64,000 nt of DNA from Paracoccaceae bacterium (GTDB taxonomy: Bacteria > Pseudomonadota > Alphaproteobacteria > Rhodobacterales > Rhodobacteraceae): assembly GCA_004153385.1 (NCBI GenBank), contig SDAL01000003.1, positions 186,001-250,000 of the forward strand. The letters run 5' to 3'. Position 1 is the first letter of the stretch. Every line of letters starts with the position of its first letter. The notes beneath the pieces were generated by a model. It searched no databases. It saw only the letters and a list, made by a program, of their open reading frames with translations, and was not told where the DNA came from. Below are positions 1 to 64,000 of the stretch, piece by piece. The position numbers were made by a program, and so were the translations under genes.

Positions 1-240
1 GAAATTCTGGCGATTTTGCAAGAACAGGTCCGCGATCTGGGCATTGCGCTGATGTTGATCTCGCATGATCTGGGCGTGGTCGCGCAGCTGGCCCAGCGGG
101 TGGCGGTATTCTATCATGGCCGCAAGATCGAGGAAGGCCGCACCGCTCAAGTGCTGCACCAGCCGCAAGCCGAGCATACCCGCGCGCTGATTGCGGCATT
201 GCCCGCGCGGGCGCGTGCCGAGCTTGGGGGCGGGGTATGA
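1..240 (+). CDS. Peptide/nickel-type ABC transporter ATP-binding protein, C-terminal fragment (DppD-like)
   Basis: This is the last 79 codons of an ABC ATPase whose start lies before the window; the frame is open from base 1. The fragment holds the H-loop region (ISHDLGVVAQL) and the typical peptide-ATPase tail (VFYHGRKIEEG, then HTRALIAALP), which matches the DppD/OppD branch. It lacks the Walker motifs, which must lie upstream. Its stop overlaps the start of the next ATPase by 4 bp (ATGA), so the two form a translationally coupled DppD-DppF-like pair energising one importer. The transported substrate cannot be told from this piece. Confidence 0.85.
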   Translation, partial: EILAILQEQVRDLGIALMLISHDLGVVAQLAQRVAVFYHGRKIEEGRTAQVLHQPQAEHTRALIAALPARARAELGGGV

Positions 241-1028
241 GCGCGTTGTTACATGTCGAAGGGCTGAGCCGCAGCTATATGCTGGGTGGGCACCGTATCA
301 AGGCACTGGACGAGGTCGGATTCACGCTGGGACCGGGCCGTATCATGGGCATCGTGGGCGAATCCGGGTCTGGCAAATCAACGCTCGCGCGGCTGGTCAT
401 GGCGCTTGACAGGCCCGATCCGGGGCCACATTCCGGTCAGGTCAGGCTGAACGGGCAGGACCTGTTTGCGCTCCCCCCGCGCGCATTGCGCCGTGCGCGC
501 CGCGATATGCAGATGGTGTTCCAAGATCCCTATGGCTCGCTTGATCCGCGCCAGAAGGTCGGGCGGATCGTGGCGGAGCCACTGCATCTTTTGCCGGATC
601 GTCCAACAGGGCGTGCCCGCCGCGAGATCGTCGCCCAGGTGCTGCACGCGGTCGGGTTGGGGGCGGAGGCGATGGCGCAATATCCCCATGCCTTCTCGGG
701 GGGGCAACGCCAGCGGATCGCCATCGCGCGCGCACTGATCACCCGCCCCAAGCTGCTGGTCGCAGACGAGGCAACATCGGCGTTGGATCTGACGGTGCAA
801 CGCCAGATACTGCAGCTCATCCGGTCCCTGCGTGATCGCCAAGGGCTGGGGGTGCTGTTTATCAGCCATGATCTGGCTGTGGTCGAGGATCTATGTGACG
901 AGGTCGCTGTGATGCATAACGGGCGGATAGTGGAGTTAGGGGCGATGAACGAGATCATCGCTCGCCCGCAATCCGCCTATACGCGTAGACTGATCGCCGC
1001 CCAACCAAGCCTGCGCGGGCTTGGTTGA
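237..1028 (+). CDS. Peptide/nickel-type ABC transporter ATP-binding protein (DppF-like)
   Basis: A complete 263-residue ATPase of the oligopeptide/dipeptide importer family. Visible motifs are Walker [10 protein letters not shown] (about residues 41-49), a Q-loop (MVFQDPYGSLDP), the signature FSGGQRQRIAIARAL, Walker B LLVADEATSALD and the H-loop ISHDLAVV. It would hydrolyse ATP at the inner membrane as the partner of the upstream DppD-like subunit, with which it overlaps by 4 bp. It is the last gene of its operon, because the next gene is convergent. It is not the partner of the second peptide transporter at 34828-39782, which has its own two ATPases. Substrate unknown. Confidence 0.93.
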   Translation: MSALLHVEGLSRSYMLGGHRIKALDEVGFTLGPGRIMGIVGESGSGKSTLARLVMALDRPDPGPHSGQVRLNGQDLFALPPRALRRARRDMQMVFQDPYGSLDPRQKVGRIVAEPLHLLPDRPTGRARREIVAQVLHAVGLGAEAMAQYPHAFSGGQRQRIAIARALITRPKLLVADEATSALDLTVQRQILQLIRSLRDRQGLGVLFISHDLAVVEDLCDEVAVMHNGRIVELGAMNEIIARPQSAYTRRLIAAQPSLRGLG

Positions 1029-1338
1029 GGATGCATCATCTTAAAAGAAATGTAATATTTACAGATTAATACGGATGGTTGTTCATCCAATGCTCTACAG
1101 TCTGCGCTATCGTGAGGGTTGTCGGCGGCGTAAATACGCCCGCCCAGGACGCTCTGACGCACGCGGCGGCCGATCAGGCGGCAAAGGAATTTTTAGTAGC
1201 TGGAATTAATACTTTATTATTAAATATCAATATTCTATTAACATAAGTTAATGTATTGAGCGAGGTATGGCTGATGTCATCTGGCCTGTCGGCAACAAGC
1301 CAGAGTCAATCGGTGTGTTCGCAAGCCGCGCTTTTCTT
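1029..1338. other. Convergent intergenic region, AT-rich, no gene recognised
   Basis: This 310-bp gap lies between two convergent genes and is much richer in A+T than its surroundings, notably 1040-1075 and 1195-1258. It contains a perfect 5+3+5 inverted repeat, TGTAATATTTACA (1051-1063). Short frames of about 44 codons can be read across it but show no convincing coding pattern or ribosome site. I see no strong terminator. Confidence 0.5.
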
Positions 1339-2289
1339 TCATTTTCCGGGCAGGTCCGCGTCGGCTTTCAGGCGAAGAAGGTTCAGCAAGGCAACCGCAC
1401 GCATGTCGTCAAGCTGGCGGATGGAATGCCCCTCGCGCAAGGGACGCGTGGCATCGGCCATGTGCGCGATCAGTTCGGGCGTGATCTCGGGGGTTTTCAT
1501 ATCGTCCCACCAGCTTTGCATTGCAGGGCCCAGATGATCCAGCGCATGGGCCATGCCGCCGTCACCGCCCGCCAGCTCAAGGTTCATCAGCGGGCCCATC
1601 AGCGCCCACCGCAACCCCGGCCCGTGGGTGATGGCGCAATCCACATCCTCTGCGCTGGCCACACCGCTGGCGACCAGCTGGAGTGCTTCTGCCCACAGCG
1701 CGGCCTGCAGCCGGTTGGCGATATGGCCGGGCACTTCCTTGCGCAGCACAATCGGAGTTTTGCCCAGTGCTTCATAAAAGAGTTTGGCGGTGGCGACCGC
1801 ATCATCGCTGCCATGGTCCCCCTTAACGATTTCCACCAGCGGAATAAGATGGGGTGGGTTGAAGGGATGGCCGATCAGCACCCGTGATCCGTGCTGGCAG
1901 GCGGCCTGTATTGGTGTGATGCGCAATCCAGAGGAGCTGGAGGCCAGAATTACCTCGGGCGGCAACAGCGCATCCATCTTGGCAAAAAGCGGGATCTTGA
2001 TCGCCTCGCGTTCGGGGCCGTTTTCCTGAACGAATATCACGCCGTCGAGCGCCTTTTCCAGCGTGTCGCACATCTGAAGGCGATCTGGCGAGGCCCCCGA
2101 GGCAAGGCCCAGTTCGCTCAGGACCGGCCAGTGCGCCGCGACAGCTGCATTCAGCCGTGCGCCAGCGCCTTCGGCCGGATCGTAAGCATTTACATCATAG
2201 CCATGTGCCAAAAACAACGCAGCCCAACTGGCCCCGATTGTGCCTGTGCCGATAACGGCAACCGTTCCTTTGGAAACCTCGGACATCAT
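1339..2289 (-). CDS. 3-hydroxyacyl-CoA dehydrogenase-family NAD-dependent dehydrogenase, carnitine-dehydrogenase-like
   Basis: A 316-residue NAD-dependent dehydrogenase. The N-terminal Rossmann domain begins VIGTGTIGASWAALF (GxGxxG-type). HPFNPPHLIPLVEIV carries the family's conserved catalytic His region, and the C-terminal helical domain contains PGHIANRLQAALWAEA and GPGLRWALMGP. The last motif is typical of the branch holding L-carnitine 3-dehydrogenase and lambda-crystallin/L-gulonate dehydrogenase rather than the beta-oxidation FadB branch. Length also fits (carnitine dehydrogenases are near 320 residues). No thioesterase or betainyl-CoA thiolase gene is adjacent, so carnitine is only a likely substrate; other 3-hydroxy acids are possible. 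Two Met codons open the frame and either could be the start. Confidence 0.85.
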   Translation of the reverse strand: MMSEVSKGTVAVIGTGTIGASWAALFLAHGYDVNAYDPAEGAGARLNAAVAAHWPVLSELGLASGASPDRLQMCDTLEKALDGVIFVQENGPEREAIKIPLFAKMDALLPPEVILASSSSGLRITPIQAACQHGSRVLIGHPFNPPHLIPLVEIVKGDHGSDDAVATAKLFYEALGKTPIVLRKEVPGHIANRLQAALWAEALQLVASGVASAEDVDCAITHGPGLRWALMGPLMNLELAGGDGGMAHALDHLGPAMQSWWDDMKTPEITPELIAHMADATRPLREGHSIRQLDDMRAVALLNLLRLKADADLPGK

Positions 2290-2471
2290 GCCCCCCTTTT
2301 ACAAAAATTCTGGCAGGGCCGGAGCAGGTGCCATTGGCGTGGCCAAATCCTACTCCCCATCGGCCCGGATGCGCGTTGCAATAGATGCGCGCCTTTAAAA
2401 TAGAGGTCAACGGCGCGGCCCGCCCTCTGTCAGACAGGGACACGGACCGCGCCGACGCGATGATGCCAGCG

Positions 2472-4766
2472 CTACTCCGCGACACAATCGGCGAAATAGT
2501 GCACGGTGCCATCGGGATCTGTCTCGCGCACAAGCCCGTGGATATCGGTTTCGAAACCAGGGCATTCATGGGCGAAATCGCGATTGAATTGCAGGTATTC
2601 TACAATCTTGCGGTTGAACACCTCGCCCGGGATCAACAGCGGAATGCCCGGAGGATAGGGCGTCACCAAGCTGGTGGTGATCCGCCCTTCGAGCGCATCA
2701 ATCGGCACGCGCTGGGTTGTGCGCGCAGCGATATGGGCAAATGCATCCCCCGGTTTCATCGCGGGGCGGTGGTCGCTGAGATAGATCTCGGTCGATAGCA
2801 CCGCGATATCGTATTTGGCGTATTGCGTATGCACGTGCTGACACAGATCGCGCAGGCCCATATGTTCGTATCTGGGCTGTTTGGCACAGAATTCCGGCAT
2901 GATGCGCCACATCGGCTGGTTCTTGGCATAGTCGTCCTTGAACTGTTGCAGCGCAGTTAGCAACGTGTTCCACCGACCCTTTGTGATGCCGATAGTGAAC
3001 ATGATGAAAAAGCTGTAAAGCCCTGTTTTTTCGACAACAACTCCGTGCTCTGCCAGATATTTCGTGACGATCGAGGCCGGAATACCCATCTCTTCGAAAC
3101 GGCCGTCAAGGTTCAGGCCCGGTGTGATGATCGTGGCCTTGATCGGATCGAGCATGTTGAACCCCGGCGCCATATCGCCAAAGCCGTGCCATGTCTCTGC
3201 GCCATCTGCCGTCTGGTTGCCCTTGGCATCGGTATTGTCGAGCACCCAGTCCTTGGTCAGCCCGATGCCTTCTTCCTCGAAATCTTCCGGTCCCCACACT
3301 TGGAACCACCAGTCATCCTCGCCGTATTCCTCATCGACCTTGCGCATGGCCCGCCGGAAATCGAGCGACTCTTCGATGCTTTCTTGCACAAGCGCCGTGC
3401 CGCCGGGCGGCTCCATCATAGCGGCGGCCACATCGCAACTGGCGATAATGGAGTATTGCGGGCTGGTGGATGTGTGCATCAGATAGGCTTCGTTAAACAG
3501 ATGCCGGTCCAGTTTGGTATCTTGGCTGTCTTGCACCAGCACATGGCTGGCTTGTGAAATGCCGGCCAGAAGTTTGTGGATTGACTGGGTGGAGTAGGTG
3601 ACCGAGTGGCGCGTGCGGGCGCGTTTGCGGCCCATCGCATGATACTGGCCGTAGAAAGAGTGGAACGCCGCATGGGGCAGCCATGCCTCGTCGAAATGCA
3701 GATTGTCGACATAGCCGTCTAGCAGATCCTTGATGGCCTCGGTGTTATACAGCACCCCGTCATAGGTGGACTGGGTCAAGGTCAGGATGCGCGGCTTGAC
3801 GGTCTCGGCATCCGTGCCCGTCAGCAACGGGTTGGCGCGGATTTTCGCCTTGATCGTCTCGATCTCGAATTCGCTATGCGGGATAGGGCCGATAATGCCG
3901 TAGTGGTTGCGTGTGGGTTTCAAGAACACCGGAATTGCGCCGGTCATGATGATCGAATGCAAAATCGATTTGTGGCAGTTGCGATCAACCACCACAACAT
4001 CTCCCGGTGCGACGGTATGATGCCAGACCATCTTGTTGGATGTCGATGTGCCGTTGGTCACGAAAAAGCAATGGTCGGCGTTGAAAATGCGCGCGGCATT
4101 GCGCTCGGATGCGCCGATCGCGCCATTGTGGTCCAGCAGCTGGCCCAGTTCCTCGACCGCGTTACACACATCCGCGCGCAGCATGTTCTCGCCATAGAAC
4201 TGGTGATACATTTGCCCGACCGGACTTTTCAGAAACGCCACGCCACCAGAATGGCCCGGACAATGCCACGAATACGAGCCATCTTCGGCATAATCGAGAA
4301 GGGCGCGGAAAAACGGCGGCTGGATGCCTTCCAGATAGCTTTTTGCCTCGCGGATAATATGGCGGGCGACAAATTCCGGCGTGTCCTCGAACATGTGGAT
4401 GAAGCCGTGCAGCTCGCGCAGGATGTCGTTGGGCAAATGGCGCGAGGTTTTGGTCTCGCCATAGATGTAAATCGGAACTTCGGCATTCTTGCGGCGCACT
4501 TCCTGAATGAAGCTGCGCAGTTTGACCACTGCCGGATCCAGATCGGGGCCGGGGCTGAATTCTTCATCATCAATGGACAGCACAAAGGCACTGGCGCGCG
4601 ATTGCTGCTGTGCAAACTGCGACAGATCACCATAGCTGGTGACCCCCAGAACTTCGCGCCCTTCGGCTTCGATCGCCTCGGCCAAGGCGCGAATACCCAG
4701 ACCGGATGAATTCTCGGAGCGGAAATCTTCGTCGATAATAACGATGGGGAAGCGAAACTTCATCAA
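2472..4766 (-). CDS. Orn/Lys/Arg decarboxylase, PLP-dependent (fold type I, long wing-domain form)
   Basis: A 764-residue basic amino acid decarboxylase. An N-terminal receiver-like wing domain (about 1-130) precedes the aminotransferase-fold PLP domain. The PLP-binding lysine is K398 in STQSIHKLLAG, preceded by the conserved LHFDEAW segment (PLP-ring Asp near 359). Such enzymes release CO2 from lysine, ornithine or arginine to give cadaverine, putrescine or agmatine, in polyamine synthesis or acid resistance. The sequence does not settle the substrate. Unlike enterobacterial acid-resistance systems, no amino acid/amine antiporter is adjacent. It is divergent from a sugar porter. The start Met is followed by a hydrophobic strand typical of the wing domain. 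Confidence 0.9.
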   Translation of the reverse strand: MMKFRFPIVIIDEDFRSENSSGLGIRALAEAIEAEGREVLGVTSYGDLSQFAQQQSRASAFVLSIDDEEFSPGPDLDPAVVKLRSFIQEVRRKNAEVPIYIYGETKTSRHLPNDILRELHGFIHMFEDTPEFVARHIIREAKSYLEGIQPPFFRALLDYAEDGSYSWHCPGHSGGVAFLKSPVGQMYHQFYGENMLRADVCNAVEELGQLLDHNGAIGASERNAARIFNADHCFFVTNGTSTSNKMVWHHTVAPGDVVVVDRNCHKSILHSIIMTGAIPVFLKPTRNHYGIIGPIPHSEFEIETIKAKIRANPLLTGTDAETVKPRILTLTQSTYDGVLYNTEAIKDLLDGYVDNLHFDEAWLPHAAFHSFYGQYHAMGRKRARTRHSVTYSTQSIHKLLAGISQASHVLVQDSQDTKLDRHLFNEAYLMHTSTSPQYSIIASCDVAAAMMEPPGGTALVQESIEESLDFRRAMRKVDEEYGEDDWWFQVWGPEDFEEEGIGLTKDWVLDNTDAKGNQTADGAETWHGFGDMAPGFNMLDPIKATIITPGLNLDGRFEEMGIPASIVTKYLAEHGVVVEKTGLYSFFIMFTIGITKGRWNTLLTALQQFKDDYAKNQPMWRIMPEFCAKQPRYEHMGLRDLCQHVHTQYAKYDIAVLSTEIYLSDHRPAMKPGDAFAHIAARTTQRVPIDALEGRITTSLVTPYPPGIPLLIPGEVFNRKIVEYLQFNRDFAHECPGFETDIHGLVRETDPDGTVHYFADCVAE

Positions 4767-5100
4767 GTTCTCCTACGGGGAAAGACGACAGCAGATCGAT
4801 TGGGGGCATCTCCTGCACGCGTGCGTTCAGGGCGGGGTTTTGCACAGCGATGTGTTGGCCCTGTTTGTTTCTGTTGCGCGGCCTCTCGTCAAGGCCCGGC
4901 TGCGCGGCTTGAAATACTACGACACCCTGCGCGATGACGCCATAGCCTGCGCAGCCTGAAGCCCGCGCAAAGTTTTGAACAGCTTTTACCGGATTGGCCC
5001 TTGACCTTGCACAAGCGCGCGGCAATTGACCCCGAACGGGTCCCATCGGTCACATGCTGCGGCTGGGAGGTGGACCCATACGCAGCAGCAGGAGTAATTT
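4767..5100. other. Divergent promoter region between the decarboxylase and sugar porter genes
   Basis: 334 bp with no supported gene. It must hold both promoters. Two TTGACC hexamers (5001-5006 and 5026-5031) lie upstream of the porter but neither has a good -10 partner. A small dyad, GACCC-5-GGGTC, spans 5028-5042. A longer imperfect hairpin pairs GGCTGCGC near 4907 with GCGCAGCC near 4950. The porter has a good ribosome site (AGGAG) just before its ATG. Confidence 0.5.
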
Positions 5101-6534
5101 ATGCAAAAAGATCAATCGGATGATGGGGTTATTTCACGTGCCCTGATCATGATCACGGGAACCGCTGCACTGGGCGGGTTCCTGTTCGGGTATGACAGTT
5201 CGATTATCAACGGTACCGTTGACGCGGTACGCGAGGAGTTCGGGCTGTCGGCGGCGGCCGTGGGTTTTACTGTTTCCTGTGCGCTTCTCGGGGCCATGTT
5301 GGGCGCGTGGTATGCCGGTGTGTGCTCCGACAAGATCGGGCGCGTGCGCACCATGCTGGTGGCGGCTGCGCTTTTGTCGGTCAGTGCGCTTGGCTCGGGG
5401 CTGGCCTTCGGTCCCTATGATCTGGTCTTCTGGCGCTTTGTTGGCGGGATCGGCGTGGGCTTTGCCTCTGTGATCGCACCCGCCTATATTGCCGAGGTCG
5501 CACCGTCGGGATCGCGCGGGCGCTTGGGCACGATGCAACAAATGGCCATCGTCACCGGTATTTTCTTGTCGCTGCTGATCAGCGCTGTCATCGTGAAAGC
5601 CGCCGGCGGCGCATCCGAGCCGCTATGGGCCGGACTGCCTGCGTGGCGCTGGATGTTCCTGTCCGAACTGGTGCCGGCACTGGCGTATGGGGTTTTGTCG
5701 CTAAGGTTGCCTGAATCCCCGCGCTATCTGGTGGAAAAGAAACGTGAAGACGAGGCGCGCCAAGTGCTTGAGACCGTGGTCGGCGTATCGGGCAGCGATC
5801 GGTTGGACCGCAAGCTTGCGCAAATCCGCAGCACCGTTAGCACACAGGCCCATAAAACGCTCGCTGATCTGAAAGACGGGCCGTACTTCTTTAGCCCGAT
5901 TGTGTGGGTGGGCATCATTCTGGCTGTGTTCCAGCAGCTCGTCGGGATCAACGTGATCTTCTACTACTCGACCACACTGTGGCAATCTGTAGGCTTTCAG
6001 GAAAGCGACTCCTTTTTCATCTCCGTGATCATGTCGATCACCAATATTGTGGCCACAGTCATTGCCATTGCCTTGATCGACAAGCTGGGCCGTAAAACCC
6101 TGCTGTTGGCGGGGTCTGCCTTGATGGCGGTATCGCTGGCCATTATGGCGTTGGCCTTCAATCATGCCGAAATGGTCGACGGGGCGCTGTCGTTGCCGCA
6201 ATCATGGGGCATCACCGCGCTGATTGCTGCCAATGCGTTTATCATCGGTTTCGGCGCAAGCTGGGGGCCGGTCATGTGGGTTTTGCTGGGCGAGATGTTT
6301 CCCAACCGTATTCGGGGGATGGCGCTTGGTGTGGGTGGCGCGGCCAACTGGCTGGCCAATTTCGCGGTCTCCACCACCTTCCCGATCTTCTCTGCGATCG
6401 GGCTTGATTTTGCCTATAGCCTGTATGCGGGCTTTGCGCTCATTTCGTTCTTCTTTGTGTGGAAGGCTGTACAAGAAACCAATGGTATCAGCTTGGAAGA
6501 CATGAAAGACAGCCGGCAAGCATCTGTTAAATAA
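5101..6534 (+). CDS. MFS sugar porter (XylE/GalP-type sugar:H+ symporter)
   Basis: A 477-residue twelve-helix major facilitator of the sugar porter family. Diagnostic motifs are GFLFGYDSSIINGT in helix 1, the DKIGRVRT loop 2-3 motif, PESPRYLVEKKR after helix 6, and QQLVGINVIFYYS in helix 7, followed by DKLGRKTLLL and a late PNRIRGMALG loop. These place it with XylE, GalP and AraE type monosaccharide:proton symporters of the inner membrane. The ATG is preceded by GCAGGAG. No sugar kinase or isomerase gene is adjacent, so the sugar is unknown. It stands alone and ends in a strong terminator. Confidence 0.92.
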   Translation: MQKDQSDDGVISRALIMITGTAALGGFLFGYDSSIINGTVDAVREEFGLSAAAVGFTVSCALLGAMLGAWYAGVCSDKIGRVRTMLVAAALLSVSALGSGLAFGPYDLVFWRFVGGIGVGFASVIAPAYIAEVAPSGSRGRLGTMQQMAIVTGIFLSLLISAVIVKAAGGASEPLWAGLPAWRWMFLSELVPALAYGVLSLRLPESPRYLVEKKREDEARQVLETVVGVSGSDRLDRKLAQIRSTVSTQAHKTLADLKDGPYFFSPIVWVGIILAVFQQLVGINVIFYYSTTLWQSVGFQESDSFFISVIMSITNIVATVIAIALIDKLGRKTLLLAGSALMAVSLAIMALAFNHAEMVDGALSLPQSWGITALIAANAFIIGFGASWGPVMWVLLGEMFPNRIRGMALGVGGAANWLANFAVSTTFPIFSAIGLDFAYSLYAGFALISFFFVWKAVQETNGISLEDMKDSRQASVK

Positions 6535-6543
6535 TAACTTTCA

Positions 6544-6617
6544 GGCGCGCGCAGTCAGGGGCAGGGGGCCGATGTCGGCCTGTCACGGCCTTGAGGCCTG
6601 CGCGCGCCTTTCTTTTT
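6544..6617 (+). terminator. Rho-independent terminator of the sugar porter gene
   Basis: A perfect 11-bp stem pairs GGCGCGCGCAG (6544-6554) with CTGCGCGCGCC (6598-6608) and is followed directly by TTTCTTTTT (6609-6617). The 43-nt interior can fold further (GGCC...GGCC). It starts 10 nt after the porter stop codon. Confidence 0.85.
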
Positions 6618-6629
6618 ACGCCCTGTCCG

Positions 6630-6716
6630 TATGACACCGGGGATCTGGCATCTGACGTGTGGGCCAAGGTGTTCGACCAATCGGGTGTGGTCTATCGCAG
6701 GTCGGATACTCTATGA
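6630..6716 (+). pseudogene. Possible remnant of a YpfJ-type zinc metallopeptidase gene
   Basis: From 6630 to the TGA near 6716 the sequence reads as YDTGDLASDVWAKVFDQSG then VVYRRSDTL and stop. The DVWxKVFxxxGxxY pattern resembles the middle of neutral zinc metallopeptidases (YpfJ family). Near the stop a shifted frame reads ILYDRA, which would restore the expected strand after a frameshift. There is no start codon, no HExxH motif and no ribosome site. This is recognition from memory of a short stretch and could be chance. Confidence 0.25.
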
Positions 6717-6743
6717 TCGGGCGATAACCCGCGCGAGGACTGA

Positions 6744-8054
6744 ATGAGCGATCTTTTCGACAGTGGACCGCCTATGGGCCATACGCCGCTTGCAGCCACC
6801 TTGCGGCCGCAAACTCTGGATGATGTGATCGGCCAGTCCGCTGTCGTTGGCCCGAACACAATCCTGCGCCGCCGGATTGCGGCCCGCGCACTTGGGAGTG
6901 TGATCTTGTACGGGCCGCCGGGCGTGGGCAAAACCACCATCGCGCGTGCAGTCGGTGCCATGCTGGGCAAGGAGTTTTGCCAATTGCATGCCACACGCGC
7001 CACGGTCGCGGAACTGCGCAAACTCGCGGACGCAGCCCGCATCAAACCGATGCTGATTTTCGTGGACGAGGTGCATCGGTTTTCCTCCACCCAAGCCGAT
7101 GATTTGTTGTCGATTTGCGAAAACGGCACAGCAGATTTCATTGGCGCGACGACAGGCAATCCCTATCACACGCTGACACCTGCGTTGGTCTCGCGTTCAG
7201 TTATTTTGCAGTTGGAACCAATGACACTGGAGGAGATGGAGCAGGTCGTCAGGCGCGGGTTGGCCCATCTGCGCGCAACGGGCGCGGATATCACCATGAG
7301 TGATGCGCAGATCCGGCTGGTTGCAGGGCGTTCAGGGGGGGATGCACGCCGTGCACTCACCACGTTGGAAAGTCTGGCGCTCGGCCATGAGGGTGGCGCG
7401 GTCACGATCACAGAAGATATGATGGAGGAGGCCTATGCCGCCGCCGCCGTAAACCACGACAGATCCGGTGATCAGCATTACGATATTGTATCGGCTTTCG
7501 TGAAATCAATGCGCGGCTCTGATCCCGATGCCACGCTGTACTGGCTGGCGCGGTTGATCCATGCGGGCGAGGATCCGCGCTATATCGCGCGCCGGATCAT
7601 GATCCATGCGTCCGAAGATGTAGGGCTGGCGGATAACAGCGCGCTGCAAACGGCGGTCGCAGCCGCCACGGCGGTGGAAAAAATCGGCTATCCCGAAGCG
7701 CGGATCATCCTGTCACATGCAGCGCTGCATGTGGCCCGTGCGCCCAAATCGAATTCCGCGTGTCGGGGAATTTCGCTCGCGCTGTCGGCTGTGACCAGCG
7801 AACCTGTGAAGACTGTGCCAAAGCATCTGCGCGATGCCCATTATAAAGGGGCGCAGGCACTGGGGCATGTGGGCTATCAGTTTCCGCATGCCGATCCGCG
7901 CGGCTGGGTGCAGCAGGATTACGCGCCCGATCTTGCCAGAGGCAAATTTTACCAAAGCGATGCCCGCGACGGCGGCACATTCGAAAAGCGGGCCGATACA
8001 TACTGGGAACAGGTCACGGGCACTCCAACGCCGCGCATTTTTAGCAAACCCTGA
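6744..8054 (+). CDS. rarA: Replication-associated recombination protein A (RarA/MgsA), AAA+ ATPase
   Basis: A 436-residue clamp-loader-like AAA+ ATPase acting at stalled replication forks. Walker A is GPPGVGKTTIARA (about residue 55), Walker B is FVDEVHRFSS, sensor 1 is IGATTGNPYHTL and the arginine-finger region is PALVSRSV. The C-terminal MgsA tetramerisation region includes YDIVSAFVKSMRGSDPDA and ends with HADPRGWVQQDY and ARGKFYQSD. Length matches the family (430-445). The ATG follows GCGAGGAC. It stands alone after the porter terminator. Confidence 0.97.
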   Translation: MSDLFDSGPPMGHTPLAATLRPQTLDDVIGQSAVVGPNTILRRRIAARALGSVILYGPPGVGKTTIARAVGAMLGKEFCQLHATRATVAELRKLADAARIKPMLIFVDEVHRFSSTQADDLLSICENGTADFIGATTGNPYHTLTPALVSRSVILQLEPMTLEEMEQVVRRGLAHLRATGADITMSDAQIRLVAGRSGGDARRALTTLESLALGHEGGAVTITEDMMEEAYAAAAVNHDRSGDQHYDIVSAFVKSMRGSDPDATLYWLARLIHAGEDPRYIARRIMIHASEDVGLADNSALQTAVAAATAVEKIGYPEARIILSHAALHVARAPKSNSACRGISLALSAVTSEPVKTVPKHLRDAHYKGAQALGHVGYQFPHADPRGWVQQDYAPDLARGKFYQSDARDGGTFEKRADTYWEQVTGTPTPRIFSKP

Positions 8055-8115
8055 ATTGTCTTTCGGCAAAATCCCTATTCGGGCGGTGGTATCTGCACAT
8101 CATTTAATAAATCGT

Positions 8116-8129
8116 ATAACCATAGTTAT
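8116..8129. promoter_or_regulatory. Inverted repeat upstream of the GlxA-family regulator
   Basis: ATAAC-CATA-GTTAT forms a perfect 5+4+5 dyad at 8116-8129, nested inside an outer CGTAT (8113-8117) and ATACG (8133-8137). It lies in the AT-rich 212-bp gap between rarA and the next gene, about 140 bp before that start. It could be an operator for autoregulation; only the symmetry is seen. Confidence 0.35.
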
Positions 8130-8266
8130 GTAATACGGATTATTAATGTGTCGCTATGGCTCACGGTTGACTGTATATTGTTGTCATATGAAAGCGCTCC
8201 AACAGTGCTGATAAATCCCGTCTGTTTTCCGATAGCATAATCAATACATCTCCGAAGGAACACGTC

Positions 8267-9301
8267 ATGGCGAAAGCATCGAACCCGCCTGTTAAACGGC
8301 TGCGTGTGGCGTTTCTTTTGGCGGACCGCTTCACACTTTCGGCCTTTGCAAATTTTGTGGATGTGCTGCGGCTAGCAGCAGACGACGCGGACCAGTCACG
8401 GCCAATCTTGGGGGATTGGACGGTGCTGTCAGACACGATGGAGCCTGTGCGCTCAAGTTGCGGTGTCCGGGTCAATCCCGACACCCAGCTGCGTCACGCG
8501 AGAGATTACGATTACATTGTCGTGGTTGGCGGCGTGCTGGGTGACGGGGTCACGCTAAGTGCGACAATGCTGGCATTCTTGCAGCAGCAGGCCGCAGCCG
8601 GAACGCCGCTGATTGGCCTGTGTACAGGCGTTTTCACCTTGCAGCGCCTTGGGCTTTTGCGCGGATATCGTTGTTGTGTCAGCTGGTTTCATCATCAGGA
8701 TTTTCTAGATAACTTCGAGAATGAAACCCCCGTCTCCGATCAGATTTTCGTCGTGGACCGTGACAGGATGACCTGCTCTGGCGGGCACGGTGCGGCGCAT
8801 CTGGCAGCCTTTTTGGTGCAACGTCATATTGGTCAGTCTGCGGCGATCAAAAGCCTGAATATCATGATGATCGATGACGCGATGGGCGGTGAAAAGGCCC
8901 AGCCAGGACAGCAGATGGGCAGACGCGCCACGGACGAGCTGGTGAAACGTGCCGTGTTGCGCATGCAACAAAACATTGAAGTGCCCCGGACAATCGAGGA
9001 GCTGTCCAAGGATCTTGGGGTTGGCCGCCGTACGCTGGAGCGTCGTTTTCTGGCTGATTTGAAGCAGACCCCGTTGAAATCCTATCTTGATTTGCGCTTG
9101 GAGCGGGCGCTGCAACGGTTGCGCGCCACCGATGCCTCTGTCACCGATATCGCACTGGCATGCGGGTTCTGTGATGGTCCGCATTTGTCGCGCACGATGA
9201 AAGCTGAACGCGGGATCAGCCCGAACGAATATCGCAAAGCACAAATCGGCCATGATGCAGCGGAGCCGACGGTCGGCGTTTTGTTGCCTCCGGCCGGATA
9301 G
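8267..9301 (+). CDS. GlxA-family AraC transcriptional regulator with DJ-1/PfpI-like domain (GbdR/SouR-like)
   Basis: A 344-residue regulator. The N-terminal half (about 10-195) is a GATase1/DJ-1-like domain with IGLCTGVFTLQRLGLL at the nucleophile-elbow position. The C-terminal half (about 225-330) is an AraC double helix-turn-helix with LSKDLGVGRRTLERRFL and SVTDIALACGFCDGPHLSR. In pseudomonads this architecture includes GbdR and SouR, activators of glycine betaine and sarcosine catabolism that sit near soxBDAG. Here the gene converges on exactly such an operon, so a role in sarcosine or betaine sensing is likely by inference. The ATG follows GAAGGAAC. Confidence 0.88.
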   Translation: MAKASNPPVKRLRVAFLLADRFTLSAFANFVDVLRLAADDADQSRPILGDWTVLSDTMEPVRSSCGVRVNPDTQLRHARDYDYIVVVGGVLGDGVTLSATMLAFLQQQAAAGTPLIGLCTGVFTLQRLGLLRGYRCCVSWFHHQDFLDNFENETPVSDQIFVVDRDRMTCSGGHGAAHLAAFLVQRHIGQSAAIKSLNIMMIDDAMGGEKAQPGQQMGRRATDELVKRAVLRMQQNIEVPRTIEELSKDLGVGRRTLERRFLADLKQTPLKSYLDLRLERALQRLRATDASVTDIALACGFCDGPHLSRTMKAERGISPNEYRKAQIGHDAAEPTVGVLLPPAG

Positions 9302-9311
9302 AACGCTTATG

Positions 9312-9347
9312 CACAAGGCCGGCCACGTACCAGTGACCGGCCTTGTG
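9312..9347. terminator. Bidirectional hairpin between the GlxA-family regulator and purU
   Basis: CACAAGGCCGG (9312-9322) pairs perfectly with CCGGCCTTGTG (9337-9347) over a 14-nt loop. It lies between the convergent regulator and purU stop codons. No clear U-tract follows on either strand. Confidence 0.6.
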
Positions 9348-9400
9348 ACATTACGCCTGAGGTTGCGGGCCTGATCATCCGCCTGTCAGGCGCGGCACGC

Positions 9401-10285
9401 TTATCCCATTCGTTCTGATGCAAATTCACCAGGGCTTGCAGGAAATACCACCGTTTTCGCATGGTTCAGAAAGACACGGTGATGGATATGGGCATGGATT
9501 GCACGCGCCAGAACCTGACTTTCGACATCCCGCCCCAAACTGACATAATCCTGCGCCGATTGGGCATGTGTCACGCGGATCACGTCCTGCTCGATGATCG
9601 GACCTTCATCCAGATCGGCGGTCACATAATGCGCCGTTGCCCCGATCAGCATGACGCCACGCTGATAGGCCTGTTTGTAAGGGTTTGCACCCTTGAAAGA
9701 TGGCAGGAACGAATGGTGGATATTGATGATCCGGCCGGACATTTTCTTGCATAACTTGTCTGATAGGATCTGCATATAGCGCGCCAGAACCACCAGATCG
9801 GCACCTGTTTCCTCGACCACCTGCAACAAGGCCGCCTCGGCGTCTTGCTTGTTTTCCTTGGTGACGTTGATGTGGTGGAACGGGATGTTGTGGTTCACCA
9901 CAACCTTCTGGTAATCAAGGTGATTGGAAATGACCCCCACGATGTCTACGGGCAAGGCCCCGATTTGCCAGCGATACAGCAGATCATTCAGGCAATGTCC
10001 GAAACGCGAGACCATGATCACGATCTTCAACCGTGTGGCCATGTCATGAAACATGTACTGCATTTTGAAACGTTCCGCGATGGGGGCGAACCGCTGCGAC
10101 AGATCGTCATACGTTTCGCCCTTTTCCGACAGAAACGAAAGCCGCATGAAGAACGTCCCGCTTTCACGGTCGTTAAACTGCGAGCTGTCGGAAATATTGC
10201 AGCCCTGATCGGCCAGAAACTGCGACACAGCGGCCACGATACCTGTGCCTGTCGGGCAGCTAACAGTTAGTATCTGATGATGCAT
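9401..10285 (-). CDS. purU: Formyltetrahydrofolate deformylase
   Basis: A 294-residue enzyme that hydrolyses 10-formyl-THF to formate and THF. An N-terminal ACT domain (LTVSCPTGTGIVAAVS, residues 6-21) is followed by a formyltransferase-fold catalytic domain with INIHHSFLPSFKGANPY and GATAHYVTADLDEGPIIEQD, which carry the conserved His and Asp. I chose the ATG at 10285 over a longer in-frame start at 10330, because GGGAGGA sits 8 nt before it and the longer version would overlap sdaA. It is the last gene of the sox operon, where it regenerates free THF from the methyl-derived C1 pool. Confidence 0.96.
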   Translation of the reverse strand: MHHQILTVSCPTGTGIVAAVSQFLADQGCNISDSSQFNDRESGTFFMRLSFLSEKGETYDDLSQRFAPIAERFKMQYMFHDMATRLKIVIMVSRFGHCLNDLLYRWQIGALPVDIVGVISNHLDYQKVVVNHNIPFHHINVTKENKQDAEAALLQVVEETGADLVVLARYMQILSDKLCKKMSGRIINIHHSFLPSFKGANPYKQAYQRGVMLIGATAHYVTADLDEGPIIEQDVIRVTHAQSAQDYVSLGRDVESQVLARAIHAHIHHRVFLNHAKTVVFPASPGEFASERMG

Positions 10286-10298
10286 AAGATATCCTCCC

Positions 10299-11708
10299 TC
10301 AGCACTCAGGCAAGTTGACTGCGATGCCACCTGTCGACGTTTCCTTGTATTTCAGGTTCATGTCCTGGCCGGTTTCCAGCATGACCTGAATACAGTTATC
10401 AAGCGGCATGAAATGTTGACCATCGCCGCGCAGTGCAAGGCTGGCCGCAGAAACCGCCTTGATCGCGCCCAAGGCATTGCGTTCGATACACGGCACCTGA
10501 ACCAGTCCCGCCGCCGGATCACATGTCATCCCCAAATGATGCTCCAGCGCGATTTCAGCGGCGTTCTCGATTTGCGCGTTGTTACCGCCCAAAGCCGCAC
10601 ATAGCCCGCCTGCCGCCATAGCGGCCGCCGATCCGACCTCGCCCTGGCATCCGACCTCTGCTCCGGAAATCGAGGCGTTGCTTTTGATCAGCCCACCAAT
10701 GGCTGCAGCCACCAGCAACAGATCGCGGCACCCTTGCCGCGTGGCCCCGATGCAGTGATCGCGGTAATAGCGCAAGACCGCAGGCACCACGCCTGCCGCC
10801 CCGTTTGTGGGCGAGGTCACAACCCGTCCGCCGGCTGCGTTTTCCTCGTTCACAGCCATCGCATAGACGCTCATCCAGTCATTGGCCTGATGGGGCTGTG
10901 CCAGATTGTTGCCACGCTCGGCTTGTAGTTTTTCATAGATCGCCTTGGCCCGGCGCTTGACCATAAGGCCACCGGGCAAGATGCCCTCCTGCACCAGACC
11001 ACGGTCGATACATTCATCCATCGTGCTTAGGATTGTATCGATCTTGCTGGTCAACGCGCCGCCGTGGAGCACACGCTCGTTGGCGAATTTCATCTGGGCG
11101 ATGGTTTTTGCGGATGTCTCGCCCATCTGCAGCATTTCGCGCGCTGTGGCGAATGGATAGGGATATTGCGGACCGTCTGTCGCGGGCTTGCTGTCTTTGG
11201 GGGCAGCTTTCTGGGCCTCCAGCTCTGCGGCCGTCACGACAAACCCACCGCCGACAGAGTAATAGGTTTGCTGATAATAGGCATGACCGTTTTTGTCGTA
11301 AGCCGTCAAAACCAGCCCGTTTGCATGGCCTGCAAGCGGTGGGCCCCAATCAAACACAAGATCTTTGTCAGGGTCGAAATGCAGTGGCTCGAACCCCTCG
11401 GGGCGCACCACACCTTCGCGCCGGACCTCTTCCTCCAGCCGTTCGGCCTGATCGGGATCCAGCGTGTGGGGTAGCAGCCCGCACAGGCCCAAGATGACAG
11501 CGCGATCGGTTGCGTGGCCTTTGCCGGTGAAGGCAAGCGATCCGTGCAGGCTGGCCCCAAGGCGATACAGATCCCCTGCCCCGGGAATGCGCTCTACTCC
11601 GCCGCGCAGATCATCCAGAAACCGCCCTGCGGCGACCATCGGCCCCATGGTGTGCGAGGAAGACGGACCGATGCCGATCTTGAATATGTCGAATACAGAT
11701 AGGAACAT
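10299..11708 (-). CDS. sdaA: L-serine ammonia-lyase, iron-sulfur dependent, single-chain
   Basis: A 469-residue L-serine dehydratase converting serine to pyruvate and ammonia. It has the beta domain first ([22 protein letters not shown]) and the alpha domain after about residue 190, with [37 protein letters not shown] and [18 protein letters not shown], which supply the [4Fe-4S] cysteines. Its start abuts the glyA stop with no gap, so translation is probably coupled. In this operon it drains serine made by GlyA into central metabolism. Length matches the E. coli SdaA/SdaB type. Confidence 0.96.
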
Positions 11709-12977
11709 TCACGCACCATAAATCGGGAATGCGTCACAGATTTCGCGCACTTTGGCGCGCACATCCGCTTCGACATCGGGGTTGCCATCAGGATGATCGA
11801 CCAGCGCATCCACGACACGCAAGATAAGCGTGCCGATCGTTTCGAATTCGTCTTCGCGGAAACCGCGGGTGGTGCCTGCCGAGGTCCCCAGCCGGATGCC
11901 GGAGGTCACAAACGGTTTTTGCGGATCATTGGGGATGGCGTTTTTATTACATGTCAGCCCTGCCCGTTCCAGCGCAGCCTCTGCGGCCTTGCCGGTCACG
12001 CCTTTGGGCTGCAAATCGACCAGAACCATGTGACAATCGGTGCCGCCAGAGACGATGCCAAGACCGCCCACCATCAACACATCGGCCAAAGCGCGTGCGT
12101 TTTCGATGACCTGTCGTCCGTAATCGCCGAATTCCGGCAAAAGCGCCTCGCCGAAGGCCACGGCCTTTGCAGCGATCACATGCATCAACGGCCCGCCCTG
12201 ATTGCCCGGAAAGACGGCTGAATTGATCCGCTTTGCCATATCGGCGTCATTGGTCAGGATGATACCGCCCCGTGGGCCGCGCAGTGTTTTATGCGTGGTG
12301 GAGGTGACCACATGCGCATGCCTCATCGGATCGGGATAATGGCCCCCCGCGATCAGCCCTGCATAATGGGCCATATCCACCATCAGATAGGCGCCCACCT
12401 CGTCTGCAATCTGGCGGAACGCGGCAAAGTCCATTGCACGGGGATAAGCCGATGCACCCGCCACAATCAGTTTCGGCTGCGTCTCGATGGCTTGCTGGCG
12501 CAGCTTTTCCATATCGATCAGATGGGTTTCGTCATCGACCGTGTAGGAGACGACATCGAACCATTTGCCGGACATCGTCACAGAAGAGCCGTGTGTCAGA
12601 TGCCCGCCATGGGCCAAAGACAGGCCCATGATCCGGTCACCCGGCTCCAGCAGGGCCAGAAACACGGCCTGATTGGCCTGCGCGCCCGAATGCGGCTGAA
12701 CATTCGCAAATTCCGCGCCGAAAAGACGCTTCACACGGTCGATTGCCACGGCCTCGACCGTGTCCACGTGTTCGCAGCCGCCATAATAACGCCGCCCCAC
12801 ATAGCCTTCGGCATATTTATTGGTCAGCACGGAGCCTTGGGCCGCCATCACATCACTCGATACGATGTTTTCAGAAGCGATCAGCTCGATCTGGCTTTTC
12901 TGGCGCGTCAGTTCTGCGGCTACGGCACACGCAATCACGGCATCTGATATGCCGGTGTCGGGAGCACGGTCAAACAT
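11709..12977 (-). CDS. glyA: Serine hydroxymethyltransferase (sox-operon copy)
   Basis: A 422-residue PLP enzyme interconverting glycine plus 5,10-methylene-THF with serine plus THF. The PLP lysine lies in [26 protein letters not shown] and [15 protein letters not shown] are family signatures. It sits between soxG and sdaA with a 19-bp gap after soxG and an AAGGGA ribosome site. Placement indicates a dedicated catabolic role: it joins the glycine and the methylene-THF released by sarcosine oxidase. A separate housekeeping glyA probably exists elsewhere in the genome (inference). Confidence 0.96.
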
Positions 12978-12996
12978 TGCAGTTCCCTTTCACAAC

Positions 12997-13551
12997 TCAG
13001 GCGGTTTCGGCAGCAAGCTCCTTGCAGCCGGTGTCCAGCAGATGCATCAGATGCGGCACAAAACTGTGCCAAATATCCATGCGGAACCGGTCTGGCGCGT
13101 CGCGCCACAACACCACCGTCACACCGTCAAACAAGGTGCGACGACCGGTGCCTGGCGCGATTTGATCGATATCGCGGGCACACCCCATGGTTAAAAGTGT
13201 GCTGGCCTTGGGGCCGGAAATCTCCAGCGTCAGTTCGCGCCCGGAGATGTCCACGATACTATGGGGATGGCTTTCATACACATCGCCACAGCGTGACAGA
13301 ATGCCTGCGGCCCCATCGGGGGTCCCGACCAACACCCATTCGTCAGGGCCAAGGCATAAAGCCTCCAACCCTTCGGTGCGGTCGCGATTGCCGATCTTTT
13401 GCGGCAAGCTCACGCCCAATGCGTCGTTGAGCGGTCCAAGCGCGCCGCGTGTGCGCAACACAAGTCGCGACACATCGGCCGCCTTGCTGACCCGAACGGC
13501 GCTGGTTTCCACCAGAACGCCCGGTTTTAGGGAAGAAATCGGTGCGGTCAT
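12997..13551 (-). CDS. soxG: Sarcosine oxidase, gamma subunit
   Basis: About 184 residues, the small folate-domain-like subunit of heterotetrameric sarcosine oxidase. Recognisable features are LVLRTRGALGPLNDALGV, LGPDEWVLVG, SIVDISGRELTLEISGPKA and the C-terminal DIWHSFVPHLMHLL. It packs against the alpha subunit and has no catalytic residues of its own. The frame has Met codons at 13557 and 13551. I prefer 13551 because GGAGG is only 1 nt from the first but 7 nt from the second. It follows soxA by about 15 bp. Confidence 0.93.
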   Translation of the reverse strand: MTAPISSLKPGVLVETSAVRVSKAADVSRLVLRTRGALGPLNDALGVSLPQKIGNRDRTEGLEALCLGPDEWVLVGTPDGAAGILSRCGDVYESHPHSIVDISGRELTLEISGPKASTLLTMGCARDIDQIAPGTGRRTLFDGVTVVLWRDAPDRFRMDIWHSFVPHLMHLLDTGCKELAAETA

Positions 13552-13566
13552 TTCCATGCCTCCGGA

Positions 13567-16557
13567 TCAGATTTTCAAACGGGCGTTATCGGGATCGAAG
13601 AACGTAACAGACGTTACTTTCGCCGAAATCGTGCGATCAAGCATCGGGATATGGACTGTCTCGCCCATCCGGTCATGCCCGCCTTCCACAAGCGCAAGCG
13701 CAATAGGCTGGCCCACCGCATCCGATGTGTAAGACGAGGTCACATGCCCCACCATTTTCATCGGAATCGGCTGGTTGGGGTCAAGCACGATCTGCGCGCC
13801 CTCTTCGAGCTTGCTGCGGTCGTCGGTCAACAAACCAACCAGCTGTTTGCGGCCTTGCGCGGTAAGATCGGGACGGGCAAGACCGCGCATCCCCACAAAG
13901 TCGGGTTTGTTCTTGCCTACGGCCCATGCCTGACCCGCATCATACGGGGTCACTGTGCCGTCGGTGTCCTGACCCACAATGATAAAGCCCTTCTCGGCGC
14001 GCAAAACGTGCATGGTTTCCGTGCCATAGGGGGTGATGTCGTATTGCTGGCCTGCGTCCCACAGGATGTCCCAAAGTTTCGCACCCATCGGGGCCGGAAC
14101 GTTGACTTCGAACCCGATCTCGCCGGTGAAGGACACACGGAAAAGACGCGCGGGCATCCCGGCAACGGTACAGTCCACACAAGACATGTGCGGGAAGGCC
14201 TCATCGGTCAGCTCGACACCTTCGACAAGCGGCGCCAGCAGTTTGGCGGCATTCGGACCGTTCAGCGCGATTGTCGACCATTGCTCCGTGGTGGAGGTCA
14301 GCCAGACGTTCAGATCGGACCATTCGGTCTGCAGGTAATCTTCCATCATGTTGAGCACGCGCGCCGCGCCACCCGTCGTGGTCGTGACGTGGAACTTGTC
14401 TTCTGTCAGACGGCCAATCACACCGTCGTCGCGGATGTAGCCGTCATCGCCACACAGCAGGCCATAGCGGCACCGGCCCGGCTTCAGCTTGGTCCAGGGG
14501 TTGGTGTACATGCGGTTCATGAACTCGACCGCATCGGGGCCCACCACTTCGATTTTACCCAAAGTCGAGGCGTCGAAAATACCGACACTTTTGCGCGTAG
14601 CGACACATTCACGCCGTACGGCCGCTTCCATATCCTCGCCCGGTTTGGGGAAATACCACGCCCTGCGCCATTGGCCCACAGGCTCGAACACTGCGCCTTT
14701 TGCCTCGGCCCATGGATCGATCTGGGTCTTGCGGGTCAGTTCGAAATGCGTACCCCGGTGATACCCGGCAAATGCCCCGAATGTGGTTGGGGTATAGGGC
14801 GGACGGAAGGTGGTCAGGCCCACTTGTGGCGGCTTTTTACCCAGTGCATCGGCTGCGATATTCAGGCCGTTGATGTTGGACATCTTGCCCTGATCTGTCG
14901 CCATGCCATTGGTTGTGTAGCGTTTCACATGCTCGATCGAGCGCATGCCTTCACGAACGGCCAGACGCAAATCTTTGGCGGTCACGTCATTTTGGTAATC
15001 GACAAACGCTTTGGCTTTGCCCGGGCTGCGGTCTGTCGGCAGCTCCTTGTGCGACACACCGTTGCCCGCGCGGTCATGGGTGACCGCGAATTCCAGCGCG
15101 TCTGCGGACTTGCCCAAAGCCAAAGCCACTTCGCGCCCCTTTGCTGCCCCGTCATTCAAGGCGGCCTCAATCCCCCACAGCCCGCGGCTTGCACCGGCAA
15201 TTACGCAATCTTCCGGCGTATCTTTGGGCAGGAAGGTGGTTTGGGTATCATCCCATGCCAGTTTGCCTTTGGTATGGGAAAACAGATGCAGCGACGGCGT
15301 CCAGCCACCCGACATAAGCACCGCATCACAAGAGATCATTTCTGCGGCGCCAACGGTATCGCCATTGACCGGATTGATCCGGATGGACGACACCCGCAGA
15401 CGGCCCGAGGTTGCTGTCGCAGTATGGCGCAGTTTCACAGGGATGCCACGTTTGCGGGCCGCCTCGATCAGATCATCGCGCACCTGCGGACGTGTATCGA
15501 CAATCGCCTGCACCTTGGCGCCTGCGTCGTGCAGATCGAAGGCGCTGAACCACGCGCTGTCGTGGCTGGTCAGGATCACCGGCCGGTTGCCCACCTTCAC
15601 GCCATAACGGTTAAGGTAGGTCTGCGCGGACCCCGCCAACATCACACCGGGGCGGTCGTTGCCGTCAAATACCAGTGGTTTTTCCAGCGCGCCTTGCGCC
15701 AGAACCACCTGCGTGGCGCGGATCCGCCACATCCGTTCGCGCGGCATGTCGGCCGGCAGAACCTGAAGGTGATCGGTCAGCTTCTCGACCAGGCCGATCA
15801 GGTTCTGGTGGTAATATCCGATCGCGGTGGTCCGCGTCATGATCTTCACACCCATGGATTTTAGCTCGGCCAGTTCCTGCTCCAGCCACTGCCATGCAGC
15901 CGTGCCGTTGATCTCTGCCTGCGGCTCTGACAGAAGCGTGCCGCCCATTTCCGAGTTTTCGTCCACCAAGACAACCCGCAGCCCGTCGATGGCTGCGGCA
16001 CGCGCTGCAGCAAGACCGGTGGGGCCGGCACCGATGACAAGCACATCGCAATGCAGGTTGCGCGAGGCATAGTGATCGGGATCTGGCTCGGTCGGGCTTA
16101 CCCCAAGGCCGGCTGCGGCACGGATGAAAGGCTCGTAGACCTTGTCCCAGAAGCTTTTGGGCCACATGAAGGTTTTATAGTAAAAACCGGCCGAAAACAG
16201 CATGTAGGCTGCGTCGTTCACAGCACCCACATCGAATTTCAGGCTGGGATATTTGTTCTGGCTGTTGGTTTCCAGACCGTCCCAGACCTCCTGAACGGTG
16301 GCGCGTGTATTGGGCTCGAACCGGCCCGGGCCGCGGCGGGTGCCGATCAAGGCATTGGGTTCTTCGGACCCTGCGGCAACCGCTCCGCGCGGGCGGTGGT
16401 ATTTGAACGACCGGCCCATGAGATGCACGCCATTGGCCAGAAGGGCCGAGGCCACCGTATCGCCTGCAAAACCTTTATAGGGCTTGCCATCGAAAGTGAA
16501 GCTGACGGGGCGGCTGGTATCAACCCGGCCCCGGTTGGCCACGCGGAATTTGCTCAT
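13567..16557 (-). CDS. soxA: Sarcosine oxidase, alpha subunit
   Basis: A 996-residue subunit. An N-terminal ferredoxin-like segment (GFAGDTVASALLANGVHLMGRSFKYHRPRG) and an NAD-binding Rossmann domain (VIGAGPTGLAAARAAAIDG near residue 176) are followed by a C-terminal GcvT-like tetrahydrofolate domain (from about 610: FEPVGQWRRAWYFPKPGED, then FTGEIGFEVNVPA). The heterotetramer demethylates sarcosine to glycine, passes the methyl carbon to THF as 5,10-methylene-THF and reduces O2 to H2O2. It overlaps soxD by 4 bp and has a GGAGACGAG site inside the soxD end. Length is standard for the family. Confidence 0.97.
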   Translation of the reverse strand: MSKFRVANRGRVDTSRPVSFTFDGKPYKGFAGDTVASALLANGVHLMGRSFKYHRPRGAVAAGSEEPNALIGTRRGPGRFEPNTRATVQEVWDGLETNSQNKYPSLKFDVGAVNDAAYMLFSAGFYYKTFMWPKSFWDKVYEPFIRAAAGLGVSPTEPDPDHYASRNLHCDVLVIGAGPTGLAAARAAAIDGLRVVLVDENSEMGGTLLSEPQAEINGTAAWQWLEQELAELKSMGVKIMTRTTAIGYYHQNLIGLVEKLTDHLQVLPADMPRERMWRIRATQVVLAQGALEKPLVFDGNDRPGVMLAGSAQTYLNRYGVKVGNRPVILTSHDSAWFSAFDLHDAGAKVQAIVDTRPQVRDDLIEAARKRGIPVKLRHTATATSGRLRVSSIRINPVNGDTVGAAEMISCDAVLMSGGWTPSLHLFSHTKGKLAWDDTQTTFLPKDTPEDCVIAGASRGLWGIEAALNDGAAKGREVALALGKSADALEFAVTHDRAGNGVSHKELPTDRSPGKAKAFVDYQNDVTAKDLRLAVREGMRSIEHVKRYTTNGMATDQGKMSNINGLNIAADALGKKPPQVGLTTFRPPYTPTTFGAFAGYHRGTHFELTRKTQIDPWAEAKGAVFEPVGQWRRAWYFPKPGEDMEAAVRRECVATRKSVGIFDASTLGKIEVVGPDAVEFMNRMYTNPWTKLKPGRCRYGLLCGDDGYIRDDGVIGRLTEDKFHVTTTTGGAARVLNMMEDYLQTEWSDLNVWLTSTTEQWSTIALNGPNAAKLLAPLVEGVELTDEAFPHMSCVDCTVAGMPARLFRVSFTGEIGFEVNVPAPMGAKLWDILWDAGQQYDITPYGTETMHVLRAEKGFIIVGQDTDGTVTPYDAGQAWAVGKNKPDFVGMRGLARPDLTAQGRKQLVGLLTDDRSKLEEGAQIVLDPNQPIPMKMVGHVTSSYTSDAVGQPIALALVEGGHDRMGETVHIPMLDRTISAKVTSVTFFDPDNARLKI

Positions 16558-16856
16558 TTCTCGTCTCCCGTCAGGGTAGAAAGCTCTGGACGCGGCTCGT
16601 CTGCCTTATATGTCGTCAAAAAGCGGTCTGTTACCGTGTTGCGAACAGCGTTGAAAAAACGCCCGCAACCGTGAAGATGACGCCAGCGTTCGTATTGCGG
16701 GCCTTTCACATTCGTGCGGATGAACAGATAGGATTCCCAATCTGAATCGCTCAGGCCGCCATGGTTTTCGGGGCGTGCGATATGGGCTTCGCCTGCGTGG
16801 GTGAATTCCAGCTCTGGCAGCGTTTCGTCGCAATAAGGACAATGGATCAAAAGCAT
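16554..16856 (-). CDS. soxD: Sarcosine oxidase, delta subunit
   Basis: A 100-residue zinc-binding subunit of heterotetrameric sarcosine oxidase. The expected zinc ligands are present: C6 and C9 in HCPYCDE, and H60 and C64 in WRHLHGCGRFF. It is 12 bp after soxB and overlaps soxA by 4 bp, consistent with equal production of subunits. A GGAGCG site precedes the ATG. This is sarcosine SoxD, not the sulfur-oxidation cytochrome of the same name. Confidence 0.96.
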   Translation of the reverse strand: MLLIHCPYCDETLPELEFTHAGEAHIARPENHGGLSDSDWESYLFIRTNVKGPQYERWRHLHGCGRFFNAVRNTVTDRFLTTYKADEPRPELSTLTGDEK

Positions 16857-16868
16857 AGCGAGCGCTCC

Positions 16869-18122
16869 TTAGTGTGCCACGGCCGCGGCGGCGGCCTCGT
16901 CGATCAGGCGGCCCGTGCGGAAACGGTCCAGTGTGAAGGGCGCGTTGATCGGATGAGGTTCGTTCTTGGCGATTGTGTGCGCGAATGTATGCGCCGCACC
17001 CGGTGTGGCCTTGAACCCGCCCGTGCCCCAGCCGCAGTTGACGTAAAGCCCCTCGACCGGCGTTTTGGAAATAATCGCCGAGCGATCCGGTGTGACATCC
17101 ACGATGCCGCCCCATTTGCGCAACATGCGCATGCGGTTGAACATCGGAAAGATCTCGGTGATCGCGGCCACAGTATGTTCGATCAGAGGCAGGCCACCGC
17201 GCTGGCTGTAGCTGGTATACTGGTCGGTGCCCGAGCCGATAACCAGTTCGCCCTTGTCGGACTGGCTGATATAGGCGTGCACGGCATTCGACATCACCAC
17301 ACAAGGGAAAATCGGCTTGATCGGTTCAGACACCAGCGCCTGCAACGGATAGCTTTCCAGCGGCATCCGCACGCCTGCCGTTTCCATCACGACCGAGGTA
17401 TGGCCTGCCGCAGACACGGCAACCTTCTTGGCCCTGATATAGCCCTTGTCGGTTTCGACACCGGCCACCGACCCGTCGGCATTGCGGCGGATGGCATTGA
17501 CCGAGCAGTTCTGGATGATATCGACACCACGCGCGGCCGCCCCACGGGCATACCCCCATGCGACCGCATCATGGCGTGCCGTGCCTGCGCGTTTTTGCAA
17601 GGCGCCGCCCACCACGGGATAGCGGGCATTGGGATCGATGCTCAGCGGCGGGCAGTATTCTTTGCACTCTTCCTTGGTCAACCACTGGTTGTCCACGCCG
17701 TTCAGACGGTTTGAGTGCACGTGGCGCTTGAAGCTTTGGACATCATGCACCGTATGCGCCAGCATCAGGACACCGCGGTTGGAATACATGACGTTATAAT
17801 TCAGCTCTTGGCTGAGGTCCTGCCACAGATCCAGCGCATGATCGAACAGCCGCGCGCTTTCGTCATAAAGGTAGTTGGACCGGATAATCGTGGTGTTGCG
17901 GCCTGTGTTGCCGCCGCCCAGCCATCCTTTGTCGATCACGGCGATATTGGTAATGCCATGCTGGGTGGCAAGGTAATATGCAGCCCCCAGACCATGGCCG
18001 CCTGCGCCCACGATAATGACATCATATTCTGATTTAGGCTGGCTGTCGGGCCACTGCTCTGTCCAGTTTTTATTCCCCGACAGGGCGTTTTTTAAAAGAT
18101 TTAAGGCGTTAAAACGCGACAT
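16869..18122 (-). CDS. soxB: Sarcosine oxidase, beta subunit
   Basis: A 417-residue flavoprotein of the DAO family, the subunit that oxidises sarcosine. The FAD-binding motif VIIVGAGGHGLGAAYYLA is at residues 35-52, GNTGRNTTIIRSNYL follows, and H184 in TARHDAVAWGY is at the position of the covalent FMN histidine in characterised enzymes. It is the first gene of the operon soxB-soxD-soxA-soxG-glyA-sdaA-purU, which spans about 8.7 kb with gaps of 20 bp or less. The ATG follows AGGGG. Expression is probably induced by sarcosine or betaine through the GlxA-type regulator at 8267-9301 (inference). Confidence 0.96.
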   Translation of the reverse strand: MSRFNALNLLKNALSGNKNWTEQWPDSQPKSEYDVIIVGAGGHGLGAAYYLATQHGITNIAVIDKGWLGGGNTGRNTTIIRSNYLYDESARLFDHALDLWQDLSQELNYNVMYSNRGVLMLAHTVHDVQSFKRHVHSNRLNGVDNQWLTKEECKEYCPPLSIDPNARYPVVGGALQKRAGTARHDAVAWGYARGAAARGVDIIQNCSVNAIRRNADGSVAGVETDKGYIRAKKVAVSAAGHTSVVMETAGVRMPLESYPLQALVSEPIKPIFPCVVMSNAVHAYISQSDKGELVIGSGTDQYTSYSQRGGLPLIEHTVAAITEIFPMFNRMRMLRKWGGIVDVTPDRSAIISKTPVEGLYVNCGWGTGGFKATPGAAHTFAHTIAKNEPHPINAPFTLDRFRTGRLIDEAAAAAVAH

Positions 18123-18217
18123 GGCAGGCCCCTGCTGTATTGAGCTTTCGCATCCTTTCTACCAACAATACGCAAGAGGGGTTTGTCCCATTACGCCACA
18201 TAATTTGGACAAAAGCG

Positions 18218-18236
18218 ACATTTGACATGGAAATGT
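18218..18236. promoter_or_regulatory. Candidate operator upstream of the sox operon
   Basis: ACATTT-GACATGG-AAATGT is a perfect 6+7+6 inverted repeat about 95-115 bp before the soxB start, in the 199-bp gap after the LysR gene. This is a plausible distance for an activator site. A second weak hairpin (TAACGC 18263-18268 with GCGTTA 18283-18288) lies near the LysR stop and may end that transcript. Confidence 0.4.
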
Positions 18237-18321
18237 TACCGGCCTTGTGACGCAAATCTTTATAACGCTATGCGTCAGGCGGGCGTTAAGGACGTGACAC
18301 CGGCGTCTTCTGGCAAGGGCA

Positions 18322-19224
18322 TCAGAACTCCGACAGTTCGGCGCGCAGCCATGACAAAAGCGCATCCGTCTGGTGATGGTTACCGCGCCGCGTCCCGCGA
18401 AACACCGAGATTTCGGTTGGTCGTGCAACCGACTGTTCGCATGCGCGCACCAGCTTGCCTTCCGCGAGCAGGCCCGTGACGGTGCGCCGCCAGCCCAATG
18501 CCACCCCCTGGCCTGCGACTGCGGCCTGAAGTACAAGCGGAAAACTGTCATACCCCACCATCCGTGCCGAGCGCGGCAGGACATGGTCCACTGCCTCGAA
18601 CCACTGCGGCCAGTCCATCCATTCCTGTGGCACGACCTGATGTGACAACAGCGGAAACTGCGGCAACCTGTCGGGCGAGATCGGTACATCCCTTGCCGCC
18701 AGTAACGACGGTGCGGCCACCGGGAAAATCTCGTCGGCGGCGGTAAAGACCAACCGCGACGAGCCAGAGGGCCGCGCCGTTGTCTGTAGCGCCACATCGA
18801 ATGGCTCGGGCGCTTGGGTCAGGGGGGCGAGCGAGCTGACCACGCGCACATCCAGCCCCGGATGCAATTCGTGAAACCCCGACAAACGCGGCATCAGCCA
18901 GTAGAACGCCTCGCACAGCTGGCAATGCAGCACGATCCCGCCCGGCTGGCGCGCGCCGCGCAAACGCGCGACCTCTGTTCGGATATCGGCCAGCGCGACG
19001 CTGACCACCTGCCCGAAGGCACGGCCCGCCTGTGTCAGGAACACGGTGCGGTTGCGCCGTTCGAACAAAGCGACCCCCAGATCCTGTTCCAGCGCGGCAA
19101 TCTGTTTGCTGATGGCGGTTTGTGTCAGCCCCAGCTCCATCGCCGCCGCCGTAAAGCTTTCATGACGCGCCGCCGCTTCGAACGGTTGCAAGCGCGACAA
19201 AGGGGGCAAGGTAAGCCTATCCAT
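18322..19224 (-). CDS. LysR family transcriptional regulator (GcvA-like)
   Basis: A 300-residue LysR-type regulator. The winged HTH lies in residues 6-65 (FEAAARHESFTAAAMELGLTQ, ISKQIAALEQDLGVALFERR) and a periplasmic-binding-like effector domain occupies about 92-295. The sequence style is that of the GcvA branch, which often controls amino acid or osmolyte genes. It is divergent from an EamA transporter 69 bp away, and the gap contains a perfect T-N11-A box, so it most likely controls that transporter and itself. It points the same way as the sox operon and ends 199 bp before soxB, so it is not part of that operon. Confidence 0.92.
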   Translation of the reverse strand: MDRLTLPPLSRLQPFEAAARHESFTAAAMELGLTQTAISKQIAALEQDLGVALFERRNRTVFLTQAGRAFGQVVSVALADIRTEVARLRGARQPGGIVLHCQLCEAFYWLMPRLSGFHELHPGLDVRVVSSLAPLTQAPEPFDVALQTTARPSGSSRLVFTAADEIFPVAAPSLLAARDVPISPDRLPQFPLLSHQVVPQEWMDWPQWFEAVDHVLPRSARMVGYDSFPLVLQAAVAGQGVALGWRRTVTGLLAEGKLVRACEQSVARPTEISVFRGTRRGNHHQTDALLSWLRAELSEF

Positions 19225-19271
19225 TCCATTGCCTCATGCATTTAGTAATATTTTTCAATTTATAAAGCCCA

Positions 19272-19284
19272 TGAACTATGTTCA
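19272..19284. promoter_or_regulatory. LysR box (T-N11-A)
   Basis: TGAAC-TAT-GTTCA is a perfect 13-bp palindrome with the T-N11-A spacing of LysR-type binding sites. It lies between the divergent LysR gene (start 19224) and the EamA gene (start 19294), ending 9 bp before the latter start. That close position suggests repression or autoregulation at the EamA promoter unless the true EamA start is downstream. Confidence 0.6.
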
Positions 19285-19293
19285 GGCTACCTT

Positions 19294-20244
19294 ATGGCAT
19301 GGAATAGCACATCATATGAACCCCGTAATACGGTCCTTTTGGGAATCGCGGCAATTTTGGGCGCAGCGTTTCTGTTGTCGTTCTCGGACGCCCTGATCAA
19401 GGCGTTGGGCGCGCAATTCGGCCTGTGGCAGATTATCCTGATCCGATCAGCCGTGGCAGCGGTGGTTCTGGGGGCAGGTGTGCGGATCTATTTCGGACAA
19501 GGGCAGCTACGGGTGGAAAACGGGCGTTGGGTTTGGGCGCGCAGCCTGTGCCTGACCGCAATGTGGATGTGCTACTATTGCGCGCTGCCTTCGATGTCGC
19601 TGGCACTGGCGGCGGCGTGTTATTACACAACGCCGGTCTGGATGGCGTTGATATCACGTGTTGTCTGGGGCGAGCGGATCAGCCCGCAAGGCTGGGGCGC
19701 GATTGCACTGACGCTTCTGGGGGTGATCGCCATTGTGAACCCAGCCCCCGGGCAGATGACCTTTCATGTGTTGCTCCCGCTTGCAGCGGCTGTGTTCTAT
19801 GCGCTTGCTGGCATAGTCACCCACCGCCGTTGCCAAAACGAAACGGCCACCGCTATGGCGTTCAACCTCAACCTGTGTCTGTGCGCGGTGGCAGGTGTGA
19901 TGCTGGCTGGGCTGGCGCTGACAGGGATTGGCAACAACGGGTCGTTCGTGCTTTCGGTGTGGCCCGCGCTAACCCCGAAAGACTGGATGATTGCGGCAAT
20001 TCTGGGGGCGGTTCTTGCCGTGGTATCTGTGGCTGTGGCCTTTGCCTATCGGCAGGCACCGACCCAGATTGTGGGTGTGTGCGACACCTCCTACATGGGC
20101 TTTGCGGCCATCTGGGGTGTGACGATGTTCCATGAACCTTTGGAAATGCAACAGCTGGTCGGGCTTTTGCTGATCGGGCTTGGCGCGGTGTTGATCGGCT
20201 ACCGGCCCAAGCCGCGACAGTTTCCGCCGCATTTCGCAACCTGA
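19294..20244 (+). CDS. EamA/DMT family transporter (drug/metabolite exporter)
   Basis: A 316-residue inner-membrane protein with ten predicted helices in two EamA repeats (about 16-148 and 165-305). Typical features are an early helix with SFSDALIKALG, an FxxALPSMSLALAAACYYTTPVW segment in the first repeat, and PTQIVGVCDTSYMGFAAIWG with FHEPLEMQQLVGLLLI in the second. Relatives export amino acids, purine metabolites or drugs; the substrate cannot be told. Regulation by the divergent LysR protein is likely because the shared gap holds a perfect LysR box. Confidence 0.9.
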   Translation: MAWNSTSYEPRNTVLLGIAAILGAAFLLSFSDALIKALGAQFGLWQIILIRSAVAAVVLGAGVRIYFGQGQLRVENGRWVWARSLCLTAMWMCYYCALPSMSLALAAACYYTTPVWMALISRVVWGERISPQGWGAIALTLLGVIAIVNPAPGQMTFHVLLPLAAAVFYALAGIVTHRRCQNETATAMAFNLNLCLCAVAGVMLAGLALTGIGNNGSFVLSVWPALTPKDWMIAAILGAVLAVVSVAVAFAYRQAPTQIVGVCDTSYMGFAAIWGVTMFHEPLEMQQLVGLLLIGLGAVLIGYRPKPRQFPPHFAT

Positions 20245-20254
20245 TCAGGGGCGT

Positions 20255-20632
20255 CTATGGCCTGCCCCGACCACCGAAGGCGAACCGCCCCGGTCCTTGG
20301 GCGGCCAGAACCAGCAGCCCACCGGCGATCGACCAGTTTTTGACCATGATTGTCACCTGCCATGGATCCGCGCGCAGATTCCAGTGAAACCAGCTGGTGA
20401 ACAGGCAATAGGCGGCCATGACAAGCGCCCAGATCCGCACGCCGGGGCCGGTCAGGATAAAGATCGCGGCCAGCAGATCGAAAATGGCCACAGGCCAGAT
20501 GGTCACGGGCGGAACATGCAAAAGGGCGAGCATCTCCATCACCGGCGCGGGGTCCATTACCTTTTGCAGGGCACCTGCAAAAAACAGAACCGCGATCAAA
20601 AAGCGCCCTGCCAGATTTGCGACATTGTCCAT
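20255..20632 (-). CDS. DoxX family membrane protein
   Basis: A 125-residue four-helix membrane protein of the DoxX family. The N-terminus ANLAGRFLIAVLFFAGALQK and KVMDPAPVMEML are typical. The rest alternates hydrophobic helices with short loops and ends in AAQGPGRFAFGG. Some DoxX proteins belong to membrane oxidoreductase complexes, but most, including this one, have no assigned role. I start it at 20632, where GGAAA lies about 9 nt upstream, rather than at the 13-codon-longer frame start. It converges on the EamA gene with only 10 bp between stops. Confidence 0.85.
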   Translation of the reverse strand: MDNVANLAGRFLIAVLFFAGALQKVMDPAPVMEMLALLHVPPVTIWPVAIFDLLAAIFILTGPGVRIWALVMAAYCLFTSWFHWNLRADPWQVTIMVKNWSIAGGLLVLAAQGPGRFAFGGRGRP

Positions 20633-20872
20633 CTGCAATTTTCCTTTGCCAAAAGCGCGCTCCACCCCCAACGAAGGGCAAGCCGGCCCGCCTCATCCAT
20701 CATTGGCACAGCGCCGGGCGCCCTTGCAAGCGCGCCGGATCTGACGATGAAACCGCGTGCGTCCCGTCAAAAGTGCGATGCCAGATCCACCCGCTTTGTA
20801 AAAACCGTGCAAGAAAGGGCTAACTGTTCGCGCCATGATGCGCTATCTCGCCTTCAGTATACGGAGGACACC

Positions 20873-21958
20873 TTGCATAAAGACGATACGCAACAATTTG
20901 CCTCTCGGCGCCCGCTCGGGCGTCCCGTCATGTGGCTTGGGTCAGGCGCGCTTTTTCTGGGGCTGACCGTTGCTGGCCTGTGGGCGGTCGCAAAGCTGTT
21001 TGGTGGCACATTGCCACATCTTGATCCACGGCTTTTGCAACCGCGCGCATTGGGGCTGATCGTGCTGTTTCTGGTGGTGTATTTTCTGGCAGACGGTTTG
21101 CGGCTGCATCTGGTTTTGCGTGCGCTGAAGGCGCCGGTACGGTTTGCACAGATCCTGCCGTTGGTGTTCATAAATATCCTGTTTTCAAATATCACGCCGC
21201 TGGCAACAGGCGGAGGGTTTGCGCAAGTCTGGTATCTGCAACGCCGCGATGTACCGGTGGGTCTGTCGGCTGCGGCCACCACCATCCGCACCATACTTGC
21301 GATGCTGGTGATTTTTGTCGCCGCACCTGCCTTCCAGCTTCTGGCCCCTGCCCGTCAGGTGGCGGGGATTTCCGGCACGGTCATTGAATCGATTGTTGTG
21401 TTCATCGTCCTGTATCTGGTGGGGTTTGTGGTGCTTTTGCTGCGCCCCGCATGGATGCTTGGCATGATAGAGGGGCTCTTGCGGCTGCTGTCGCGCCTGC
21501 ATGTTCTGGGGGCGGCACGCCGTGAGGCGATTTCAGATGCACTGAACCGTGCCGCGCAGGAATTTGCGCAAGGGTTCCGGCAGTTTCTGGCCGCGCCTTT
21601 GATGCTGTCAGGTGCAGCGCTTTTGTCTACCGTTATGTATCTGCTTACACTTTTCGCGATGCCAGCCCTGTTGATGAGCCTTCTGGGCATAGAGACCAAC
21701 TGGTTTTCGGTGATCGGCACGCTGTGCGTTGTGACATTCCTGATGTATTTCGCGCCAACACCCGGGGGGGCGGGCTTTTCCGAGCTGGCCTTCGCGGGCC
21801 TGATGTCGGGGCAGATGGCACCGGACCAGATGGTGTTGGTCATCTTTGCGTGGCGGTTTCTGACGATCTATCTGGGAATGGGGATCGGCGCCATCGTGTC
21901 GGTTTTCGCATTGCGCCCGCGCGCCCATGTGGCGGCGCCTGTGAAGGTGGACCGTTGA
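20873..21958 (+). CDS. Flippase-like integral membrane protein (lysylphosphatidylglycerol synthase TM region / UPF0104 family)
   Basis: About 361 residues, strongly hydrophobic, with roughly eight helices. The family signature is in ILFSNITPLATGGGFAQVWYL and the later FAPTPGGAGFSELAFAGL. Members (AglD2, the MprF N-domain, hopanoid or glycolipid translocases) move lipids or lipid-linked sugars across the membrane. The frame has no useful ATG near its true start. The best start is TTG at 20873, 5 nt after GGAGG, followed by HKDDTQQF. It overlaps the next gene by 1 bp (TGATG), so flippase and glycosyltransferase are co-translated. That suggests the flippase handles the lipid product of its neighbour (inference). 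Confidence 0.85.
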   Translation: MHKDDTQQFASRRPLGRPVMWLGSGALFLGLTVAGLWAVAKLFGGTLPHLDPRLLQPRALGLIVLFLVVYFLADGLRLHLVLRALKAPVRFAQILPLVFINILFSNITPLATGGGFAQVWYLQRRDVPVGLSAAATTIRTILAMLVIFVAAPAFQLLAPARQVAGISGTVIESIVVFIVLYLVGFVVLLLRPAWMLGMIEGLLRLLSRLHVLGAARREAISDALNRAAQEFAQGFRQFLAAPLMLSGAALLSTVMYLLTLFAMPALLMSLLGIETNWFSVIGTLCVVTFLMYFAPTPGGAGFSELAFAGLMSGQMAPDQMVLVIFAWRFLTIYLGMGIGAIVSVFALRPRAHVAAPVKVDR

Positions 21959-24204
21959 TGACCCGCCGCCGCTGGCTTTCTGTCTTTTTCTATACCAATC
22001 TTGCTGTGTTGTTGGCCGTTTTGGGCTATAAGGTTTATCTTTATGCTGCAGCCCCGGAGGCCAGCGCGCTGCTGGTGGAGCAGATCGAGCGGGTGGAGCG
22101 CGCGACCAAGGGCCGCGATACCCTATCGTTTGCCGTGGTGGGCGAGGCAAACAACTCCATCGGTGTGTTCGAGAAAAACATCATCCCGCGGGTCAATGCC
22201 TCCGATGCGGATTTTCTGGTCTCTGCAGGCAATCTGCTAAGCGGGGGGGGCGAGGATAAATACCGCGCCATTCTGGGCACATTATCGCATTTGCAAAAGC
22301 CCTACCTGCTGACATTTGCCGAACACGAGCTGGACGAGTTCGGGGGCAGCCGGTTCTACCGGCGTTTCGGACCGCATTTCTATTCGATAGACTTGGATGC
22401 CGTGCGACTGGTGTTTCTTGATTCCACAGGGCGCACCCCGACCGATTGGCAGGAACGCTGGCTGCGCGATATCTTGCAAGCCCCCACACGCCAGCCCGTG
22501 ATCGTATTCACCGGCCACCCGCTGATAGACCCGGTTCCCGAGACGCTGTTTGCCCCTGATCGCGGGGCATGGTCAACAGGGGAAGGCCGTTTGCGGCTGT
22601 TGGGTCTGCTGCGTGATCTGGGCGTGGATATGGTGATCTCTGCGGGGGCCGCGACCTATTCCGATCAAACTGTAGACGGGATCCGGCATATCGTTACCGG
22701 CGGTGCGGGCGGCTTCGTGCTGAATGACGATACCAGCTTTTATCACTATCTGCAGGTGGCGGTCCGGCCCGAAGGGCTCAGCGTGCGGATGCAGCATGTG
22801 GACACGGCCCCAACGATCTGGGCCCGCCGGATCGAGGGGCTGTGGTTTTATGTCTATTCGCTGTTTTACGTGGGTATCTGGAATTTTCTGCTGATATTCT
22901 CGGCGCTGGTGATTGTGGCGGTCTATCTGTTCAACCGCCTGTTTCGCGAACGTCAGTTCTATCCCAACTACGAGATGCCAGAGCCAGTGGATCTGGGCCG
23001 CCCGCTGCGTATCGCCATGTTCACCAACACCTATCTGCCCTTCATCGGCGGTGTGCCGATATCTGTCGACCGGCTGAAACGCGGGCTAGAGGCGCAGGGC
23101 CACGAGGTTTTGCTGATCTGCCCCAGCTACGGTGCCGATACGCCCGATCCGTGCGTGGTGCGTGTGCCGACGCTGTGGCGTTCAGGAATGATGATCCGCA
23201 TCGCCAATCCATGGCATCCGCGCATCAAACGCAGGCTGCGCGCATTCTCCCCTGATATCGTGCATCTGCATCATCCCTATTGGCTGGGAACGCTTGGGTT
23301 GCGCATGGCGCGGGCGCTGAAGGTTCCGGCGGTGTTCACCTATCATACCCGGCTTGAGCAGTTCGCCCATGTCGTGCCGCTTCCGGGTGCGCTGTTTCGC
23401 AATGTGGTGGCCCATTCGATCATCAGCCGGTTTGCCAACCGCTGCGATCAGGTGATCGTACCCACGCCGGTCACGCGCGATTATATCCGCTTGATCGGGG
23501 TTCAGGTGCCTGTCAGTGTGCAGCCTACCGGCGTGGATACAAAGCGTTATCGCGGCCATCCACCCGAAATGCTGGCCGCCTTGCGCCAGACGCTCAACCC
23601 GGATGGGCGGCTGCTGCTGGTGACCGTGGCGCGTCTGTCTGCGGAAAAAAACATCGGTTTCATTCTGCGCGCCATGGCTGCGCTGAAAGAACGCAATGCC
23701 CCACCCTTTCGCCTGATCGTTCTGGGTGACGGCGACGAGCGTGCCAATCTGGAGGCGATGATCACAAAGCTGGGGCTGACAGACGATGTGAACCTTCTGG
23801 GCGATATCCCGTCTGATGATGTGCCTGCGCATTTATGTATCAGCGATGTGTTTGTATTTGCTTCGGCGGCCGAAACCCAAGGCATGGTTGTGCTGGAGGC
23901 GATGGCCGCGGGCCTGCCTGCGGTTGCTGTCAATTCAAGCGGAATCGACGCGTTCGTAGAAAACCGCAAAACAGGGTATGTGACACCGGATTCCCTTACA
24001 ATCTGGACAGATGCGCTGCACGGGCTTTTAAGCGATGCGACCCACCGCAAAGATATGGGGGCGGCTGCAATGACTGCTGCTGCCAGCTATTCGGTCGAGG
24101 TTTTCTCCACCGAGATTGCCGCGATCTATGGCACCCAGATCGCGGCCTTTGCGGCCCGCGTACGGGCCCCCAAAGCCACGCACCAAGAGCCAGAAAAGCC
24201 CTGA
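21958..24204 (+). CDS. Membrane-anchored fusion: degenerate metallophosphoesterase-like domain + GT4 glycosyltransferase
   Basis: 748 residues, unusual architecture. TM1 spans about 10-30 after an Arg-rich N-terminus (MTRRRW), a calcineurin/purple-acid-phosphatase-like domain about 50-285, TM2 about 300-325, and a GT4 glycosyltransferase about 348-735. The GT4 part has FTNTYLPFIGGVPISVDRL, HLHHPYWLG, TYHTRLEQFAH, VARLSAEKN and ETQGMVVLEAMAAG, close to diacylglycerol glucosyltransferases. Positive-inside signals place the GT cytoplasmic and the phosphoesterase-like part periplasmic. That domain keeps the fold pattern (DFLVSAGN, FAEHEL, VIVFTGHP, RHIVTGGAGG) but lacks most metal ligands: E63-A-N65 replaces DxH, N92 replaces D, E122 replaces N, and the GHxH site reads AGAA (229-232). 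The domain is probably non-catalytic (inference). Confidence 0.85.
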   Translation: MTRRRWLSVFFYTNLAVLLAVLGYKVYLYAAAPEASALLVEQIERVERATKGRDTLSFAVVGEANNSIGVFEKNIIPRVNASDADFLVSAGNLLSGGGEDKYRAILGTLSHLQKPYLLTFAEHELDEFGGSRFYRRFGPHFYSIDLDAVRLVFLDSTGRTPTDWQERWLRDILQAPTRQPVIVFTGHPLIDPVPETLFAPDRGAWSTGEGRLRLLGLLRDLGVDMVISAGAATYSDQTVDGIRHIVTGGAGGFVLNDDTSFYHYLQVAVRPEGLSVRMQHVDTAPTIWARRIEGLWFYVYSLFYVGIWNFLLIFSALVIVAVYLFNRLFRERQFYPNYEMPEPVDLGRPLRIAMFTNTYLPFIGGVPISVDRLKRGLEAQGHEVLLICPSYGADTPDPCVVRVPTLWRSGMMIRIANPWHPRIKRRLRAFSPDIVHLHHPYWLGTLGLRMARALKVPAVFTYHTRLEQFAHVVPLPGALFRNVVAHSIISRFANRCDQVIVPTPVTRDYIRLIGVQVPVSVQPTGVDTKRYRGHPPEMLAALRQTLNPDGRLLLVTVARLSAEKNIGFILRAMAALKERNAPPFRLIVLGDGDERANLEAMITKLGLTDDVNLLGDIPSDDVPAHLCISDVFVFASAAETQGMVVLEAMAAGLPAVAVNSSGIDAFVENRKTGYVTPDSLTIWTDALHGLLSDATHRKDMGAAAMTAAASYSVEVFSTEIAAIYGTQIAAFAARVRAPKATHQEPEKP

Positions 24205-24210
24205 TCCGTC

Positions 24211-24242
24211 CGGCGAAGTGTCGCGCCCGTGGGCCTTCGCCG
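24211..24242 (+). terminator. Hairpin after the glycosyltransferase fusion gene
   Basis: CGGCGAAG (24211-24218) pairs with CTTCGCCG (24235-24242) over a 16-nt loop, 6 nt after the stop codon. There is no U-tract, so it may be a weak terminator or an mRNA-stabilising end. Confidence 0.4.
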
Positions 24243-24413
24243 CAGTGGACCGTGCCCGCGTCTGCCCCCTTGAGATCTTCGGATGGATTGCCATGAGGAT
24301 CTCGGGGGCATTGGGCGCGCATTTCAGATAAAATCAATCAAACGTCTGAATTTAATAGTAAAATAATAAATTTAAAATCTTCATTGTATTGGTTTGCGTG
24401 TTATTCTAGAAAT

Positions 24414-24433
24414 GTGAGTGAACGATCACTCAC
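24414..24433. promoter_or_regulatory. TetR operator (perfect 20-bp inverted repeat)
   Basis: GTGAGTGA-ACGA-TCACTCAC is a perfect 8+4+8 palindrome ending 14 bp before the ATG of the TetR gene (24448), in an AT-rich promoter region. Size, symmetry and position are those of a TetR-family operator, so autorepression of the tetR-acyltransferase operon is likely. A GTG start at 24418 would put the operator inside the coding region, which argues for the ATG at 24448. Confidence 0.7.
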
Positions 24434-24447
24434 ATTGCGAGCGACCT

Positions 24448-25050
24448 ATGAAAAAAACAACGCAATCTTCAACGGAACGGCGCGCCCTGATCGAGCGTAT
24501 GGCCTTGCGGCTTTTTGCCGAGCGTGGATATGCGGCCGTATCGGTGCGCGATCTGGCGCAGGCCTGCGGGATCGGTGAAAGCGCGCTGTACCGGCACATG
24601 TCGTCAAAGGACGAACTGGCGGTACGGGTGTTCCGCGAGGCCTACATCGGCTTTGCCAGCGAACTGATGGAGGCGGTCGATCAGCAGGCCCCTGTGGCTG
24701 AAGTTCTCTGTGCCTACTTGGAAGTGATGCTGAATGCGTTTGATCGCGACCCCGATCTGGTGCAATTCCTGCTGGGCCGCCAGCACGATATTCTGGCGCA
24801 GGCCATTACCCCTGATGATATCACACCGCTGATCGTTGTGCGCGACACCTTGGCACGTGCCCAACAGCGCGGCGAGATTGTGTCCGCCAACCTGGATCTG
24901 AGCACCGCGATGGTTCTGGGGGCGGCCTTTCAACCGCTGACATTTTCCCGTTTCGGGCGCATTCAGGCGCCCGCAATCCAGCTTTTGCGACCGCTGCTGG
25001 CCGGTATCTTGCGGATGCTGGGTGCCAAACTACCGGAGGATCTGAAATGA
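24448..25050 (+). CDS. TetR/AcrR family transcriptional regulator
   Basis: About 200 residues. The N-terminal HTH spans roughly 12-58 (MALRLFAERGYAAVSVRDLAQ, then GIGESALYRHMSSKDELAVRVF), followed by an all-helical ligand domain with ILRML near the end. It overlaps the next gene by 4 bp (ATGA), so it is co-expressed with the LplT-PlsC-Aas protein and probably controls it. TetR proteins beside acyl-CoA or acyl-ACP enzymes often sense fatty acyl ligands; that is inference here. A longer GTG start at 24418 exists but falls in the operator. Confidence 0.92.
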   Translation: MKKTTQSSTERRALIERMALRLFAERGYAAVSVRDLAQACGIGESALYRHMSSKDELAVRVFREAYIGFASELMEAVDQQAPVAEVLCAYLEVMLNAFDRDPDLVQFLLGRQHDILAQAITPDDITPLIVVRDTLARAQQRGEIVSANLDLSTAMVLGAAFQPLTFSRFGRIQAPAIQLLRPLLAGILRMLGAKLPEDLK

Positions 25051-28000
25051 GATTGCAGACGAACTACGATCCCGCGCGCACGGGAATTGTGCTGACCGCC
25101 ATGCTTGGCGCGCTCAACGACAACCTCATCAAGGCCGCCATTATCGTGTTTGCCGCCCTGACCGCCCCGCCGGATCTGGCGGCAAGCGTGGGGCTGATGG
25201 CGGGCGGGCTTTTGGTCCTGCCGTTTGTGATTTTCTCCGGTATCGCAGGGGCTGCTGCGGATAAATACGAAAAAGCCACATTGATCCGTTATGTAAAATA
25301 TACAGAACTCGCGCTGGCCGCTCTGGCCACACTGGCGATGGTCTGGGCCAATATCCCGGCCCTGTTGGGGGTTGTGTTCCTGATGGGCACACAATCGGCG
25401 TTTTTCGGCCCGCTGAAGCTTGGCTGGCTGCCCGAACGCCTTCGCCCCGACCAGTTGAACGCCACAAACGGCTGGATGGAAACCCTGACCTTTCTGGGCA
25501 TTCTGGGTGGCACAGTCGCGGGCGGACTGCTGTCCGGACCGGACACTCTGATCTTTGCGGGGATCGCGGCCATCGTTATTGCCCTGATCGGTATCGTCAC
25601 CGCCCATACGCTGCCCTTGGGCCAGCCTGCCGATCCGCAGGGGCATGTGACGCTTAATCCGGTGGCAGGCGGGCGGCTGGCCATGCGCAGTCTTTGGGCG
25701 GACCGGGGGGCACGGCGCGCAGCGTTGCTGTCATCTTGGTTTTGGTCAATAGGCACGGTTTATCTATCCACATTGCCGGCACATCTGCGCGCCGTTCTGA
25801 GTGTGGACGAAGTTGCCGTGACGCTGGTCATGGGGCTTTTCGCGCTTGGCATCGGCTCGGGTGTCGCGACGGCGGTGCATTGCCTCAAAGGGCGGATCAG
25901 CGCGGCGCTTTTGCTCCCTGCGACCCTGATGATTATGGTCACAACTCTCGGGGTTTGGATCGGGTTCGATCACCTGCCCGCGGCCACAGGCATGGCGGGG
26001 CTGCTGGCCACAGGACCCGGCCTTTTCTTGTGTGTGTGTCTGTTTGGCGTGGCCTTCGGTGGTGGCCTGTTCGCCGTCCCCCTGAAATCGCTTATCCAGT
26101 CGCGGGCCGCCCCCGAGGCACGGGCCCGCACGATGGCGGGGCTTGGCTTGCTCAGTTCGGGCATGATTTTCATCACATCCGCTGTTGTGGCGCTCGCGGT
26201 TCTGGCGGGGTTGCGCACCGAGACGGTATATCTTCTGGTCAGCATCAGCACGATCGGCGCGCTGATCGGTGTTTGCCGCTTTTTCCCCCAAGATGCGCTG
26301 CGCTCTGTGGCCCGCGTCATTATCACCCGCTGGTGCCGTGTCGAGGTGAACGGCGCACAGCATCTGGCAACCCAAGGGCCGGTTGTGTTCATCGCCAACC
26401 ACAGTTCGCTGCTTGACGGGCCGCTTTTGCAATCGTTGATGGTGCGCGACACGGCTGTGGCCGTGAACAGTATCTGGGCGGAAGGACCGATCCTCAAGCG
26501 CATTGCGAAATTGTGCAATATTCATGCAATCGATCCGCAAAACCCGATGGCGGCCAAGAACCTCGCCCAGATGGTGCAGGACGGTGGCGCGGCCCTGGTC
26601 TTTCCGGAGGGCCGTGTATCGACCCATGGCGGGCTGATGAAAGTCTATCCCGGCACGGCATGGATGGTGGATATGGCCGATGCGCCGGTCGTGCGGATCA
26701 CGGTGGAGGGTGCTGAGGCGTCAATCTTCAACCGTCCCATTACGGGCCTTAAACGGCGCTGGTTCCCGAAAGTTCGCGTGACCGTGGCAGCCCCGCAAAA
26801 GCTCGACATCAGCCCCGAGCTGCGTGGCGGTGCCCGCCGGACTGCGGCCACCCGCGCCGTGCAAACCATGCTGGAGACGGGACGCTTCGAGGCGATGATG
26901 CAGGCCCCGTCGATCCCCGATCTTTATGCCCGCAACGCACACCTGCTGGAGCGTGGCCGGATGGCAATCACCGATCCCTTGGGCAACACCCTGTCCCATC
27001 GCAAGCTGGCGGTGAGTGCGGCGCTGTTCTCCGGCCTGCTGCAATCGCGCACCAAACCGGGCGAGCGTGTGGGTGTCTTGTTGCCCGGCGTGTCGGCGGT
27101 CGCCGTCATCTTGATGGGGCTGTGGCGGGCCGGACGTGTCCCTGCGATCCTGAACCCCACATTGGGCGCGGGGCCGATGCTATCGGCGGTGGAAACAGGC
27201 ACCCTGACCCATATCCTGTCTAGCCGCGACTTCATCGAAAAGGCGGAGCTGCAGGAGGTCGTTGACCATCTGGTGGCCAATGGCGTGCGGTTCATCTGGA
27301 CCGATGATCTGAAGGCCGAAATCACCCCACGTATGAAATTTGCGGCCCTGTTCAGGGCCCGCCGTGCCCGTGACGTGGCGCTGTCGTGCGAAGATCCGGC
27401 AGTGGTGCTGTTCACCTCGGGTACGGAAGGGGCTCCCAAAGGCGTGGTGCTGTCGCATGGCAACCTGATCGGGAACATCGCCCAGCTGCGTGCGCGCACC
27501 GATTTCAGTTCCCGCGACCGGATCCTGTCGGCCATGCCGGTGTTTCACAGCCTCGGGTTGACGGCGGGCATGTTGTTGCCGCTGGTGACGGGGGCACCGT
27601 TGATGATCTACCCCTCGCCGCTGCACTATAAAATCGTGCCGGAAATGGCCTACGCCCATCAGGCCACGCTGATCTTTGGCACCGATACGTTCCTGTCGGG
27701 CTGGGCGCGCAAGGCGGATGCGTATGATTTCAGCACTGTGCGGGCCGCGATTGCAGGGGCCGAGCCTGTCAAACAGGCCACCCGCGAAATCTGGTCGCAA
27801 AAGTTCGGGGTACGCATTCTGGAAGGGTATGGCGCGACCGAAGCGGGTCCCGTGATCGCGCTCAACACGCCTATGGAAAACCGTGCAGGCACCGTGGGGC
27901 GGGCACTGACCGCAATAGACATCCGCCTGCAGGACATTCCGGGCTTGCAGGGCAAACGTCTGTGGGTGCACGGGCCGAATGTGATGGCAGGCTATCTGCT

Positions 28001-28427
28001 ACCCGGTGATCACGGCAAGCTTACCCCCGTGACCGATGGTTGGTATGATACCGGCGATGTGGTTGAAATCGACGAAGATGGCTATATCCGGATCGTGGGC
28101 CGCGCCAAACGCTTTGCCAAGATCGGTGGCGAGATGGTGTCGCTGACTGCGTGCGAGGATCTGGCCGCGCAATGCTGGCCCGATGCGCGTGTGGGGGCGG
28201 TTATCATGCCCGATGCCCGCAAAGGCGAGCGGATCGTGGTTGTCACAGACGCCCCACAGGCCACGCGGGACGATCTGTCGGCGGCAGCGCAGCAAAAAGG
28301 CATGGCCGAGATCATGGTTCCGGCACAGGTTGTGGTGCTGACACATGTCCCGCTGCTGGCCTCTGGCAAGATAGATTATCCGGCGGTAAGCGCGCAGTTG
28401 AAAGAGCAGATACAGGCTGTCGCATAA
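25047..28427 (+). CDS. Triple fusion MFS (LplT-like) + PlsC acyltransferase + acyl-ACP synthetase (Aas-like)
   Basis: 1126 residues in three parts. Residues about 1-410 form an MFS domain like the lysophospholipid flippase LplT (starts YDPARTGIVLTAMLGALNDNLIKAA). About 425-610 is a PlsC acyltransferase with NHSSLLDG (H452-x4-D457) and FPEGR near 519. About 640-1126 is an AMP-forming acyl-ACP/CoA synthetase with LFTSGTEGAPKG near 789, YGATEAGP, YDTGD near 1000 and a C-terminal GKIDYP lysine. In E. coli, LplT and Aas together import lysophosphatidylethanolamine and re-acylate it; here all steps are on one chain. It is co-transcribed with the TetR regulator. Confidence 0.92.
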   Translation: MRLQTNYDPARTGIVLTAMLGALNDNLIKAAIIVFAALTAPPDLAASVGLMAGGLLVLPFVIFSGIAGAAADKYEKATLIRYVKYTELALAALATLAMVWANIPALLGVVFLMGTQSAFFGPLKLGWLPERLRPDQLNATNGWMETLTFLGILGGTVAGGLLSGPDTLIFAGIAAIVIALIGIVTAHTLPLGQPADPQGHVTLNPVAGGRLAMRSLWADRGARRAALLSSWFWSIGTVYLSTLPAHLRAVLSVDEVAVTLVMGLFALGIGSGVATAVHCLKGRISAALLLPATLMIMVTTLGVWIGFDHLPAATGMAGLLATGPGLFLCVCLFGVAFGGGLFAVPLKSLIQSRAAPEARARTMAGLGLLSSGMIFITSAVVALAVLAGLRTETVYLLVSISTIGALIGVCRFFPQDALRSVARVIITRWCRVEVNGAQHLATQGPVVFIANHSSLLDGPLLQSLMVRDTAVAVNSIWAEGPILKRIAKLCNIHAIDPQNPMAAKNLAQMVQDGGAALVFPEGRVSTHGGLMKVYPGTAWMVDMADAPVVRITVEGAEASIFNRPITGLKRRWFPKVRVTVAAPQKLDISPELRGGARRTAATRAVQTMLETGRFEAMMQAPSIPDLYARNAHLLERGRMAITDPLGNTLSHRKLAVSAALFSGLLQSRTKPGERVGVLLPGVSAVAVILMGLWRAGRVPAILNPTLGAGPMLSAVETGTLTHILSSRDFIEKAELQEVVDHLVANGVRFIWTDDLKAEITPRMKFAALFRARRARDVALSCEDPAVVLFTSGTEGAPKGVVLSHGNLIGNIAQLRARTDFSSRDRILSAMPVFHSLGLTAGMLLPLVTGAPLMIYPSPLHYKIVPEMAYAHQATLIFGTDTFLSGWARKADAYDFSTVRAAIAGAEPVKQATREIWSQKFGVRILEGYGATEAGPVIALNTPMENRAGTVGRALTAIDIRLQDIPGLQGKRLWVHGPNVMAGYLLPGDHGKLTPVTDGWYDTGDVVEIDEDGYIRIVGRAKRFAKIGGEMVSLTACEDLAAQCWPDARVGAVIMPDARKGERIVVVTDAPQATRDDLSAAAQQKGMAEIMVPAQVVVLTHVPLLASGKIDYPAVSAQLKEQIQAVA

Positions 28428-28436
28428 ACTCTCGTT

Positions 28437-28475
28437 CTCCCCATTTCCGGCCGTTTAGGTGTCGGGCGTGGGGAG
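28437..28475 (+). terminator. Putative terminator after the LplT-PlsC-Aas gene
   Basis: CTCCCCA (28437-28443) pairs with TGGGGAG (28469-28475). The outer bases AAACTCT and AGAGTTT can extend the stem with a bulge. It lies about 10 nt after the stop codon and is followed by a short AGTTTC. Confidence 0.5.
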
Positions 28476-28598
28476 AGTTTCAGGGCCAAGTCACCGGATT
28501 GGAGCTATTTTTTCCAGCCGGTGACGTAACTCTTTACAAAGATCATAAAGTATTACTTAATGAAGTTCGGTTGGAGGACCGAATTTAGGGAGGACAGT

Positions 28599-29555
28599 AT
28601 GAAACTTATGAAAACGCTGCTTGTCAGCGCCGCTATTGCTATGCCTGCGGCCGCTTTTGCGGAGAATGAAACGGTCGGCTTTTCGCAGATCGGATCTGAA
28701 TCGGGCTGGCGCGCAGCAGAGACATCCGTGACGAAGGCAGACGCCAAAGAACGCGGAATCACTCTGAAATTTGCCGACGCACAGCAAAAACAGGAAAACC
28801 AGATCAAGGCACTGCGCGGGTTTATCGCCCAAGGTGTTGATGCGATCCTGCTGGCGCCGGTTGTGGCCACCGGCTGGGACGAGGTTCTGGGCGAGGCCAA
28901 GGACGCCGACATTCCGGTGGTCTTGCTCGATCGCAAGGTCGATGCCTCTGATGATCTGTATCTGACAGCCGTCACCTCCGACACCGTCCACGAGGGCACG
29001 GTCGCGGGCGACTGGCTGAAGGACGCCGTGGGCGATGCACAGTGTAATGTCGTGGAACTGCAAGGTACGACCGGCGCATCCGTGACGATCGACCGTAAAA
29101 AGGGCTTTGCAGATGCCATCGCCTCGGCTGATAACATCACCATCGTGCGCAGCCAGACCGGTGACTTTACCCGCGCACAAGGCAAGATCGTGATGGAGAG
29201 CTTCATCAAGGCCGAAGGTGGTGGGTCGGATATCTGCGCCCTATACGCCCATAACGACGATATGGCCTTGGGCGCGATCCAGGCCATCAAGGAAGCTGGC
29301 CTGAAACCGGGCGAGGATATCAAGATCGTCTCTATCGATTCCGTGCCCGACATGCATCTGGCGATTTCCAAGGGCGAGGCAAACGCCACCGTGGAACTGA
29401 CCCCCGATATGGCCGGCCCTGCATTCGACGCGCTGGAGGCCTATTGGGCCGATGGCACCCAGCCCGAGAAGTGGATTCAAACGGACTCCACCCTGTTCAC
29501 GCAAGACGACGATAACGAAGCCGCCTACGAGAACAAGAAAGCCTTGGGATACTGA
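28599..29555 (+). CDS. ytfQ: Galactofuranose-type ABC transporter, periplasmic substrate-binding protein
   Basis: A 318-residue binding protein strongly resembling E. coli YtfQ: VGFSQIGSESGWRAAET, QQKQENQIKALRGF, LAPVVATGWDEVL, NVVELQGTTGASV, RSQTGDFTRAQGK and YAHNDDMALGAIQAIKEAGL all match block by block. A Sec signal peptide (KTLLVSAAIAMPAAAFA) is cut near residue 21. I start at the ATG at 28599, which follows GGGAGGAC; an upstream in-frame start would add residues before the signal peptide. First gene of ytfQ-ytfR-ytfT-yjfF. The E. coli orthologue binds galactofuranose and galactopyranose. Confidence 0.93.
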   Translation: MKLMKTLLVSAAIAMPAAAFAENETVGFSQIGSESGWRAAETSVTKADAKERGITLKFADAQQKQENQIKALRGFIAQGVDAILLAPVVATGWDEVLGEAKDADIPVVLLDRKVDASDDLYLTAVTSDTVHEGTVAGDWLKDAVGDAQCNVVELQGTTGASVTIDRKKGFADAIASADNITIVRSQTGDFTRAQGKIVMESFIKAEGGGSDICALYAHNDDMALGAIQAIKEAGLKPGEDIKIVSIDSVPDMHLAISKGEANATVELTPDMAGPAFDALEAYWADGTQPEKWIQTDSTLFTQDDDNEAAYENKKALGY

Positions 29556-29584
29556 GCCCGTTTGATCGGGCGCGACCTGCGCCC
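29556..29584 (+). terminator. Intercistronic hairpin pair after ytfQ
   Basis: Two overlapping hairpins follow the ytfQ stop: GCCCG (29556-29560) with CGGGC (29567-29571), or GGGCGC (29568-29573) with GCGCCC (29579-29584). Such structures between binding-protein and ATPase genes usually stabilise the first cistron or attenuate read-through, giving excess binding protein. Confidence 0.45.
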
Positions 29585-29647
29585 GGTCAGCCCGCTTTTG
29601 CGCGGCCCGGCCAGACCGTGGTTTTCATTTCCAGTGGGGGGGCATTC

Positions 29648-31159
29648 ATGCAATCCGATCCAAAACCCGTCTTGCATGCGACGGGGATTTCGAAATTTTT
29701 TCCGGGCGTGATTGCGCTCGATGATGTGGAGCTGCAGCTTTATCCCGGAGAGGTGCACGCGCTTCTGGGCGAGAATGGCGCAGGAAAATCCACCTTGATC
29801 AAATGCCTGACCGGCGCGTATCCGCGCGATGCGGGCGTGATCATGCTCGATGGGGCCGAAATCAATCCCAAGGACCCGCTCTCCAGTCAGGCCGCAGGCA
29901 TTGGCACGGTCTATCAGGAGGTCAATCTGCTTTCCAATCTGAGCGTGGCCGAAAACCTGTTTCTGGGCCGCCAGCCTCGCCGGTTCGGCATGATTGACCA
30001 GCGCCGGATGCTGCGCGATTCAAAGGACATACTGGCGCAATACGGCCTGTCGATCGACCCCGCACAGCTTTTGTCGAGCTATTCCATCGCGATCCAGCAG
30101 ATTGTGGCGATTGCGCGTGCGGTCGAGTTGTCGGGCAAGGTATTGATTTTGGACGAACCGACCGCCAGCCTTGACCGCGAGGAAGTGGAGCTGATGTTTT
30201 CGGTCATCCGGCGTCTGACCGCGCGCGGGCTGGCAGTGGTTTTCATTACCCATTTCCTCGATCAGGTTCTGGCGATCTGCGACCGCGCAACGATCTTGCG
30301 GAACGGCTGCGTGGTGGGCACGCGGAAACTGGCAGAGGTTACCCAGACAGAGATCGTGACCCTGATGCTGGGCCGGCAGCTGGAGGCCGCGACCCATCAC
30401 CACGAACGCCGCGAGACGGGCGATGTTTTGCTGTCATTGCGCGGGTTTGGCAAACGGGGCGCGATCGAACCGTTCGATCTGGACATTCACACAGGCGAAG
30501 TGGTCGGTATGGCGGGGCTTTTGGGGTCTGGTCGCACCGAAACCTGTAATGCGATTTTCGGCGCCCAACCCGCAGATCAGGGCGAGGCACGCCTGCGCGG
30601 CTCACCCTTGCGCATTTCCACCCCGCGCGAGGCCATCCGTAACCGCATCGCGCTATGTCCCGAAGACCGTAAAACCGAAGGCATCGTGGGCGATCTGTCC
30701 GTGCGCGAGAATATCATCTTGTCGCTTCAGGCGCGTCAGGGTTGGTACCGGCCCCTGCCCCGTGCGAAAATAGAGGAGATCGCGCAAAGTTATGTAAAAG
30801 CGCTCGATATCCGTCTGGCCAATCTTGATACACCGATCAGGCTGTTGTCGGGCGGAAACCAGCAAAAGGCGCTTTTGGCGCGCTGGCTGGCCACCGAGCC
30901 GCAGCTGCTGATTTTGGACGAACCCACCCGAGGAATCGATGTCGGTGCACATGCCGAAATCATTGCCCTGATCGAGCGGCTGCGCACGCAAGGTATGGCG
31001 CTTTTGGTCGCCTCCTCCGAGATGGAGGAGCTTGTCGCCTATTCCACCAAGATTGTGGTGCTGCGCGACCGCCGTCAGGTGGGCGCGTTGACGGGCGATG
31101 ATATCTCTCCCAACGCCATTATCCGTGCCATCGCCGCCGAAGAGGAGCCACGCGCATGA
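29648..31159 (+). CDS. ytfR: Galactofuranose-type ABC transporter, ATP-binding protein (double ABC)
   Basis: About 503 residues with two tandem ABC domains, as in RbsA, MglA and YtfR. The first has Walker A GENGAGKSTLIKCLTG, Walker B ILDEPTASLD and an SYSIAIQQIVAIARAV signature region. The second has a degenerate P-loop (GLLGSGRTE), the signature LSGGNQQKALLARWL and LDEPTRGID. The ATG at 29648 follows a run of seven G; a start 10 codons earlier has no ribosome site. It lies downstream of ytfQ and overlaps ytfT by 4 bp. Confidence 0.94.
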   Translation: MQSDPKPVLHATGISKFFPGVIALDDVELQLYPGEVHALLGENGAGKSTLIKCLTGAYPRDAGVIMLDGAEINPKDPLSSQAAGIGTVYQEVNLLSNLSVAENLFLGRQPRRFGMIDQRRMLRDSKDILAQYGLSIDPAQLLSSYSIAIQQIVAIARAVELSGKVLILDEPTASLDREEVELMFSVIRRLTARGLAVVFITHFLDQVLAICDRATILRNGCVVGTRKLAEVTQTEIVTLMLGRQLEAATHHHERRETGDVLLSLRGFGKRGAIEPFDLDIHTGEVVGMAGLLGSGRTETCNAIFGAQPADQGEARLRGSPLRISTPREAIRNRIALCPEDRKTEGIVGDLSVRENIILSLQARQGWYRPLPRAKIEEIAQSYVKALDIRLANLDTPIRLLSGGNQQKALLARWLATEPQLLILDEPTRGIDVGAHAEIIALIERLRTQGMALLVASSEMEELVAYSTKIVVLRDRRQVGALTGDDISPNAIIRAIAAEEEPRA

Positions 31160-32202
31160 TCCGTTCCACCCTACGGCGGGTTACGCCGCAATTGATTATT
31201 CTGGCGCTGATCCTCGCGCTGAATATGGTGATGTTTCCGGGCTTTTTCCATGTAGAGGTCCATAACGGTCGGCTGTTTGGCAATCTGATAGATGTGCTGA
31301 ACCGTGGGGCGCCTGTGGCGCTGCTGTCGGTGGGGATGACGCTTGTCATTGCCACCCGTGGCATCGATCTGTCGGTGGGCGCGGTTATGGCGATTTCGGG
31401 TGCGGTCGCGGCCAGTGTGATCACAGGCGGTGCGTCCTGGATCGTGGCGGTTCTGGCGGCTTTGGGCGCAGGGGCGCTGTGCGGGCTGTGGAACGGGGTG
31501 CTGGTTGCCGTGCTGCGCATCCAGCCGATTGTCGCCACGCTGGTGTTGATGGTCGCAGGCCGTGGTATCGCGCAGCTTTTAACGGAAGGCGCGATTTTAA
31601 CCTTCAACGATCCCGGGCTGGTGCGTTTGGGCGGCGGCACAATCCTGAGCCTGCCCACACCGATCTGGATCTGGATTGGCGTGGCCGCCCTCGTGGGGCT
31701 TGTGGTGCGCCGCAGCGCGCTGGGTCTGCTGATCGAGGCGACAGGTATCAATGAACGTTCCGCCCGGCTTGCGGGGATCAATGCGCGTGTGCTGCTGATC
31801 GCGGTCTATCTGGTGGCGGGGCTATGTGCCGCGCTGGCCGGTGTTGTGGTGGCGGCCGATATTCGCGGCGCAGATGCCAATAACGCCGGTTTGTGGATGG
31901 AACTGGATGCGATTCTGGCGGTGGTTATCGGTGGCACCTCGCTTCTGGGCGGGCGGTTTTCGATCACCGCATCCCTTCTGGGTGCGCTGATTATCCAGTC
32001 GGTCAACTCGGCGATCTTGATGTCGGGCATGGCGGTGGAATTCAATCTGGTGATCAAGGCGGTCATCATCATTACAATTCTTGTGATCCAGTCGCCACGG
32101 GTGCGCCATTGGATCTATCTGTTGCGCGCCTCGTCAGGGCCGGGCCCAATGCCACGCCAGCCCGCATCGCGTACACCCAAGATCGAGGAAGGACGGCCAT
32201 GA
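31156..32202 (+). CDS. ytfT: Galactofuranose-type ABC transporter, permease
   Basis: A 348-residue BPD_transp_2 permease with about ten helices. Family signatures are SVGMTLVIATRGIDLSVGAVMA and a conserved late segment AVVIGGTSLLGGRFSIT. It overlaps ytfR upstream and yjfF downstream by 4 bp each. Gene order ytfQ-ytfR-ytfT-yjfF is the same as in E. coli. The C-terminal tail after the last helix (LRASSGPGPMPRQ) is rich in Pro and Arg and probably cytoplasmic. Confidence 0.93.
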   Translation: MIRSTLRRVTPQLIILALILALNMVMFPGFFHVEVHNGRLFGNLIDVLNRGAPVALLSVGMTLVIATRGIDLSVGAVMAISGAVAASVITGGASWIVAVLAALGAGALCGLWNGVLVAVLRIQPIVATLVLMVAGRGIAQLLTEGAILTFNDPGLVRLGGGTILSLPTPIWIWIGVAALVGLVVRRSALGLLIEATGINERSARLAGINARVLLIAVYLVAGLCAALAGVVVAADIRGADANNAGLWMELDAILAVVIGGTSLLGGRFSITASLLGALIIQSVNSAILMSGMAVEFNLVIKAVIIITILVIQSPRVRHWIYLLRASSGPGPMPRQPASRTPKIEEGRP

Positions 32203-33191
32203 AGCACTCCATGAAACTGCCGCTCTATATCACTGTGGCGACCTTTGTATTGGCCTATGCGGCCTGCGTGGCGCAATATCCCAATATGCTGTCCTCGCGG
32301 GTCATTGCCAATCTGCTGACAGACAATGCCTTTTTGGGCATCACCGCTGTGGGCATGACATTCGTCATCCTGTCTGGCGGGATCGATCTGTCGGTGGGCT
32401 CCGTCATCGCCTTTACAGGTGTGTTTCTGGCGGTCGTTTTGCGCGATACGTCCCTGCACCCGCTAAGCGCATTCGCACTGGCGCTGCTGATTGCAACCGT
32501 TTTCGGTGCGGCCATGGGGGCCACGATCCATTATCTGGAAATGCCCCCCTTCATCGTCACCTTGGCGGGGATGTTTTTAATGCGCGGGCTGGCCTATGTG
32601 CTCTCGACGGAATCTGTGCCCATTGATCATGCGTTCTACGGCTGGTTGCAATCGCTTTACTGGCAGGCGCCGGGGGGCGGACGGTTCCGGATTACGGGGC
32701 TTTTGCTTCTGGTCACATTTGGCGTGGCGATGGTTGTGCTGCATCGCACGCGGCTTGGCCGCAACGTCTACGCTCTTGGTGGATCGGCGCAAACCGCGCA
32801 GCTGATGGGGGTGCCTTGCGCACGCACAACCATCGCGATCTATGCCATTTCCGGCGGTTTGGCCGGTCTGGCGGGCATCGTGTTTTCGCTTTACACATCG
32901 GCGGGATATTCGCTGGCGACCGTTGGCACGGAACTGGATGCCATTGCGGCCGTGGTGATTGGCGGCACGCTTTTATCGGGCGGTAGCGGGTTCGTGGCTG
33001 GCACTTTCTTTGGCATCATGATTATGGGGCTGATACAAACCTATATCGTGTTCGATGGCTCGCTATCCAGTTGGTGGACCAAAATTGTGATAGGTGGGCT
33101 GCTGTTCACCTTTATTATGTTGCAGAAGGGACTGGCTTGGCTAACGACGGCACGCATTCCGCGGGCGAACGGATCCACCGCGCGATCATGA
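32199..33191 (+). CDS. yjfF: Galactofuranose-type ABC transporter, second permease
   Basis: About 330 residues, paralogous to the preceding permease and matching YjfF in length and position. Signatures are AVGMTFVILSGGIDLSVGSVIAF, MPPFIVTLAGMFLMRGLAY and AVVIGGTLLSGGSGFVAGTFFG. The start at 32199 overlaps the ytfT stop by 4 bp. A much longer upstream frame exists but runs out of phase through ytfT and is not real. YtfT and YjfF presumably form the heterodimeric channel. Confidence 0.93.
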   Translation: MKHSMKLPLYITVATFVLAYAACVAQYPNMLSSRVIANLLTDNAFLGITAVGMTFVILSGGIDLSVGSVIAFTGVFLAVVLRDTSLHPLSAFALALLIATVFGAAMGATIHYLEMPPFIVTLAGMFLMRGLAYVLSTESVPIDHAFYGWLQSLYWQAPGGGRFRITGLLLLVTFGVAMVVLHRTRLGRNVYALGGSAQTAQLMGVPCARTTIAIYAISGGLAGLAGIVFSLYTSAGYSLATVGTELDAIAAVVIGGTLLSGGSGFVAGTFFGIMIMGLIQTYIVFDGSLSSWWTKIVIGGLLFTFIMLQKGLAWLTTARIPRANGSTARS

Positions 33192-33937
33192 GCCTGACAG
33201 CCGCAGGCGGTCTGACAGAACGCGCCGTCAACCACACGGCGCATGTGGTGGACCGTCTGGGCTTGGCGATTGTTGCGGGAGAATATCCCGAACGCACGAT
33301 GATCCCGCTGGATCCCGACCTCGAAGAGATGTTCGGCGTGTCGCGCACGGTGATCCGGGAGGCCAAGAAAACCCTGATTGCCAAAGGCTTACTGGTATCA
33401 AAGGCCAAGGTCGGCACGCGGGTATGCCCCGCGTCCGACTGGAACATGTTTGATCCCGACGTGCTGCGCTGGCATACAATGCAACGCAGACCCGATCAGT
33501 TTCTGGCAGAGTTGTTTGAAATTCGCATGATTGTAGAGCCGGCGGCGGCGGCTTGTGTGGCCATCCGTGCCACAGCGGAAGATCACGCAACGCTTGACGC
33601 CGCCTGCACCGCCTTGGCCCAAGCCACCACCCGCCATGATTTTGCACTGGCCGATCTGGAATTTCACAAACTCGTCCTGCATCTGTCGGGCAACAGGTTT
33701 TTACAATCGCTGGGCGATCTGGTGCAGGCCGCGCTCTATTCGCTGCTGGTCAGCGAAACCGGCGGCCCCAATCCTTTGCGAGAGGCCCCTGAAATGGTGC
33801 AGGTGGTCGAACGTCACCGCGCGATTGTGGCCGCCATCAAAGCGGGCACGCCCGAGCCTGCCCGCCTGGCCATGGTTCATGTGATTGCGGGCGCGCAAAG
33901 CGAACTCGTCCGCTCGCGCGAGGGGCAATCACGCTAA
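33188..33937 (+). CDS. GntR family regulator, FCD (FadR-type) subfamily, of the ytf operon
   Basis: 249 residues with an N-terminal winged HTH (about 15-85: DRLGLAIVAGEYPE, MFGVSRTVIREAKKTL, GLLVSKAKVGTRV) and a C-terminal FCD ligand domain (about 100-240) with EIRMIVEPAAAACVAIRAT and the metal-binding histidines expected of this fold. It overlaps yjfF by 4 bp, so it is the fifth gene of the operon. It resembles DgoR-type regulators of galactonate or galactose catabolism. Feedback repression by a galactose-derived ligand is likely by inference. Confidence 0.9.
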   Translation: MSLTAAGGLTERAVNHTAHVVDRLGLAIVAGEYPERTMIPLDPDLEEMFGVSRTVIREAKKTLIAKGLLVSKAKVGTRVCPASDWNMFDPDVLRWHTMQRRPDQFLAELFEIRMIVEPAAAACVAIRATAEDHATLDAACTALAQATTRHDFALADLEFHKLVLHLSGNRFLQSLGDLVQAALYSLLVSETGGPNPLREAPEMVQVVERHRAIVAAIKAGTPEPARLAMVHVIAGAQSELVRSREGQSR

Positions 33938-33964
33938 CCCGCCCTTAGGCCCTTACGCCACCTG

Positions 33965-34003
33965 CCAGACCTGTCCGATAGGGCCAGACCCGTCCGATGA
34001 GGG
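33965..34003 (+). repeat. Tandem 19-20 bp direct repeat after the ytf operon
   Basis: CCAGACCTGTCCGATAGGG (33965-33983) is followed directly by CCAGACCCGTCCGATGAGGG (33984-34003), differing by one substitution and one inserted base. Each unit can form a small hairpin with a TCCGAT loop. It lies between the convergent GntR and DUF1684 stop codons and may act as a terminator for either strand. Confidence 0.6.
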
Positions 34004-34021
34004 GGTGTGTCCGGTTTCCTG

Positions 34022-34813
34022 TTACCTCTGCAAACGCCGCTCGCCAGCCTCGATGCGCATCTCGAACAGGTTTTCGCGCGGCGGCAGCGGGCAGACCGCA
34101 TGCACGGTAAAGGCACAGGGCGGATTGATCGCGCGATTGAAATCCAGCACCACGCTGGTGTCCGTCACATCCTCGCCAAAGACGAACCGCATGTGGGCGT
34201 ATGTTTCCGACATCGAGGTCAGATCGCGCAGCACGAATTGCGGCCGGTCCGGCGTGCCATAGGTTGGCAACAGGGCCATTTCCTGCCCGCCGAGTTCGAA
34301 TTTTGCGACATGACTGACGGGCACATGGGTGGGGATGCCGATCATCGTGTCGATTTTCAGGCTGATCGGTGCTGGCAGCGCCTCCCATCGTGCGGTGATC
34401 CTCCATGCCGGATCCAGATCGAAAAACCGGATCGGTGCAAGGGTGCTGGCCGCTTGCGATTGCGTGTCGCGAATGCGCAAAGCGCGCCGCTCGTTCAGCG
34501 TGGTGATCTCCAGCAAAAACCGGTCCGCGCGCCATGACAGCCCGCCATTGGCCCGATCCAGCGTGACTGCCGCGCCCGTTTGGGGGACAAACCGTGCCGT
34601 GTCATCGGCGTTCAGCGTCAACTGGCCCAGATGCTCCGGCCCTGTCTCCAGTACGATGTCATTTTGCGTGCCTGTGCCGATGCTGCGGGTCTCACCCGCG
34701 TTCAGCCACCACCGGCCTTGCAGGTTCAGCCAGCCGTCTTCGGCCACCAGCTTGGCCATACGCGTTTCGAACCATACGGCGTGGGCGGCGCGGAATGCGC
34801 TCGGATCGGTCAT
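34022..34813 (-). CDS. DUF1684 domain-containing protein
   Basis: A 263-residue soluble protein of the DUF1684 family, recognised by the C-terminal signature LDFNRAINPPCAFTVHAVCPLPP and by WLNLQGRWWLNAG near the N-terminus. No enzymatic function is established to my knowledge. The fold is mostly beta, with a possible FHA-like front half (GTGTQNDIVLE). The ATG follows ACAGGA. It is 14 bp downstream of the last ABC ATPase of the peptide transporter operon and is probably its final gene, which hints at a role in handling the imported compound. Confidence 0.85.
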   Translation of the reverse strand: MTDPSAFRAAHAVWFETRMAKLVAEDGWLNLQGRWWLNAGETRSIGTGTQNDIVLETGPEHLGQLTLNADDTARFVPQTGAAVTLDRANGGLSWRADRFLLEITTLNERRALRIRDTQSQAASTLAPIRFFDLDPAWRITARWEALPAPISLKIDTMIGIPTHVPVSHVAKFELGGQEMALLPTYGTPDRPQFVLRDLTSMSETYAHMRFVFGEDVTDTSVVLDFNRAINPPCAFTVHAVCPLPPRENLFEMRIEAGERRLQR

Positions 34814-34827
34814 TTACATATCCTGTC

Positions 34828-35586
34828 TTAAATTTGGGCCGGCACGGGCATTCGGGGAATGCTTGCCAGCAGGCTTTGAGTGTAGGCGTGTTGTGGATTG
34901 CGTAAAATGGCGCGCGTTTCACCCGCCTCGACAATGCGCCCGCGATCAAGCACCACCATGTGATCACATAGCGCGGCCACCACGCCCATATCGTGAGACA
35001 CGAAAATCATCGTCATCTGTTGCGAGATGCTCTGGAACAGGTCAACGACCCGCACGCGGGTGGACAAATCAAGCGCGCTGACCGCTTCGTCGGCCAGCAC
35101 CAGTTCGGGGCGTGCAACAATGGCGCGTGCAATCGCGATCCGCTGGCGCTGTCCGCCGGAAAACTGGCGCGGGTAGCGCTGTAATATGTCGGGGCCAAGC
35201 CCGACTGCCTCGAGCGCGGCCTGTGCCATCTTGTGGTGATCGCCGGCCACTTTGAGCGAGCGTAAAGGCTCTGTCACGATGCGCTGGATCCGGTGCGCGG
35301 GGTTGAGCGAGGAATAGGGGTCCTGAAACACCGCCTGCACCCGTGTACGGTAGCCGCGCATAAACCGTTTGTCGCGGGCCGCAAGCGGTGCGCCGTCAAA
35401 CAGAATGCGCCCTTTTTGCGGCGTCTCCAGCCCCAAAAGCAGCCGCAACAGCGTGGATTTTCCCGACCCGCTTTCGCCCACAAGCCCGACATTCGCCCCG
35501 CGTGGCACCTGAAACGAGATATCTTCCAGAACCGCGCGCCCCGTGCCATAGGCAAAGCCGACGTTTTCGACCGATATCAGGCTCAT
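34828..35586 (-). CDS. Peptide/nickel-type ABC transporter ATP-binding protein (DppF-like)
   Basis: 252 residues. Walker [18 protein letters not shown]-loop AVFQDPYSSLNP, signature FSGGQRQRIAIARAI, Walker B LVLADEAVSALD and H-loop FVSHDMGVV are all intact. The start overlaps the upstream ATPase stop by 4 bp and has a strong GGAGGGGG site. It is the second ATPase of the five-gene importer dppA-dppB-dppC-dppD-dppF-like encoded by 39782 to 34828. The start VENVGFAYGTGRAVLEDI lacks any N-terminal extension. Confidence 0.93.
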   Translation of the reverse strand: MSLISVENVGFAYGTGRAVLEDISFQVPRGANVGLVGESGSGKSTLLRLLLGLETPQKGRILFDGAPLAARDKRFMRGYRTRVQAVFQDPYSSLNPAHRIQRIVTEPLRSLKVAGDHHKMAQAALEAVGLGPDILQRYPRQFSGGQRQRIAIARAIVARPELVLADEAVSALDLSTRVRVVDLFQSISQQMTMIFVSHDMGVVAALCDHMVVLDRGRIVEAGETRAILRNPQHAYTQSLLASIPRMPVPAQI

Positions 35587-36395
35587 GCGTCCCCCTCCAA
35601 TGCGGCATCAAAGCGCGCAGCCGCCGCCACCAGCGATTGTGTGTAGCTGTCGCGCGGCCGGGTCAGAACGGTATCGGCAGGGCCTGCCTCGATCATGTGG
35701 CCATCGCGCATGACCATCACCCGCTCGGCCACCTGCCCCACAACCGCCAGATCATGGCTGATAAACAAAAGCGAGATCCCCAGATCGGTCACAAGGCTGC
35801 GTAAAAGCGTGACAATTTCGGCTTGGGTCGTGACATCCAGCGCCGTCGTAGGCTCGTCTGCGATCAGCAGTTTCGGCTGGCAGGCAAGCGCCATGGCAAT
35901 CGCCACACGCTGGCGCTGTCCGCCTGACACCTGATGGGGATAGGCGCGCATCAATCTGTCGGGATCGGGCAGGCGCACCTGATCCATCAGGGTGTGGACC
36001 TCGCGGGTGATATCGGGACGCGTGGCAGGCAATCCTTGGCGCAACAGGCGGCGGCGGACCGGCTGCGCGATCTGGCGCCCAAGCGGCATCAACGGATCAA
36101 GCGCGGTCAGCGGTTCCTGAAAGACAGTCGCAACCGCATTGCCGCGCAATCCGACCAGACGGCGTTCGGGGGCGCCAACGACCTCTTCGCCGGCCAAGGT
36201 GATCTGGCCACTGGCCCTGATCGCATCGGGCAGAAGTCCGGTGATCGCAAGCGATGTCAGCGATTTCCCCGATCCGCTTTCCCCGATCAGGCCGAACCGC
36301 TCGCCGCGCGAGAGGGTGAAGGAAAGCCCTTCAACCAGCACTTTGTCGACGGTGGCAAGGCGCAGATCCCTGACGCGTAATATCTCGTCCATCAT
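35583..36395 (-). CDS. Peptide/nickel-type ABC transporter ATP-binding protein (DppD-like)
   Basis: About 270 residues. It has [14 protein letters not shown] as Walker [16 protein letters not shown] as Q-loop, [15 protein letters not shown] as signature and [12 protein letters not shown] as Walker B. I start it at 36395 ([11 protein letters not shown]), which overlaps the permease stop by 4 bp; the longer frame to 36500 is antisense to nothing useful and lies inside the permease gene. The DppD-type C-terminal tail ([21 protein letters not shown]) is present. Confidence 0.92.
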
Positions 36396-37240
36396 GCCTC
36401 TCCCCGCTGCGAACTGACCCTGTCGCGCAGACCATCGGCCAGAAGATTGACCCCGATCACCAGCGCAAACAGCGCAAGCCCCGGCAAAACCGCGCCCCAA
36501 GGCGCGCTATAGACGGTGCCTTGAGCCTCTTGCAGCATTTGCCCCCAAGACGCATTGGGCGGTGGCGCACCAAGCCCCAGATAGGACAAGGACGCCTCTG
36601 CCATCACGGCAAGCCCGAATTGCAGCGCCAGATTGACCCCGAGAAACGGCAAGATGTTGGGCACGATATGCCACAGCACAATCGCGGGCCAAGATGTGCC
36701 ACACACACGCGCGGCGACGATATAATCCTGGCCCAGCACCTGTTTGGTCAAAATCCGCGTGATGCGCCCGACGATCGGCGCAAGCCCGATACCGAGCGCC
36801 AAAATCGCCGTACCCAAGGAGGCTTCCTGACGGGTCGCCACCACCAGCATCGCGATCAAAAGCGTGGGAAACGCGATCAGGATATCGAAAAACGCAGCCA
36901 GCGCATCATCGGCAAAGCGGGTCGCAAAGGCTGCCAGAATACCGCACATCACCCCGATCGCGGCCCCGATGGCCACGGCCCCGCAGCCAACCACCAGCGC
37001 AACCCGCGCGCCCACCATCAGCTGCGTCAGGATATCGCGGCCCAACCGGTCGGTTCCGGCCCAATGCGCCCAACCGGGCGTCTCGAGGCGACCGCCGACC
37101 ATGTCCGACAGTGCATACGGGGTCCACACAAACGACACGAGCCCCGCCAGTAAAGGAACGCCCACCAGAACGGCCCCAAGCCAAAGCGTAATGTTCTTGC
37201 GCGATCCAACGCGCGCGGCAATGTTCACGCCATCATCCAT
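36392..37240 (-). CDS. Peptide/nickel-type ABC transporter permease (DppC-like)
   Basis: 282 residues with an N-terminal cytoplasmic stretch, a first helix, a periplasmic loop containing HWAGTDRLGRDILTQLM (the DppC signature) and the EAA loop RVCGTSWPAIVLWHIVPN before the last helices. Together with the 37240-38193 permease it forms the channel. It overlaps both neighbours, by 1 bp upstream and 4 bp downstream. Confidence 0.93.
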   Translation of the reverse strand: MDDGVNIAARVGSRKNITLWLGAVLVGVPLLAGLVSFVWTPYALSDMVGGRLETPGWAHWAGTDRLGRDILTQLMVGARVALVVGCGAVAIGAAIGVMCGILAAFATRFADDALAAFFDILIAFPTLLIAMLVVATRQEASLGTAILALGIGLAPIVGRITRILTKQVLGQDYIVAARVCGTSWPAIVLWHIVPNILPFLGVNLALQFGLAVMAEASLSYLGLGAPPPNASWGQMLQEAQGTVYSAPWGAVLPGLALFALVIGVNLLADGLRDRVSSQRGEA

Positions 37241-38193
37241 CAGCGGCGCTCCTGTCGCAGGCGCGGATCAAGCAGACGCTGCGCGATATCGGCCAGAAAG
37301 CCGGTCAGCAGCACCAGAAGGGTCGATATGATCAGCACGCCCTGCACGTTGGGGTAGTCGCGTTGCTGGATGCCCAAAAGCAGCATGGAGCCCATTCCCG
37401 GCAGGGAAAACACCTGCTCCACCACCACCGCGCCCAGAAATGTGGTTGAAATTTCGATCCCCAAAACAGACACCACGGTCACCGCTCCGTTGCGCAGCCC
37501 GTGCCGGATCAGCGCGTGCGTCCGGCTTTCACCAAGCGCGCGCGCGGTGCGCAGAAAATCCGAGCCAAGCACTTCCAGCGTCGCGGCACGCACATAGCGC
37601 ATAAGCGAGGCAGACATGACGATGGCGATTGTGATCACAGGCAGGATCATCGATTGCACCGCGCGGGCCGGATCTGCGTAACCGCGCAGCGGAAACCCGC
37701 CCGATGGCAGCCACCGCAGATGCAAAGAGAATTCATAAACCAGCAAGATCCCCAGCCAGAACACAGGGATCGCAATGCCGATCTGCGACACGACCGACAG
37801 CGCCAGCCCGTACCAGCGCCGCGCCTTGACGGCGGCCAGAATGCCCAAAGGCACGGCGATCACAAGCGCCAGCCCGAAGGCTGCGAACGTCAGCGGCAAG
37901 GTCACACTGAGCCGTGTGGTGATTTCATCGATGACAGGCGCGCGCGACACGAACGACTGCCCCAGATCGAAACGTGCCAGATCCCCGAGATAGCCGAGAA
38001 ACTGCGCCCCGAGTGGCTGGTCCGATCCAAGCTGGGCTTGGGCTGCGGCGATTTGCGCAGGCGTGGCACCAACGCCCACCAACGCATTGGCCGGATCACC
38101 GGGCAGCAGCCGCAGAAGTGCAAACAGCACCACGGCCGCAATGAAAAGTGACAGCAGCAAGATAACCAGCCGCCGCAAGATATATCCCAGCAT
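37240..38193 (-). CDS. Peptide/nickel-type ABC transporter permease (DppB-like)
   Basis: 317 residues, six helices. The start MLGYILRRLVILLLSLF, the motif LLPGDPANALVG and the EAA loop SDFLRTARALGESRTHALIRHGLRN, followed by VVVEQVFSLPGMGSMLL, are diagnostic of DppB/OppB. It follows the binding-protein gene after a 71-bp gap that contains a strong hairpin. It overlaps the DppC-like gene by 1 bp. Confidence 0.93.
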   Translation of the reverse strand: MLGYILRRLVILLLSLFIAAVVLFALLRLLPGDPANALVGVGATPAQIAAAQAQLGSDQPLGAQFLGYLGDLARFDLGQSFVSRAPVIDEITTRLSVTLPLTFAAFGLALVIAVPLGILAAVKARRWYGLALSVVSQIGIAIPVFWLGILLVYEFSLHLRWLPSGGFPLRGYADPARAVQSMILPVITIAIVMSASLMRYVRAATLEVLGSDFLRTARALGESRTHALIRHGLRNGAVTVVSVLGIEISTTFLGAVVVEQVFSLPGMGSMLLLGIQQRDYPNVQGVLIISTLLVLLTGFLADIAQRLLDPRLRQERR

Positions 38194-38222
38194 GGATGAT
38201 CCCGTTTCCTCGCAATAGGCAC

Positions 38223-38247
38223 GGCCACGCAGTCCGGCTGCGTGGCC
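38223..38247 (-). terminator. Intercistronic attenuator hairpin between binding-protein and permease genes
   Basis: GGCCACGCAG (38223-38232) pairs perfectly with CTGCGTGGCC (38238-38247) over a 5-nt loop, 18 nt after the binding-protein stop on the minus strand. There is no U-tract, so partial termination or 3' end protection of the binding-protein mRNA is likely. Confidence 0.55.
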
Positions 38248-38264
38248 CGGTTTGAATCGGTGCG

Positions 38265-39782
38265 TTAGTCCGCTTTCGTGATATCTGCCGCGAAGAATTG
38301 CGAATTCAACCCGTTAAGCGGATACCCTGTTACATTCGAGGTGGACACCACGATCTGCGGGTAAAGATAAAGCCACATGCTGGCTGCATCTTGGGCGATC
38401 ATCTCGTTGGCATCGCGCAGCATATCGGTTTGCGTGTCGGTATCGGGGGCGGCTTCGGACTGGGTGATCAGGCGGGTCACCTCGGGGTTGTTGTAGCCCC
38501 AGTAGAAGTCCGGATTGCCATAGAACACGATATCGCGGTGGTTCACATGTTCTTGCAATGTGGCTTGGAAATCATGTGCCTTGTAGATTTTGGTATACCA
38601 TTCGTTTGCAGTGATGATGTTGATCTTCACTTCCACCCCGACCTTGGCCAGCTCGTTTTGCAAGAACTGTGCAACGATGGGATGGGGATCGTAGTTGGGT
38701 GTATCAAGGGTGAAGGTGAAGCCGTCGGGATAGCCCGCCTCTGCCAGCATCTGCTTGGCCGCGTCCGGGTCATAGGCGTTCACATCCGTCAGATCGACAA
38801 ACCACGGATCGGTCGGCGGCACGAAAGAGCCGATCAGCGTGCCGTAATCCCCCCAGACCGCGCGCAGCAGCTTTTGCTTGTCCACTGCCTTGGACAACGC
38901 GGCGCGCACCTCGACATTGTCAAACGGGGCCACACGGTCGTTATAAGCCAGAAGCTCTTTCGTGGTCGATGCCCCCTCGGAGATGGTGAAATCCGGATTG
39001 TCGGCAAAGCGGGCCAAGGCGTCGGGCGTCTGGACGGAGGTGATGATATCAACCGCCCCCGTTAGCAGCGCGTTGTTTTGTGCCGTGGCATCGGTAAAAT
39101 ACTGGAACATCACGCCGCCATTGCTGGGGGCCTCGCCCCAGTACGCGTCAAACGGCACCATCGCAAGCGCGGAGCCGCGACGCCATTCCTGCAGCATATA
39201 GGGACCTGTGCCATCTTCGGAGGCGCTGATATCCTCCGCCGCATCATTTACAATCCAGACATACGACAGGTTATAGGGCAGCGAGATCGAGGCCGTCTTC
39301 AATGTGATCACAACGGTTTTGTCGTCAGGCGCCTCGATCTTGTCGATCACATCAAGCGTGCTTTTGCGCGAGCTTGCTGACCCCTCTGCCGTCACCCGCT
39401 CGATCGAGGTCTTGACATCCGCAGCCGTCATCGGATCACCGGAGTGGAATGTCACCCCGTCTTTGAGCGTGAATGTATAGACCAGCCCGTCATCACTGGT
39501 TGTATAGCTGTCTACCAGCTTCGGCTCGACATCGCCCGCGTCTGTCAGAACAAAGAGCCCTTCGTAGACATTGCCGTTGAACGCTTCGTTGATGCCTTGG
39601 CCGGCACCGGCAGTATTGTCGAGGTTCTGCGGCTCGTAGAGCGACCCGATATTGACCACTGCTTGCGGGTCCACATCCTGCGCCATCGCGCAAACTGCGC
39701 CGAGTGTCAGCGCCGAGACGCTTGTCATCGCCATCAAGAGAGTACGCCCGCGCGCCTGCGCGTGATCAATTCTGAAATGCAT
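38265..39782 (-). CDS. Peptide/nickel-type ABC transporter substrate-binding protein (SBP family 5)
   Basis: A 505-residue periplasmic binding protein of the DppA/OppA family. The Sec signal peptide includes LMAMTSVSALTLGAVCAMA with cleavage before QDVDPQ. The family-5 core has YTFTLKDGVTFHSGDPMTAADV, LPYNLSYVWIVN and VEVRAALSKAVDKQKL. The ligand may be a peptide, an opine, a glycoside or an amide; the neighbours (two permeases, two ATPases, DUF1684) do not decide. It is the first gene of its operon and has an AGGGAC ribosome site. Confidence 0.93.
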   Translation of the reverse strand: MHFRIDHAQARGRTLLMAMTSVSALTLGAVCAMAQDVDPQAVVNIGSLYEPQNLDNTAGAGQGINEAFNGNVYEGLFVLTDAGDVEPKLVDSYTTSDDGLVYTFTLKDGVTFHSGDPMTAADVKTSIERVTAEGSASSRKSTLDVIDKIEAPDDKTVVITLKTASISLPYNLSYVWIVNDAAEDISASEDGTGPYMLQEWRRGSALAMVPFDAYWGEAPSNGGVMFQYFTDATAQNNALLTGAVDIITSVQTPDALARFADNPDFTISEGASTTKELLAYNDRVAPFDNVEVRAALSKAVDKQKLLRAVWGDYGTLIGSFVPPTDPWFVDLTDVNAYDPDAAKQMLAEAGYPDGFTFTLDTPNYDPHPIVAQFLQNELAKVGVEVKINIITANEWYTKIYKAHDFQATLQEHVNHRDIVFYGNPDFYWGYNNPEVTRLITQSEAAPDTDTQTDMLRDANEMIAQDAASMWLYLYPQIVVSTSNVTGYPLNGLNSQFFAADITKAD

Positions 39783-40483
39783 GAGATGTCCCTGTTCTTA
39801 TTGCATGGTGGGCCGCAGCGGCGCTGCGCAAATCTAATGGCAAAGGCTTTAACATATCGCAAGGTGGAAGATGTGTATCGGGCTTGTGCGGCCCGGTGCG
39901 GCGCCGCACAGGTGGTAGAAACCGGAGTGTGTTGTCATTCGCGCCCCCAAACCAACTGCCTCAAACCCACCATCTGCCTCAAATCCCTTGCCGGCACCCT
40001 GATGGACGGGTTGCCAAGACACAGGTGCCACGCGCACCAAAGCACAGCAATAGACCCGTGTGCACAGACCCTGTGCCGATATTTCCGGGCGCGATATACG
40101 GGCAACCGGAACGTTGGGGGCACTCGGGCGCGCGCTTGCGCATGATAGAAACGACGCCCCTCGCCGTTTTGACGTGCCCCGTGTCTGGCACCCTTCTGCC
40201 AAGATGCGCCATATCATCACCTTGCGCGGGCCTGTTGGACATGACACGGCGCGGGTAAAAAAGCCCCGGTTATGCAGCATATTGCGGCAAGATCTGGCAA
40301 AATACAACGGTTAGACCACGAAACGCACAGCCCTTGGCGACAAAGAGCGGGGATGGGGCAGAACGGACGGGAGACGCCCTGCCACACATGCTTTGTCACA
40401 ATCGGGTGATTTTCGGATTCCCGTGCGTCACCCGTGATGATATCAGGGCGCAACCGGATCGGCCAAAGGAAAGCCCTAGCAGT
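39783..40483. other. Long divergent intergenic region before nadA
   Basis: 701 bp, the largest gap in the window, between the divergent binding-protein gene and nadA. Short frames exist on both strands, but none has a ribosome site, a recognised motif or a coding pattern. Symmetric elements include the perfect 14-bp palindrome GTGCGGCGCCGCAC (39896-39909) and GCAGC-GGC-GCTGC (39815-39827). It holds at least two promoters. The rest may be a decayed gene or a non-coding RNA locus; I cannot tell which. Confidence 0.5.
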
Positions 40484-41533
40484 ATGCCAGCCATCTCTCA
40501 GCTCCGTTCGACCCTGTCCAGACATTATGATCTGGCGCCCAACATCGCCTTGGCCGACAGCATGCAAGACATCTATGCCAAGATGCGCCGTGTGGTCTCG
40601 CCTGCGGATTGGGCAATCTATGCACCTTATGTCAAAGCAATCAACGACCTGAAAGCCAGCAAAAACGCGGTTGTTCTGGGTCATAATTACATGACCCCCG
40701 AAATCTATCACGGTGTGTCGGATTTCGTCGGCGACAGCTTGCAGCTGGCGATGAAAGCGACCGAGGTCGAGGCCGATATCATCGTTCAGGGTGGTGTGCA
40801 TTTCATGGCTGAAACGAGCAAGATCCTCAGCCCCGAAAAGATCGTGCTGATCCCGGATATGGAGGCAGGCTGCAGTCTTGCCAGCTCCATCACCGCCGAC
40901 GGAATTGCCCAGATGCGCGCGAAATATCCCGGCGCGCCGGTCGTGTCTTACGTCAACACCACGGCAGAGGTTAAAGCCGCCTCTGATATATGTTGCACAT
41001 CGTCGAATGCATTGCAGATCGTTGAGGCGCTGGAGGCCGACACCGTCATTATGACGCCCGATCAGTTTCTGGCGCAAAACGTTGCAAACCAGTCGCGCAA
41101 AAACGTCGTGTTCTGGCCGGGGTCCTGCATCGTGCACGAACTTTACACCGCCGAGGATCTACGCGCCTACCGTGACGCTGACCCGCAGGTGAAGATCATC
41201 GCCCATCCCGAATGCACCCCCGCGGTCGTGGCAGAGGCGGATTACACAGGCTCTACCAGCGGGATCATCAACTGGATCCACACCAATCAGCCGCGAAAGG
41301 CGATGCTGGTGACCGAATGTTCCATGGCCTCCAATATCGCCGACGAGCTGCCCGAGGTGGAATTTGCCAAGCCCTGCAACATGTGCCCCTACATGAAGAA
41401 GATCTCGCTCGAAAATATCCTTTATGTCTTGCATACATTGGACAATCAGGTGGAAGTGGCTCCCGATATCGCGGCGCGTGCGCGCCTGTCCGTACAGCGC
41501 ATGATTGATCTGTCACGCCAGTTGGGCCTGTAG
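40484..41533 (+). CDS. nadA: Quinolinate synthase
   Basis: 349 residues. It condenses iminoaspartate with dihydroxyacetone phosphate to quinolinate, using a [4Fe-4S] cluster. Conserved pieces are LGHNYMTPEIYHGVSDFVGDS, PDMEAGCSLA (C130), WPGSCIVHE (C215) and CNMCPYMK (C298/C301), which supply the cluster cysteines. An upstream in-frame start would add 50 residues without homology. I prefer the ATG at 40484, with GGAAAG 11-16 nt upstream. First gene of nadA-nadB-nadC. Confidence 0.95.
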   Translation: MPAISQLRSTLSRHYDLAPNIALADSMQDIYAKMRRVVSPADWAIYAPYVKAINDLKASKNAVVLGHNYMTPEIYHGVSDFVGDSLQLAMKATEVEADIIVQGGVHFMAETSKILSPEKIVLIPDMEAGCSLASSITADGIAQMRAKYPGAPVVSYVNTTAEVKAASDICCTSSNALQIVEALEADTVIMTPDQFLAQNVANQSRKNVVFWPGSCIVHELYTAEDLRAYRDADPQVKIIAHPECTPAVVAEADYTGSTSGIINWIHTNQPRKAMLVTECSMASNIADELPEVEFAKPCNMCPYMKKISLENILYVLHTLDNQVEVAPDIAARARLSVQRMIDLSRQLGL

Positions 41534-41537
41534 CCAC

Positions 41538-43109
41538 GTGCGTCACACCCTTTATACAGACCGGATCGTGATTATCGGTGCGGGTCTGGGCGGGCTTTAT
41601 GCGGCGCTTGCGCTGGCGCCGCGCCGCGTGGTGGTCATATCGCCGGATGCGTTGGGTGCCGGGGCCAGTTCCGCATGGGCCCAAGGCGGAGTTGCCGCTG
41701 CCATGGCGCAGACCGACAGTCCCGCCGCCCATGCGGCCGATACCATCCGCGTGGGCGCGGGCATCGTGGATAGGGATGTGGCCCATAGGGTCACCTCGCT
41801 TGCGCGCGAGCATATCCTGAACCTGACCGCTCTGGGCGCGCCTTTCGATCGCAGTGCGACCGGCGAATATGTCCTGTCGCGAGAGGCGGCCCATAGCGTG
41901 GCACGGGTTGTGCGGGTGCAGGGCGATCAGGCGGGCGCGGCCATCATGGCGGCCCTGATCGAAAAAGTGCGCGCCGCCCCGCATATTCAGGTGCTGGAAC
42001 GCACAATGGCAGTGGGGCTGGAAACGGAGGCGGGCGCGGTCACAAGCGTCAGTTTGCAAAGCGCCGCCCCTGACCGCTCCGCGCCGGTCAGGCTGCGCGG
42101 GCGCGCGTTCTTGCTGGCGGGCGGCGGATCGGGCGGGCTTTACGCGCTGACCACCAACCCACCGCAAATCTGCGGGCAGGTCATCGGCATGGCAGCCCGC
42201 GCCGGTGCGCAGATCTCAGACGCGGAGTTCGTGCAGTTTCACCCGACCGCAATCGACGTGGGCGAAGACCCCGCCCCCTTGGCGACAGAGGCCCTGCGCG
42301 GCGAAGGCGCGCTGTTGATCAACGCCTGCGGCGAACGGTTCATGGACGGGCTACATCCCGACCGCGAGCTGGCGCCGCGTGATATCGTGGCGCGCGCGGT
42401 CTATCAGCAAACCCGTGATGGCAAGCGCCCGATGCTGGACACCCGCGCGGCTTTGGGGGGTCGGCTGCAAAGCCTTTATCCGGCGGTGTGGCAGGCCTGC
42501 ATGCGCAACGGGCTGAATCCCGTGACCCACCCCATACCGGTCGTGGCAGCCGCGCATTACCATATGGGCGGGATCACGACCAATTCCGAAGGCAAAGCCT
42601 CGCTTGGCAATCTGTGGGTCTGTGGTGAGGCGTCATCAACAGGCCTGCACGGGGCCAACAGGCTTGCCTCCAACGGGCTTCTGGAAGCGCTTGTTTATGC
42701 CCGCATCTGCGCCAACAGTATCATGGCAACCCATGCCGATTGTCCCGACGCCCCTGAAATCACGCTCCGTTTCGGGCATGGTGGCACTGCCCCACCTCTA
42801 GATGCGATCCGCGCGCTGCGCCACACCATGACGCGGAATGTAGGCGTCTTGCGCGACCACGCGGGCTTGCAACGCGCGCTATGTGATATTGCACGGCTGG
42901 AGACTGCCAACCCCCACGTGCCCGAATTCCTCAACATGTGTGCCACGGCCACATTGATCGCCGCAGGCGCGCGTGCCCGCTGTGAAAGCCGTGGCGCCCA
43001 TGAGCGTGCAGATTTCGCAGGGCCACCGGAGGGTCGCGGGCATCGCTCGATCACTACATTTACGGCCGCGATGGCCCAACGCGACCAGATTACAAAGGAT
43101 CTGACATGA
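41538..43109 (+). CDS. nadB: L-aspartate oxidase
   Basis: About 523 residues, an FAD enzyme of the succinate dehydrogenase/fumarate reductase flavoprotein family oxidising L-aspartate to iminoaspartate for NadA. FAD binding is IVIIGAGLGGLYAALAL, and active-site regions are GASSAWAQGGVAAAM, VQFHPTAI, RGEGALLINACGERFM and AAHYHMGGI with STGLHGANRLASNGLLEALV. I start it at GTG 41538, 4 nt after the nadA stop. An ATG at 41505 inside nadA is possible but has no ribosome site and adds unrelated residues. It overlaps nadC by 4 bp. Confidence 0.94.
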   Translation: MRHTLYTDRIVIIGAGLGGLYAALALAPRRVVVISPDALGAGASSAWAQGGVAAAMAQTDSPAAHAADTIRVGAGIVDRDVAHRVTSLAREHILNLTALGAPFDRSATGEYVLSREAAHSVARVVRVQGDQAGAAIMAALIEKVRAAPHIQVLERTMAVGLETEAGAVTSVSLQSAAPDRSAPVRLRGRAFLLAGGGSGGLYALTTNPPQICGQVIGMAARAGAQISDAEFVQFHPTAIDVGEDPAPLATEALRGEGALLINACGERFMDGLHPDRELAPRDIVARAVYQQTRDGKRPMLDTRAALGGRLQSLYPAVWQACMRNGLNPVTHPIPVVAAAHYHMGGITTNSEGKASLGNLWVCGEASSTGLHGANRLASNGLLEALVYARICANSIMATHADCPDAPEITLRFGHGGTAPPLDAIRALRHTMTRNVGVLRDHAGLQRALCDIARLETANPHVPEFLNMCATATLIAAGARARCESRGAHERADFAGPPEGRGHRSITTFTAAMAQRDQITKDLT

Positions 43110-43957
43110 TATCCAACGCTTCGCTGCCCGATCTGGTGCTGGAGCCTGTTGTTCGCGCCGCCTTGATGGAAGATCTGGGCGCCTATGGCGACATCACCAG
43201 CCGCGCGGTTGTGCCCCGTGATCTTACATATCGCGCCGCCCTGAACGCGCGCGAGGCGGCGATTGTGTCAGGCATGCAGCTTGCCCGACTGGCATTCCAT
43301 CTGGTTGACCCCACTTTGAGGGTCGAGGTTGTGATCAATGATGGCGCGCCGTGTGAAAAAGGCGATGTCCTGATGACGATCACCGGCTCTGCCACGGCGA
43401 TCTTGTCGGCGGAACGGGTTGCGCTGAATTTCGCGGGTCACCTGACAGGGATCGCGACCAAAACCGCAGGCTTTGTGGCACGCGCATATGGAACCCATGC
43501 CCGTATTACCTGCACCCGCAAAACCACGCCCGGGTTGCGCGCGGTCGAGAAACTGGCCGTCTTACATGGCGGCGGGGCCAATCACCGGTTTTCGCTCTCC
43601 GATGCGGTCATGATCAAGGATAACCACATTGCCGCAGCAGGCGGCGTGCGCGCGGCCCTGTCTGCGGCGCGGCGCAATGCCTCGCATATGAGCGCGGTCC
43701 AGATCGAGGTCGATACACTCGCCCAGCTGGACGAGGTGCTGTCGTGCGGGGGCGCTCAGGTCGTTCTGTTTGACAATATGGACACCGCCACGCTGGCCCA
43801 AGCCGTGCGAACCACCGATCGGCGGCTGATCACCGAAGCCAGCGGCAATGTGACACAAGACCGGGTGGCCGAAATTGCTGCAACCGGTGTGGATTTCATC
43901 TCGTCAGGGGCGCTGACGCATTCGGTGAAAGGGGTCGATCTGGGGCTGGATTTCTAA
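43106..43957 (+). CDS. nadC: Nicotinate-nucleotide pyrophosphorylase (carboxylating)
   Basis: 283 residues. It converts quinolinate and PRPP to nicotinate mononucleotide and CO2. Signatures are EDLGAYGDITSRAV near the N-terminus, RITCTRKTTPGLRAVEKLAV with the substrate-binding Arg and Lys residues, GGGANHRFSLSDAVMIKDNH, and VLFDNM with ASGNV in the C-terminal barrel. It overlaps nadB by 4 bp and completes the de novo NAD pathway operon. Confidence 0.96.
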   Translation: MISNASLPDLVLEPVVRAALMEDLGAYGDITSRAVVPRDLTYRAALNAREAAIVSGMQLARLAFHLVDPTLRVEVVINDGAPCEKGDVLMTITGSATAILSAERVALNFAGHLTGIATKTAGFVARAYGTHARITCTRKTTPGLRAVEKLAVLHGGGANHRFSLSDAVMIKDNHIAAAGGVRAALSAARRNASHMSAVQIEVDTLAQLDEVLSCGGAQVVLFDNMDTATLAQAVRTTDRRLITEASGNVTQDRVAEIAATGVDFISSGALTHSVKGVDLGLDF

Positions 43958-44015
43958 CACCAGCGATCCTGCCCACGAGCCACAAGACGCGCAGCAAGGC
44001 ATTTTGGAAAACGCC

Positions 44016-44945
44016 CTATTCTACTGCCGGGGCGTCGGTCACCAGTCCTTCCAGTTTCAGCTTCTCGATTTCTTGCGCGACGATACGGGCAAAGGCCTGC
44101 CCCACGGCACTCAATGGCCGGCCTTGCGGCACGAACTGCGCGATTTCATAGGTGATGGCTGGCAAAATCCGGTGCACGCTGACCTTGTCGGGGTTGCTCA
44201 ACTTTTGGGCCAAAGGATCGATAAAGGCCGCGCCGAACCCACGTTCCACCAGCCGCAACACGCTGACTGCTGTGCGTGTTTCTGTGGAGATATTCACATC
44301 AACACTAATGGTTTTCATCATCGTGTCAATGCGTTGTCGTAAGGGGCTGTCTTGTAGAAGCGAGACAAACCGCTCTGCGCGCAGCCGCGGCAACGGGATC
44401 GCATCCGCCTGCCCCATCGGATGGCCCTTCGGCAGGAAACACCGCGCTTCACATTGTCCAAGCGTGGTCAGATCGCCGCCGAACGTATCTGCGTTCAATG
44501 TAATACCAAAGGCCAGATCGCACCGCCTGTCATTGATCATGCGCAGCAACTCCGCCATGCCCACATCAATGATCTGCACCCTGACATCGGGGTGGGTTTC
44601 GCGAAACTGCTCCAACGCGTCCACAAGGAAGGTTTCGCAGTAAATCGGCTGGGCTGCGATGGTAAGATGCCCCACCTGACCTTTGCTGATCGCGTCGGCT
44701 TCTGCCTCCAGAAAACGGGCACGAGAGAGATATTGCGCCACTTTTTCATGGAAGATGAATGCCTCATTTGTGGGCGTTAGCCGGTTCTTCCTGCGTAAAA
44801 ACAGAGCAAAACCTACATCACCCTCCAACTGCGACAGCAGCCGGCTGACCATAGGTTGGCTGATTTCAAGGTCATCGGAAGCCAATTTCACTGCCCCCAG
44901 ACGCATGAACGCGTCAAATGCCTGTAGTTCTTTTATCTTCAACAT
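44016..44945 (-). CDS. LysR family transcriptional regulator of the tct operon
   Basis: 309 residues. The winged HTH occupies about 1-65 (LQAFDAFMRLGAVKLASDDL, ISQPMVSRLLSQLEGDVGFALFLRRKNRL) and the effector domain about 90-295. It is divergent from tctC across a 120-bp gap, the usual arrangement for LysR control of tripartite tricarboxylate transporters. Its ligand would be the transported acid or a breakdown product. The C-terminus converges on nadC with about 58 bp between. Confidence 0.92.
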   Translation of the reverse strand: MLKIKELQAFDAFMRLGAVKLASDDLEISQPMVSRLLSQLEGDVGFALFLRRKNRLTPTNEAFIFHEKVAQYLSRARFLEAEADAISKGQVGHLTIAAQPIYCETFLVDALEQFRETHPDVRVQIIDVGMAELLRMINDRRCDLAFGITLNADTFGGDLTTLGQCEARCFLPKGHPMGQADAIPLPRLRAERFVSLLQDSPLRQRIDTMMKTISVDVNISTETRTAVSVLRLVERGFGAAFIDPLAQKLSNPDKVSVHRILPAITYEIAQFVPQGRPLSAVGQAFARIVAQEIEKLKLEGLVTDAPAVE

Positions 44946-44989
44946 ATCGTGCGGTCTCAGTATGCATATTGGTTAATCCATGTTTATTT

Positions 44990-45007
44990 CTTGCATGAAA
45001 ACGCAAG
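44990..45007. promoter_or_regulatory. Inverted repeat in the LysR/tctC divergent promoter
   Basis: CTTGC-ATGAAAAC-GCAAG is a perfect 5+8+5 dyad, 59-76 bp upstream of the tctC ATG and 45-62 bp upstream of the LysR start. It is the best candidate for the LysR binding site in the 120-bp divergent gap, although its spacing is not a strict T-N11-A. Confidence 0.4.
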
Positions 45008-45065
45008 CTGTGGAAGCTCCTAATCATCAAACGTGTTCAAACGTTGACCGCAGGAGAGGAAATTC

Positions 45066-46037
45066 ATGAAAAAAGTTCTTAGTTCCATCGTCGCCGCAGC
45101 CCTCGTTGCCGCCAGCCCGGTGCTTGCACAAGACTACCCTGAAAAAGCCGTGACGCTGGTTGTGCCCTACGGTCCGGGCGGGGCATCGGATCTGGCCGGT
45201 CGTGCGCTTTCGCAAACCGCGCCGGAGTATCTGGGCCAGCCGCTGACAGTTCAAAACAAGCCGGGTGCGGGCGGCATGAACGGTGCGCGGTTCGTGACCA
45301 AAGCCGATCCCGACGGGTATACTTTGCTGCTGGCGCGTGTGGGCATGGCCCTGTCGCCTGCGGTCACGCCGACATCGGCCGTGCCATGGGATGACTACAC
45401 GTTTTTGGGTGCGCTTGAAGCGACCCCTATGATCCTCGCGGTGCGCGCGGATGCACCCTATGACACGACCGAAGAGCTGTTGGCCGCAATCAAACAAGAT
45501 GAAGGTGCGCTGACCTATGCCGCATCGGGTGCTACGGCGATTGACGGGTTTACCGTGCAATCGCTTCTGTCGGAAAACGACCTTGATCCGCTGACGGCGG
45601 CAACGCTTGTGCCCTACAAAGGTGGCGGTGCACTGGCCACAGCATTGCTGGGCGGGCATGTCGATTTCGTGGCAATGGCGGCGGCCTCGCTGATGCCGCA
45701 TATCGAAAGCGGCGATCTGAAAGCACTGATGGTCATTGCGCCCTCGCGCATGGACGCCCTGCCCGATACGCCCACCGCGACCGAGCTGGGCTATGAAACC
45801 ACCGGTCAGATTGCTGGCTGGAGCGCGCTTTACGGCCCCAAGGACCTGCCCGAGGACGTTGTCGGCAAATGGCACGACGTGCTGGGCCAAGTGGCCGATA
45901 ACGCGCAATGGCAGGAACTGGCCGCACGCCGCGGCTCGATCTCGACCATCGGCACGGTCGACATGACCGAATATGCCAAATCGCAATATGACCTGTATCA
46001 CGGTCTGGCGAAGAAGTTCGGCTATATCAGCGAATAA
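45066..46037 (+). CDS. tctC: Tripartite tricarboxylate transporter, periplasmic substrate-binding protein (TctC/Bug family)
   Basis: 323 residues with a Sec signal (MKKVLSSIVAAALVAASPVLA) and a Bug-type Venus-flytrap fold. Signatures are VTLVVPYGPGGASDLAGRAL, NKPGAGGMNGARFV, VPYKGGGALATALLGGHVDFV and GWSALYGPKDLPEDVV. Such proteins bind carboxylates through backbone and water contacts. It is followed by a hairpin, then tctB and tctA. GGAGAGGA precedes the ATG. Confidence 0.92.
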   Translation: MKKVLSSIVAAALVAASPVLAQDYPEKAVTLVVPYGPGGASDLAGRALSQTAPEYLGQPLTVQNKPGAGGMNGARFVTKADPDGYTLLLARVGMALSPAVTPTSAVPWDDYTFLGALEATPMILAVRADAPYDTTEELLAAIKQDEGALTYAASGATAIDGFTVQSLLSENDLDPLTAATLVPYKGGGALATALLGGHVDFVAMAAASLMPHIESGDLKALMVIAPSRMDALPDTPTATELGYETTGQIAGWSALYGPKDLPEDVVGKWHDVLGQVADNAQWQELAARRGSISTIGTVDMTEYAKSQYDLYHGLAKKFGYISE

Positions 46038-46052
46038 CGCTCCTCGCCTTTG

Positions 46053-46083
46053 CCTGCGGCCCGTTCGATTTACGGGCCGCAGG
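46053..46083 (+). terminator. Intercistronic attenuator between tctC and tctB
   Basis: CCTGCGGCCCG (46053-46063) pairs perfectly with CGGGCCGCAGG (46073-46083) over a 9-nt loop and is followed by TTTG. It lies 16 nt after tctC and 57 nt before tctB, consistent with more binding protein than membrane subunits. Confidence 0.65.
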
Positions 46084-46139
46084 TTTGATCTGGCGCCAAC
46101 GGCGCGCCGATATCCCCTTCTCCCTTCAGGATCGTCGCT

Positions 46140-46622
46140 ATGACAAAATCTGTCTTCCGAGGCCTTCTGATTGCGGCCTTTTTTGCCGTGGTGGCCTTTG
46201 CGTTGGTGCCGGTATATGTGCCGCGCCCAGCATTCATTCCGGGTTTTGCACCGCCGCCCGACATGTGGCCCCGCCTGACGGCAATCACGGGCATCGGGTT
46301 GAGCGTCATTGCCGCGTTCCTGCCACCGGCAGTCGAGCCCCCTATCGAGGGAGATGGCAGCCCCATGGCGCGAAAAATCGTCAGGGCGGTTGTGCTGTTT
46401 GCCGCATTTTTCCTGTATCTGACCCTCGTGCCGTGGATAGGTTTTCTGGCGTCTACGATCCTGCTGACACTGGCAGCCATCGCCCTGACCGGTGAACGCA
46501 CCCGCGTCCTTTGGGCGCTTGGCATCGGTGTGATCGGCACGATCCTTGTCATGATGTTCTTCCAATCCGCCCTTGGCACGCAGTTCCCCGCAGGGCAGCT
46601 CGTCAAGCTGCTCGGCCTGTGA
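46140..46622 (+). CDS. tctB: Tripartite tricarboxylate transporter, small membrane subunit (TctB)
   Basis: 160 residues with four hydrophobic helices (about 5-27, 44-62, 78-112, 120-140). The short length, position between tctC and tctA, and a central loop with PPIEGDGSPMARK fit TctB, whose sequence is poorly conserved. It forms the inner-membrane complex with TctA. It ends 12 bp before tctA. Confidence 0.85.
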   Translation: MTKSVFRGLLIAAFFAVVAFALVPVYVPRPAFIPGFAPPPDMWPRLTAITGIGLSVIAAFLPPAVEPPIEGDGSPMARKIVRAVVLFAAFFLYLTLVPWIGFLASTILLTLAAIALTGERTRVLWALGIGVIGTILVMMFFQSALGTQFPAGQLVKLLGL

Positions 46623-46634
46623 TCGGAGATCCCT

Positions 46635-48122
46635 ATGCTTAACGAAATTCTAAGCGCGCTTTATGCGGTTGCCACATTCCAGAACCTTCTGATCATGATC
46701 GCAGGCATCTGGGGCGGGGTCCTGATCGGTGCGGTGCCGGGTATGACCGGCACGATGGCCGTGACGCTGGCCCTGCCGTTCACATATTATATGGACCCCG
46801 TGCCATCGATCCTGCTGCTGGTCGCACTTTACAAAGGCTCGACCTATGGCGGCTCTGTCTCGGCCATCCTGATCCGCACACCGGGCACGGCATCTGCGGC
46901 TTGCACCGCGCTTGACGGCCATCCGCTTGCCCAACAGGGCAAGGCTGGCAAAGCGCTGAACATGGCGCTTTACTCGTCGGTGATCGGAGATTTCATCTCC
47001 AATATCTCGCTGATCTTCTTTGCCGCGCCGCTTGCCATTCTGGCGCTGAAAGTCGGGCCGCCGGAATATTTCATGCTGATGCTGTTTGCGCTGACCACGG
47101 TTGCGGGCGTGTCCGGCAATTCGCTGTTGCTGGGATTGATCTCTGCAATGCTGGGGCTTTTGCTGGCCACTGTGGGCGAGGATATGTATGGCTCGTTCCG
47201 GTTCGACTTTGTGCCTGATATGCAATCGGGGTTGAATGTCGCGCCTGTGCTGGTCGGGTTGTTCGCGCTGCCCGAGCTGATCAAACTGGTGGTTTTGCGG
47301 GCTGCTAAAACCGAACAGGCCGCCAAGCTTGGCGATCAGAAGGTCACGCGGGCAGAGTTCATGGGCTCGCTGCGCAGTATCTTGCGCGGCAGTGTCATCG
47401 GCTCTGTTCTGGGGGCGGTGCCGGGGATCGGCCCGTCGGCTGCGGCGTTTTTCTCGTATGGCGAGGCGCAACGGTCCTCGAAACGGGGTGCGAATTTCGG
47501 CAAGGGCGAGCTGGAGGGCATTGCCGCCTCTGAATCGGCCAATAACGGAGCTTGCGGGGCCACGATGATCCCGCTTCTCGCGCTTGGCGTGCCGGGCGAT
47601 GTGATCACAGGCGTCATGCTGGGTGCGTTCATGATCCAGGGCCTGACCCCCGGACCGTTGCTGTTCCAGACCAATATCCACGAAATCTACATGCTGCTGA
47701 TCGGTATGTTGGTCTCCTCGGTCTTGCTGTTTTTCGCAGGCAAGGTGACCATGCGGATGTTTTCCAAAGTGGCGCTTATCCCGCAGACCCTGCTGACACC
47801 GCTGGTGTTGATGTTGTGCCTGATCGGGATCTATTCGATCAATTCCAGCATGTTCGATGTCGCGGTTTTGCTGGTTATGGGGATCGTGGGTTTCGGGATG
47901 TTCTTGCTCAATATTCCGACCGCCCCCTTCCTGATCGCCTTCATTCTGGGGCCGATGCTGGAAGAAAACCTGCGCCGCGCGCTTGCGATGTCACGCGGTG
48001 ACCTATCGGTCCTGCTGTCCTCGCCGATTACATGGATTTTCTCGGTGCTGATCGTGTTGATCATCGCGATGACGGTCCGGCGCGAAGTTCAAAAGAGCAA
48101 AGACAGAAAGGCTCATTCCTGA
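46635..48122 (+). CDS. tctA: Tripartite tricarboxylate transporter, large membrane subunit (TctA)
   Basis: 495 residues, about twelve helices. TctA signatures are GVLIGAVPGMTGTMAVTLALPFTY, YKGSTYGGSVSAILIRTPGTASAACTALDG and GAVPGIGPSAAAFFSYGEAQRSSK, followed by ESANNGACGATMIPLLALGVPGD. A GGAGAT site precedes the ATG. Its stop overlaps the next start by 1 bp (TGATG), which ties the transporter to the ArgE-type enzyme. Confidence 0.95.
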   Translation: MLNEILSALYAVATFQNLLIMIAGIWGGVLIGAVPGMTGTMAVTLALPFTYYMDPVPSILLLVALYKGSTYGGSVSAILIRTPGTASAACTALDGHPLAQQGKAGKALNMALYSSVIGDFISNISLIFFAAPLAILALKVGPPEYFMLMLFALTTVAGVSGNSLLLGLISAMLGLLLATVGEDMYGSFRFDFVPDMQSGLNVAPVLVGLFALPELIKLVVLRAAKTEQAAKLGDQKVTRAEFMGSLRSILRGSVIGSVLGAVPGIGPSAAAFFSYGEAQRSSKRGANFGKGELEGIAASESANNGACGATMIPLLALGVPGDVITGVMLGAFMIQGLTPGPLLFQTNIHEIYMLLIGMLVSSVLLFFAGKVTMRMFSKVALIPQTLLTPLVLMLCLIGIYSINSSMFDVAVLLVMGIVGFGMFLLNIPTAPFLIAFILGPMLEENLRRALAMSRGDLSVLLSSPITWIFSVLIVLIIAMTVRREVQKSKDRKAHS

Positions 48123-49321
48123 TGCAGACGATTGCTCCAACCCCGTATTTGTCCGATGACATGCTTAAGGATGCGATCGAGCACCTGCGGGTTCTGATCG
48201 GTTTCGATACGGTGTCCAAAAACACAAACCGGCCGCTGATCAGCCATATGGCGGCGTTTTTTGAAAACTTGGGCGCAGATATCACCATTCTCCCCGACCC
48301 CACGGGCGAGAAGGCCAATCTTGTTGCAGTCTTCGGACCACAAGACCAGCCCGGTATCGTCTGGTCGGGCCATACAGATGTCGTGCCCGCCGTCGAGCCA
48401 GAATGGCAAAGCGACCCGTTCACGATGCTGGAGCATGAGGGCAAGCTGTATGGCCGCGGTACGAGCGATATGAAAGGTTTTGCGGCCTGTGTGATGGCTG
48501 TGGCGCCCTATCTGGCCAAGGCCAAACTGACGCGGCCGGTCTATTTGTGTTTCTCGTATGACGAGGAAGTGGGCTGCAAGGGCGCGCCGGATATTGTGCG
48601 CCACCTGTCCGCCCTGCCTGTGCCGCCTGAACTGGCGCTTGTGGGCGAGCCGTCCGAAATGCAGCTGATCACCGGCCACAAGGGCAAAACCGCGATGCGT
48701 GCCACGGTGAAAGGCACCTCGGGCCACAGCTCGCTTGCGCCCGAACATGTGAATGCGATCGAATATGGCGCGCGCGCCATTGCCAAAGTGACCGCGCGCG
48801 CGGCGCAGTTCGCAGCCCACGGCCCGTTCGATCACGATTATCCGGTCGCCCATCCCACCATGTTGACCACGATGATCACCGGTGGCACAGCCACCAACAT
48901 TACACCTGACCTGTGCGAATTCACATTCGAGCTACGCTCCATCGCAGAGCTGGATGCACAGGCTGCAATGGCCGAGTTGATGGCCGATATCGAGGCGGAC
49001 CTGTCGCAGGAGATGGCTGCCAAAGCCCAAGGCACCGGCATCACATTCGAGGAGATCTTCTCCTATCCCGCGATGAGTGATGCACGTGACAGTGCCGGTT
49101 TTGAACGCTACAGCACGCTTTGGCCGCAATGGGCGGGCAAGGTCTGTTTCGGGGCCGAAGGTGGGCTTTTCGACCAGATGGGGGATATCCCGTCGGTGAT
49201 CGTCGGGCCGGGCTCCATTGAGCGGGCGCACAAACCCAACGAGTATATCGGGATCGAAGAACTGCGCGCCTATTTAGGTTTTCTGGGCACGATCATCTCG
49301 TTCAACAGCGCGCCTGACTGA
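48122..49321 (+). CDS. M20 family deacylase, acetylornithine deacetylase (ArgE)-like
   Basis: About 399 residues, a zinc amidohydrolase of the M20 family and ArgE branch. Metal and active-site motifs are WSGHTDVVPA (His near 80), YGRGTSDMKGF (Asp near 112), SYDEEVGCKGA (catalytic Glu pair) and VGEPSEMQ. The dimerisation domain contains GHSSLAPEHVNAIEYGA and the C-terminus has VIVGPGSIERAHKPNEYI. It is translationally coupled to tctA, so its substrate is probably the imported compound, an N-acyl amino acid such as N-acetylornithine (inference), rather than the arginine pathway intermediate. Confidence 0.9.
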   Translation: MQTIAPTPYLSDDMLKDAIEHLRVLIGFDTVSKNTNRPLISHMAAFFENLGADITILPDPTGEKANLVAVFGPQDQPGIVWSGHTDVVPAVEPEWQSDPFTMLEHEGKLYGRGTSDMKGFAACVMAVAPYLAKAKLTRPVYLCFSYDEEVGCKGAPDIVRHLSALPVPPELALVGEPSEMQLITGHKGKTAMRATVKGTSGHSSLAPEHVNAIEYGARAIAKVTARAAQFAAHGPFDHDYPVAHPTMLTTMITGGTATNITPDLCEFTFELRSIAELDAQAAMAELMADIEADLSQEMAAKAQGTGITFEEIFSYPAMSDARDSAGFERYSTLWPQWAGKVCFGAEGGLFDQMGDIPSVIVGPGSIERAHKPNEYIGIEELRAYLGFLGTIISFNSAPD

Positions 49322-49382
49322 TATCAGCGCCCCTCGAGATCCGCCCAAGGGGGTTTTAGGGGCGCACCCGCACCATACCATG

Positions 49383-49416
49383 AAAACAGCCGCACCTTGA
49401 AGGGCGCGGCTGTTTT
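49383..49416. terminator. Bidirectional terminator after the tctCBA-deacylase operon
   Basis: AAAACAGCCGC (49383-49393) pairs perfectly with GCGGCTGTTTT (49406-49416) over a 12-nt loop. The A/T outer ends give a U-tract in both directions, fitting two convergent operons. Confidence 0.8.
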
Positions 49417-49424
49417 GCATTGCG

Positions 49425-49449
49425 CCTGCCCGCAAGTTTTACGGGCAGG
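49425..49449. terminator. Second hairpin between the convergent operons
   Basis: CCTGCCCG (49425-49432) pairs with CGGGCAGG (49442-49449) over a 9-nt loop, then ATTTTGC on the plus strand. It is 18 nt beyond the TRAP binding-protein stop on the minus strand and probably helps end that transcript. Confidence 0.55.
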
Positions 49450-49467
49450 ATTTTGCATACAGGCAGA

Positions 49468-50481
49468 TCAGTTTGCCTTGCGCATCTCGGCTAGGGTGCT
49501 TTGGACCTTGTCGACCACATCGGCACCGATTTCGTCTTTATGCTCTTCATAGACCACTTGGGATTTCTCCAGCATCTCTGCGTGGGCCTCGGGGGTGATC
49601 GTATTGAACTTCAGGCCGGCCTCTTCCATCTTCTCGAGCGATTCCTGATTAAGGTCCTGAATGACCTTGCGCTCTTCGTCGCGGCCCACGATCGCACACT
49701 CACGCAAGGCCTGCTGCTCTTCTTCGGAATAGGTGTTGAAGATTGCCTTGGAGAACAGGAACAGGAACGGCGTGTAGGCGTGTTTGGTTTCGCTCAGGTA
49801 GGACTGGACCTCGTAGAATTTCGAGGTATCGATCGTCACATAGGGGTTTTCCTGCGCGTCGATCGCCTTGGTTTCCAGCGCCGAGAACACTTCGCCAAAC
49901 GACATCGGCGTGGCATTCGCGCCGAAGTTGCTGAACGTGTCGAGGAAGATATTGTTTTGCATCACGCGCAGTTTCAGACCCTCGAAGTCTTCCCAGCTGG
50001 TGATCGGACGTTTCGAGTTGGACACGTTGCGAAAGCCATTTTCCCAATACGCAAGGTTGACCAGCCCGACGGCATCCAGCTTTTCATTCAGGAAGTCGCC
50101 GAACTCGCCATCCATTACGGCGTAGGCTTCCTCGTTGGAGCTGAACAGGAACGGCAGATCGAACACGCCCAACGCGGGCTCGATGCCGACCAACGGTGAG
50201 GACGATGTTACAACCGCTTCTTGTACGCCCGAGCGCAGCGCCTGGGTGGCCTGCAAGTCACCGCCCAGAGCACCGCCCCAGAAACCGGTCATCTTCATCT
50301 TGCCGCCGGTTTTGTCATCCAGACACGCCTGCATCGCCTGCATGCCGTTGTTCACGGGGTGGTCCTCGGCCACACCGTTGGACACGCGGAACGTGCGTTC
50401 TTTAAACTCTGCGAATGCGGGGCTTGTGCCCACGGCCATCACGGTCAGCAGCAAGCCCGCCTTCATGATCGATTTTTTCAT
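49468..50481 (-). CDS. dctP: TRAP transporter, periplasmic substrate-binding protein (DctP family)
   Basis: 337 residues. The Sec signal includes KAGLLLTVMAVGTSPAFA. DctP core motifs are GGALGGDLQATQALRSGVQE, FDLPFLFSSNEEAYAVMDG, WEDFEGLKLRVMQN (with the carboxylate-binding Arg) and ALETKAIDAQENPYVTID. DctP proteins of this type bind sugar acids or C4-C6 carboxylates. It is the last gene of FAH-dctQ-dctM-dctP, 46 bp after dctM, with its own GGGAGGA site. Neighbouring enzymes suggest an aldonate or related acid as ligand. Confidence 0.93.
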   Translation of the reverse strand: MKKSIMKAGLLLTVMAVGTSPAFAEFKERTFRVSNGVAEDHPVNNGMQAMQACLDDKTGGKMKMTGFWGGALGGDLQATQALRSGVQEAVVTSSSPLVGIEPALGVFDLPFLFSSNEEAYAVMDGEFGDFLNEKLDAVGLVNLAYWENGFRNVSNSKRPITSWEDFEGLKLRVMQNNIFLDTFSNFGANATPMSFGEVFSALETKAIDAQENPYVTIDTSKFYEVQSYLSETKHAYTPFLFLFSKAIFNTYSEEEQQALRECAIVGRDEERKVIQDLNQESLEKMEEAGLKFNTITPEAHAEMLEKSQVVYEEHKDEIGADVVDKVQSTLAEMRKAN

Positions 50482-50527
50482 AGTGATCCTCCCATCAGAA
50501 AAAAAGTTTGTTTGTTTTGTATGTGGT

Positions 50528-51805
50528 TCAATAGAACCAATGCGCCGGTACCAGAACGATACTGGGGAACAGTGTCAGCAGCAAAAGCACCATCAACTGC
50601 GCCACCAGGAACGGCCAGACGCCGACGATGACACGGCCCAGCGGGATCCTCCCGACCCCGCTGACCACATTCAGCACGACCCCAACCGGCGGGGTCAGCA
50701 GCCCGATACAGCAGTTCATGATAAACATGACGCCGAAATAGACCGGATCGATGCCTGCCTTGGTAATGATCGGCAGCAAGACAGGCGTCAGGATCAGGAT
50801 CGTAGGTGTCAGATCCAGCGCCGTGCCCACGACAATGATCAGTAGCATGATCACCAGCATCAACAGGATCGGACGATCAATCAGCGGTTCGATTCGGCCG
50901 GAGATTTCCGCAGGAATATTGGCGGCGGTAATCAGCCATGCCGACACAAGCGCCGCACAGACCAGAAACATGATGGCGGCGGTTGTGCGCGCGGCTGCCA
51001 AAATGACCTTTGGCAGATCCTTGATGTGCAGCTCGCGGTACACACATGTGCCGACAAACAGCGCGTAGAAGGCTGCGGTGACGGCGGCCTCGGTCGGGGT
51101 GACCACGCCGAACTTGATGCCGCCCAGAATAATGATCGGCATACCCAGCGCCCAGATCGCGCCTGCGCCTTTGCGCCCGCGCTCGCCCCAGCCTGCGCGC
51201 GGCATCCGCTCCACATCGTCTTTGCGCGCGGTGATCAACCACGTGACAATCAACACGGTGCCCATCAGGATACCAGGCACGATGCCCGCCATAAACAGCT
51301 TCGAGATCGAGATATTACCCGCCACACCGAAGATGATGAACGCCATCGATGGCGGGATCACCGGTGCAATCACGCCGCCTGCGGCAATCAAACCGGCGGA
51401 GCGTGGCAGGTTATAGCCTGCACGCGCCATCATCGGCAGCAAGATCGCGGCAAGCGCCGCACTGTCTGCCGCCGCCGAACCCGAGATACTGGCCAGGATC
51501 AGGGCTGCAAAAATCGCCACAATCCCGAGGCCGCCACGGATATGCCCCACACATGCCACCGAGAAATCGATGATCCGTTTGGACAGGCCGCCTGCATTCA
51601 TCAACTCGCCCGCAAGGATGAAAAACGGGATCGCCAGCAGCGTGAATGTATCCGCCCCGATCATCATATTTTGTGCGATAATCTGGGTGTTGAACATCCC
51701 CATATAGCTCATCAGCGCGATGCCGCAGACAATCAGTGCAAAGGCAACCGGCACACCTGTGGCCATCGCCCCGAGCAGCGATACGATAAAGACAACCAGC
51801 GTCAT
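50528..51805 (-). CDS. dctM: TRAP transporter, large permease subunit (DctM family)
   Basis: 425 residues, about twelve helices. Diagnostic motifs are PFFILAGELMNAGGLSKRIIDF, HIRGGLGIVAIFAALILASISGSAAADSAALAAILLP, IPPSMAFIIFGV and TPPVGVVLNVV. It overlaps dctQ by 4 bp. Couples solute uptake to a sodium or proton gradient, with DctQ and the DctP binding protein. Confidence 0.95.
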   Translation of the reverse strand: MTLVVFIVSLLGAMATGVPVAFALIVCGIALMSYMGMFNTQIIAQNMMIGADTFTLLAIPFFILAGELMNAGGLSKRIIDFSVACVGHIRGGLGIVAIFAALILASISGSAAADSAALAAILLPMMARAGYNLPRSAGLIAAGGVIAPVIPPSMAFIIFGVAGNISISKLFMAGIVPGILMGTVLIVTWLITARKDDVERMPRAGWGERGRKGAGAIWALGMPIIILGGIKFGVVTPTEAAVTAAFYALFVGTCVYRELHIKDLPKVILAAARTTAAIMFLVCAALVSAWLITAANIPAEISGRIEPLIDRPILLMLVIMLLIIVVGTALDLTPTILILTPVLLPIITKAGIDPVYFGVMFIMNCCIGLLTPPVGVVLNVVSGVGRIPLGRVIVGVWPFLVAQLMVLLLLTLFPSIVLVPAHWFY

Positions 51806-52338
51806 TTCGGCGCCTCCGCGTTTGCGTCATACATCTGCCGTTCACCGGCGAAGGCGGCGATCTCGTCATCGCTGACTTGGCCACGCAACAGGCGGATTAT
51901 ACGCTCAAGCGTGATCAGGATGATGCCGGTTGCTGTGAATAGGCCTGTGCCGTAAACCCAACCCATCGACAGGCCGGAGACCGGTGCCGTCATGCTGAGA
52001 TTGATCGGAAGCTGTTTCCACGTGCCCCAAAACAGCACCATCGAACAGGCGATAATGACCAGATCGGAAATTCCCATCATCATCATCCGCCCGCGGCGGC
52101 CCAACATCGATACAACCGTTTCCATGCCGATATGCATATTGTGACGATGGGCCACAACAGCCCCTATGAAGGTCAGCCACACGAAGCAAAAGCGCGACAG
52201 CTCCTCGGAGACGGGGATGCCGGAGTTCATGGTGTAGCGCAAAATCACATTGAGAAACACCATCAGCGCCATGGCCGCCAGCAAAAGGCATAAAATGAGA
52301 TCGAGCAGACGGTAGAACAGATCAATCGCGCGCTGCAT
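51802..52338 (-). CDS. dctQ: TRAP transporter, small permease subunit (DctQ family)
   Basis: 178 residues with four helices. Family marks are LLAAMALMVFLNVILRYTMNSGI, PVSEELSRFCFVWLTFIGAVVAHR and MHIGMETVV. It starts 4 bp after the FAH-family gene and overlaps dctM by 4 bp. The C-terminal tail beyond helix 4 is hydrophilic. Confidence 0.92.
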   Translation of the reverse strand: MQRAIDLFYRLLDLILCLLLAAMALMVFLNVILRYTMNSGIPVSEELSRFCFVWLTFIGAVVAHRHNMHIGMETVVSMLGRRGRMMMMGISDLVIIACSMVLFWGTWKQLPINLSMTAPVSGLSMGWVYGTGLFTATGIILITLERIIRLLRGQVSDDEIAAFAGERQMYDANAEAPK

Positions 52339-52342
52339 GATA

Positions 52343-53509
52343 TCAGATCCCTTCCCCGAAACCGCGTTGGATCAGGTTGCGAAACAGATCGCGCGTGCCA
52401 AAGCTCCACTCGGGGCAGGCATCGCAACGGTCGACCCAGTTGACCAGCCGCCCGAGTTTGGGCGAGCCGATCTCGACACGATCACCGATTTCATGGGTAA
52501 AGCCCTGGCCCGCGCCACGCCGATCCTTGACGGGGGCGAACATCGTGCCCAAAAACAAAACCGCCCCGTCGGGATATTGATGCGAGCGGTTAAGCATTTG
52601 GCCCACCAGATCGGCTGGTTTGCGGCTGATTGCCTGTAGCGGGCTTTCGCCCGTCATCACAAACCCGTCCTTGCCTTCAACCTCAAGCGACACCACCACG
52701 TGTTCCAGATCCGACAAGGTGAAGTTTGCATCAAACAGCCGGATGAACGGCCCCAGCGCGCAAGAGGCATTGTTGTCCTTGGCCTTGCCCAGCAGAAGTG
52801 CCGACCGGCCTTCCACATCGCGCAGGTTGACATCATTGCCAAGCGTCGCGCCGACAATGGTCGCGTCCGAACGCACCGCCAGAACCACTTCGGGTTCGGG
52901 ATTGTTCCATTCCGAAATCGGGTGGATGCCCACCTGATCGCCGCATCCGACCGACGACATCGGCTGTGCTTTGGTGAAAATCTCTGCGTCCGGCCCGATA
53001 CCCACTTCGAGATATTGCGACCACATCCCCATATCCTGCAGCAGGGATTTGACCTTGGCGGCGGCTTCCGATCCGGCCTGAATGCCGCGCAGGCTTTCGC
53101 CGATCACAGGCTCAAGCCGGCCGCGGATCTCCTGCGCACGTGCGCTGTCACCGCGGGCCTGTTCCTCTATCACACGCTCCAGCATGCTATCGGCAAATGT
53201 GACGCCTGCCGCCTTCACGGCCTGCAGATCCACCGGCGCCAACAGACGTCCCGCCGAGCCATCCAGAAAGCTTTCCAGCGTGCCAAGGAATGTCAGGTCC
53301 TCGGAATGGAGTGTGTCTACAAGATTATCCGTTTCCAACAGCCCCGCCATAGTGGCCGAAACAGGCGTCAGATCATACAGCTTGCGATCGCGCACCAAAA
53401 CGACGCACGGGCCACCGACCTCGGTTGACCAGACCCGTCCGACCAGAATTGCCTGATCGTCGTCTTCCGGCAAAATCCGGGCCGCCTCGAGCATTTGCGT
53501 TGAAGCCAC
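52343..53509 (-). CDS. Fumarylacetoacetate hydrolase-family protein (2-keto-3-deoxypentonate dehydratase type)
   Basis: 388 residues, starting at GTG with GGGAGGA 4 nt upstream. The C-terminal FAH fold has SVGCGDQVGIHPISEWNNPEPEVVLAV, with the metal-binding ExE, and TLGNDVNLRDVEGRSAL. The long N-terminal region and total length match the branch containing 2-keto-3-deoxy-D-xylonate/arabinonate dehydratases, which form 2-oxoglutarate semialdehyde. That fits the IlvD/Edd dehydratase in the same island, which would make the 2-keto-3-deoxy acid. No 2-oxoglutarate semialdehyde dehydrogenase is in the window, so the assignment remains an inference. Confidence 0.82.
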   Translation of the reverse strand: MASTQMLEAARILPEDDDQAILVGRVWSTEVGGPCVVLVRDRKLYDLTPVSATMAGLLETDNLVDTLHSEDLTFLGTLESFLDGSAGRLLAPVDLQAVKAAGVTFADSMLERVIEEQARGDSARAQEIRGRLEPVIGESLRGIQAGSEAAAKVKSLLQDMGMWSQYLEVGIGPDAEIFTKAQPMSSVGCGDQVGIHPISEWNNPEPEVVLAVRSDATIVGATLGNDVNLRDVEGRSALLLGKAKDNNASCALGPFIRLFDANFTLSDLEHVVVSLEVEGKDGFVMTGESPLQAISRKPADLVGQMLNRSHQYPDGAVLFLGTMFAPVKDRRGAGQGFTHEIGDRVEIGSPKLGRLVNWVDRCDACPEWSFGTRDLFRNLIQRGFGEGI

Positions 53510-53565
53510 GTTGTCCTCCCATTCCTTCCGCGCAACGCCTCCGTTCGCGGCGCGGACTTCCTATG

Positions 53566-53575
53566 TCAGACAACA
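53566..53575. promoter_or_regulatory. Candidate GntR operator, site 1 (upstream of the FAH-TRAP operon)
   Basis: TCAGACAACA, within ATGTCAGACAACAT, lies 57 bp upstream of the GTG of the FAH-family gene. On the other strand it reads TTGTCTGACA, an imperfect dyad typical in shape of FCD GntR sites. The same 10-mer occurs at 55961-55970 in the island's other promoter region. Confidence 0.5.
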
Positions 53576-53649
53576 TTACAACAGGATGCAGAAGAACTAC
53601 GCAACCCTCTATCTCAGAAAAATGAAAAAAGCTTGCACACTCTTTTTCA

Positions 53650-54366
53650 TCAGTAAAAATCGATGCTTAACCCAACTCTTTCGGCAGAACCCGTCAGGTG
53701 GACGCGCATGGCGGCGCGGGCCGCCTCCGGATTTCGTGAACGGATGGCATCACAAATTGCAGTATGCTCATCAATTGTGCGCGCAATGACCTCCTGCAAG
53801 ATACCTTGGGTGCGGGCCGCGATGATCACATGGCTGATGCGTTCGGAAATCACGCCGAGAAATTGCGCGAAATAATCGTTTCCTGTCGCCTCGGCCATCA
53901 CACGGTGAAACACCAGATCCGCTTTGACGCCGGCATCACTCCAGTCCTCGGCCTGCGCCATATCCGCGAGCGCATCTTCAAGCTGGCCCAGCTGGTCGGG
54001 CGTGTGGTTGACTGCAGCCAACGCTGCGGCCTCCAGCTCCAGCGGGATCCGCAACTGATAAAGGTCGCGAAACGCGTGGCGGTCCATCTGTTTGCCATCT
54101 TCCAGCCGGACCTGTCTGGCCTGCATCTCGACCACAAAGGCGCCGACCCCTTGGCGCGTTTCCACCAACCCTTCGTTGCGCAACTGGGCGATCGCCTCGC
54201 GTACCACGGTGCGGCTGACGCCGAAACTTTTGGCCAACGCATGCTCTGTGGGCAGTTTGTCACCGGGTTGCAGCATGCCCTTGTAAATCCGCTTGGCAAA
54301 CTGGGACGCGATCCGCGCTGGCAGATGATCGTTCCGCCGGATTTGTTCAAATTCGTTATCCATCAT
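53650..54366 (-). CDS. GntR family regulator, FCD subfamily, of the acid-sugar island
   Basis: 238 residues. The winged HTH (about 8-75) shows ASQFAKRIYKGMLQPGDKLP and ALAKSFGVSRTVVREAIAQL. The FCD domain (about 95-225) has LRIPLELEAAALAAV, a VFHRVMAEATGN metal-site segment and IDEHTAICDAI. The start follows AAGGAG. It sits between the oxidase and the FAH-TRAP operon on the same strand, and the promoters on both sides of the island carry a shared motif that it could bind. The ligand is probably a sugar acid or its keto-deoxy product. Confidence 0.92.
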   Translation of the reverse strand: MMDNEFEQIRRNDHLPARIASQFAKRIYKGMLQPGDKLPTEHALAKSFGVSRTVVREAIAQLRNEGLVETRQGVGAFVVEMQARQVRLEDGKQMDRHAFRDLYQLRIPLELEAAALAAVNHTPDQLGQLEDALADMAQAEDWSDAGVKADLVFHRVMAEATGNDYFAQFLGVISERISHVIIAARTQGILQEVIARTIDEHTAICDAIRSRNPEAARAAMRVHLTGSAERVGLSIDFY

Positions 54367-54373
54367 CTGCTCC

Positions 54374-54431
54374 TTGGCCAGCCTTGTTTTGGCCAGCCTT
54401 GTCTTGAACGGCCTTGTCTTGATCGGGCCTC
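54374..54431. repeat. 15-bp tandem repeat (minisatellite-like), nearly four units
   Basis: Units are TTGGCCAGCCTTGTT (54374-54388), TTGGCCAGCCTTGTC (54389-54403), TTGAACGGCCTTGTC (54404-54418) and a partial TTGATCGGGCCTC (54419-54431). They fill the space between the GntR start and the stop of the upstream oxidase gene and reach into that stop codon. Divergence increases toward the oxidase end, as in slippage-grown arrays. Copy number could alter spacing at the GntR ribosome site. Confidence 0.85.
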
Positions 54432-55896
54432 ATCCGGCGGCGTTGCGCAAAAGATCAAGCTGGCAGCCCGGGTTCATCGTCGATGCCGGGTCAAGCGCAT
54501 CTTTCAGTGCCAGCAGCATATCGCGGCGCACATCCGGCAGGCGTGCCTCGAAATCCGTCCGTTTCAGCCGTCCGATCCCGTGTTCGGCACTGATTGATCC
54601 GTCAAACCGGTCCAGAACCGCGTTAATCGCCCCTTTGGCCGTATAGATATCGGCATCGGTTTGCGGCCCGTCCGCCGCTGGATCGGGCAAGACATTCAGA
54701 TGCACATTGCCATCCCCGACATGCCCGTAGGACACACAAAGCGCGTTGGGCAAAGCGGCCATGACCGCAGCCTCTGCCTCGGCCACAAAGGCAGGCAGGG
54801 CCGACAGCGCGACAGAAACATCGGTGCGCAAATGCTTGCCGCGTTTGGCCTGCCCCTCGTTCATGCCCTCGCGGATCAGCCACAGATTGCGCGCCTGCGC
54901 CTGCGATTGGGCCACCACGCCATCCAGCACCATGCCGTTTTCAAAGCCCTCTTCAAGAAATGCCGCCATCAGCGCGTCAATATCCACCAGCCCCGAGCCG
55001 GATATCTCGACCAGCGCATAGGCCGGATGACTGCCATCCAAAGGCAGCGGCAGATCAGGCAATGCTTCTGCGGCCAGAACAAAGGCCTCGGGCGGCATAA
55101 ACTCGAACGCCGACATCAGATCGCAGCACTGCCTGCGGGCATGGCGGTACAGCGCGATCACATCCTCCAGCGATGACAGCGCCAGAAGAGCGGTTGCGGT
55201 TTTCTCCGGCGCCGGCATCAGCTTGACCGATACGGCCGTGATGATGCCTAGCGTGCCTTCGGCCCCGATGAACAGCTGCTTCAGATCGATGCCGCGATTG
55301 TCCTTGCGCAGCCGGCTGAGCCCTTCGAAAATACGCCCGTCCGGCAGAACGACCTCCAAACCCAGCACCAGCTCGCGGGTCATACCATAGCGCAGCACAT
55401 TCACCCCGCCCGCATTTGTCGCGACATTGCCACCCAACCGGCAACTTCCCTGCGCGCCAAGCGAAAGCGGAAAATACAGACCCGCTTGCGCCACTTTGTT
55501 TTTGAACTCCTCCAGTACGATGCCCGCCTCGACCACGGCGGAGAAATCATCCGCATCAAGGCTGCGCACGCGGTTCATCCGTTCCAACGACACCACCACC
55601 TGCGTGGCAGGCGTATCTGGCACGCCCCCCAGAACAAGCCCGGTGTTACCGCCCTGAGGCACCACACCCAAGCCCAGTTCAGCGGCCGCGCGCACGCAGT
55701 CTGATACGCTTTGGGTCGTGCGCGGACGTAAAACCGCCACGGCATCCGATTGCACATCTCCGTGCCAATCGCGGCAATAGGGCGCGACCTGATCGCCCAG
55801 CAGCACGACATCTTCCCCCAGACGCGCAACCAGCGCCTGTGCAAGTGCTTCTTTTGTCTGTGCCTGCGGCTGTTTTACTGCCTCACCCGTGCGCAT
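54430..55896 (-). CDS. FAD-binding oxidoreductase, GlcD/D-2-hydroxyacid dehydrogenase family
   Basis: About 488 residues. The PCMH-type FAD domain has PRTTQSVSDCVRAAAELGLGV and VPQGGNTGLVLGGVP, then GAQGSCRLGGNVATNAGGVN with RYGMTRELVLGLEVVLPDG. The cap and C-terminal parts hold SYGHVGDGNVHLNVLPD and ISAEHGIGRLKR with the metal-binding histidines. Relatives oxidise D-lactate, D-2-hydroxyglutarate or glycolate. I start at 55896 because GGGAGG is too close to the ATG at 55905 (1 nt) and overlaps the one at 55914. It is divergent from denD and upstream of gntR. Confidence 0.9.
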   Translation of the reverse strand: MRTGEAVKQPQAQTKEALAQALVARLGEDVVLLGDQVAPYCRDWHGDVQSDAVAVLRPRTTQSVSDCVRAAAELGLGVVPQGGNTGLVLGGVPDTPATQVVVSLERMNRVRSLDADDFSAVVEAGIVLEEFKNKVAQAGLYFPLSLGAQGSCRLGGNVATNAGGVNVLRYGMTRELVLGLEVVLPDGRIFEGLSRLRKDNRGIDLKQLFIGAEGTLGIITAVSVKLMPAPEKTATALLALSSLEDVIALYRHARRQCCDLMSAFEFMPPEAFVLAAEALPDLPLPLDGSHPAYALVEISGSGLVDIDALMAAFLEEGFENGMVLDGVVAQSQAQARNLWLIREGMNEGQAKRGKHLRTDVSVALSALPAFVAEAEAAVMAALPNALCVSYGHVGDGNVHLNVLPDPAADGPQTDADIYTAKGAINAVLDRFDGSISAEHGIGRLKRTDFEARLPDVRRDMLLALKDALDPASTMNPGCQLDLLRNAAG

Positions 55897-55960
55897 CGCG
55901 ATCATGCCTCCCAAGCCGTTGATGACGGAAAATCATTTGCATCTTACTCATATCAGGTTA

Positions 55961-55970
55961 TCAGACAACA
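55961..55970. promoter_or_regulatory. Candidate GntR operator, site 2 (oxidase/denD divergent promoter)
   Basis: TCAGACAACA within GGTTATCAGACAACAAG, located between the divergent oxidase gene (start about 55896) and denD (start 56028). The reverse strand reads TTGTCTGATAA, a near-dyad like site 1. Placement lets one regulator control both arms of the island. Confidence 0.5.
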
Positions 55971-56027
55971 AGATAAATGCCAAACGCGAGGGGGCGTTGG
56001 CCTGTTTTCGAATGGAGGAGACCTGAT

Positions 56028-57011
56028 ATGCATATTCTCATCATTGGTGCGGCCGGTATGGTCGGGCGCAAACTGACACAGAAACTTGTGAAAGACGGGA
56101 CTGTCGGCGATCAGGCCATCACGCGCCTGTCGCTTGTGGATGTGGTTGAACCACAGGCCCCTGCGGATTTCACGGGCGAGGTGCGCTGCATTACCGCCGA
56201 TCTGTCCGATCAGGGCGCGGCGGAAACACTGGTCGAATCTCGCCCTGATGTGATCTATCATCTGGCGGCCATCGTCTCTGCCGAAGCAGAGCAGGATTTC
56301 GAAAAAGGCTACCGGATCAATCTTGACGGCACCCGCGCGCTGTTTGACGCGATCCGGCAAGAGCATCTGCGCGACGGCTACTTCCCTCGTGTTGTGTTCG
56401 CGTCGTCCATCGCGGTCGTGGGGGCGCCACTGCCGTTCCCGATCCCCGATGATTTCCATACCACACCGCTGACCAGCTATGGCACGCAAAAGGCGATCTG
56501 CGAACTGCTGCTGGCCGACTATTCGCGCCTTGGGTTTTTCGACGGCATCGGTATCCGGCTGCCGACGATCTGCATCCGTCCGGGCACGCCCAACAAGGCC
56601 GCGTCCGGCTTTTTCTCAAACATCCTGCGCGAGCCGCTGGTGGGCAAGGAGGCCATTCTTCCGGTGCCGGAAACGATCCGCCACTGGCATACCTCGCCAC
56701 GCTCTGCGGTGGGGTTCATGATCCACGCGGCCACTCTTGATCTGCAAAAGGTCGGGCCACGTCGCAACCTGTCCATGCCGGGGCTCAGTGCGACGGTCGG
56801 TGAACAGATCGAGGCCCTGCGCCGCGTGGCAGGCGACGAGGCCGTGGCCCTGATCCGCTCGGAACCCGACGAGATGATCACCCGCATGTGCGAAAGCTGG
56901 GCGCCCGGATTTGATGCGACCCGCGCTCGCGAACTTGGCTTCACCGCCGAGACAAGCTTTGACGACATCATTCGCGCCCATATGGAAGACGAGCTGGGAG
57001 CGCGCGCATGA
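56028..57011 (+). CDS. denD: D-erythronate dehydrogenase-like NAD-dependent epimerase/dehydratase family protein
   Basis: 327 residues, extended SDR family. The NAD motif is ILIIGAAGMVGRKLTQKL, residues 3-20. YHLAAIVS, SSIAVVGAPLPFP and the catalytic YGTQK (Tyr and Lys of YxxxK) follow, with IRLPTICIRPGTPNKAASGF. It closely resembles DenD, which oxidises D-erythronate at C2 in tetronate catabolism, but no partner kinase or decarboxylase of that pathway is adjacent. GGAGGAG precedes the ATG at 56028. It overlaps the next gene by 4 bp. Confidence 0.83.
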   Translation: MHILIIGAAGMVGRKLTQKLVKDGTVGDQAITRLSLVDVVEPQAPADFTGEVRCITADLSDQGAAETLVESRPDVIYHLAAIVSAEAEQDFEKGYRINLDGTRALFDAIRQEHLRDGYFPRVVFASSIAVVGAPLPFPIPDDFHTTPLTSYGTQKAICELLLADYSRLGFFDGIGIRLPTICIRPGTPNKAASGFFSNILREPLVGKEAILPVPETIRHWHTSPRSAVGFMIHAATLDLQKVGPRRNLSMPGLSATVGEQIEALRRVAGDEAVALIRSEPDEMITRMCESWAPGFDATRARELGFTAETSFDDIIRAHMEDELGARA

Positions 57012-57925
57012 CGGATACGCCCGAGCAATTCCGCGATCCGAAAATCGCCTTTCTCGGCACAGGTCTGATGGGGGCGCCGATGGTGCGGTGCCTCTTGGGT
57101 GCCGGATTTGGCGTGACCGTCTGGAACCGTGCACCGTCCAAGGCGCAGGCGCTGATCGCGGACGGGGCCGTTTGTGCCCCCTCTGCGGCGGAGGCTGTGG
57201 CCGGTGCCGATGTCGTATTCACAATGCTGTCGAATGGTGCTGCGGTGGAGGATGTGTTGTTTGCCCAAGGCGTGGCCGACGCCCTGCCAAAAGGCGCTGT
57301 GGTGATCGACACCTCGTCCATCGCGCCCGATGCCGCACGCGCGCATGCCGACCGGCTGAGCCAGCGCGGCATCGCCCATATCGACAGCCCTGTCTCTGGT
57401 GGCGTGGTGGGCGCCGAGGCGGGCACGCTTGCGCTTATGGCGGGCGGTGATGCGGATGTGATCACAAAAATCGCCGACGTCATGGCCCCCTTGGGGCGAC
57501 TGACCCATGTCGGGCCCGCGGGCGCAGGACAGGTGTGCAAACTGGCCAACCAGCAGATTGTGGCAGTGACCATCGGCGCCGTGGCCGAGGCGATGATTCT
57601 GGTGGAAAAAGGCGGCGCGGATCGGAGCAAATTCCGCGACGCCATTCGCGGCGGGTTTGCCGAAAGCAGGATATTGGAGCTGCATGGCGCACGTATGGTT
57701 GCGCGCGATTTCAAACCCGGCGGCCCGTCGCGGTTGCAGCTCAAAGATCTGGACGCGGTGATGTCATTGGCCACCGAGCTGGGGTTGGAGTTGCCCCTGT
57801 CGCAAACCGTGACGGATGAATTCAGGGAGTTTGTTGCTGGTGGACATGGTGATACAGATCACAGTGGCCTGCTTTTGCATCTGGAAGCCCGAAACGCCCA
57901 GCAACCGACGGAGGACACCGAATGA
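57008..57925 (+). CDS. NAD(P)-dependent beta-hydroxyacid dehydrogenase (tartronate semialdehyde reductase GarR-like)
   Basis: 305 residues, 3-hydroxyisobutyrate dehydrogenase family. The Rossmann motif is FLGTGLMGAPMVRCLL, the substrate loop DSPVSGGVVGAEAGTL, the catalytic lysine lies in GAGQVCKLANQQIV, and AIRGGFAESRILE and DHSGLLLHLE match GarR/GlxR more closely than HIBADH. GarR reduces tartronate semialdehyde to glycerate. It overlaps denD and the IlvD/Edd gene by 4 bp each, so the three are one translation-coupled unit. The substrate here could be another 3-oxo acid formed by DenD-type oxidation. Confidence 0.86.
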   Translation: MTDTPEQFRDPKIAFLGTGLMGAPMVRCLLGAGFGVTVWNRAPSKAQALIADGAVCAPSAAEAVAGADVVFTMLSNGAAVEDVLFAQGVADALPKGAVVIDTSSIAPDAARAHADRLSQRGIAHIDSPVSGGVVGAEAGTLALMAGGDADVITKIADVMAPLGRLTHVGPAGAGQVCKLANQQIVAVTIGAVAEAMILVEKGGADRSKFRDAIRGGFAESRILELHGARMVARDFKPGGPSRLQLKDLDAVMSLATELGLELPLSQTVTDEFREFVAGGHGDTDHSGLLLHLEARNAQQPTEDTE

Positions 57926-59706
57926 CCACCGCACCTACCCCCAAACGCCGCCTGCGTTCACAAGATTGGTTCGACAATCCCGATCATGCCGATATGACCG
58001 CGCTCTATCTGGAGCGGTTCATGAACTATGGCACCACGCCGGAAGAATTGCGCTCCGGCAAGCCGATCATCGGCATTGCACAATCGGGCAGCGACCTGAA
58101 CCCGTGCAACCGCCACCATCTGGATCTGGCCAAGCGCGTGCGCGACGGCATTCGCGATGCGGGCGGGATACCGATCGAATTTCCGACCCACACCCTGTTT
58201 GAAAACTGCAAACGCCCCACGGCAGCGCTGGATCGCAACCTTGCGTATCTGGGGTTGGTGGAGCTGCTTTACGGCTATCCGTTCGACGGGGTCGTGCTGA
58301 CCACGGGCTGTGACAAGACCACCCCGTCCGCGCTGATGGCCGCGGCAACCGTTGATCTGCCGGCTATCGTCTTGTCGGGCGGGCCGATGCTGGATGGCTG
58401 GCACGAGGGCGAACTGGTGGGCTCGGGCACGGTCATCTGGCGCTCGCGGCGCAAGTACGGGGCGGGCGAGATCACACGCGAGGAGTTTTTGGAAACCGCG
58501 CTGGATTCCGCCCCGTCCATCGGGCATTGCAACACAATGGGCACCGCCTCCACGATGAACGCGATCGCCGAGGCGCTTGGCATGTCGCTGACCGGATGTG
58601 CCGCTATTCCGGCGGCGTATCGTGCGCGCGGGCAGATGTCCTACCGCACCGGCCGACGTGCGGTGGAACTGGTGCTGGAAGATATCCGGCCCTCGCATAT
58701 CATGACGCGCGATGCTTTCCTGAATGCGATCCGCGTCAATTCCGCGATTGGCGGCTCGACCAACGCGCAGCCCCATATCATGGCCATGGCGAAACATGCA
58801 GGCGTTACCCTGCATTCCGATGATTGGCAAAACCACGGCTATGACATTCCGCTTCTGGCCAATGTTCAGCCCGCAGGTGCCTATCTGGGCGAGCGGTTCC
58901 ACCGCGCAGGCGGTGTGCCCGCGATCATGTGGGAGCTGATGCAGGCGGGCAAGCTGGAGGGTGGGTGCAAGACGGTCACCGGCCACACCATGCGCGACAA
59001 TCTGGACGGTCGCGAAAGCACAGACCGCGAGGTGATTAAACCGTTCAACGCACCGATGATGGAACGTGCAGGGTTTATGGTGCTCAAAGGCAATCTGTTT
59101 GACTTTGCGATCATGAAAACCAGTGTCATCTCGGACGAATTCCGCGACAGGTTCCTGAAAGAACCGGGACAGGACGGGGTGTTCGAAGGCCGCGCCTTTG
59201 TCTTTGACGGCTCAGAGGATTATCATGCACGGATCAACGATCCGGCGCTGGATATCGACGCCCGCTCGATCCTTGTGATCCGTGGCGCTGGTCCGATGGG
59301 CTGGCCCGGATCGGCGGAGGTGGTGAATATGCAGCCACCAGATCGCCTATTGAAACAAGGTATCACCAGCTTGCCCACGATCGGTGACGGGCGTCAGTCA
59401 GGCACGGCCGACAGCCCTTCGATCCTGAACGCCTCGCCGGAGTCTGCGGCAGGCGGGGGCCTTGCGTGGCTGCATACAGGCGATGTGATCCGCATCGATC
59501 TGAATTCCGGCCGGTGCGATATGCTGGTTGATGAGGCCGAGATTGCACGCCGCCGCGAAAATGGTGCCCCGCCCGTGCCCCCCTCGGCAACACCTTGGCA
59601 GAAAATCTATCGTGAAACCGTGACACAAATGGAAGACGGCGCCACGATCCGCGGCGCGGAAGATTTCCAGCGCATTTCTGAAAAACTGCCACGCCACAAT
59701 CACTGA
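57922..59706 (+). CDS. IlvD/Edd family dehydratase, pentonate (L-arabinonate/D-xylonate) dehydratase type
   Basis: 594 residues. The [2Fe-2S] ligands are C62 (NPCNRHH), C130 (TTGCDKTTPS) and C203 (GHCNTMGTAST), with K132 as the magnesium-binding lysine. Their spacing matches that known for L-arabinonate dehydratase rather than the [4Fe-4S] 6-phosphogluconate dehydratase. The catalytic serine is S493 in GDGRQSGTA. The enzyme would dehydrate an aldonate to a 2-keto-3-deoxy acid. It is the third gene of denD-garR-like-ilvD/edd. Biosynthetic IlvD is unlikely given the catabolic context, but the exact acid is not fixed by sequence. Confidence 0.88.
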   Translation: MTTAPTPKRRLRSQDWFDNPDHADMTALYLERFMNYGTTPEELRSGKPIIGIAQSGSDLNPCNRHHLDLAKRVRDGIRDAGGIPIEFPTHTLFENCKRPTAALDRNLAYLGLVELLYGYPFDGVVLTTGCDKTTPSALMAAATVDLPAIVLSGGPMLDGWHEGELVGSGTVIWRSRRKYGAGEITREEFLETALDSAPSIGHCNTMGTASTMNAIAEALGMSLTGCAAIPAAYRARGQMSYRTGRRAVELVLEDIRPSHIMTRDAFLNAIRVNSAIGGSTNAQPHIMAMAKHAGVTLHSDDWQNHGYDIPLLANVQPAGAYLGERFHRAGGVPAIMWELMQAGKLEGGCKTVTGHTMRDNLDGRESTDREVIKPFNAPMMERAGFMVLKGNLFDFAIMKTSVISDEFRDRFLKEPGQDGVFEGRAFVFDGSEDYHARINDPALDIDARSILVIRGAGPMGWPGSAEVVNMQPPDRLLKQGITSLPTIGDGRQSGTADSPSILNASPESAAGGGLAWLHTGDVIRIDLNSGRCDMLVDEAEIARRRENGAPPVPPSATPWQKIYRETVTQMEDGATIRGAEDFQRISEKLPRHNH

Positions 59707-60059
59707 TCAGACGTCAGGCCCGCCGCGCCTTGGGGCGGGCCTGAACCACGTATTCACAACCGCGCCGCATCGGCGAAGCCGGTTCAACCACCGCCTGCGT
59801 TATGCTGACCCGACCACGATAAGCATAGCACGCGAAAACGGGCCTCCCAACACATGTTAAACCTACGTGACGCGGCACCCCATACAGGTTCGCGTGCAGG
59901 ACGCGTGCGGGCCTATGTCATCGGACCCTGATATCCGTATACGTTCTTCATAGCCGCATTATGCCCGAAATCCGGACTTGATTAACCGTCCTGCACCCTC
60001 GATACCCATCTCCGATGCACACGGCCCGCACCAGACGCACCACGCGGAGGAGAATGACT
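59707..60059. other. Intergenic region before the second GntR gene
   Basis: 353 bp that begins with the hairpin at 59714-59744. The remainder has no supported gene and presumably holds the promoter of the GntR gene at 60060. No shared TCAGACAACA motif is present here, so this regulator probably serves a different target. Confidence 0.5.
59714..59744 (+). terminator. Terminator hairpin after the IlvD/Edd gene
   Basis: TCAGGCCCGCC (59714-59724) pairs perfectly with GGCGGGCCTGA (59734-59744) over a 9-nt loop, 7 nt after the stop codon. No U-tract follows, which is common in this group. Confidence 0.65.
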
Positions 60060-60701
60060 ATGGAGACGCCCGATAAACCGGCGGAACGCGCCTATAGCGG
60101 CATTCGCGATGCGATCTTGTCTGGCAAGCTTTCTCCCGGTGACCATCTGCGTGAAGAACCGCTTGCCGAAATGACCTCCACCAGCCGGACACCGGTGCGC
60201 GAGGCGCTGCGTCGCCTTGTGGCCGACGGACTGGCGCGCGAAGAGAACCGGCACCGCTACGTGACCGAATTCACCGATGCGGAAATCACGCTGATGTTTG
60301 ATTTGCGGGCGCGGATCGAAGGGTTTGCCGCCAGCCTCTGTGCCATACGGATCGATCAGGCAGGCCTGCAACATCTGGATGGGCTGATTGCCCAGATGGA
60401 CCAGATCGAAGACAGTCACACTGGAGCAGAAATCGCCACATTTCTGGAGTGTAACACCCGATTTCACAACGCCATACTCGAGCAGACCGGATCAGACTAT
60501 CTGGAACGGATGGCGCATCCAATGCTTATGACACCCGCCGCACTGGTGCACCAGCACATGAACCGGAACAAGATCAGCCCAAGTGTCTCGAATGCACAAC
60601 ACAAGGAAATCTATCGCGCGCTGGCGGCCCGCCATCCCGAATGGGCCGATGCCGCGATGCGGGCGCATGTGTTGTCCAGCCGCCCGAGAGACACTGCATG
60701 A
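60060..60701 (+). CDS. GntR family regulator, FCD subfamily
   Basis: About 213 residues. HTH region: AYSGIRDAILSGKLSPGDHLRE and SRTPVREALRRLVADGL. FCD domain: LMFDLRARIEGFAASLCAI, a CNTRFHNAILEQTGSD metal-site segment and HKEIYRALAARHPEWADAAM. I choose the ATG at 60060, 9 nt after GGAGG; the ATG at 60054 is only 3 nt away from it. It stands alone on the plus strand and may regulate the upstream island or the CofD-like and unknown genes downstream; neither is shown. Confidence 0.9.
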   Translation: METPDKPAERAYSGIRDAILSGKLSPGDHLREEPLAEMTSTSRTPVREALRRLVADGLAREENRHRYVTEFTDAEITLMFDLRARIEGFAASLCAIRIDQAGLQHLDGLIAQMDQIEDSHTGAEIATFLECNTRFHNAILEQTGSDYLERMAHPMLMTPAALVHQHMNRNKISPSVSNAQHKEIYRALAARHPEWADAAMRAHVLSSRPRDTA

Positions 60702-61092
60702 GCATACGGATCATTCTTGATGTCATACATTAAGTAAACACATCAAATATTTGATTAATATAATAAATTGATAAAATGCAGAGCATTGCGCCTTGCAAAT
60801 TTCGCACGCCAATCAAGCGTATACCGATCTCTCGGGGCGCCAAGGCAAACGGCACAACCCCGTAAGTCATTTCTTAAGGTAAAAGATTAAGATTGGGTTT
60901 CTTACCCAAGTTCAAAAGCAGAAGCACATCAGAAACACCGCCGGAAGTCGGCAGTGGCCGGAACACATTCAAACGGAACCGAACCTGTGGCCGCCCTGTC
61001 TATCTGACCCTGCAACGGCCCTTCATGCCGCCGCAGTCGCGCCGATGCCGCACGGATGCAGCATCTGCCATCTGTGCTGCGCCTTCTTCAGC
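60702..61092. other. Convergent intergenic region with AT-rich palindrome
   Basis: 391 bp between two convergent genes. The first 80 bp are AT-rich and contain the perfect 14-bp palindrome ATCAAATATTTGAT (60742-60755). A small hairpin, TTGGGT-5-ACCCAA, lies at 60893-60909. A 67-codon frame (60893-61096) and an overlapping startless frame read through, but neither shows a motif or ribosome site, so I call no gene. Confidence 0.5.
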
Positions 61093-62268
61093 TTAATCCA
61101 GTGATACCAGAATTTTCGCGATCTTCGCGGGATCGTATTTCACCGCATCTGCCATTTGCAACGGCAGGCGCACACACGCGATGCCGTAGCGAGCATGGAC
61201 CGCGTCGCATTGTGCGGTGCTCCATGTGTGATCACACAGCACATGGGTCATCAAGCGCACAGGGGCGATCCCGTCGCCCGCATCCGCTAACATCGGCGCA
61301 AGGATCGCGCCAACCTGATCCACAAGATCGTGGCCCAATGCCTCCGGATCACGGCCAAGGCTCGGCAAGTAGACCTTGGGGATGTGGCGCGCCGCGACCG
61401 CCCGCCCGACGCCTTGGGGCAGAAGATTGGCCACGACACTGGAATACAGGCTGCCCGGCGGATAGCAGATCACATCCGCCTGCCCGATCAGCTGGTGGTT
61501 GCGCGCGGGCAATGAAACGGCTCCGCATTCTGTTGTGCCGTCACTTAAAAAGCACCGCGTGATCGGGCTTTCCAAGGGGGGCGTTTCCTTGCCGCTGATC
61601 ATACGCTGACTGATGACCCGGCGGCCGTTGGCCAGATCCACACCCAGCTGCAGGTTGTCATCCACGATGGCACGCACAATGCCGCGGACATCCACCATTT
61701 TCGACATCAGGAACAACACAGGCTCCAGCGCCCGCCCGTGACCAAGATACCCCCCCGCAAGGATCAGGTTGCCCACACTGGCGTGGCGATAGTCGAAATC
61801 CTCAGGCACATGGGCCGCGAAATGCTCCAGATGGGACAAGATCAGCTGGCGCATCGGTTTTACCACCGATGCAACCAGACGATGACGGCCACCGATCATC
61901 TGCGCCACTTCGGCCCGAAGCACATCTTGGGGGGCATCTTTGGGCAAACGATGGCTGAAGAGTGCATAAATATCGGGCTGCCCCAGAATGCTCTCGTCGG
62001 CCAGCGCCATCAGCCGCGCGCGCAAATCCCCCACCGCCGGCATATCAAACACACGGCGGAGTTCTTGCGAGCTGCCGCCGCTGTCAAATGGCGTGATCAG
62101 ATGGATTGTGTTGTGAGTATATGATTTTAGTTTGCGCGAAATCCCGTTGAGTGCACTGCCACCACTGAAAAACAAGATCCGCGGGCCGAGATGGGGCGCG
62201 CTTCGCGCGCGCGCCACGCGTAAATCATCTGGCAGCCGCAAGGCCCGCTCGACATAGGCGACGGTCAT
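61093..62268 (-). CDS. CofD/YvcK-like family protein (possible GAK-system CofD-like)
   Basis: 391 residues related to 2-phospho-L-lactate transferase CofD and the YvcK/gluconeogenesis-factor family. The nucleotide-binding start is ILFFSGGSALNGISRKL, followed by HLITPFDSGGSSQELRRVFDMP, AVGDLRARLMALAD, HASVGNLILAGGYL and ICYPPGSLYSSVVANLL. These match the CofD-type fold in order. No F420 biosynthesis gene is near. A related subfamily occurs in the so-called GAK system with an ATP-grasp enzyme and an HprK-like kinase; I suspect this belongs there but the partners would lie outside the window. GAGG precedes the ATG. Confidence 0.78.
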   Translation of the reverse strand: MTVAYVERALRLPDDLRVARARSAPHLGPRILFFSGGSALNGISRKLKSYTHNTIHLITPFDSGGSSQELRRVFDMPAVGDLRARLMALADESILGQPDIYALFSHRLPKDAPQDVLRAEVAQMIGGRHRLVASVVKPMRQLILSHLEHFAAHVPEDFDYRHASVGNLILAGGYLGHGRALEPVLFLMSKMVDVRGIVRAIVDDNLQLGVDLANGRRVISQRMISGKETPPLESPITRCFLSDGTTECGAVSLPARNHQLIGQADVICYPPGSLYSSVVANLLPQGVGRAVAARHIPKVYLPSLGRDPEALGHDLVDQVGAILAPMLADAGDGIAPVRLMTHVLCDHTWSTAQCDAVHARYGIACVRLPLQMADAVKYDPAKIAKILVSLD

Positions 62269-62400
62269 GGAACCTCATCTTCTGCGGGGCGCAGGCCCGT
62301 CCCGGTCTTTGGCCCGAGATCCCGTGCCGGGCACATCCAAGGCATTTGCCCGAAGCATAACCGCGCGCAGCCCGCTTGTCATCCGTTCCGGACCGATGAC

Positions 62401-62471
62401 CGCCCTATCCGATGAGGGCGCGCTTTTATCGCAACCGGCCCGCGCGCTTATGCGGCGGGCCGGTTGTTTTT
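62401..62471. terminator. Two adjacent hairpins between the truncated gene and the CofD-like gene
   Basis: CGCCCT (62401-62406) pairs with AGGGCG (62415-62420) around ATCCGATG. AACCGGCCCGC (62433-62443) pairs with GCGGGCCGGTT (62455-62465) and is followed by GTTTTT on the plus strand. Both genes here are on the minus strand, so the hairpins lie just after the truncated gene's stop, although the T-run faces the other way. Confidence 0.6.
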
Positions 62472-62475
62472 GCCA

Positions 62476-64000
62476 TCACACAGGCAGTTCGCGGCGCTCG
62501 CCGTTCAGGGTCCACGTCATCGGATCAAGGGTGCGGCCTTCGGCAATCACCTTGCCATCACGGCGGAATTGCACTTGGCCGTATTGCGCATCGTCAATCA
62601 CAAACGTGCCATCTGTGGTTTCGCTGATATCAAGCGCGTGGGTCTGCGCGAAGGTCGCCAGATCGGATGTCTGGCCCAACCGCACAACCCAGATGCCCTG
62701 ACGCCCCGCCAGCCGCAGCTCGTGGCACGCAGAACCGCCTTGCGTCATCAACTCCAACGGGCCCGAGGCTTGCACCACCATCGCCCCCTGACCCGAGCGC
62801 GCAACGCCACGATGCCCGTCAAGCGACCAGTCATCAAATACGGGCGTGGGGAACCACGCATGGGTATAGTCGGGCTGCGGGGCCACACCATCAAAACACA
62901 CGATCGCCAGATCGCGGTATTGCTGCACACGCGGGACACTGGCCGAGCCGCCCCAGAACGACGGACGCCCGAACCCCGATTGCACGATCTCGCCCGGATG
63001 GTTGATAAACAACTGCGCATTGGGGTCACGGCCGATCCGTGCCTGAATGACGGTTTCCTGATATCCCCAGTCTTTCCAGCGATAGAGGGCCGCACTGCCC
63101 ATCGCCGTTTCACTGGTTTTGTAGTGATACAGGCGGCAAAATGCGTTTTCGCCCTGCCAGAAGGTCCATTCCTGTGCGGTATCGGAACGCTCCCAGTTGG
63201 CAATGGCTTCCAGATCGGGCAGATCCAGCCCGTGATCACGCAAGGCCAGCGCCATCTGTGCCAGACAATTTACATGCGCGCCGAACTGTCCCTTGCCCCA
63301 CAGCAACCGCGCAAGCGCCGTCAGCTCCAGCGTATCGGCCACACAAAGCGAATGCTCGTAGCTGCGGCCTTGGGCGCCTGTGATCACACCGTGATGGGCC
63401 GAATGGGCCACCATTGTCACCAGACGGATGATCGCGCGGCGCGCACGGGCGCGCATATCCGCATCGGGCGCCAGCGCATAGAGCGCGGTGAGCCCTTTGA
63501 GATCGATCGGGAAATAGGTGCCGGAGTTGAACTCTGCCATTTCCGCAGCTTCGAAGTGATCGAACCATGCCACCAGACGGTCGTAGCCCACGCGGCTTTG
63601 ATCGCGCCCCTGACGACCGGAGCGCGCGAAGGTTGCATCGGGATGCAGGTGTCCTGCCAGATAGGCAGAGGTATGGAACAACAGCGCGTGGTTTTCGGAG
63701 AAATACCACTGCACATCATTGCCCGGCTCGTCCATCCAGTACCTGAAGCCGAGGGTTGCCGCGTCGATACGCGCGACCAGTTCCGGCGACAGACGATCTG
63801 CATAGACCATGCGCGTCCACAACAGCGGCACAAGGGCGAAATCCGCGCAATCGAAACACCGCTCGATGCCGGTAAGGGCCGTGGTGATGATTGCCTCGGC
63901 ACGCGCTCTGGCCGCGTCATCGCCTACAGCGGCACATGCGAGGGCGGTCTCGGTATCGGTTTCGGCGTGGCGTGCGATCCATTCCAGCGCCTCGGTGATA
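62476..64000 (-). CDS. Protein of unknown function, N-terminus beyond the window (possible alpha/alpha-toroid domain)
   Basis: At least 508 codons. The frame stays open from the stop at 62476 to base 64000, so the start is outside; the GTG at 63831 is internal. I do not recognise the family with confidence. The front part is helical and rich in Trp, His and aromatic pairs (DVQWYFSENHALLFHTSAYL, GRQGRDQSRVGYDRLVAWFDHFE, EFNSGTYFPIDLKGLTALY), like alpha/alpha-toroid lyases or hydrolases. The last 150 residues look like a beta-rich domain. The CofD-like gene lies downstream on the same strand after a 207-bp gap containing hairpins. Confidence 0.75.
   Translation of the reverse strand, partial: ITEALEWIARHAETDTETALACAAVGDDAARARAEAIITTALTGIERCFDCADFALVPLLWTRMVYADRLSPELVARIDAATLGFRYWMDEPGNDVQWYFSENHALLFHTSAYLAGHLHPDATFARSGRQGRDQSRVGYDRLVAWFDHFEAAEMAEFNSGTYFPIDLKGLTALYALAPDADMRARARRAIIRLVTMVAHSAHHGVITGAQGRSYEHSLCVADTLELTALARLLWGKGQFGAHVNCLAQMALALRDHGLDLPDLEAIANWERSDTAQEWTFWQGENAFCRLYHYKTSETAMGSAALYRWKDWGYQETVIQARIGRDPNAQLFINHPGEIVQSGFGRPSFWGGSASVPRVQQYRDLAIVCFDGVAPQPDYTHAWFPTPVFDDWSLDGHRGVARSGQGAMVVQASGPLELMTQGGSACHELRLAGRQGIWVVRLGQTSDLATFAQTHALDISETTDGTFVIDDAQYGQVQFRRDGKVIAEGRTLDPMTWTLNGERRELPV

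Follow-up and report, generated by a model that had tools for sequence, protein, structure and literature searches.

The window analysed here, a 64,000-nucleotide stretch of a Paracoccaceae bacterium contig (SDAL01000003.1), contains two forward-strand genes that overlap by one base: the A that ends the TGA stop of the first (21956-21958) also opens the ATG start of the second. The genes and the parts of the second gene's product are as follows:

20873..21958, forward strand: partner gene, flippase-like, encoding about 361 aa (LPG_synthase_TM, PF03706, E 3.6e-29)
21958..24204, forward strand: pseudo-phosphoesterase/GT4 fusion gene, a single open frame of 748 codons (748 aa)
21964..22050, forward strand: TM1, residues 3-31, from the full-length structure model
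22057..22815, forward strand: pseudo-metallophosphoesterase domain, residues 34-286, probably periplasmic (Pfam, profile alignment, AlphaFold, Foldseek)
22816..22947, forward strand: juxtamembrane helix (residues 287-304) and TM2 (307-330), from the full-length model
23002..24165, forward strand: GT4 domain, residues 349-736, probably cytoplasmic (Pfam, alignment, models)

The TTG start at 20873 was picked for its upstream GGAG and is uncertain. The pair is neighbored by an EamA gene at 19294-20244 and a TetR gene at 24418-25050. An earlier, sequence-only reading of this DNA described the fusion gene; the overlapping flippase-type gene was absent from it.

The chain order of the fusion protein is solid: TM1, a domain of the GpdQ/purple-acid-phosphatase fold, TM2, and an intact GT4 domain. 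This 748-residue architecture had been proposed from the sequence alone, and is borne out by the open reading frame, Pfam, and the full-length model. The residues quoted earlier (E63-A-N65, N92, A121-E-H-E, AGAA at 229-232, and RHIVTGGAGG) were all re-read in frame. In the full-length model, helices 3-31 and 307-330 flank the phosphoesterase-like domain, though the domains' placing relative to one another is unsure, as the model's pTM is 0.60. The model and the N-terminal charge support the earlier proposal of two membrane helices with a cytoplasmic transferase as the most likely arrangement, and the phosphatase-like domain apparently lies on the inner membrane's outer face. The segment that follows TM2 is not positive on average (mean K+R 2.3, D+E 4.7 in 41 rows), and for this reason the topology is not firmly established.

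The phosphoesterase fold was confirmed by structure prediction and fold search, together with Pfam. Metallophos (PF00149) scores 24.2 bits on the whole protein and 27.1 bits on the domain alone, above its gathering score of 21.5, and the AlphaFold model of the domain (pLDDT 84, pTM 0.88) finds purple acid phosphatases, Rv0805, and GpdQ in Foldseek at a query TM of about 0.55-0.71, with GpdQ at 0.67-0.71. A phmmer search of PDB sequences with the domain alone gave no matches; a profile search did better, and the domain profile matches GpdQ and purple acid phosphatases at E about 1e-5. The window domain thus has both fold and profile match in common with these enzymes, while their metal ligands are replaced in it. 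The profile does not match the LpxH-like phosphoesterase encoded near a stand-alone GT4 relative (L166), which we take to resemble PlcP, and kinship to PlcP, with which the sequence-only reading compared the fusion, finds no support in this comparison. PlcP and Agt, a phospholipase and a glycosyltransferase for glycolipids, are described as working together in phosphorus-starved marine bacteria (PMC4796936). Those are two separate proteins with an active phosphoesterase, whereas the fusion is one chain from which the ligands are absent.

The domain lacks the motifs of active metallophosphoesterases (DxH, GD, GNH, motif-IV His, and GHxH). In an alignment of 57 rows, representing 50 distinct sequences, none of the seven metal-ligand positions is kept in 56 rows, and D63 alone is kept in the remaining one. 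Degeneracy private to one strain, or an alignment error, was considered and is ruled out, as the pattern holds in the 57 rows. ‘FVGHP’ of the window protein aligns by profile with ‘LMHSP’ (bean purple acid phosphatase) and ‘FMHHP’ (GpdQ), which places the motif-IV ligand position at G186 rather than H187 if, as we assume, the first His of these two enzyme motifs is the metal ligand; H187 is kept in 24/41 rows. H123 is the counterpart of the His in GNH, which is not a metal ligand, and this position is His in the window protein and Asn in 28 of the 41 rows. The window protein therefore keeps none of the seven ligand positions. The claim of ligand loss made by the sequence-only reading holds, but H123 and H187, which it listed as remaining, do not stand at metal-ligand positions. 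Judging from these alignments, the metal centre is gone and the domain is a pseudo-phosphoesterase.

The loops that once made up the active site now read as follows:

22141..22161, forward strand: loop I, residues 62-68, G-E-A-N-N-S-I replacing GDxH; N65 in 56/57 rows, N66 and S67 in 57/57
22222..22242, forward strand: loop II, residues 89-95, SAGN replacing xxGD; N92 in 57/57 rows
22312..22332, forward strand: loop III, residues 119-125, G/A-x-N/H-E replacing GNHD/E; E124 in 57/57 rows
22507..22524, forward strand: loop IV, residues 184-189, G186 at the ligand-His position; P188 invariant in the 41-row alignment
22636..22650, forward strand: loop V, residues 227-231, SAG/SAN replacing the SGH of GHxH; none of the 57 rows has His at 230 or 232
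22693..22713, forward strand: loop VI, residues 246-252 (VTGGAGG); T247, G248, G249, G251, and G252 invariant in 41 rows

Top-residue frequency averages 0.84 over 39 loop positions and 0.61 over the 171 remaining core positions (Mann-Whitney p 3e-7), and dN/dS (omega) of the domain, from 16 pairs picked by us, is 0.05-0.19, similar to that of the transferase half. Given loops more conserved than the core, invariant N92 and E124, and this low dN/dS, the ligand loss is not decay; the dead domain is under purifying selection, and the alignments show that its former active-site loops have been rebuilt and now carry Asn, Ser, Glu, Thr, and Gly residues that are conserved. Conservation of the rebuilt loops is an observation that the earlier reading did not contain. 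The argument for a pocket rests on these loop positions. A mere anchor or spacer without a ligand would fit the metal-ligand loss, read as loss of function, but the high conservation of the loops and the low omega make it very unlikely. Still less probable is that the domain has remained an enzyme, either metal-free or with a changed mechanism. Such an enzyme might explain why all 57 rows share N66, S67, N92, E124, T247, and H263 and why 56 have N65, but the lone D63 is the sole remnant at the seven ligand positions, and we know of no enzyme of this fold that works in either manner. Strong conservation in spite of ligand loss in the relatives examined points to a part that senses or docks, not to a second enzyme.

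Nine weak matches outside the family that were inspected (L003, L013, L056, and L103-L108) all keep GD and GHxH; among them, L103 has GEHD, L105 has GNRD, and L104, L107, and L108 are without the His of DxH. An active fused form was sought among close kin, with sampling confined to Pseudomonadota, and none was found there. In a sample of 249 genomes from the phylum (E limit 1e-40, up to six candidates scored per genome listed), five fused proteins at 721-791 bits are followed by a gap down to 291 bits or less, and the relatives below the gap align with the model from its position 50 onward only, past TM2. Of the two peptide patterns behind the contig scan, the one that includes the degenerate motif is blind to intact forms.

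The fusion family is common in one genus outside the Alphaproteobacteria (103/120 genomes), rarer in Rhodobacterales (6/394 genomes), and carried partly on plasmids, whose records label these proteins plain ‘glycosyltransferase’. Its high frequency in that genus offers a large number of natural hosts for lipidomics. Phage records gave no match to it. One group (f74) would belong to Halomonadaceae, judging from its grouping with named Halomonas rows. This wide occurrence beyond Rhodobacterales was also absent from the sequence-only reading. Our literature searches, on the fusion and on pseudo-phosphoesterases in bacteria, returned no relevant paper and no mention of the second domain.

The transferase half is intact. 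Two GT4 models match the fusion at E 1.6e-35 and 7.1e-34, and H463, R559, K564, E639, and E647 (E-x7-E with the donor-site Arg and Lys), which we take to be GT4 donor-site or catalytic residues, are present in 41/41 rows. The window protein's top two NCBIfam models are MGlcDAGSynMgs and then GlcN_PG_synth, and the same two match 21/21 members scanned with the lowest E-values of the list (best 1.5e-64 and 2e-43). The first, alpha-monoglucosyldiacylglycerol synthase of the Mgs family (NF049988), matches over the full GT length, but covers only the GT part of the window protein and scores 183 bits against an equivalog cut-off of 400; the GlcNAc-PG synthase GpgS (NF053787) scores 118-120 bits against 480. 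Both scores fall short of half the equivalog threshold, so the acceptor could be a different one. PimA turns up in the fold search. The substrate is likely a lipid, and the family scores suggest diacylglycerol or phosphatidylglycerol as the most likely acceptor; with lipid-acceptor synthases giving the lowest E-values, the earlier proposal of a glycolipid synthase is supported as probable. An unlikely alternative is that the transferase uses a non-lipid acceptor, such as a polysaccharide, and that the flippase moves a sugar linked to polyprenyl. An ExoD homologue is present in 10/39 loci (three examples confirmed by Pfam), and all members also have matches to several polysaccharide GT4 models, but the two lowest-E models are lipid-acceptor synthases, and no further polysaccharide gene turned up among the nine genes scanned in the window. 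Glucosyl-PG is a lipid of some Halomonas relatives; a literature search on glucosyl-PG in halophiles found nothing relevant.

The partner gene scores 82 bits with TIGR00374, above the cut-off of 43, and 28.9 bits with GlcN_PG_flip, far below the cut-off of 320. A flippase-type gene lies directly upstream of the fusion gene in 27/36 loci, and a flippase homologue accompanies the fusion in the fetched DNA of 40/59 loci, the window included. In the fetched DNA of 19/59 loci no such flippase was found (for L048 the upstream DNA is too short for a call). Searches of 12 of these genomes in full found none in 11 and a 19-bit match in 1. Coupling to this flippase is therefore not a universal role of the fusion. 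In the tree, rows lacking the flippase occupy three positions around a fork that is not resolved, and the flippase-less state may have a single origin.

A synthase-flippase operon has a precedent in gpgSDF of P. aeruginosa, which is reported to produce GlcN-PG (PMC12713373). Table 2 of that report gives GpgS as predicted to be cytoplasmic, with a GT4 domain only (PMC12713373), in contrast to the window's fusion with membrane and phosphatase-like parts. As with GpgSDF (GlcNAc-PG synthase, deacetylase, and flippase), the window has a GT4 synthase encoded with an adjacent UPF0104-type (LPG_synthase_TM) predicted flippase. It differs in that no deacetylase adjoins the pair among the window neighbors, and in a GT score far below the equivalog cut-off.

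The dead domain may read the outer leaflet or dock a partner. As a protein-docking scaffold, it would hold the flippase or another envelope protein beside the transferase, which we see as a possibility but a doubtful one. Vps29 and GAP50 are non-catalytic members of the same fold class that serve as protein-docking scaffolds, and GAP50 (3tgh) and many Vps29 chains are in the domain's Foldseek list, with weaker matches than GpdQ; both are eukaryotic and, to our knowledge, never fused to a transferase. The flippase homologues at 40 loci also favor docking. Furthermore, 16 positions set a flippase-less clade of 12 rows apart, with 9/253 in the domain versus 3/380 in the GT (Fisher p 0.016), but this enrichment is confounded by descent because the 12 rows form one clade. 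Against docking, a second flippase-less group keeps the flippase-type residue in 5/5 rows at 10 of the 16 positions, genomes that lack the flippase still carry the domain, and it is the former active-site loops that are conserved above the rest of the core.

The reading we prefer, tentatively and as somewhat short of probable, is a two-gene membrane glycolipid module: a flippase, and a GT4 synthase whose periplasmic pseudo-phosphoesterase domain binds a headgroup and either reports its level or gates the hand-over. In such a module, the cytoplasmic GT4 domain would transfer sugar from a nucleotide sugar to an inner-leaflet lipid, and the MprF/GpgF-type flippase of the upstream gene would carry the product to the outer leaflet. 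At the outer leaflet, the rebuilt pocket would most likely bind a headgroup and report its level through TM2 to the transferase, or else gate the hand-over to the flippase. It is possible, though rather less than probable, that the fusion is a transmembrane feedback enzyme in its own right, with the degenerate periplasmic domain acting as a lipid-headgroup receptor that sets the rate of the fused synthase via TM2. It would then do in one chain what the YejM-LapB-LpxC circuit does with several proteins. The fold of YejM differs from the phosphoesterase fold. YejM/PbgA has a periplasmic domain. Its binding of LPS is reported to set the level of a cytosolic lipid-synthesis enzyme (PMC9356133), and it has been reported to be a metalloenzyme (PMC7576196). 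The likeness is thus one of working principle, an inner-membrane lipid sensor controlling that lipid's synthesis, but YejM acts via LapB and FtsH rather than through fusion to the enzyme.

If the domain reads the outer leaflet, the fusion would show, in a compact and testable form, how lipid synthesis is kept in balance between the two sides of a bacterial membrane. If it instead docks the flippase, glycolipid synthesis and export would be physically joined.

Positions 21958-24204 of the window encode a single protein of 748 residues, as the sequence-only reading had proposed, in which Metallophos (PF00149) is matched above its gathering score and GT4 domains are matched strongly (Pfam). The gene and the helices of its product, the latter taken from a full-length model (pLDDT 84, pTM 0.60), are as follows.

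21958-24204, + strand: fusion protein, single 748-aa ORF
Residues 3-31: helix, TM1
Residues 287-304: helix between the phosphoesterase-like domain and TM2
Residues 307-330: second membrane-length helix, TM2

The phosphoesterase-like fold claimed in that reading is recovered by structure prediction and fold search as well as by PF00149: a model of residues 34-292, built with 43 family sequences as input (mean pLDDT 84, pTM 0.88), has rat purple acid phosphatase, Rv0805 and GpdQ as its best solved matches by E-value, with a query TM of 0.67-0.71 for GpdQ. The GT4 fold in the full-length model is closest to BshA and MshA, and PimA is also among the matches. Given an N-terminus rich in arginine and the pair of helices, the phosphoesterase-like domain would lie outside and the glycosyltransferase inside. 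Acidic residues outnumber basic ones after TM2 (41 rows), so the main grounds for this topology are the N-terminus and the fact that GT4 enzymes need sugar nucleotides, which are cytoplasmic.

The metal site is degenerate, as first proposed, and is so across the family. We tallied seven metal-ligand positions over 57 aligned members, 50 of them distinct (some genomes are present from two collections), and found none retained in 56, with locus L040 keeping D63 alone. Position 63 is N in 34 rows, E in 19, Q in 3 and D in 1; position 65 is N in 56 and S in 1; position 92 is N in all 57; position 122 is never N; position 186 is G in 52 and A in 5; and His is found at neither 230 nor 232 in any row. 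H123 and H187 had been read as surviving ligands, and neither is one: H187 falls one residue past the ligand His in the alignment to GpdQ and purple acid phosphatase, and 28 of 41 rows have Asn at position 123. PF00149 still picks out the domain in 35 of the 43 members, with E-values of at most 10 (best 8.8e-8), and nine outside relatives of the domain retain GD and GHxH.

The domain is preserved rather than decaying. Mean top-residue frequency is 0.84 in the former metal loops (39 positions) versus 0.61 at the 171 other core positions (p 3e-7), with the whole domain slightly below the GT half (0.62 vs 0.68). Domain dN/dS is 0.05-0.19, near that of the GT half, over 16 chosen pairs of relatives, five with dS above 1; one very close pair, with hardly any synonymous change, has a GT-half ratio of 0.81. 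N66, S67, N92, E124, T247 and H263 are invariant in the 57 rows. The loops have therefore been rebuilt under selection, and their positions suggest which side chains would face the pocket.

On the glycosyltransferase side, the NCBIfam models for alpha-monoglucosyl-DAG synthase and GlcNAc-PG synthase match 21/21 members scanned, and no other model in the list has a lower best E-value than these two. For the window protein they come first (183 bits, cut-off 400) and second (118 bits, cut-off 480). According to PMC12713373, gpgSDF is a predicted operon in P. aeruginosa, and GlcNAc-PG and GlcN-PG are made by heterologous gpgSDF. The two top lipid-synthase models and this precedent thus suggest that the acceptor is probably a glycerolipid of some kind.

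Just downstream in the window (24418-28427, + strand) lie a TetR regulator and then a 1126-aa MFS-acyltransferase-AMP ligase protein, which matches acyl-ACP--phospholipid O-acyltransferase models and is the product of another membrane-lipid gene. A galactofuranose-type ABC transporter follows (28560-31159, + strand), with YtfQ above cut-off and YtfR somewhat below (792 vs 850 bits). Among 39 fetched loci, some repeating a genome, a Na/Ca exchanger homologue is present in 13 (L006, L036 and other Rhodobacterales), ExoD in 10 and CorA in 8; L036 also has TrkH and PhoD-like genes, and these neighbours look as if they belonged to an island for ion or alkaline stress. Near a stand-alone GT4 relative (L166 of genome G432, 3966-7344) lies a convergent, separate LpxH-like phosphoesterase with intact motifs, a pair that we presume to resemble PlcP-Agt.

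The gene directly upstream of the fusion encodes a flippase-like protein (PF03706), the last base of its TGA overlapping the fusion ATG. A flippase homologue is directly upstream in 27/36 loci and present in 40 of the 59 in a wider set that includes the window, counts that are rough, as flank lengths vary and some loci repeat a genome. The 19 flippase-less loci, among them L048 with too little upstream DNA to judge, are all outside Rhodobacterales; 12 such genomes were searched whole, and 11 have no homologue and one a 19-bit match. A VTT-domain homologue, confirmed by Pfam in two examples, occurs in the fetched stretch of 8/39 loci, every one flippase-less (L043, L045, L047, L048, L087, L088, L091 and L092), and may stand in for the flippase. 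By eye, a VTT-like gene also adjoins the stand-alone GT4 relative at L137. Close to the fusion gene of Halomonas gemina (L047) is a DUF3413 and Sulfatase protein (10930-12930, + strand), a make-up that we take to be that of YejM.

Full-length-scoring relatives occur in 2/16 genomes of the window's genus (61 genomes searched), 6/394 of its family and 7/398 across the phylum. Two families of another class carry them in 19/151 genomes (f74) and 81/121 (f78; 86 counting weak matches), and one f78 genus in 103/120, with frames of at least 741 aa in 100 and shorter ones in three (one split); the class of f78 overall has 4/274. Rows from f74 fall together with rows named as Halomonas, Thioalkalivibrio and Wenzhouxiangella, from which we infer that the non-Rhodobacterales host class is Gammaproteobacteria. 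A 22-locus set adds Salipiger, Roseovarius, Paracoccus and Ruegeria as hosts. Plasmid copies number 33 records, 30 from Pseudosulfitobacter, and the Sulfitobacter faviae copy is flanked by conjugation genes on a plasmid typed as conjugative. In an unrooted tree, all 19 Rhodobacterales rows fall on one side of a branch with support 100/100, a pattern that would suit a single transfer and then plasmid spread. One genome (G888:C1:2186454-2196327) has two equally scoring fusion-gene copies ~9 kb apart.

With a TM2+GT profile, 249 phylum genomes yielded five fused proteins at 721-791 bits, the next GT4s scoring 291 bits or less and aligning only after TM2; this GT branch has therefore carried the dead domain wherever seen. 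Each half of the fusion belongs to a known family, and in the open-access literature searched, a part of the whole, we found no description of a uniformly dead phosphoesterase domain joined to a lipid-type GT4 and coupled to a flippase.

Judged from sequence, a conserved, metal-free pocket near the membrane would fit lipid-headgroup reading or partner docking. Docking of a partner protein, which we think rather unlikely, draws on an enrichment of flippase-less-clade changes in the domain (9/253 vs 3/380 GT positions, p 0.016), but the 12 flippase-less rows behind it form a single clade, and another flippase-less group (5 rows) retains the usual residue at 10/16 marking positions. We lean towards ligand reading, at somewhat short of even confidence, because the loops are conserved and the domain survives without the flippase; its pocket would then read a lipid headgroup at the membrane. 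YejM would offer a parallel, since its LPS binding controls LpxC level via LapB according to PMC9356133. Ligand reading and docking may also both be true together.
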